A stretch of 20,156 nucleotides of DNA from a virus: positions 1 to 20,156 of the IMG/VR virus record IMGVR_UViG_3300044700_000003. The stretch is one strand, 5' to 3'. The notes beneath the pieces are model-generated. The model was given only the letters and a program-made list of their open reading frames with translations, searched no databases and was not told the origin of the DNA. This document shows positions 1 to 20,156 of the stretch, one piece after another. A program made the position numbers and the translations under genes. Within the stretch, counting starts at the first letter, position 1. Each line of letters begins with the position of its first letter.

Positions 1-131
1 ACAGCATTGCGCTATCTAGCCAACGATCACCCGGCCCAATTGAGTTAGCGCGCTGCATGGTTTGGGCAGCAGCTTTAACCAGCCGCCCCACGTCATCTGG
101 CAAACCTATGCTTGTGGTTTCTAACGGCTAA
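1..131 (+). CDS. terL: Large terminase, C-terminal fragment (cut by window edge)
   Basis: The first base is the second position of a codon. From base 3 the frame reads 42 residues to TAA at 129-131. The amino-acid sequence is identical to the last 42 residues of the complete terminase at 12590-14344, although the bases differ at several silent sites (for example 62 and 113). It is therefore the tail end of a second, slightly different copy of the same HNH-terminase gene. Its presence directly upstream of the portal shows that the terminase-portal order holds on both sides of the 14.2 kb period. Nothing upstream is visible, so whether this copy also carries the HNH domain cannot be said. Confidence 0.9.
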   Translation, partial: SIALSSQRSPGPIELARCMVWAAALTSRPTSSGKPMLVVSNG

Positions 132-235
132 CATCACATTGGCATCGGCTCGATGGCTTGCTTATCGTCGGGATACCGCATCGCATACCGGGCCGATGCC
201 ACCACAAATGACACCGACTGTGGCACACTCATAGC
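132..235. other. Terminase-portal intergenic region with conserved nested stem-loop
   Basis: This 104-base gap contains a perfect 9-base inverted repeat, GGCATCGGC at 141-149 and GCCGATGCC at 192-200. A second 5-base pair of arms lies inside it (CGATG 151-155, CATCG 179-183). Bases 114-208 are identical in the other copy at 14327-14421, while 209-215 just beyond the stem has changed. A non-coding stretch more conserved than the flanking genes suggests a functional RNA or DNA structure, such as a packaging site, an mRNA processing site or a translational control element. Which of these cannot be told from sequence. Confidence 0.6.
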
Positions 236-1357
236 ATGGCATTTTTTAACAAAGTAACTAAAGCCGCTATTAGCCCACCAGCAGGCAAGGCCGCTGCAGC
301 CGGCACAGGTTACACAGGGCCATATGCGCCGTCAGCCAACAACGGTGGCGCTGCAATGGTTGGCGTTTATTACAACTACACAGAGGGCGAAGCACGCAAC
401 GCGGCTATGTCTGTGCCAACTGTTAGCCGTGCGCGCGATCTGATCGCATCGGTTATTGGCTGTATGCCATTGCGCGCTTATTCGGAAATGTGGAACGGCG
501 AAACAATGGAAAAAGTGCCACAAGCGCCACGCACTTGGCTACGCCGTATTGACCCAACTGTGCCTAACAATTTTATTATGTCATGGACTTTTGACGATCT
601 GTTTTTTTATGGGCGCGCATTTTGGTATGTCACGTCACGCAGTAAAACTGATGGTTACCCTGCATCGTTTACACGTTTGCCAGCGTCAATGGTGCAAACA
701 TTAGACCAGTCTGGCCCTGTGTGGTTTGCGCCGTCTAAGCAAATTATTTTTAGTGGTGGCGAGTTAGACCCAAACGATGTGGTGCAGTTTCTGTCACCTA
801 TTCAGGGCATCACGTCTATGTCAACACAGTCTGTTGCCACCGCGCTAAAACTTGAGGCTGCACGGTTTCGCAACGCATCAAGCGCTATTCCAGCCGGCAT
901 TCTTAAGCAGACTGGTGGCGAACCGCTTAACGCGCAAGAGTTGGCAGACCTTGCGTCAGCGTTTAATTCAGCGCGCATGACTAACCAGACGGCGGCTTTA
1001 AACGAGTATTTGTCTTATACGGAAACGAGCACTTCACCGGACAAGATGTTGCTTATCGACTCTGCAGAGTTTCAGGCAATGGAAATGGCGCGCTTGTGCA
1101 ACGTGCCACCATATTTAGTGGGTGTGTCTGTAGGCAGTTATTCCTACCAGTCAAGCAGTGAAAGCCGCGCCGATCTGTGGACATTTGGCGCGCGCGCTTA
1201 CGCCGATTGCATAGCCGGCACACTTAGCCAAAACAATGTTTTGCCTAATGGCACATACGTTGACTTCGATGTAGAAAGTTATCTCATGGGCGATTACAGC
1301 GAGCACAACGACATGGCGCAACCAAACAACAACGAAAGTGTAGTATCACCAACATGA
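236..1357 (+). CDS. Portal protein (HK97-like)
   Basis: At 373 residues this is within the range for HK97-type portal proteins, the dodecameric ring at the capsid vertex through which DNA is packaged and to which the tail attaches. The family-like segment near residues 59-80 (SVPTVSRARDLIASVIGCMP) and the later LCNVPPYLVGV near residue 290 support this, as does its place between terminase and protease/capsid. No Shine-Dalgarno precedes the ATG. The start is fixed by comparison: an upstream TTG frame is open in the other copy but is stopped here by TGA at 209-211. The stop overlaps the next start as ATGA (1354-1357), indicating translational coupling. I read portal from motif style and position, not from a search. 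Confidence 0.88.
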   Translation: MAFFNKVTKAAISPPAGKAAAAGTGYTGPYAPSANNGGAAMVGVYYNYTEGEARNAAMSVPTVSRARDLIASVIGCMPLRAYSEMWNGETMEKVPQAPRTWLRRIDPTVPNNFIMSWTFDDLFFYGRAFWYVTSRSKTDGYPASFTRLPASMVQTLDQSGPVWFAPSKQIIFSGGELDPNDVVQFLSPIQGITSMSTQSVATALKLEAARFRNASSAIPAGILKQTGGEPLNAQELADLASAFNSARMTNQTAALNEYLSYTETSTSPDKMLLIDSAEFQAMEMARLCNVPPYLVGVSVGSYSYQSSSESRADLWTFGARAYADCIAGTLSQNNVLPNGTYVDFDVESYLMGDYSEHNDMAQPNNNESVVSPT

Positions 1358-2937
1358 TCAAACTTATTGCATCACAGGTCACAATTGACGCTGCAGCTGG
1401 TGAGGCTGGCCGCCGTGAGATTACAGGTATTGCCGTACCGTATGGTGTTGCCGCAACGGTTGCTGATGGCACGTCAGTGATCTTTGAGCAGGGCAGCCTG
1501 CCAGTTGACGGCAAAGCACCTCGTCTTTATCTCAATCACCAATCTGATAACGCCATTGGCATTGTTACTGAGCGCGTTGACACGCCAGAGGGAATGTTGT
1601 TTACGGCCAAGATCAGCAAAACACAGGCTGGCGATGAGGCTTTAATCCTTGCTATGGATGGCGTTTTAGACAGTGTGTCGGTAGGCGTAAACCCGATCAA
1701 GTACACCACCGCTAAAGACGGCACAGTGACTGTGACCGCCGCCGATTGGATTGAGTTAAGCCTTGTGCCAGTACCAGCGTTTGCAGGTGCGATCATCACC
1801 GACATTGCAGCGAGTATCCCACAAGACGAGCCAGAAATAAGTACTATAGAAACAGAACCTACACAGGAGACAGAACCCATGAGCGAAGCAACCATCCCAG
1901 CAGTCGAGGCAACCATCCCAACTGCACCAATTTTTGCACAAGCAAAACGCAAGTTTGCTATGCCATCGGCAGGCGAATACTTGGCAGCAATGCACGCAGG
2001 CGGAGACACATTCCACAACGTCAACGCTGCATACAAAGAAGCCGTGCGCGATCAGCAAACAGCATTGCAAGCCGCAGCTGGTGACATCCTCACCACCGAT
2101 ACACCGGGTCTTTTGCCAGTGCCGGTACTTGGGCCAGTGTTTCAAGACCTCAACTTTGTGCGACCAGTTGTTACCGCGTTTGGTGCACGCTCAATGCCAA
2201 ACACACCTAGCAAAACTTTTGTTAGGCCAACAATTACCACGCACACAAGTGCCGCAACACAAACCGAAGGCTCTGCAGTTAGCGCAACCACAATGGTGAT
2301 TGCATCAAACACTGTTACAAAGTCAACGGTTGCTGGTCAAGTCACAATGACAATGCAAGACATGGACTTTACTGATCCAGCGTCAATGAACATTGTGCTC
2401 AATGACCTTGCAGGCGAGTACCTGATTAAGACCGATGACATTGCAGCCGATGCACTTGTTGCAGGTAAGACAGCATCAGGCTCAACATGGACAGTCACCG
2501 CTGGTGACCCAACATCGTTAATCAACTCTTTGTATGACGCAGCACGCGAAATTACAGAGGACAGCAACTACTTCCCAACACACTTGTGCGTGTCACCAGA
2601 CGTGTGGGAAAAGTTAGGTGCACAGTTGGATTCAAGCAAGCGCCCAGTTTTGGGTTACACCACAAACGGTGTGCTTGGACAAAACGCGTTGGGTCGAGTA
2701 GGCGGAATGGGTTACAGCGACATGGATGTAATGGGCCTCAAGCTTGTTGTTGATAACAACTTTGCAAGCGGCACAATGCTTGTTGTTTACGCACCGGGCT
2801 TTGAGATTTACGAAGCACAACAAGGTGTTTTGTCAATCGCTAACCCATCCACATTGAGCCGCACGTTCTCTTACTACGGTTACTTTTCAACATTTGTTGC
2901 CAAGTCATCGTTCATTCAGGGCATCGTAATCGCTTAG
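1354..2937 (+). CDS. Capsid maturation protease fused to major capsid protein
   Basis: The 527-residue product has two parts. Residues 1-155 resemble HK97-type prohead serine proteases (peptidase U35): a His in LNH (H62), a Ser in the SVSVG segment (S109) and the WIELSLVPVPA block (E134) match the usual His, Ser and acidic positions. After a Glu/Thr/Pro-rich linker (about 156-175) comes an HK97-fold-like capsid domain, about 200-527, ending in a segment about the reactivity and stickiness of subunits (YEAQQGVLSIANPSTL). The protease would process capsid subunits during head assembly. An internal ribosome site and ATG at codon 176 suggest that free capsid protein is also made. Fusion of these two functions occurs in some small actinophages. 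Catalytic residues are assigned by eye. Confidence 0.85.
   Translation: MIKLIASQVTIDAAAGEAGRREITGIAVPYGVAATVADGTSVIFEQGSLPVDGKAPRLYLNHQSDNAIGIVTERVDTPEGMLFTAKISKTQAGDEALILAMDGVLDSVSVGVNPIKYTTAKDGTVTVTAADWIELSLVPVPAFAGAIITDIAASIPQDEPEISTIETEPTQETEPMSEATIPAVEATIPTAPIFAQAKRKFAMPSAGEYLAAMHAGGDTFHNVNAAYKEAVRDQQTALQAAAGDILTTDTPGLLPVPVLGPVFQDLNFVRPVVTAFGARSMPNTPSKTFVRPTITTHTSAATQTEGSAVSATTMVIASNTVTKSTVAGQVTMTMQDMDFTDPASMNIVLNDLAGEYLIKTDDIAADALVAGKTASGSTWTVTAGDPTSLINSLYDAAREITEDSNYFPTHLCVSPDVWEKLGAQLDSSKRPVLGYTTNGVLGQNALGRVGGMGYSDMDVMGLKLVVDNNFASGTMLVVYAPGFEIYEAQQGVLSIANPSTLSRTFSYYGYFSTFVAKSSFIQGIVIA
1865..1881 (+). promoter_or_regulatory. Internal Shine-Dalgarno and start for separate capsid protein
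   Basis: AGGAGA at 1865-1870 lies 8 bases before an in-frame ATG at 1879, codon 176 of the fused gene, exactly at the junction between linker and capsid part. It is one of the best ribosome sites in the window, while the gene's own first ATG has none. Translation from here would give a 352-residue capsid protein. The surrounding 99 bases (1828-1926) are identical in the second copy at 16038-16136. Confidence 0.7.
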
Positions 2938-2941
2938 TCTG

Positions 2942-2960
2942 TAGCGGACTTAGACCGCTA
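2942..2960 (+). promoter_or_regulatory. Hairpin at the start codon of the head-tail adaptor gene
   Basis: TAGCGG (2942-2947) and CCGCTA (2955-2960) are perfect inverted repeats around a 7-base loop. They fill the gap between capsid stop and adaptor start, and the last A of the stem is the first base of the adaptor ATG. No ribosome site lies in front of that ATG. The element is unchanged in the other copy (17155-17173), so it may set adaptor yield relative to capsid. There is no T-run, so it is not a classical terminator. Confidence 0.5.
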
Positions 2961-3598
2961 TGGCCACATACAACACCGCTACAAAACAACTCATTAGCAA
3001 CTACGCGTGCATTAGCACGTTAGAGCCAACTGACATTGTTGTTGGGCAATCCATTACTGTTGCCTCTATTGGCGCACCGTTTAACGGCACGTTTACTGTG
3101 CTGGCGTTGCCACAGTACGAGTACACAGGACTTGACGCAACCACTGGCGAGTTTCTTTACAACGAGGATGTAGCACGGCCTAACCAGATCATCTACGCCG
3201 CTACAGGTAGCAATGTTGAGTACGCAGCGTTTTATGCCGGCACTGTGGTGTACACGCAGTCATGCACATGGATTACAACGGCAGATTTGATCACATACTT
3301 GGGCGTAACGATCACGAACCCATCAGACGATTACACGCTTGCGGTACAGGCGCGCAACGCTGGCAACGATTTTTGTTATCGCCGTAGGCAAGAGTCAGGC
3401 TATTTTGACAGCCTTACCACCTCACCGGGTCACGATGCCACGCTAGGGACTTTGATGTATGCGGCAGCGTTGTGGCGTAGTCGAGGCAGCATAGAGACTG
3501 CGTATGCAGCGTTTGACACAATGGGCACACCAACGCAACAGTCATTAACACCGATCGTTAAGCAATTGTTGGGTATCCCCCGACCAGCGGTTGCCTAA
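2960..3598 (+). CDS. Head-tail adaptor (gp6-like connector) with N-terminal beta-rich domain
   Basis: The 212-residue product has a C-terminal part (about 105-212) with the style of HK97 gp6-like adaptors, which sit beneath the portal ring. A segment on helices (TTADLITYLGVTITNPSDDY, then a run with FCYRRR) and a late MYAAALWRSRGS helix are typical. Residues 1-105 form an additional beta-rich, low-charge segment not needed for an adaptor. Comparison with the second copy gives about 36 changes in the first 115 residues but only 2 in the last 97, so the two parts evolve very differently. The stop overlaps the next start as TAATG (3596-3600). The function is inferred from position and motif style. 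Confidence 0.7.
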   Translation: MATYNTATKQLISNYACISTLEPTDIVVGQSITVASIGAPFNGTFTVLALPQYEYTGLDATTGEFLYNEDVARPNQIIYAATGSNVEYAAFYAGTVVYTQSCTWITTADLITYLGVTITNPSDDYTLAVQARNAGNDFCYRRRQESGYFDSLTTSPGHDATLGTLMYAAALWRSRGSIETAYAAFDTMGTPTQQSLTPIVKQLLGIPRPAVA

Positions 3599-3966
3599 TG
3601 CCTGCACCGTACACAGACTTACTAAACGAGGCCATAGACGATGTAGCAGCCACGCTGACAGCCGTAAGTGGTCTGCGCGTAGTTACTGACCCCACAAAAC
3701 TTGTGCCCAATTGCGTGTTTCTACTTGCGCCAAGTTTTACGACATACGCAGGTAACGGCAACATTGTGACTATGGATTTCCCGCTTAAAGTTGTTGGCTC
3801 TGGGCCTGCAGGGTTGCCAGTGTTGCGCGAGATTTTAAGCATTGTTGCGTTAGTGCTGGCATCGGCTGTAATCGTGTTAGACGGCAGACCCGGCTCAATT
3901 GACATTGGTGGCGCATCGTTTCCGTGCTATGACTTGACAATAAAGGTGCAGGCACAGACCGCATGA
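3598..3966 (+). CDS. Probable tail terminator / head-tail joining protein
   Basis: The 122-residue product lies between the adaptor and the tail tube gene, where siphophages encode stopper and tail-terminator proteins. An N-terminal helix (PYTDLLNEAIDDVAATLTAV) is followed by beta-rich segments and a closing strand (CYDLTIKVQAQTA), the mixed alpha-beta pattern usual for tail terminators that cap the tube at the head end. No diagnostic motif is visible, so stopper is an alternative. It starts inside the previous stop (TAATG) and ends as ATGA with the next small gene (3963-3966). The copy at 17811 has the same length and few residue changes, mostly near residues 90-105. Confidence 0.5.
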   Translation: MPAPYTDLLNEAIDDVAATLTAVSGLRVVTDPTKLVPNCVFLLAPSFTTYAGNGNIVTMDFPLKVVGSGPAGLPVLREILSIVALVLASAVIVLDGRPGSIDIGGASFPCYDLTIKVQAQTA

Positions 3967-4133
3967 TCTACACAATTGCATCTACCAAACTTGGCATTAT
4001 CGGTGACCCCTACGTGCCAGCTGACGGCATCAACGTGGCAGCGCTCTTGTCTGGCGGTTTCATTGTTGAGCAATCCACACCTAAACCTAAAAAACCTGCT
4101 AAAACTAATACAGAACCCAACGAGGAGATTTAA
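3963..4133 (+). CDS. Small conserved structural-module protein, 56 aa
   Basis: This short gene starts in an ATGA overlap and stops at TAA 4131-4133, just ahead of the tail tube gene. The product has a hydrophobic first half (MIYTIASTKLGIIGDPY) and a charged Lys/Pro/Glu tail (TPKPKKPAKTNTEPNEEI). In the second copy the same 56-residue frame is kept with two residue changes (V18 to L, N49 to S), which supports that it is translated. Its place suggests a head-tail joining or tail-assembly factor, but I do not recognise the family. Its last codons contain the ribosome site of the next gene. Confidence 0.75.
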   Translation: MIYTIASTKLGIIGDPYVPADGINVAALLSGGFIVEQSTPKPKKPAKTNTEPNEEI

Positions 4134-4141
4134 CGCACATG
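4123..4141 (+). promoter_or_regulatory. Strong ribosome site for the tail tube gene
   Basis: AGGAGA at 4123-4128 lies 10 bases before the ATG at 4139. Most genes here have no such site and depend on coupling, so a strong site in front of the tube protein fits its need for many copies. It is kept at 18336-18341. Confidence 0.7.
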
Positions 4142-4549
4142 CCTACCAGCACCTACCTATCTAACCCAGTAGTCACGGTTAATGCCGTTGACCTCACAGA
4201 CCAGACCAGCGCGTCAACCCTGACTCGCGTGATCGAGGCATTGGAAAGCACATCGTTTGGCAAGACCGCACGCGTCTATGTTGGCGGCCTAGAAAACAGC
4301 ACATTGACTTTGACGATGTACAACAGTTTTGCTGCCACAGAGACTTACGCAACATTGGCTGCACTTGTAGGCACATCCACAACGGTGACGATCAAACCAA
4401 CCAGCGCGGCAACCAGTGCAACAAACCCAATCTCAACCTTGACAGGCTGCTACCTAGAAACCTTGCCAATTGTTAACGCCACACTAGGCGCGCTAGACAC
4501 AATTGACATTACGTTCACTGGTGGCGTTTACTCAGTCGCAACTTCTTAA
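4139..4549 (+). CDS. Major tail (tube) protein
   Basis: The 136-residue product is rich in Thr, Ser and beta-branched residues, with alternating strands (STLTLTMYNSF, TVTIKPTSAA, DTIDITFTGGVYSV), as expected for the gp17-like tail tube fold that polymerises into the hollow tail. It stands directly before the tail chaperone pair, the standard place for the tube gene, and has one of the few strong ribosome sites in the window. At 136 residues it is on the short side for the family, fitting a minimal phage. The second copy differs at only three residues (P2A, A97P region, T to A near 119). The 36 bases that follow hold only a weak AGG before the next start. Confidence 0.75.
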   Translation: MPTSTYLSNPVVTVNAVDLTDQTSASTLTRVIEALESTSFGKTARVYVGGLENSTLTLTMYNSFAATETYATLAALVGTSTTVTIKPTSAATSATNPISTLTGCYLETLPIVNATLGALDTIDITFTGGVYSVATS

Positions 4550-4585
4550 AAACAGCCGGCAACGGCCCGACACGAAAGCAGGCAC

Positions 4586-4879
4586 ATGAAAGTCAAATTA
4601 GAATTAGACCTACAAGACGGTCGCGGCACACGCACCATGACCACAAATATGTTTGTGGTATGTGAATGGGAAAAACTAGAAAACCGCAAGGTTTCTGATG
4701 GCAAAGGTATCGGTTACAGCGACATCGCTTGCTGGGCATATCACCTCTGCAAGCTGGCTGGTGACACTGTGCCGGACACGTGGCGCGAATGGGTTAAACA
4801 GCATCCCAACATGGACTTGACATCAGTTGATGAGACAAACCCAAACCCTACAGCGTTGGCACTTACCGAAGACAACTAG
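4586..4879 (+). CDS. Tail assembly chaperone, short form (gpG-like)
   Basis: The 97-residue product is the un-shifted form of the tail assembly chaperone pair that coats the tape measure before the tube polymerises. It is acidic and helical with a conserved-looking core (WEKLENRKV, DIACWAYHLCK, WREWVKQ). Near its 3' end two slippery heptamers allow ribosomes to move back one base into a second frame that stays open to 4986. This layout, right after the tube gene and before the tape measure, is the well known conserved arrangement in siphophages. The second copy differs at only two residues. The ribosome site is weak (AGG about 5 bases before ATG). Confidence 0.85.
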   Translation: MKVKLELDLQDGRGTRTMTTNMFVVCEWEKLENRKVSDGKGIGYSDIACWAYHLCKLAGDTVPDTWREWVKQHPNMDLTSVDETNPNPTALALTEDN

Positions 4880-4986
4880 CAGAAATGCTGGTAGCAGTAG
4901 GATGGTGGCCAACGCACATCGAGTTTGACACACGCGACCTCACTACGGTGATTAGTGTTATAGAAAAGAACAACAAGAACAGGTGA
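4586..4986 (+). CDS. Tail assembly chaperone, -1 frameshift fusion (gpGT-like)
   Basis: Reading 88 codons to 4849, slipping back one base and reading on from 4849 gives a 133-residue protein ending at TGA 4984-4986. The added 45 residues include RRQLAEMLVAVGWW and THIEF, closely like the T-domain segment of other phage chaperones, which binds tube subunits. The -1 frame has stops at 4828-4833, so the shift must occur between 4834 and 4879. The 112 bases 4829-4940 are identical in the second copy, including silent sites, as expected for an overlapping two-frame signal. The downstream part has an ATG at 4885 without a ribosome site, so separate translation is unlikely. Confidence 0.85.
4837..4849 (+). 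promoter_or_regulatory. Double -1 ribosomal slippery site
   Basis: Two overlapping X_XXY_YYZ heptamers lie in the zero frame: A_AAC_CCA at 4837-4843 and A_AAC_CCT at 4843-4849, sharing one A. Both lie inside the short window where a -1 shift would join the two chaperone frames. I could not identify a clear downstream stem by eye. They are unchanged in the second copy (19050-19062). Confidence 0.8.
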
Positions 4987-4992
4987 GTTTCT

Positions 4993-5481
4993 ATGACAGT
5001 CAACACGACAATTCAGGTGGCTGGCGTAAAAGAAACTATTAACGCACTCAAAAAGATTGACCCACAACTGCAAAAAGACTTTAGAACAAAAGCCAATGAG
5101 ATTGCACAGCCAGCAATTAACGCTGCAAAAGACGTGTACACGCAAGTGCCGTTGTCTGGTATGGCGTACAAGTGGTCTAGTCGAGGCCGTCAACTATTCC
5201 CGTTTAGCGTGGCTAAAGCCAAAAGCGGTGTGAAATTACGCATTGACACACGGCGCAACGCTGTAGGCGTAATCCTGATTGAGCAAAAAGACCCAGCGAC
5301 AGCAATCTTTGACACTGCTGGCCGCGCTAACGCAAACCGCTTAGGCGATCAGTTAGGTTTTGTTGGCGCAGGTCGCACACGTTTGATTGGGCCTGCCGTG
5401 TATAAAGCGCGGCGAGGTATTGAGGCTGAGATGGAAAAGATGATTTTAGATACGGCGCGCACAGTTAGGCAGGCAATGTAA
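4993..5481 (+). CDS. HK97 gp10-like tail-completion / neck protein (tentative)
   Basis: The 162-residue product opens with a strand and a helix pattern (VAGVKETINALKKIDPQLQK, then AINAAKDVYTQVPLSG) that resembles HK97 gp10-type neck or tail-completion proteins. It is basic and ends in a helix. A GGTGAG element ends about 5 bases before its ATG, overlapping the stop of the frameshifted chaperone. The stop overlaps the tape measure start as TAATG (5479-5483). Genes of this family normally sit before the tube gene. Here it stands between the chaperones and the tape measure, which is unusual. It could instead be a minor tail protein that I do not recognise. The second copy differs at four residues. 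Confidence 0.5.
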   Translation: MTVNTTIQVAGVKETINALKKIDPQLQKDFRTKANEIAQPAINAAKDVYTQVPLSGMAYKWSSRGRQLFPFSVAKAKSGVKLRIDTRRNAVGVILIEQKDPATAIFDTAGRANANRLGDQLGFVGAGRTRLIGPAVYKARRGIEAEMEKMILDTARTVRQAM

Positions 5482-6875
5482 TGCTGTCTATTCCGATCAT
5501 CTCAGAGTTTGACGGCAAAGGCATTGACAAAGCCATTAAGCAATTTAAGCAACTAGAAACCGTAGGCGAAAAAGCACAGTTTGCTATTAAAAAGGCTGCC
5601 GTACCTGCTGCTGCTGCGCTTGGTGCAGTCACTGCGGCTCTTGGTGCTGCGGTGGCTGCAGCTGCAGAGGATGAAGCACAAGCGGCAAACCTTGCGTTGA
5701 CATTAAACAACGTCACTGGCGCAACAGAGAAACAGGTCAAAGCAACTGAGGACATGATTAGCGCTATGTCAAGGGCTACCGGCACAGCTGACAGCGAGTT
5801 ACGCCCAGCGCTGGCAGTACTTGTGACTGGCACAAAAGACATTGCAACAGCAACAGAGGCATTGTCATTGGCGCAAGATATTGCTATTGGGTCTAACAAG
5901 TCACTTGCTGAGGTTTCTGATGCGCTAGCAAAAGCGTATGGTGGCAACATGAAAGGCCTACAAGCCTTGTCACCAGAGATTAAAGCCATGATCAAAGACG
6001 GCGCGACACTCGATGAGGTGATGAATGTCTTAGGCGGCACGTTTGGTGGTGCAGCCGCAACCGCAGCAGATACCGCTGCAGGTCGTTTTAAGATACTAAA
6101 AAACTCGTTAGACGAAACTAAAGAGTCAATCGGCGCGGCTTTGTTGCCAGCCGTGGAAAAGGTGTTGCCGTTTTTGCAAAAGTTTGCAGATTGGGCACAA
6201 AAAAACCCTGATGCATTTATAACTATTGCTGGCACAATTTCAACGGTCGCATTAGCAATTATGGCAGTTAACTTTGCAATGGCAGCAAACCCATTTACTT
6301 TAATTGCAACAGGCATTGCAGTTGTTGTAACTGGTCTAGCAATTGCTTACACAAAGTTTGAGGGTTTCCGTAACATTGTTAATAATGTTTTTAATGGAAT
6401 TATGGCAACTATGGAAGTGTTTGTAAACGCTTTTAACACAGTGTTAAACAGCATTATTTCTGCATACAACTTGGTTAACCCGTTTAACGACATTCCACTT
6501 TTGTCAACTAACGTCAATTTGCCACGCGCAAGTGGCAGTAGTAGTGCAGCGGCCGTTGGGTCTGGTGCAGCGCGTGAGGGCGGTGTAGGTCAAGTGTTGG
6601 CAAGTATGCCGTCTATGCCTAGCCCGTCAGCACCATTGGCTTTAGCACCATCGTCTAGTGGCGGTGGCGGTGGCATTTCTAAAGGCAGTCAAGGGCCCGG
6701 CTATAAAGCAGGTGCAAGCGGCAACAAGTTTGGCGGTGGCGTTGACGTGCAAGGCGGTTTCAGCATTAACATTTTTGGTGGCATTTCTACCAGCGCAGAA
6801 ATTGGCAAGTCTGTTGTTGACGCAATAGCCCAATACCAACAGGTTTACGGCCCAGTCAATTTTGCAACGATCTGA
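5481..6875 (+). CDS. Tape measure protein
   Basis: The 464-residue product is by position and composition the tape measure, which sets tail length and passes into the host envelope during DNA entry. It starts with an amphipathic helix region with an Ala-rich stretch (residues 40-65), continues with helical segments typical of the family (KGLQALSPEIKAMI, FKILKNSLDETKESIGAAL, residues 158-220), has a hydrophobic segment at about 245-290 able to span the membrane, and ends in a Ser/Gly/Pro-rich low-complexity part (350-425). At about 0.15 nm per residue the tail would be near 70 nm, at the short end for siphophages and in keeping with a minimal genome. The long frame on the opposite strand is a shadow of its Ala codons. 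Confidence 0.88.
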   Translation: MLSIPIISEFDGKGIDKAIKQFKQLETVGEKAQFAIKKAAVPAAAALGAVTAALGAAVAAAAEDEAQAANLALTLNNVTGATEKQVKATEDMISAMSRATGTADSELRPALAVLVTGTKDIATATEALSLAQDIAIGSNKSLAEVSDALAKAYGGNMKGLQALSPEIKAMIKDGATLDEVMNVLGGTFGGAAATAADTAAGRFKILKNSLDETKESIGAALLPAVEKVLPFLQKFADWAQKNPDAFITIAGTISTVALAIMAVNFAMAANPFTLIATGIAVVVTGLAIAYTKFEGFRNIVNNVFNGIMATMEVFVNAFNTVLNSIISAYNLVNPFNDIPLLSTNVNLPRASGSSSAAAVGSGAAREGGVGQVLASMPSMPSPSAPLALAPSSSGGGGGISKGSQGPGYKAGASGNKFGGGVDVQGGFSINIFGGISTSAEIGKSVVDAIAQYQQVYGPVNFATI

Positions 6876-6877
6876 TC

Positions 6878-8131
6878 ATGCCCGGCTCAACTGTAATTAC
6901 TGGTGGCACATACCTTTTAGAGTTGTCTAGCGGTTATGACGGTGAAGCATTTTATTTAGACCAGTCACAGTTAAACGGCCCTGACGTACTTGACGGTGAC
7001 GGCGAGGACTACAACGACATTACTAACGTGGTGCAAAACATCACTATTAATCGAGGCCGCCACAAACCGTTAGACGTATTTGGGCCCGGCACAATGTCTG
7101 TGTCAATCAGCGTGCCAGTAGGCAACCGTGACTATGACCCGTTAAACACATCTAGCGTTTATTACAACACGTTGACAGATCAACCGGGTCTAGCGCCATT
7201 GCGCCCAATCAGGCTAAGCCGTAACGGTGAGTACCTTTTTACAGGCGTAGTGACTACGTTTAACCAGACTTACAACATGGCTGGAATGACCACTTACAGC
7301 ATTTTTGCTGCCGATAACACTTATGTGCTTTCGCAAGGCTTTTTACCTGAAACCGCCACTACCAGCCAAACCTCATCAGCGCGCATTACAGCCGTTTTAA
7401 GCGCTGCAACCTACACGGGCGCTACATCCCTTACCGCTAGCCCTGTAGCCACGCTAGGCGCTTACACCATCCCTAGTGGCACAAACGTAAACGCTTACAT
7501 AAACCGCATACAACAGGCTGAACAGGGCCGCATATTCTGTAGTCGAGCAAACGTGCTGACCGCCCAACCGCGCATTGGCACAACCCTTGAGCCGGCTACA
7601 GCCACATTTAACGACACTGGCACAGCCACACCGTATGACGCAGTGTTTGTAGAGTTTGACCAGCAATCAGTTGTAAACAATGCCGACATAACGATTGAGT
7701 CTGGCGGCACATTACAAAACGCCAACAACCCTGCCTCAATTGCACAATACTTTACGCAAACTGAGGCAATTACAGACAGCCTGCTCTCAAGCAACGCGCA
7801 AGCTGCCACACTGGCTAGTTACTTGCTTTATCCAATTCCGCGCCCACGTTTTACCAGTGTGTCAACCACATTTGCCAGCCTTACCGATGCCCAAAAAACG
7901 GCGTTAGCGCCTATAGAAATTGGTCAAACTGTGTCAATTACTAAAACGTTTGCATCTGGCACACCGTTAAGCGTCAACCAAGACCTATCGGTAGAGGGCA
8001 TAGATCACGTCATTGACATGAACACAGGCCACCGCATGACCTTGTGGACATCGCCAACAGTCATCCTTGATCAGTTCATACTTGATGACATTACGTTTGG
8101 TGTGCTATCTACCACGAACGCGCTCGGTTAA
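6878..8131 (+). CDS. Tail hub / baseplate minor tail protein
   Basis: The 417-residue product follows the tape measure by two bases, where distal tail and hub proteins are encoded. Near residues 50-120 it has the combination found in many actinophage minor tail proteins: INRGR, then a GPGTM strand, then NRDYDPLNTSSVYY, then a PIRLSRNGEYLFTGVV strand. This suggests the gp27-like hub fold that closes the tube and carries the fibres. The remainder is Thr/Ser-rich and beta-like. No catalytic motif for cell-wall cleavage is seen. There is no ribosome site, so translation probably depends on the upstream gene. It occurs only once in the window. Confidence 0.7.
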   Translation: MPGSTVITGGTYLLELSSGYDGEAFYLDQSQLNGPDVLDGDGEDYNDITNVVQNITINRGRHKPLDVFGPGTMSVSISVPVGNRDYDPLNTSSVYYNTLTDQPGLAPLRPIRLSRNGEYLFTGVVTTFNQTYNMAGMTTYSIFAADNTYVLSQGFLPETATTSQTSSARITAVLSAATYTGATSLTASPVATLGAYTIPSGTNVNAYINRIQQAEQGRIFCSRANVLTAQPRIGTTLEPATATFNDTGTATPYDAVFVEFDQQSVVNNADITIESGGTLQNANNPASIAQYFTQTEAITDSLLSSNAQAATLASYLLYPIPRPRFTSVSTTFASLTDAQKTALAPIEIGQTVSITKTFASGTPLSVNQDLSVEGIDHVIDMNTGHRMTLWTSPTVILDQFILDDITFGVLSTTNALG

Positions 8132-8145
8132 GGTAAAGTCTAATT

Positions 8146-8823
8146 ATGGGAGCAAACGCGCAAACCTCAGTACCACTATTTGTGGCAAACAGTGTGCTTA
8201 CTGCAGCACAACAAAACATTAGTGCGGCAACTGGCGTGCCAGTTTTTGCTACAACTGTTACTCGAGATGCAGCGTTTGGTGGCAGTAACAAAGCATTGGC
8301 AGAGGGCCAGCTTTGTTACCTTGAATCTACGAATGTCGTGCAGCAATATAACGGTACGGCATGGGAAACTGTCGGGCCCGGCGCAAGCAAAATTGCCCAA
8401 GTAGTTGTTGCACAAACAAACACATCTTTTTCTACAAGTTCAGGCACATATGTTGATGTCACTGGCTTGTCAGCAACTATTACGCCTACAACAAATACCA
8501 GCAAAATACTTGTAATGTTTACGGCAAATGTAAGCGCAAACTCGTCAAACATGATTATTAGTTGTCAACTTGACCGAAACGGTACAGCAATTCCAGGTGG
8601 CGGCGGCTTCATTTCCCTAACAAACGCAATGTTTGTTGCTGCTAATGCTTTTGAAATAAACGCAATGGCAATAAATTATCAAGACAGCCCTGCTTCTACA
8701 TCTGCTTTAACTTACAAAATACAAACCTACACAAACGGCGGAACTATCTATTTTTTCCGAAGGTCAGACACAACAACAGTTTCCAGTTTTGGTTCATTAG
8801 TTTTAATTGAGGTATTAGCATGA
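8146..8823 (+). CDS. Tail fibre / receptor-binding protein
   Basis: The 225-residue product has an N-terminal part common at fibre and spike attachment regions (RDAAFGGSNKALAEGQLCYL, then VVQQYNGTAWETV at residues 64-76) and a C-terminal jelly-roll-like beta part (TSKILVMFTANVSANSS, then CQLDRNGTAI). It is probably the main host-recognition protein. From about 8400 the DNA is clearly richer in A and T (three 60-base samples gave 37% G+C) than structural genes such as the terminase (53% in one sample), suggesting an exchanged module. A GGTAAAG element at 8132-8138 is the likely ribosome site. The stop overlaps the next gene as ATGA (8820-8823). Confidence 0.7.
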   Translation: MGANAQTSVPLFVANSVLTAAQQNISAATGVPVFATTVTRDAAFGGSNKALAEGQLCYLESTNVVQQYNGTAWETVGPGASKIAQVVVAQTNTSFSTSSGTYVDVTGLSATITPTTNTSKILVMFTANVSANSSNMIISCQLDRNGTAIPGGGGFISLTNAMFVAANAFEINAMAINYQDSPASTSALTYKIQTYTNGGTIYFFRRSDTTTVSSFGSLVLIEVLA

Positions 8824-9137
8824 TTGACTACGCGCTTATTTTGACAAACAAATATTCTGGTAAACAGTGGTCTTTAACAGGCGATTTATATGAAGGTCTT
8901 GATTGGTTAGATAGCACACCAAAACCGACACAAGCCGAACTAGACGCACAATGGCCAACAGTTGACTACGAAAATAAATATGCACAAGTAGAAACAACAC
9001 GCCGCACACAATACGAAGCACAATCAGACGGTCTATTTTTTGAATGGCAACGCGGCACAAACACCCAAGCCGCATGGGAAGCCGCAGTGCAAGCAGTTAA
9101 AGATGCGAACCCGTACCCGCCTAATCCTGCTGGCTAG
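8820..9137 (+). CDS. Tail-fibre-associated (assembly / XkdW-like) protein
   Basis: The 105-residue product starts in an ATGA overlap with the fibre gene. It contains KPTQAELDAQWPTVDYENKY, the Lys-Pro-Thr-x-x-Glu-Leu-x-x-x-Trp-Pro pattern common in small phage proteins encoded next to tail fibres (XkdW-like or fibre-assembly types), followed by an Arg/Tyr-rich helix and a closing Trp-containing helix (AAWEAAVQAVKDANPYP). The usual role is helping fibre trimers fold or attach, which I infer here from linkage. Base composition is A-rich like the end of the fibre gene, so the pair was probably acquired together. Its last codons overlap the lipoprotein gene. Confidence 0.55.
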   Translation: MIDYALILTNKYSGKQWSLTGDLYEGLDWLDSTPKPTQAELDAQWPTVDYENKYAQVETTRRTQYEAQSDGLFFEWQRGTNTQAAWEAAVQAVKDANPYPPNPAG

Positions 9138-9264
9138 TGTCGTGCTCGCATTTGTCCTGACCGCCTGCGAAACAACACGAACCAACGCCCCACTCAAAGT
9201 ACGAAACACCGCTCTGACACGTTGCTCGACTATTCAACAATGCGAAAGAGTAGCCAATGACTAA
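9103..9264 (+). CDS. Small phage lipoprotein, 53 aa
   Basis: From ATG 9103 the product has a basic start (MRTRTR), a hydrophobic stretch (LILLASVVLAFVLTA) and a lipobox LTAC with Cys22, a textbook lipoprotein signal peptide. About 31 residues with one further pair of Cys remain after cleavage. An in-frame ATG at 9040 would bury the signal peptide behind 21 polar residues, so 9103 is preferred. The gene overlaps its neighbours on both sides. It lies between fibre genes and a holin-like gene, so an envelope-disruption role (outer spanin-like) or blocking of superinfection are both possible. The first would imply a host with an outer membrane. Only the lipoprotein nature is well supported. Confidence 0.65.
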   Translation: MRTRTRLILLASVVLAFVLTACETTRTNAPLKVRNTALTRCSTIQQCERVAND

Positions 9265-9532
9265 ACAACCTGCAGAAATAGAACACTTACACGCGCGCAT
9301 GATCGTCTTTGTTGGCTGCACAATCGCAGTCACCTTTGCACTTACCGTTATAGGTTTTGTTTACGGCCTGCTATTTGTGACACAGCCGCTAGAGCAATCA
9401 CCAAATGATGCACAATTTATTGATCTGCTGTCAACGCTTACAGTGTTTATGACTGGCACGTTGTCTGGTCTAGTTGCTGCTAACGGATTAAAACGAAAGC
9501 CTGCTGATGGCAATACTGCCAGCCAACCCTAA
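9257..9532 (+). CDS. Putative holin, two transmembrane segments
   Basis: The 91-residue product has hydrophobic segments at about 15-41 and 54-76, a short polar loop between them (EQSPNDAQ) and a charged Lys/Arg C-terminus, so both ends are probably cytoplasmic. The second segment contains FMTGTLSGLVAANG, similar to small actinophage membrane proteins found beside endolysins. It overlaps the lipoprotein gene by 8 bases and the endolysin gene by 26, a tight lysis-cassette arrangement. A holin forms the membrane lesion that lets endolysin reach the wall. The assignment rests on topology, size and neighbours. Confidence 0.65.
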   Translation: MTKQPAEIEHLHARMIVFVGCTIAVTFALTVIGFVYGLLFVTQPLEQSPNDAQFIDLLSTLTVFMTGTLSGLVAANGLKRKPADGNTASQP

Positions 9533-10028
9533 AGTCATTGGGTCTAAGCCGTACACAGGCAACAGTGACGGTGCATCTGCAGGCGAACGTGCTGGCATGG
9601 ATGAATGGATACGGCAAGCCATTAAGCACGGCGGCGGCGCGTTTTGGAATAACGGCAGTTGGGGTGTGCGCGATATGCGCGGCTCAACAAACTTAAGTGT
9701 GCACGCCACTGGTCGAGCAGTTGACTTGTCTTACAGGCCGTCAGAAAAACAGCCAACAGCCAACCGTAAAGGCACAATGGACTTTTTTAACATTGTCACT
9801 GCTAACGCAAACGAGTTAGGTCTTGAGTGCATTCTTGACTACCTACTCAAACCATACGGTCGAGGCTGGCGGTGCGATCGTCAAGCGTGGTCAAAGTATT
9901 CCAAGCCAACAATCCACGGTGCGCCGGGTGGCGATTGGTTACACATTGAGATAAACCCACAGATGGCAGACGCTCCAAACCTTGTAAAACAAGCGTTTCA
10001 GAGGGTATTCACCGAATTGCCACAGTAG
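9507..10028 (+). CDS. Endolysin, peptidase M15-like (D,D- or L,D-type)
   Basis: The 173-residue product has the zinc-ligand pattern of M15 peptidases: SVHATGRAVDLS (H66 and D73, the HxxGxAxD signature) and WLHIEI (H146, with E148). Such enzymes cut peptide stems in peptidoglycan and serve many phages as endolysins. There is no signal peptide, so export would rely on the holin-like gene that it overlaps. No separate wall-binding domain is visible, so it is a compact single-domain enzyme. The start at 9507 is inside the holin gene without a strong ribosome site. Whether it is a carboxypeptidase or an endopeptidase cannot be told. Confidence 0.82.
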   Translation: MAILPANPKVIGSKPYTGNSDGASAGERAGMDEWIRQAIKHGGGAFWNNGSWGVRDMRGSTNLSVHATGRAVDLSYRPSEKQPTANRKGTMDFFNIVTANANELGLECILDYLLKPYGRGWRCDRQAWSKYSKPTIHGAPGGDWLHIEINPQMADAPNLVKQAFQRVFTELPQ

Positions 10029-10030
10029 TG

Positions 10031-10062
10031 CCCTATGGTGGAAACACCGGCGATAAGGGAGA
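10031..10062 (+). promoter_or_regulatory. GNRA hairpin covering the ribosome site of the next gene
   Basis: GGTG (10037-10040) and CACC (10045-10048) close a GAAA tetraloop. Outside this, CCCTAT (10031-10036) can pair with ATAAGGG (10053-10059, one bulged A) across an internal GGCG. The outer 3' arm contains the GGG of the ribosome site AAGGGAGA (10055-10062) for the gene at 10069. The fold could therefore limit translation or mark an mRNA end after the endolysin. There is no T-run. Confidence 0.5.
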
Positions 10063-10068
10063 TGCAAT

Positions 10069-10248
10069 ATGGCAGATGCCAAAACATACGTTTATGAGGT
10101 TTACACCACAAGACTTGACACAGAGCAAATGGTGTTAATACAAATCTTTCGTGACCCTGAAACAGACAAAGTGCTACACGCGCAATTGGCGTTTAAGAGC
10201 GCTGTCGGTGACAGTTGGGGCACGCCTTACCAATTGGAGAAAAAATGA
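10069..10248 (+). CDS. Small unknown protein, 59 aa
   Basis: The frame from ATG 10069 to TGA 10248 has a good ribosome site (AAGGGAGA ending 6 bases upstream) and ends in an ATGA overlap with the transglycosylase gene, both strong signs that it is translated. The product is beta-prone and charged (TYVYEVYTTRLD, VLIQIFRDPETDKVLHAQL), with a likely two- or three-strand sheet and no membrane segment. I do not recognise the family. Lying between two cell-wall enzymes, it may belong to the lysis functions or simply be an accessory gene inserted there. Confidence 0.7.
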   Translation: MADAKTYVYEVYTTRLDTEQMVLIQIFRDPETDKVLHAQLAFKSAVGDSWGTPYQLEKK

Positions 10249-10730
10249 GTTACTTAGCCATCAAAATAGGTGCATGGGCAATTAGTGGTTTAGCGGCGTT
10301 TACGTTGCTTTGGGGGGCTAGTAAGCCGCCTGAGAGGCAACTACAGCCGGGTGAGCAGATCACCACAACCCTGATCAGCATTGTGCCTACGTTGCCAGAA
10401 ACAACTACAACCACAACTGAAGCGACTAAAGGCTGTGCACAATACGTCGCTGACGCAATTACGGCAGGCTGGCCAGCAGACCAAGCACCCATGCTTGCGC
10501 GCGTGATGTTTAGAGAGTCAAGGTGCACACCAACCGCCTACAACGGCAAAGACATGGCAGGCGGTTCATACGGGCTAATGCAGATCAATGGCCAACATAA
10601 AGAGTGGCTAATTAAGCAAGGTTTCATAACCAGCCTTGACGATCTATTTGTGCCGTCAGTCAATCTCAAAGTCTCAGCACACCTCTACAGTATTGTGGGC
10701 TGGTCAGCGTGGGCAAGTACACATGGCTGA
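10245..10730 (+). CDS. Membrane-anchored lytic transglycosylase (SLT / lysozyme-like)
   Basis: The preferred start is ATG 10245 (GGAGA 4 bases upstream and ATGA overlap) rather than an in-frame start at 10215. The 161-residue product has an N-terminal membrane segment (about 3-24), a Thr-rich linker with six consecutive Thr (about 39-60) and a transglycosylase domain with the catalytic-type Glu in FRESRC (E91), the SYGLMQIN block (108-115) and a late SAHLYSIVGWSAWAS helix. This family cleaves glycan strands. Together with the M15 peptidase the phage would attack both parts of peptidoglycan. The anchor and linker suggest action outside the membrane. It may serve lysis, or wall opening at infection if packaged. 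Confidence 0.78.
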   Translation: MSYLAIKIGAWAISGLAAFTLLWGASKPPERQLQPGEQITTTLISIVPTLPETTTTTTEATKGCAQYVADAITAGWPADQAPMLARVMFRESRCTPTAYNGKDMAGGSYGLMQINGQHKEWLIKQGFITSLDDLFVPSVNLKVSAHLYSIVGWSAWASTHG

Positions 10731-11001
10731 TATTCCATATCCCGAAACTGGCATAAGCCAAGAAACTAGAGACAAAATGTATCCCGAAACCTACAGCGAC
10801 AAATACAACAAAGTATTTAAAACGTTTATTGATGACATCTTTAGACCAAACCACGTTCCAAAACCTGACGAGCCTGACCACTCAATTTTAATTGACGAAT
10901 TAGAGCTGCTGCATGAAGCACACTTAACGGTCGGTGGCCAGCAAAATAGGTTTAATGCCGCAGTTATTAGAAGCGCCATAAATGTTATACGCGCCCTGTA
11001 A
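10723..11001 (+). CDS. Hypothetical protein, 92 aa
   Basis: From ATG 10723, overlapping the previous stop by 8 bases, the product is acidic at first (ETGISQETRDKMYPETYSDK) and ends in a helical Leu/Ala-rich part (IDELELLHEAHLTV, then FNAAVIRSAINVIRAL). No catalytic motif, signal or membrane segment is visible. An in-frame start at 10636 lies deep inside the transglycosylase gene and is not preferred. A four-helix or helical-hairpin fold is plausible. I do not recognise the family and assign no function. Confidence 0.6.
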   Translation: MADIPYPETGISQETRDKMYPETYSDKYNKVFKTFIDDIFRPNHVPKPDEPDHSILIDELELLHEAHLTVGGQQNRFNAAVIRSAINVIRAL

Positions 11002-11134
11002 AGCGTGCGGTCTTACAATGCACGGCACTCGATACCGGCACAACCCCGAAAAAGTCTTATGGTTGCACCCCAGCCTAAAAGCGTGTAGTAAGGTCAAACC
11101 AATATTCCCGACTAAGAGAAAGAACCCGACATGA
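10982..11134 (+). CDS. Small Cys/His (zinc-finger-like) protein, 50 aa
   Basis: This short frame begins inside the previous gene and ends in an ATGA overlap with the winged-helix gene (11131-11134), a coupling that supports translation. The product has CKAC near the start (C6, C9), then HGTRYRH, then WLHPSLKAC, giving two Cys plus His and a further Cys able to bind zinc, followed by a basic tail (KPIFPTKRKNPT). Such mini zinc-binding proteins are common in actinophages, mostly of unknown role. Nucleic-acid binding is possible given the basic tail but is inference. Confidence 0.6.
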   Translation: MLYAPCKACGLTMHGTRYRHNPEKVLWLHPSLKACSKVKPIFPTKRKNPT

Positions 11135-11496
11135 GTGATCAACTAGAAATGTTTACAACCACACTGGGATTGGCTGGAGAACGCACGCAAGTTGCGTTAA
11201 ACCATCCAAGTGTTGCCATTGCGCGCAACGCACCAGACACGTCACGCGAGGCAGGCGAAGCAGCCAAACCACACGCAGGCAAACAACGCGAGTTAGTGCA
11301 CTTTTGGATTAAATGGTCTGCGCGCACAGAGGCTAAAGGCATGACCGCAGACGAAATAAGTGTGCTACTAGAACTACCTGCACAATCTGTGTCAGCGCGC
11401 ATAAACGGTCTGCATCGAGACGCGTACATTGTTGACAGTGGCATTAGGCGCAAAACACGGTACGGCCGTAACGCCATAGTTTGGGTGGCTTGCTAA
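11131..11496 (+). CDS. Winged helix-turn-helix DNA-binding protein
   Basis: In the 121-residue product, residues 70-97 (MTADEISVLLELPAQSVSAR, then INGLHRD) form a clear helix-turn-helix, followed by a wing (IVDSGIRRKTRYGRNAIVWV). The upstream APDTSREAGEAA segment is shared with many actinophage proteins of this type. It may regulate transcription, or, as no separate small terminase is seen, recognise DNA for packaging. The sequence does not decide. The stop overlaps the next start as TAATG (11494-11498). It is one of only a few nucleic-acid-related genes. Confidence 0.7.
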   Translation: MSDQLEMFTTTLGLAGERTQVALNHPSVAIARNAPDTSREAGEAAKPHAGKQRELVHFWIKWSARTEAKGMTADEISVLLELPAQSVSARINGLHRDAYIVDSGIRRKTRYGRNAIVWVAC

Positions 11497-12026
11497 TGGC
11501 ACACTTTGACCTAAGCCTTTATGAGACAGTTGCACAACGCTTAATGCGATGGTGGACAGAATACCCAGACGGCCGCATCATCACATCAATCCACCACTAT
11601 GACGGCTCAACAATTATTATGCGCGCAGAGTGTTACAACAACGATGACCGACTTATTGCCACAGGCTATGCAGAGGAGGTATTTGGCAACAGTCCAGTCA
11701 ACAAAACCTCGTTTCTAGAGAATTGCGAAACCAGCGCAATTGGGCGTGCGATCAGTAACAGCCGTATTGGGCACACAGGCGAGCGCGCATCATCCACAGA
11801 AATGGAAAAGGTTAACCGCATCAACCGCGCACCGGCTAAACCAGACAGTCACGGCAGCGCTACACCTAAGCAGATTGGGTTTCTTAAGTCGCTTGCGCGT
11901 GGTAAAGGCTGGGATGATCTGCAGCTGCTCGAATACATCCACCGCTTACTACAGGTTGATGATTGTGTAGTTGAGACACTTACCGCTGGGCAATGTTCAG
12001 CCGTCATAGATGGGCTAAAAAAATGA
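11496..12026 (+). CDS. Annealase / ERF-like recombination protein (tentative)
   Basis: The preferred start is ATG 11496 in TAATG overlap; a TTG 15 bases earlier is less likely. The 176-residue product has an N-terminal part with YETVAQRLMRWWTEYPDGRI, an ATGYAEE strand and FLENCETSAIGRAISNSRIG (73-92), the Glu-Thr-Ala/Ser-x-Gly-Arg-Ala block seen in phage proteins placed near ERF/Rad52-type single-strand annealing proteins. A second part after a polar linker begins TPKQIGFLKSLARGKGW and is helical. If right, it would support recombination or host-dependent replication. Homology to a proven annealase cannot be shown by eye. Confidence 0.45.
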   Translation: MAHFDLSLYETVAQRLMRWWTEYPDGRIITSIHHYDGSTIIMRAECYNNDDRLIATGYAEEVFGNSPVNKTSFLENCETSAIGRAISNSRIGHTGERASSTEMEKVNRINRAPAKPDSHGSATPKQIGFLKSLARGKGWDDLQLLEYIHRLLQVDDCVVETLTAGQCSAVIDGLKK

Positions 12027-12196
12027 GAAACCCTAACGATGAGTACGACCGCTTACACGATCACATGACAGCGATTGCGCGCGAGCGTGACAACTCAAAC
12101 CAAATTATTAAAATGCTGAAAAAACAATTAGAGGAATTAGAGGATGAGCTTGTGTTGGCGCATGAGGCATTAGCGCGCAGGTATACAAGACCATGA
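12023..12196 (+). CDS. Small coiled-coil protein, 57 aa
   Basis: ATG 12023 lies in an ATGA overlap with the previous gene, and the stop is in turn an ATGA overlap (12193-12196). Residues about 15-50 (ARERDNSNQIIKMLKKQLEE, then LEDELVLAHEAL) have heptad-like spacing of Ile/Leu and many Glu/Lys, a likely coiled coil. It is a candidate oligomerising partner, for instance of the DNA-binding protein nearby, or a reduced small terminase. Neither role is supported beyond position. Confidence 0.6.
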   Translation: MRNPNDEYDRLHDHMTAIARERDNSNQIIKMLKKQLEELEDELVLAHEALARRYTRP

Positions 12197-12270
12197 GCCG
12201 GCACGTTTGGCTGGCATTGGCTTTAACAGTGTTATGCGCTGCGCTTATGGTGCGATCTGATAAAAAGTAA
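12193..12270 (+). CDS. 25-residue single-span membrane microprotein
   Basis: The frame starts in an ATGA overlap and ends at TAA 12268-12270. The product has a basic start (MSRH), one hydrophobic span (VWLALALTVLCAALMV) and a charged end (RSDKK). Coupling to the previous gene and the compact membrane topology argue for translation, but no second copy of this part of the genome is in the window to test conservation. Possible roles include antiholin-like or membrane signalling peptide. None is proven. Confidence 0.45.
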   Translation: MSRHVWLALALTVLCAALMVRSDKK

Positions 12271-12329
12271 GACCTACACAATCGGCTAGTAACCGGATAC
12301 CTAAGCCTGTCGCAGGGCGGTTGGATGAT

Positions 12330-12343
12330 CTGCGGTAACGCAG
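12330..12343. repeat. Perfect 5-bp hairpin with GNRA-type loop
   Basis: CTGCG (12330-12334) and CGCAG (12339-12343) enclose GTAA. It is the strongest stem in the main gap and would form a stable RNA hairpin. There is no T-run after it, so a terminator role is unlikely. Confidence 0.5.
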
Positions 12344-12501
12344 TTAGACCAGCGCGCACAAAACCTGCTACACGAAAGGCTAAATGCAAAGCGTTGGGGC
12401 GAGTCATAAACATAATTGACTGATGTGCAAGGTAATCGGATTGAGGCAGCCCGATGGGTAGAGCATCATCACTCTGTCTCGACTCACACATACAGTTGAC
12501 A

Positions 12502-12507
12502 TACACT
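12502..12507 (+). promoter_or_regulatory. Candidate -10 element before terminase leader
   Basis: TACACT fits the TAnnnT pattern of actinobacterial -10 boxes. Transcription would start near 12514, about 24 bases before the leader peptide ATG. No good -35 is found at the usual distance (TCGACT at 12479-12484 is poor). A TTGACA at 12496-12501 is too close to serve this box. The call is tentative. Confidence 0.25.
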
Positions 12508-12537
12508 TAACAAACCGACACAAAGGACAAGCCCGAT

Positions 12538-12597
12538 ATGCAACGTCAACAACAGCAAACGAGAGCAAGCCGCTTGCGGCGCGGTAGCAATGGGTAA
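12538..12597 (+). CDS. 19-codon leader peptide overlapping the terminase start
   Basis: ATG 12538 is preceded by AAAGGA (12522-12527, 10 bases away). The product is 19 residues, rich in Gln and Arg (MQRQQQQTRASRLRRGSNG), and stops at TAA 12595-12597. The terminase ATG at 12590 lies 5 bases before this stop and has no ribosome site of its own, so ribosomes ending the leader could restart on the terminase. A hairpin at 12565-12577 lies within the leader. Translation is likely from the layout but is not proven by a second copy. Confidence 0.4.
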   Translation: MQRQQQQTRASRLRRGSNG

Positions 12598-14344
12598 AGA
12601 ACACAGCAACCCTGAGTACAAACGCAACCGGGCCATAATCCTGCAAGGCAAGCCAACGTGCAATTACTGCGACAAACCAGCAGACACCGTTGACCACATC
12701 GTTGCGTTAATGAACGGTGGCGATCACGGCTTAGACAATCTGCAACCATGCTGCGCGCAATGCAATAACCGCAAAGGTCACAGAGAGGTTGCACAACGCA
12801 ACCGATCAGTAAGCCACGCAAGAGCAGAAGCAATGCGAAATCATGCGACACCGATGCCAAAAGCAAAAGAGTTTTTTTATGAGAAACAAAACATCACCCC
12901 GACCCAAGTCTTGTCTATCCCAACTGGCCCTAACCAGCCCCAACTGGCAGCGATCGGTCACGCACGGCCACGATTAGAAACATCGAGACCAGATCATGTA
13001 GGTTCGTTCGCGCCGCAAGTTAGGGAATGGGCCAGCGAGCATCTAAATGTGCAGTTGATGGATTGGCAGTACACCGCGCTTGATGGTCAGCTGCTTTACG
13101 ATAAAAACTTTGAGTTAGTTAACCGTGTAAGCCTTGTTTCTACGGCGCGCCAGTGCGGTAAGACCACTGCGCTAACAGCTCTGATCGGTTGGTGGCTGAC
13201 AGAGATGCCTAAGATACGCGGCAAAAAACAGACCGTGCTATCTACCGCGCACCGGCTCGATCTGGCAGTAATGCTTTTTGACGAATTGTCACCGATCTTA
13301 GAGTCACGTTTTAACGCAACCCTAATGAAATCATACGGGCGTAACAGAGTAACAATGCCAGACGGCTCAACTTGGCTGGTGCGCGCTGCCAACAATTCTG
13401 TGGGTCACGGCACTAGCCCATCGCTGGTAGTGGCCGATGAAATGTGGGATATTTCGCGCGAAGTCATAGACGGCGGACTCTTGCCGGCTCAACGTGCACA
13501 AGTTTCACCGCTTTTGTCTATGTGGTCAACCGCTGGCACAGAGGCATCAACGGCAATGTTGCGTTGGCGTGAGCAAGGTTTGCGCGCCATTGACACAGGC
13601 AAAAACGCATCGTTTTATTTCGCCGAGTGGAGTCCGCCACCAGACATAAACCCGATGACACCAGAGGCATGGGTCTACGGCAACCCTGCTTTGGGCATAA
13701 CTCTTACGCCTGAAACATTGCTGGCAGAGTCTGAAAACCCTGATCGAGCAGCCTTTTTGCGCGCCAGTTGCAACCTATGGGTTGCGTCAGATAAGTCATG
13801 GATACAGCCGGGTCAATGGCCTGCCCTGCAGTATGACGGCGAGATACCTGACGGCGGCACGGTAGCCATAGAGACCAGCCTTGATGACACACGCTATTTT
13901 GCGGTGCGTTGCGTGGCTTTACCTGATCGGCGTACTGTGGCAACAGTCGAGTTTGTTGCAGACACTTTTAGCGAAATGTTGAGCCATGTTGAGCGCCTAT
14001 GCGCCAACCCACAGATCAAGTTTGCAATCACGCCAACGGTAGATAATCACTGGCCGTTATCGCTAGAGCGCCGCCGTGTTGTGGTGGGCTACGGCGAAAT
14101 ACTCAAGTTTACGCCATCAGTCAAAAACATGATTAACGAAAAGTTGCTATGGCATGACGGCAGCAACCAACTTGCCGAACACGTCAGCCGCGCCGTAGCA
14201 GTCAGATCACAAAACAGCATTGCGCTATCTAGCCAACGATCACCCGGCCCAATTGAGTTAGCGCGCTGCATGGTCTGGGCAGCAGCTTTAACCAGCAGAC
14301 CCACGTCATCAGGCAAACCTATGCTCGTGGTTTCTAACGGCTAA
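12590..14344 (+). CDS. terL: HNH endonuclease fused to large terminase
   Basis: The 584-residue product begins with an HNH nuclease domain: CNYC (C24, C27), VDHI (D35, H36), LDNLQP (N50) and CCAQCNNRKG (C55, C58, N59) give the four zinc Cys and catalytic His/Asn. After a linker (about 70-140) comes the terminase motor with Walker A-like STARQCGKT (184-192), Walker B SLVVADE (278-284) and coupling motif STAGT (313-317). The C-terminal RNase H-type nuclease is less clear, with E428, D432 and D485 as candidate metal ligands. In many HK97-like phages a separate HNH protein works with the terminase in cutting DNA; here the two are one chain. No small terminase gene is evident. The product pumps DNA into the head through the portal encoded next. 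Confidence 0.87.
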   Translation: MGKEHSNPEYKRNRAIILQGKPTCNYCDKPADTVDHIVALMNGGDHGLDNLQPCCAQCNNRKGHREVAQRNRSVSHARAEAMRNHATPMPKAKEFFYEKQNITPTQVLSIPTGPNQPQLAAIGHARPRLETSRPDHVGSFAPQVREWASEHLNVQLMDWQYTALDGQLLYDKNFELVNRVSLVSTARQCGKTTALTALIGWWLTEMPKIRGKKQTVLSTAHRLDLAVMLFDELSPILESRFNATLMKSYGRNRVTMPDGSTWLVRAANNSVGHGTSPSLVVADEMWDISREVIDGGLLPAQRAQVSPLLSMWSTAGTEASTAMLRWREQGLRAIDTGKNASFYFAEWSPPPDINPMTPEAWVYGNPALGITLTPETLLAESENPDRAAFLRASCNLWVASDKSWIQPGQWPALQYDGEIPDGGTVAIETSLDDTRYFAVRCVALPDRRTVATVEFVADTFSEMLSHVERLCANPQIKFAITPTVDNHWPLSLERRRVVVGYGEILKFTPSVKNMINEKLLWHDGSNQLAEHVSRAVAVRSQNSIALSSQRSPGPIELARCMVWAAALTSRPTSSGKPMLVVSNG

Positions 14345-14448
14345 CATCACATTGGCATCGGCTCGATGGCTTGCTTATCGTCGGGATACCGCATCGCATA
14401 CCGGGCCGATGCCACCACAAACCGCACGGACTGTGGCACACTCATAGC
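14345..14448. other. Terminase-portal intergenic stem-loop, second copy
   Basis: The 9-base arms GGCATCGGC (14354-14362) and GCCGATGCC (14405-14413) and the inner arms are kept without change. The first differences from copy one come just after the stem (14422-14428). Confidence 0.6.
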
Positions 14449-15567
14449 ATGGCATTTTTTAACAAAGTAACTAAAGCCGCTATTAGCCCACCAGCAGGCA
14501 AGGCCGCTGCAGCCGGCACAGGTTACACAGGGCCATATGCCCCGTCATCTAACAATGGCGGTGCTGCAATGGTTGGCGTTTACTACAACTACACAGAGGG
14601 CGAAGCACGCAACGCTGCAATGTCTGTGCCTACCGTTAGTCGAGCGCGCGACCTGATCGCATCGGTTATTGGCTGTATGCCATTACGGATGTATAACGAA
14701 ATGTGGAATGGCGATGAGATGGAGAAAATGCCATTAGCGCCGCGTACATGGTTGCGCCGTATTGATCCAACCGTGCCTAACAATTTTGTTTTGTCGTGGA
14801 CTTTTGATGATCTATTTTTTTATGGGCGCGCATTTTGGTACATCACATCACGCACCGCCGATGGTTTCCCAGCGTCATATACACGCCTGCCAGCCTCAAT
14901 GGTGCAGACCTTAGATCAGTCTGGCCCTGTCTGGTTTGCACCGTCTAAGCAGATCATTTTTAGTGGCGGCGAATTAAACCCTGATGACGTGGTGCAGTTT
15001 CTCTCACCTATTCAGGGCATCACGTCAATGTCGCAGCAGTCAGTTGCCACTGCGCTAAAACTTGAGGCTGCACGGTTTCGCAACGCATCAAGCGCTATCC
15101 CTGCTGGCATCCTTAAGCAGACTGGTGGCGAGCCGTTAAACGCACAAGAGTTAGCAGACCTTGCGTCAGCGTTTAACGCAGCGCGCATGACTAACCAGAC
15201 CGCAGCACTTAACGAGTATTTGTCGTACACAGAAACCAGCACTAGCCCAGACAAAATGCTGCTTATTGACTCTGCAGAGTTTCAGGCAATGGAAATGGCG
15301 CGCTTGTGCAACGTGCCACCATATTTGGTGGGCGTGTCGGTAGGCAGTTATTCCTACCAGTCGAGTAGTGAGAGCCGTGCCGATCTGTGGACATTTGGCG
15401 CTCGCGCTTATGCCGATTGCATAGCCGGCACACTCAGCCAAAACAATGTGCTACCTAACGGCACTTATGTCGAGTTTGATGTTGAGGGTTATTTGATGGG
15501 CGATTACAGCGAGCGTAACGAAATGGCACAACCTGAGTCTTACGATGAGGTACAGTCGCAATCATGA
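14449..15567 (+). CDS. Portal protein, second variant
   Basis: The 372-residue product is colinear with the portal at 236-1357. About 30 residues differ, clustered near residues 79-95, 130-150 and at the extreme C-terminus, where the last ten residues are almost wholly different. One codon is missing near residue 137. The start is set at ATG 14449. A TTG-initiated extension at 14371 would add 26 residues but is closed by a stop in the first copy and crosses the conserved stem-loop. The stop overlaps the next start as ATGA (15564-15567). The role is as for the first copy: the vertex channel for DNA. Confidence 0.87.
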   Translation: MAFFNKVTKAAISPPAGKAAAAGTGYTGPYAPSSNNGGAAMVGVYYNYTEGEARNAAMSVPTVSRARDLIASVIGCMPLRMYNEMWNGDEMEKMPLAPRTWLRRIDPTVPNNFVLSWTFDDLFFYGRAFWYITSRTADGFPASYTRLPASMVQTLDQSGPVWFAPSKQIIFSGGELNPDDVVQFLSPIQGITSMSQQSVATALKLEAARFRNASSAIPAGILKQTGGEPLNAQELADLASAFNAARMTNQTAALNEYLSYTETSTSPDKMLLIDSAEFQAMEMARLCNVPPYLVGVSVGSYSYQSSSESRADLWTFGARAYADCIAGTLSQNNVLPNGTYVEFDVEGYLMGDYSERNEMAQPESYDEVQSQS

Positions 15568-17150
15568 TTAAACTTATTGCATCACAGGTCACAATTGACG
15601 CTGCAGCTGGTGAGGCTGGCCGCCGTGAAATTACAGGCATTGCCGTGCCGTATGACGTTGCCGCGACAGTTTCTGATGGCACAACTGTGATCATAAAACA
15701 GGGCGCTTTGCCAGTTGATGGTAAAGCACCACGCCTTTACATGAACCATGACGCAACTAACGCCATTGGCATTGTTACAGAGCGCGTGGACACGCCAGAG
15801 GGCATGATGTTTACGGCCAAGATCAGCAAGACTCAAAGCGGCGATGAGGCGCTCATTTTGGCCCAAGACGGCGTTTTAGATTCAGTCTCAATCGGTATAA
15901 ATCCAGTCAAGTACACCACCGCAAAAGACGGCACAGTCACAGTGACTGCCGCCGACTGGATTGAGTTAAGCCTTGTGCCCGTACCAGCGTTTGCCGGTGC
16001 AATCATTACCGACATTGCAGCGAGTATCCCACAAGAAGAGCCAGAAATAAGTACTATAGAAACAGAACCTACACAGGAGACAGAACCCATGAGCGAAGCA
16101 ACCATCCCAGCAGTCGAGGCAACCATCCCAACTGCATCAATTTTTGCACAAGCAAAACGCAAGTTTGTTATGCCAACCGCCGCCGAATACATGGCAGCAA
16201 TGCACGCTGGCGGAGACACATTCCACAACGTCAACGCCGCCTACAAAGAGGCTGTGCGCGATCAGCAAACAGCATTGCAAGCAGCTGCAGGCGATGTGCT
16301 TACCACTGATACACCGGGTCTCTTGCCAGTGCCGGTACTTGGGCCAGTGTTCCAAGACCTTAACTTTGTAAGACCAGTTGTTAGCGCATTTGGTGCACGC
16401 GCAATGCCAAACACACCAAGCAAAACTTTTACACGGCCAACAATCACCACGCACACAAGTGCTGCAGCACAAACTGAAAACACTGCAGTAAGCGCAACCA
16501 CAATGGTGATTGCAGCAAACACTGTCACAAAAACAACCGTTGCAGGTCAAGTCACGTTGACAATGCAAGACATGGACTTTACTGATCCAGCGTCAATGAA
16601 CATCATCCTTAATGACCTTGCAGGCGAGTACCTGATTAAGACTGACGACATTGCAGCAGATGCACTTGTTGCAGGTAAAACTGCATCAGGCTCGACATGG
16701 ACTGTGACAGCCAATGACCCATCAAGTTTGATTGAATCTTTGTATGACGCAGCACGCGAAATTACTGAGGACAGCAACTACTTCCCAACACATTTGTGTG
16801 TATCGCCTGACGTTTGGCAAAAATTGGGAAGCCAGCTTGACGGATCGAAGCGACCAGTTTTGGGTTACACCACAGACGGTGTAGTTGGTCAAAACTCAAT
16901 TGGCCGCGTTGGTGGTTTGCAGTACACCGGCATGGATGTATTTGGTTTAACGCTGGTTGTTGATAACAACTTTGCAAACGGCACAATGCTTGTTGTTTAC
17001 GCACCAGGCTTTGAAATCTACGAGGCTCAACAGGGCGTTTTGTCAATTGCCAACCCATCTACGTTGTCGAGAACTTTCTCCTACTATGGATATTTTTCAA
17101 CGTTTGTTGCCAAGTCATCGTTTATTCAGGGCATCGTAATTGCTCCCTAG
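15564..17150 (+). CDS. Capsid protease-major capsid fusion, second variant
   Basis: The 528-residue product keeps the protease residues (His in the MNH segment at 62, Ser in SVSIG at 109, WIELSLVPVPA) and the capsid part. One Pro is added before the stop. Differences are spread through the protease part, and in the capsid part they cluster around residues 415-470, where about 14 of 57 residues change, likely an exposed region. The internal AGGAGA (16075-16080) and ATG (16089, codon 176) are unchanged in sequence and spacing. This supports production of free capsid protein from the same gene in both variants. Confidence 0.85.
   Translation: MIKLIASQVTIDAAAGEAGRREITGIAVPYDVAATVSDGTTVIIKQGALPVDGKAPRLYMNHDATNAIGIVTERVDTPEGMMFTAKISKTQSGDEALILAQDGVLDSVSIGINPVKYTTAKDGTVTVTAADWIELSLVPVPAFAGAIITDIAASIPQEEPEISTIETEPTQETEPMSEATIPAVEATIPTASIFAQAKRKFVMPTAAEYMAAMHAGGDTFHNVNAAYKEAVRDQQTALQAAAGDVLTTDTPGLLPVPVLGPVFQDLNFVRPVVSAFGARAMPNTPSKTFTRPTITTHTSAAAQTENTAVSATTMVIAANTVTKTTVAGQVTLTMQDMDFTDPASMNIILNDLAGEYLIKTDDIAADALVAGKTASGSTWTVTANDPSSLIESLYDAAREITEDSNYFPTHLCVSPDVWQKLGSQLDGSKRPVLGYTTDGVVGQNSIGRVGGLQYTGMDVFGLTLVVDNNFANGTMLVVYAPGFEIYEAQQGVLSIANPSTLSRTFSYYGYFSTFVAKSSFIQGIVIAP
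16075..16091 (+). promoter_or_regulatory. Internal ribosome site for capsid protein, second copy
   Basis: AGGAGA at 16075-16080 and in-frame ATG at 16089 lie at the same position within the gene as 1865-1881, inside a 99-base identical run. Confidence 0.7.
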
Positions 17151-17154
17151 TCTG

Positions 17155-17173
17155 TAGCGGACTTAGACCGCTA
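17155..17173 (+). promoter_or_regulatory. Hairpin at adaptor start codon, second copy
   Basis: TAGCGG (17155-17160) and CCGCTA (17168-17173) with the same 7-base loop as in the first copy. The capsid stop has moved one codon nearer, yet the element itself is unchanged. Confidence 0.5.
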
Positions 17174-17811
17174 TGGCCACATACACAACAGCTAGTAAAC
17201 AACTACTTTCTAACTATGCGTGCATCAGCACGCTTGAGGAAGCAGAAATTGTTGTTGGCGAAACCATCACCGTTAGTGGATTGGCTGCGCCATTCTCAGG
17301 CTCTTTTAAGGTGCTTGACTTACCGCAGTACGAGTTCACTGGCGTTGACTCAACCACAGGCGAGTTTCAATTTAACCCTGAAGTGGCTCGACCAAATCAG
17401 ATCATCTACGCGTGTACTGGCAGCGCCGTTAACTATGTAGTTGATTACTCAGGCAGTGTGGTGCATACACAAAACTGCACATGGGTCACGGTTGCCGAAC
17501 TGATCACCTACTTAGGCGTAACCATCACCAACCCGTCAGATGATTACACGCTTGCCACACAAGCACGCAACGCTGGCAACGATTTTTGTTATCGCCGTAG
17601 GCAAGAGTCAGGTTATTTTGACAGCCTTACAACGTCACCGGGTCACGATGTCACGCTAGGCACGCTGATGTATGCGGCAGCGCTGTGGCGTAGTCGAGGC
17701 AGCATAGAAACCGCTTATGCAGCGTTTGACACTATGGGCACGCCAACGCAACAGTCACTAACACCGATCGTTAAGCAATTGTTGGGCATCCCCCGACCAG
17801 CGGTTGCCTAA
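17173..17811 (+). CDS. Head-tail adaptor, second variant
   Basis: The product has the same length (212 residues) as the first copy. Residues 1-115 differ at about 36 positions, while 116-212 differ at two (V129T, A160V). The C-terminal gp6-like part, which must fit the portal and stopper, is thus nearly fixed, and the N-terminal beta-rich domain varies freely. No indels occur despite this. The stop overlaps the next start as TAATG (17809-17813). The division suggests either a more exposed N-terminal domain or replacement by recombination. Confidence 0.7.
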   Translation: MATYTTASKQLLSNYACISTLEEAEIVVGETITVSGLAAPFSGSFKVLDLPQYEFTGVDSTTGEFQFNPEVARPNQIIYACTGSAVNYVVDYSGSVVHTQNCTWVTVAELITYLGVTITNPSDDYTLATQARNAGNDFCYRRRQESGYFDSLTTSPGHDVTLGTLMYAAALWRSRGSIETAYAAFDTMGTPTQQSLTPIVKQLLGIPRPAVA

Positions 17812-18179
17812 TGCCCGCACCATACACCGACCTACTGAACGAGGCCATAGACGATGTAGCAGCCACGCTGACAGCCGTAAGTGGCTTGCGCGTGGTCACT
17901 GACCCAACTCGATTAGTTCCTAATTGCGTTTTCCTACTTGCGCCAAGTTTTACGACCTACGGCGGTAACGGCAACATTGTGACTATGGATTTCCCGCTTA
18001 AAGTTGTTGGGTCTGGGCCTGCAGGTCTGCCAGTGTTGCGCGAGATTTTAAGCATTGTCGCATTGGTGCTGGCATCTAAAGTCATCGTGCTATCTGGTCA
18101 ACCGGCATCTATTGAAATTGGCGGCGCATCATTTCCGTGCTACGACTTGACAATAAAAGTGCAGGCACAGACCGCATGA
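17811..18179 (+). CDS. Probable tail terminator, second variant
   Basis: The 122-residue product is colinear with 3598-3966. Changes are few and lie mainly at residue 33, near 50 and at about 90-105 (KVIVLSGQPASIEIGG against AVIVLDGRPGSIDIGG). It keeps the ATGA overlap with the small gene that follows (18176-18179). The assignment rests on position, as for the first copy. Confidence 0.5.
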   Translation: MPAPYTDLLNEAIDDVAATLTAVSGLRVVTDPTRLVPNCVFLLAPSFTTYGGNGNIVTMDFPLKVVGSGPAGLPVLREILSIVALVLASKVIVLSGQPASIEIGGASFPCYDLTIKVQAQTA

Positions 18180-18346
18180 TCTACACAATTGCATCTACCA
18201 AACTTGGCATTATTGGAGACCCTTATTTGCCAGCTGACGGCATTAACGTGGCAGCGCTATTGTCTGGCGGTTTCATTGTTGAGCAATCCACACCTAAACC
18301 CAAAAAACCTGCTAAAACTAGTACAGAACCCAACGAGGAGATTTAA
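18176..18346 (+). CDS. Small conserved structural-module protein, second variant, 56 aa
   Basis: The frame starts in an ATGA overlap and stops at TAA 18344-18346. It matches the 56-residue product at 3963-4133 except for V18L and N49S. A longer in-frame start at 18137 lies inside the previous gene and is not preferred. Unchanged length with mostly silent base changes supports translation. The function is unknown. Confidence 0.75.
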   Translation: MIYTIASTKLGIIGDPYLPADGINVAALLSGGFIVEQSTPKPKKPAKTSTEPNEEI

Positions 18347-18351
18347 CCCAC

Positions 18352-18762
18352 ATGGCTACCAGCACCTACCTATCTAACCCAGTAGTCACCGTTAATGCCG
18401 TTGACCTGACAGATCAGACCAGCGCGTCAACCCTGACTCGCGTGATCGAGGCGTTAGAGAGCACATCGTTTGGCAAGACCGCACGCGTCTATGTTGGCGG
18501 CCTAGAAAACAGCACGTTGACTTTGACGATGTACAACAGTTTTGCCGCCACAGAGACTTATGCAACTTTGGCTGCACTTGTAGGCACATCCACAACGGTG
18601 ACAATTAAACCAACCAGCGCGGCAACCAGTCCAACAAACCCAATCTCAACTTTGACAGGCTGCTACCTAGAAACCTTGCCAATTGTGAACGCCGCATTAG
18701 GCGCGCTAGACACAATTGACATCACGTTTACTGGTGGCGTTTACTCAGTCGCAACGTCTTAA
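18352..18762 (+). CDS. Major tail (tube) protein, second variant
   Basis: The 136-residue product differs from the first copy at three residues only, although the DNA carries more silent changes. This is the low protein divergence expected for a subunit that must polymerise. Its strong ribosome site AGGAGA (18336-18341, 10 bases upstream) is kept. It is followed by the same 36-base spacer before the chaperone gene. Confidence 0.75.
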   Translation: MATSTYLSNPVVTVNAVDLTDQTSASTLTRVIEALESTSFGKTARVYVGGLENSTLTLTMYNSFAATETYATLAALVGTSTTVTIKPTSAATSPTNPISTLTGCYLETLPIVNAALGALDTIDITFTGGVYSVATS

Positions 18763-18798
18763 AAACAGCCGGCAACGGCCCGACACGAAAGCAGGCAC

Positions 18799-19092
18799 AT
18801 GAAAGTTAAATTAGAATTAGACCTACAAGACGGGCGCGGCAAGCGCACAATGACTACAAATATGTTTGTGGTATGTGAATGGGAAAAACTAGAAAACCGC
18901 AAAGTCTCTGACGGCAAAGGTATCGGCTACAGCGACATTGCTTGCTGGGCATATCACCTATGCAAGCTGGCTGGTGACACCGTGCCAGACAACTGGCGCG
19001 AATGGGTTAAACAGCATCCCAACATGGATTTAACTTCAGTCGATGAGACAAACCCAAACCCTACAGCGTTGGCACTTACCGAAGACAACTAG
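18799..19092 (+). CDS. Tail assembly chaperone, short form, second variant
   Basis: The 97-residue product differs at two residues (T15K and T65N) from the first copy. It keeps the zero-frame stop at 19090-19092 and the slippery region upstream of it. The role is as for 4586-4879: coating the tape measure during tail assembly. Confidence 0.85.
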   Translation: MKVKLELDLQDGRGKRTMTTNMFVVCEWEKLENRKVSDGKGIGYSDIACWAYHLCKLAGDTVPDNWREWVKQHPNMDLTSVDETNPNPTALALTEDN

Positions 19093-19199
19093 CAGAAATG
19101 CTGGTAGCAGTAGGATGGTGGCCAACGCACATCGAGTTTGACACACGCGACCTAGTTACGGTGATTAGTGTTATAGAAAAGAACAACAAGAACAGGTGA
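18799..19199 (+). CDS. Tail assembly chaperone, -1 frameshift fusion, second variant
   Basis: A -1 shift at 19050-19062 gives a 133-residue fusion ending at TGA 19197-19199. The T-domain segment (AEMLVAVGWW, THIEF) is identical to the first copy up to the DL/T change near residue 119. The window 19042-19153 is identical in bases to 4829-4940, including silent positions, as expected where two frames and a frameshift signal overlap. Confidence 0.85.
19050..19062 (+). promoter_or_regulatory. Double -1 slippery site, second copy
   Basis: A_AAC_CCA (19050-19056) and A_AAC_CCT (19056-19062) in the zero frame, identical to 4837-4849. Confidence 0.8.
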
Positions 19200-19205
19200 G
19201 TTTCT

Positions 19206-19694
19206 ATGACAGTCAACACAACAATTCAGGTGGCTGGCGTAAAAGAAACTATTAACGCACTCAAAAAAATTGACCCGCAACTGCAAAAAGACTTCAGGAC
19301 AAAAGCCAACGAGATTGCACGGCCAGCAATTAACGCTGCAAAAGACGTTTACACGCAAGTGCCGTTGTCTGGTATGGCATACAAGTGGTCTAGTCGAGGC
19401 CGCCAATTGTTTCCGTTTAGCGTGGCTAAAGCCAAGAACGGTGTCAAGTTGCGTATTGACACCCGGCGCAATGCTGTAGGCGTAATCCTGATTGAGCAAA
19501 AAGACCCTGCAACAGCAATCTTTGAGACTGCAGGCCGTGCTAACGCAAACCGTTTAGGCGATCAGTTAGGTTTTGTTGGCGCGGGTCGCACTCGACTAAT
19601 AGGGCCAGCCGTGTATAAAGCGCGGCGAGGTGTAGAGGCTGAAATGGAAAAGATGATTTTAGATACAGCGCGCACAGTTAGACAGGCAATGTAA
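19206..19694 (+). CDS. HK97 gp10-like tail-completion protein, second variant (tentative)
   Basis: The 162-residue product differs from the first copy at four residues (Q39R, S77N, D107E, I139V region). It has the same GGTGAG before its ATG and the same TAATG overlap with the tape measure gene (19692-19696). The unusual place between chaperones and tape measure is shared by both variants, so it is a stable feature of this phage type and not a local rearrangement. Confidence 0.5.
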   Translation: MTVNTTIQVAGVKETINALKKIDPQLQKDFRTKANEIARPAINAAKDVYTQVPLSGMAYKWSSRGRQLFPFSVAKAKNGVKLRIDTRRNAVGVILIEQKDPATAIFETAGRANANRLGDQLGFVGAGRTRLIGPAVYKARRGVEAEMEKMILDTARTVRQAM

Positions 19695-20156
19695 TGCTGT
19701 CTATTCCAATTATTTCAGAGTTTGACGGCAAGGGCATTGACAAAGCCATTAAGCAATTTAAACAATTAGAAACTGTTGGTGAGAAAGCACAGTTTGCTAT
19801 TAAAAAGGCTGCCATTCCTGCTGCTGCTGCGCTTGGTGCAGTCACTGCGGCTCTTGGTGCTGCGGTGGCTGCAGCTGCAGAGGATGAAGCACAAGCCGCA
19901 CAGTTGGCATTGACTTTAGGCAATGTCACTGGAGCTACAGAGAAACAGGTCAAAGCGACTGAGGACATGATCAGCGCTATGTCAAGGGCTACCGGCACGG
20001 CTGACAGCGAGTTACGACCAGCGCTTGCGGTACTTGTGACTGGCACAAAAGACATTGCAACAGCAACAGAGGCATTGTCATTGGCGCAAGATATTGCTAT
20101 TGGGTCTAACAAGTCACTTGCTGAGGTTTCTGATGCGCTAGCAAAAGCGTATGGTG
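19694..20156 (+). CDS. Tape measure protein, N-terminal part (cut by window edge)
   Basis: The frame is open from ATG 19694 to the window end, giving 154 residues that match the N-terminus of the tape measure at 5481. Differences are few (V41I, N70Q, N76G). The last 127 bases are identical to the first copy. The gene is incomplete only because the sequence ends, not through mutation. Confidence 0.88.
   Translation, partial: MLSIPIISEFDGKGIDKAIKQFKQLETVGEKAQFAIKKAAIPAAAALGAVTAALGAAVAAAAEDEAQAAQLALTLGNVTGATEKQVKATEDMISAMSRATGTADSELRPALAVLVTGTKDIATATEALSLAQDIAIGSNKSLAEVSDALAKAYG

Follow-up and report, generated by a model that had tools for sequence, protein, structure and literature searches.

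Organization of the viral record and the fusion gene

The window, meaning the whole stretch of DNA analyzed, is a viral record of 20,156 bases in which a small siphovirus-like unit occurs as two variants ~14.21 kb apart (Table 1). IMG/VR sample 3300044805 supplied close matches to both copies: contig L003 to copy 1 (99.97%) and contig L031 to copy 2 (99.79%). The 20-kb record thus has the appearance of an assembly that ran round a circular or permuted genome via two strains. In an ORF at 12590-14344, the N-terminus is an HNH endonuclease domain, and a weak, below-cut-off match to a terminase large-subunit nuclease lies behind it.

A fusion gene encoding a prohead protease, a linker, scaffold-like helices and a probable HK97-type major capsid protein is located directly downstream of the portal gene, with the tape measure gene further downstream. 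The candidate connector downstream of the fusion gene had no PHROG match. The fusion protein matched Peptidase_S78 above the Pfam cut-off (residues 49-149) and Phage_capsid_4 just below it (residues 247-483, 23.8 vs 27 bits), and its PHROG matches were phrog_2263 (major head protein, E 8.7e-90) and phrog_80 (head maturation protease).

Table 1. Positions of the features in the 20,156-base window.
Feature	Position	Strand	Basis or remark
Strain-variant copies	1-5934 and 14438-20140		head to tail, one ~14.21-kb unit
Portal gene	236-1357		directly upstream of fusion gene
First start, ATG overlapping portal stop as ATGA	1354..1357	+	no SD core
Fusion gene, copy 1 (527 aa)	1354..2937	+	ORF, Pfam, PHROG
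Protease domain, residues 20-153	1411..1812	+	AlphaFold2 pLDDT and structural alignment
Lowest synonymous divergence of the gene, codons 160-179	1831..1890	+	observed/expected and permutation
Internal Shine-Dalgarno AGGAGA, copy 1	1865..1870	+
Proposed nested capsid gene, copy 1 (from ATG 1879; short tail, scaffold-like helices, capsid domain; 352 aa)	1879..2937	+
Predicted helices, candidate scaffold/delta domain, within residues 206-243	1969..2082	+	low-confidence model
Tape measure gene	5481-6875		downstream of fusion gene
Fusion gene, copy 2 (528 aa)	15564..17150	+	ORF
Internal Shine-Dalgarno, copy 2	16075..16080	+
Proposed nested capsid gene, copy 2	16089..17150	+

The protease part was modeled confidently by AlphaFold2 (pLDDT ~76-91 per 10-residue block, residues 21-150). 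In VIA-align comparisons it resembled the varicella-zoster virus protease 1vzv (Z 12.7, 113 residues, rmsd 2.3) and T4 gp21 (Z 10.7, 119 residues, rmsd 2.5), and the model indicates an assemblin fold, as of an S78-type prohead protease. Model confidence was very low for residues 154-205, which probably form a disordered linker. The predicted helices behind it are, by analogy to HK97, a candidate scaffold/delta domain. The capsid-part models reached a pLDDT of 42 and 31 with shallow alignments, a PDB sequence search with the capsid part gave no match, and the HK97-type capsid call is based on the PHROG and Pfam profiles.

The internal start signal

The initial annotation had proposed that an internal ribosome site splits the fusion into two products. 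The AGGAGA motif was located as described, 8 nt before the in-frame ATG at 1879-1881, which is codon 176 of the ORF. The site had been placed exactly at the linker-capsid junction; this was slightly off, since it lies inside the linker, where ~22 residues separate it from the protease domain and ~30 from the first predicted helix of the model. The two window copies were indeed identical over exactly the 99 bases from 1828 to 1926. This run is the longest in the gene but only the fourth longest in the 5.95-kb overlap (127, 112, 112, 99), and we therefore rejected it as proof of an internal start. The strength of the Shine-Dalgarno (SD) sequence was rejected as proof as well, because a site this strong appeared in 13-77% of synonymous linker resamplings (p 0.13-0.77), within the synonymous null for the Glu-rich linker peptide.

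Conservation of the site in related viral loci

A total of 114 database loci were fetched, 113 of them on viral contigs and the remaining one on a bacterial MAG contig; both window copies bring the number to 116. The viral contigs came from overlapping sets, the best 80 of 148 and the best 80 of 452 relatives, while the genome-contig search gave one relative, L116, a MAG contig labelled Proteobacteria. A start codon preceded at a suitable distance by an SD core (4 nt or longer) was present in 116/116 loci (ATG in 85, GTG in 31), which are mutually related, so that these counts are not independent. The linker peptides varied between loci (e.g., TQETEP, EEVTE, QKDTTP, QKDKD, QEKI and PEEPE), and the SD was spelled by different codons and in different registers. 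Exchanges between ATG and GTG changed the residue yet preserved the start.

Of 19 distinct junction contexts, 17 had an SD core of 5 nt or more; among 605 distinct contexts around other internal ATGs, 5 did. The sequences compared are again related rather than independent. By hybridisation energy, the junction start had the best SD of all in-frame ATG, GTG and TTG codons in 63 of 82 genes and not in the other 19. These comparisons point to an internal in-frame start with a ribosome site that appears to be under selection.

Constraint on silent sites

Synonymous divergence, normalised for amino acid, was calculated in 20-codon windows for three nested sequence sets. The minimum of the gene fell at the internal start in relatives, and this check, suggested in the initial annotation, argues strongly for the two-product reading. 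Observed/expected values at codons 160-179 were 0.017 for 32 distinct sequences of at least 90% identity, 0.117 for 48 sequences of at least 80% identity and 0.24 for all 66 full-length sequences, and 0 of 20,000 permutations reached this minimum in each set. The same codons ranked 360th, 492nd and 502nd of 508 windows in protein conservation in the three sets. A recent sweep or protein constraint does not explain the dip, the silent bases being frozen where the protein drifts. The constraint spans the SD, the start and ~35 nt upstream.

A second synonymous dip (codons 391-405, window 2524-2568) lay at 0.35-0.52 of expected, and neither a start nor an SD is evident there. The dip at the internal start was independently replicated in the Microbacterium EE-type family, whose synonymous minimum fell at codons 153-172 around M163 (20 sequences, permutation p 0.005). 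The six sequences of the AN-type family showed no synonymous dip at the start.

RNA structure at the internal start

The region from -40 to +20 of the internal start had an MFE of -1.2 kcal/mol, compared with 60-nt window means of -11.8 (copy 1) and -11.6 (copy 2). No window was weaker in copy 1 and 0.5% were weaker in copy 2. The structure at the first start was ordinary, with 9% and 31% of windows weaker in the two copies. Among isolates, the internal start belonged to the weakest 5% of windows of its own gene in 18/23, and in 11/14 representatives, the latter including both window copies. Low structure went beyond the synonymous null (p <= 0.05) in only 8/23 isolates. The GTG-start lineages L062, L070 and L084 had no low structure at the internal start.

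The first start and the portal gene

According to the initial annotation, the first ATG lacks an SD. This held for both window copies (core score 0) but not across the family: of the 102 related loci with enough upstream sequence, 47 carried an SD core of 4 nt or more there, so relatives do not all share a poor first site. The ATGA overlap of the first start with an upstream ORF (80 codons or longer) was found in 91/102 related loci, and in 13 of 15 isolate genes with the portal annotated as upstream neighbour. Because of this overlap with the portal stop, synthesis of the fusion is probably tied to translation of the portal.

Candidate internal starts in fusion genes of cultured phages

Twenty-four small-genome fusion genes were hand-picked for diversity from three tblastn searches, which matched 217, 79 and 170 phage records. 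By eye, 21 of these 24 small actinophage fusions carried a plausible internal site at the protease/scaffold junction, in unrelated linkers. The plausible internal starts, given as fusion residues, were found in Quaker (163), MooKitty (172), Atraxa (165), Root (178), Maggie (160), Schiebs (226), McGonagall (276), GRU3 (262), Coeur (307), BlueFeather (204), RRH1 (274), GMA5 (265), Kels (176), Penoan (160), Efeko (168), BonaeVitae (161), BurtonThePup (166), Namsahir (167) and Adaia (162), and as weak sites in Yavru (197) and Whytu (196). The fusion of OR067381 (Pseudomonas phage Hadban) was 65% identical to that of the Arthrobacter phage MooKitty, and its host label looks odd.

A blind rule was also applied, in which the first ATG after the protease motif was taken and the SD ignored; SallySpecial has no such ATG, leaving n=23. 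In 21/23 genes this ATG had a spaced SD core (4 nt or longer), compared to 30/144 other internal ATGs (Fisher 7e-11, kinship ignored). With one representative per lineage, the values were 12/13 and 21/87 (3e-6). The start of Adaia is the second ATG and fails the rule.

No convincing internal site was seen in SallySpecial (L127), Emperor (L140) and EricDab (L123), the last of which has a weak AAGG only and passes the blind rule. The initial annotation had named related phages lacking the site as evidence against its reading; the site was kept in all 116 loci and in the 21 isolate fusions, and was missing from these three, so that it is not found in every such fusion. The fusions of SallySpecial and Emperor have a short Ala/Pro-rich linker. 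These two phages may set the ratio of protease to capsid another way. Among EE-type viral contigs the start was present in 14/15, L158 having only a doubtful GTG. It was present in 6/10 AN-type loci; of the others, L166 was without it, L167 and L168 do not extend past the linker and L169 is without the protease part.

In large-genome fusions, an ATG with a strong SD was located just before the scaffold-like region in 4/4 cases (Circum 165, Gordon 241, Camille 171 and Count 254). Circum-type fusions (474 relatives in viral contigs; L170-L249, L141-L144) often had two internal SD and ATG sites, one before the scaffold part and one before the 'NVFD' of the capsid part, which suggests three-tier genes. 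The family alignment comprised 68 distinct genes with a protease part. The Met before NVF(D/E) had an SD core of at least 5 nt in 52/58 genes vs 30.0 expected, and of at least 7 nt in 22 genes vs 7.0 expected. For the scaffold Met, which was picked for the best SD, a core of at least 7 nt was present in 6/15 vs 0.7 expected. All linker ATGs taken together showed a modest excess of SD cores (57 vs 45.9 expected for at least 5 nt, 40 vs 25.2 expected for at least 6 nt).

Two proposed products from one gene and alternative explanations

Judged from the sequence comparisons, the internal start is very likely real and broadly conserved, and the two-product interpretation of the initial annotation is supported. 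We consider it highly probable that one gene gives two in-frame products, a minor protease-scaffold-capsid fusion and a major, internally started capsid subunit. What the sequence data show is a conserved start signal, selection acting on silent sites, weak RNA structure and the arrangement of the domains; initiation at codon 176, the ratio of the products, the coupling to the portal and the processing are inferred, as follows. Ribosomes finishing the portal would re-initiate inefficiently at the overlapping ATGA and make the minor full-length protein. Others would bind the unstructured internal site with its own SD and start at codon 176, giving as the major product a 352-residue capsid subunit that carries a scaffold region at its own N-terminus. 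The fusion would co-assemble via its capsid/scaffold part, bringing a limited number of proteases inside the procapsid, and the packaged proteases would then trim the scaffold region off both products. The short product is probably a capsid precursor whose own scaffold-like N-terminus of ~70 residues (176-246) is removed by the protease. Since the protease would trim this N-terminus, mature virions may show no N-terminus near residue 176, and virion mass spectrometry alone could miss the short product. The mass-spectrometry table of PMC4524720 might include peptides that cover the fusion of GRU3 or GMA5.

The conserved silent sites could instead mark an internal promoter. In that case the capsid segment would have a separate mRNA, on which the SD serves as an ordinary ribosome site. 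The constraint begins ~35 nt before the SD and takes in ACTATAGAAAC, a sequence similar to a -10 element that has exact copies only at the two junctions. However, a scan of positions 1-5000 for sigma-70-type promoters found 4 against 4.2 expected, none of them at the site, and in an informal look no -10-like element was noticed in GC-rich isolates. We regard a promoter as unlikely; if true, it would add to internal initiation rather than replace it.

It is less likely still that only the full-length fusion is made and that capsid subunits are freed by proteolysis in the linker, with the SD-like sequence a by-product of its Glu/Gln-rich composition. The SD strength within the synonymous null, the existence of Emperor and SallySpecial as phages without the site and the presence of an S78-type protease are all compatible with it. 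However, silent bases stay fixed in the stretch of greatest protein variation, ATG/GTG exchanges hold the start while the residue changes, and each subunit would bring a protease into a small head.

Another DNA or RNA function of the constrained region (a packaging site, an overlapping gene or an RNA element) with a fortuitous start appears very improbable: the constraint does begin before the SD, and 74/110 loci have no stop in the -2 frame over codons 131-230, but the other 36 do, the synonymous dip is confined to the start region and the start itself is kept in unrelated linkers. An overlapping gene in particular was rejected, the other frames not being consistently open.

Comparison with known systems

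The small actinophage fusions (Orlajensenviridae/cluster EE, AN, AX, FE, CW and RRH1) are the same kind of fusion, in most cases with the same post-portal layout, and share the internal start in the 21 of 24 examined. As in these phages, the window encodes an S78-type protease followed by a capsid protein in one frame, and the gene order is terminase, portal, fusion and head-tail/tail genes; their genomes measure 14-18 kb and the unit here ~14.21 kb. In the available portions of PMC7302621 and PMC5513430 a 'major capsid and protease fusion protein' is described as a single fusion protein with no mention of an internal start, and the latter compares the fusions with HK97 and lambda. The portions of PMC10793303, PMC12760985 and PMC11953736 that were available likewise mention no internal start in such fusions. 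No description of an internal start in a protease-capsid fusion was found in the literature searched, which was mostly without subscription papers and supplements.

In lambda C/Nu3, the protease gene has a nested in-frame start for the scaffold, the C-terminal part is made in excess and the protease is the rare longer form. The proposed arrangement is the same in its internal in-frame initiation and in the protease as the rarer longer form. The nested product of lambda is scaffold only and the capsid is a separate gene, whereas the nested product here would be scaffold plus capsid. The frame from codon 176 continues through the capsid domain to 2937 and encodes no free scaffold of the lambda type. 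The gene of the window is thus one that 'works like' the lambda C/Nu3 type and is not a member of it.

Herpesvirus UL26/UL26.5 is a protease-scaffold gene with a nested in-frame short form, made from a separate transcript. It shares with the fusion a related protease fold (Z 12.7) and a nested in-frame short form, the latter proposed here, but has no capsid protein in frame, while here the capsid is in frame. PMC12005531 names UL26 and UL26.5 as scaffold genes.

HK97 has the components proposed here, the gp4 protease and the gp5 capsid subunit with its N-terminal delta domain. They are encoded by two separate genes, in contrast to the single gene here. According to PMC12749128, an HK97 prohead has 12 portals and about 60 proteases for its 415 capsid subunits, numbers which show the kind of protease:capsid ratio needed. 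Relative to the lambda and herpesvirus precedents, the new feature would be that the nested product is the capsid subunit itself.

Implications for tailed phages

We lean towards the view that the protease-capsid 'fusions' of tailed phages in general are stacked genes in one frame with two or three starts, the Circum-type genes having three tiers (with scaffold-plus-capsid and capsid-alone products), and the full-length protein being the minor one. Most phage records among the matches listed (217, 79 and 170 records) annotate the gene as one fusion protein. This annotation does not explain how a small head is kept from taking in a protease with every capsid subunit. The conserved internal start would supply a built-in stoichiometry switch and would correct the annotated capsid protein of many cultured phages. 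It would represent a compact, testable design for setting the protease:capsid ratio.

Follow-up and report, generated by a model that had tools for sequence, protein, structure and literature searches.

The stretch analysed here, called the window below, is 20,156 bases long, and its last 127 bases also occur, letter for letter, in its interior. This raises the question whether the window is the genome of a phage of at least 20 kb that carries part of its structural genes twice, or whether an assembler has walked through more than one genome before it stopped. We conclude that the record is almost certainly a lasso-shaped path through a de Bruijn graph, holding about 1.4 genomes of a 14.2-kb phage, and that it is not a 20-kb genome. 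All features described below lie on the plus strand.

Exact repeats in the window

A computation of maximal exact matches over the whole window reproduced what the first-pass annotation had reported from counting by eye, namely that positions 20030-20156 are identical to 5817-5943 in 127 of 127 bases, and that the bases preceding the match differ (A at 5816, G at 20029). The whole record is exactly 20,156 bases and does not extend further, so that the match reaches its true end. It is also the longest exact repeat and the only one of 127 bases or more, and no internal match of that length was found. The next ones are two of 112 bases (4829-4940 and 216-327), one of 99 (1828-1926, at an offset of 14,210), one of 95 (114-208), and then 80 and 63; the full list gave the four longest of these just as they had been counted, all below 127. 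Inverted matches of at least 18 bases are absent from the window.

The terminal repeat is the last part of a much longer and diverged one. Between copy 1 (1-5943) and copy 2 (14214-20156) the identity is 88.3%, with 3 gapped bases per side, and it is 88.1% upstream of the final 127-base run. Wherever else the alignment of the copies is cut, the terminal exact run never exceeds 112 bases, and in a block bootstrap of alignment ends none of 200,000 resamplings reached 127, although this is a crude figure since the blocks hold no run above 112.

Gene content

The window has the gene set of a tailed phage, with HNH-TerL, portal, a protease-capsid fusion, genes for the head-tail region and the tail, a tape measure and a transglycosylase-like gene. 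In the fusion, phrog_2263 and PF04586 fall within a single open reading frame (1354-2937). The duplicated part reaches from the TerL end into the tape-measure gene, which lies at 5481-6875 (open reading frame with PHROG tape-measure matches) and is cut by the junction at 5817-5943. Both copies are intact and open within one record, which is what a genuine genome of 20 kb or more would show if its head-tail module, from the terminase end to the tape measure, had been duplicated in tandem and then diverged. Such a genome would, on the other hand, have its second tape measure truncated at the very last base, as that copy starts at 19694, breaks off at 20156 and resumes at 5944.

The de Bruijn graph

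The circle 5944-20156 and the other strain's sequence, 1-6890, were cut into k-mers and the graph was compacted; we call the circle strain B and the other sequence strain A. At k=127 exactly two unitigs result. The first, 1-5943 (5943 bases), is the strain A tail, with the TerL end, portal, protease-capsid fusion, head-tail and tail genes and the start of the tape measure. The second, 5817-20156, is a self-loop of 14,340 bases, that is a circle of 14,213 bp plus an overlap of 127 bases. Their lengths minus the overlap (5943 + 14340 - 127) give 20156, the length of the record. When the record's own k-mers are used instead, the graph at k=127 likewise consists of these two unitigs: a loop, and a tail that ends at the junction. 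A smaller k for the assembly was considered and rejected: at k=111 and below the record fragments into many pieces, because the 112-base repeats break the path, and at k=113 and k=121 there are again two unitigs, with a loop that closes 14 and 6 bases short of 20156, respectively.

The 127-mer at 5817-5943, inside the tape-measure gene, is in this graph a junction that is entered both by strain A (1-5816) and by strain B (14214-20029), and the terminal 127-mer at 20030-20156 is the second visit to the same vertex.

Contigs of the same strains

Decisive here are other IMG/VR contigs that belong to these strains. L005 (IMGVR_UViG_3300046805_000022) runs through 19168-20156 and then directly on through 5944-9620, with no mismatches over 4,666 bases, and 5944 therefore follows 20156. 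L003 (3300044805_000001) covers 1-6890 with 2 mismatches and carries strain A past 5943, so that L003 and L005 both pass through the junction into 5944. L004 matches 14438-20140, within the strain B copy (14214-20156), at 99.8% and stops 16 bases before the junction. From these three contigs it follows that both strains share one continuation, and that strain B closes with a period of 14,213 bp; its single-copy circle is 5944-20156. The passage of copy 2 into 5944 in L005, closing the circle, argues directly against a true duplication.

The beginning of the record is of another kind. L003 starts 65 bases before position 1 of the window, in sequence equal to 14149-14213. At this start the match to strain B covers only the first 61 bases of the window, and counted from the start of L003 it is 126 exact bases, not 127, so there is no k=127 junction there and the start of the record at position 1 is probably a break in coverage.

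The same length in related records

Related loci were taken from two scans of IMG/VR, the best 80 from each, with some overlap between the scans. At the end of L160 and at the starts of L161, L168 and L066, exactly 127 exact bases are joined to a diverged overlap that is 86-98% identical, and at k=127 each of these four records resolves into a loop with a variant tail, i.e. a lasso. Four others, L010, L156, L158 and L162, are plain circles with end repeats of 127 bp, and L007 is a plain circle with an end repeat of 99 bases. Some circular relatives show end repeats of other lengths, 124, 88 or 33 bases, and a run of 126 followed by a mismatch also occurs. Neither 124 nor 88 is known as an assembler k value.

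Some over-length or circular relatives show other values: L159 (121 and 408), L163 (86), L146 (126), L078 (124) and L164 (88 bases). Three of them were tried as further cases of 127 and rejected, L163 for an overlap of 1,955 bp at 86.8% with a longest exact run of 86, L159 for a run of 121 at its end and one of 408 internally, and L146 for a repeat of 126. The record G011 (30,575 bp; loci L151 and L152) is twice the usual length, with three portal matches and two TerL matches. Its two TerL hits first suggested a second concatenation of two strains, which was rejected on self-comparison; it contains no long-distance exact match to itself of at least 25 bases, and its self-identity is only about 71% over 1.5 kb. 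None of 50,697 phage records searched at the nucleotide level matched the window.

The circular relatives are 13,531-14,574 bp long, most relatives have a single copy at about 13-16 kb, and the portal gene is single in nearly all whole related records of 12.7-16.5 kb. Together with L005, the circular relatives of 13.5-14.6 kb in effect refute a duplicated module, which we regard as very improbable. No more credit can be given to the two copies being one DNA molecule, a concatemer or a tandem prophage pair of two strains formed for instance after co-infection. Phage concatemers do exist, and the two strains have sequence in common on either side of the diverged block, but a concatemer gives no reason why the record should end exactly 127 bases past the last mismatch, or why the same number should recur in four other lassos, and neither an integrase nor a host flank was seen among the open reading frames and families examined. 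The least probable explanation of all is that 127 is a coincidence, the contig having run out of coverage somewhere in the sequence common to both strains. It is true that L003, L004 and L005 stop at places other than k-mer junctions, but the end of the record is exactly the one predicted by the k=127 graph, and L160, L161, L168 and L066 show the same 127. The start of L003, the stop of L004 and the odd lengths of some end repeats are compatible with coverage breaks or with other pipelines, but they are left without an explanation here.

How the record may have been formed

The lasso would have arisen as follows. The sample would have held at least two strains of one 14.2-kb tailed phage, and reads across joined genome ends would have let strain B close into a 14,213-bp circle of the graph. 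Between the TerL end and the start of the tape measure strain A differs from B by about 12%, and it would join this circle at the first 127-mer common to both (5817-5943). An assembler of the SPAdes type, with a final k of 127, would then put out the strain A tail, make one circuit and stop at the 127-mer when it was reached from the strain B side. A stop at the repeated junction 127-mer makes the last 127 bases repeat 5817-5943 at an offset of one genome length.

The unitig arithmetic and the sister records point to k=127 for this record; its assembler, and the presence of strains A and B as separate molecules within one sample, are also inferred. The maximum k of SPAdes is 127, and JGI runs metaSPAdes with k up to 127, whereas MEGAHIT is not limited to this value. 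The earlier statement that common de Bruijn assemblers go no higher than k=127 thus holds for SPAdes and fails for MEGAHIT. Its main idea, that a contig ending just when a 127-mer recurs reflects a closed strain-variant loop, has gained support from the k=127 graph, the join in L005, the four lassos and the four circles, and the interpretation of the record end as a loop closure at k=127 is well supported. The practical consequence is a corrected record, with a genome of about 14.2 kb and head-tail genes that are not duplicated; it should be trimmed to 5944-20156 and called circular.

The diverged block of the two strains

The head-tail genes of strains A and B have 88% identity over 5.8 kb, and on both sides of this block the strains are the same, for 126 bases upstream (positions 1-126 of L003) and for at least 1,074 bases from 5817 onwards (L003 for A, L005 for B). 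The junction may then also be a real edge of recombination, one strain having recently swapped its structural module by homologous recombination within TerL and the tape-measure gene. We put forward this reading of the sequences tentatively, giving it slightly less than an even chance, and contigs with a common false join would give an identical picture.

A likely cohesive end within the terminase frame

A continuous HNH-TerL reading frame of 584 aa lies at 12590-14344 (phrog_9 TerL at residues 104-568, HNH at 10-79; PF01844). Within it, 22 of the 75 related loci that could be placed start exactly at 12908, a count in which a few contigs appear twice because the scans overlap, and four records (L148, L153, L155 and L157) have the homologue of 12897 as their last base. 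The ten bases in between, CCCGACCCAA at 12898-12907, are conserved. From the contig ends and this conservation, CCCGACCCAA is likely the 10-nt cohesive end (cos) of a linear genome, and 3' overhangs are likely because L148 and L157 are without the ten bases at either end. All 44 of the 44 loci examined that span CCCGACCCAA keep the frame open across it; the window is one of them, and at least one contig enters the count twice. A linear genome would have the HNH part at its right end and TerL at its left, and joining of the ends would fuse the two in one predicted frame.

In L025, L031, L036 and L088 the bases before CCCGACCCAA at the start are unlike the usual upstream sequence, being purine-rich or unrelated; these are possibly chimeric ends or the result of cohesive-end ligation. 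A literature search for a cos site inside a terminase gene found nothing usable. The likely cohesive end inside the HNH-TerL frame may be worth more than the assembly artefact that led to it.

Comparison with known systems

The phage resembles the small siphoviruses of actinobacteria, such as Microbacterium cluster EE (17.0-17.5 kb; PMC7302621), Arthrobacter cluster AN (about 15.5 kb) and Rhodococcus phage RRH1 (14,270 bp; both PMC5513430), in its tiny tailed-phage genome, its protease-capsid fusion and a similar gene order. The unit of 14,213 bp lies within their range of about 14-18 kb, and the maturation protease and the major capsid gene are fused. Concrete and MooKitty have two separate genes, HNH as the last one at the right end and the terminase as gene 3, whereas here one frame runs across the likely cohesive end. 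The capsid protein is only 31-39% identical to those of MooKitty and Concrete, over part of the protein. These relatives suggest an actinobacterial host.

As an artefact, the record is of a type that is already known. CheckV describes end repeats of k-mer length (55, 77 and 99) as well as contigs of repeated genomes in IMG/VR (PMC8116208). Its direct terminal repeats (Extended Data Fig. 3) are of the same nature as the repeat here, with a length equal to k where a circular path closes, but here the end of the record pairs with a site in its interior, since the circle is entered from the tail of a diverged strain, and a test of the start against the end would therefore miss the record. The repeated-genome contigs (Extended Data Fig. 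9) are likewise records of more than one genome that were judged assembly artefacts; with copies that are only 88% identical, the k-mer frequency should be near 1 here, and the CheckV repeat check would probably not flag it. COBRA reports that metaSPAdes contigs broken at branch points share end sequences of maxK length (PMC10914622), and the overlap is the same in kind, although here it is found within one contig and not between two. Tests that compare only the two ends of a record, or that count identical k-mers, would overlook lassos of strains, but they can be detected by an exact match of length k between the record end and the interior, which revealed four more among the relatives that we fetched.
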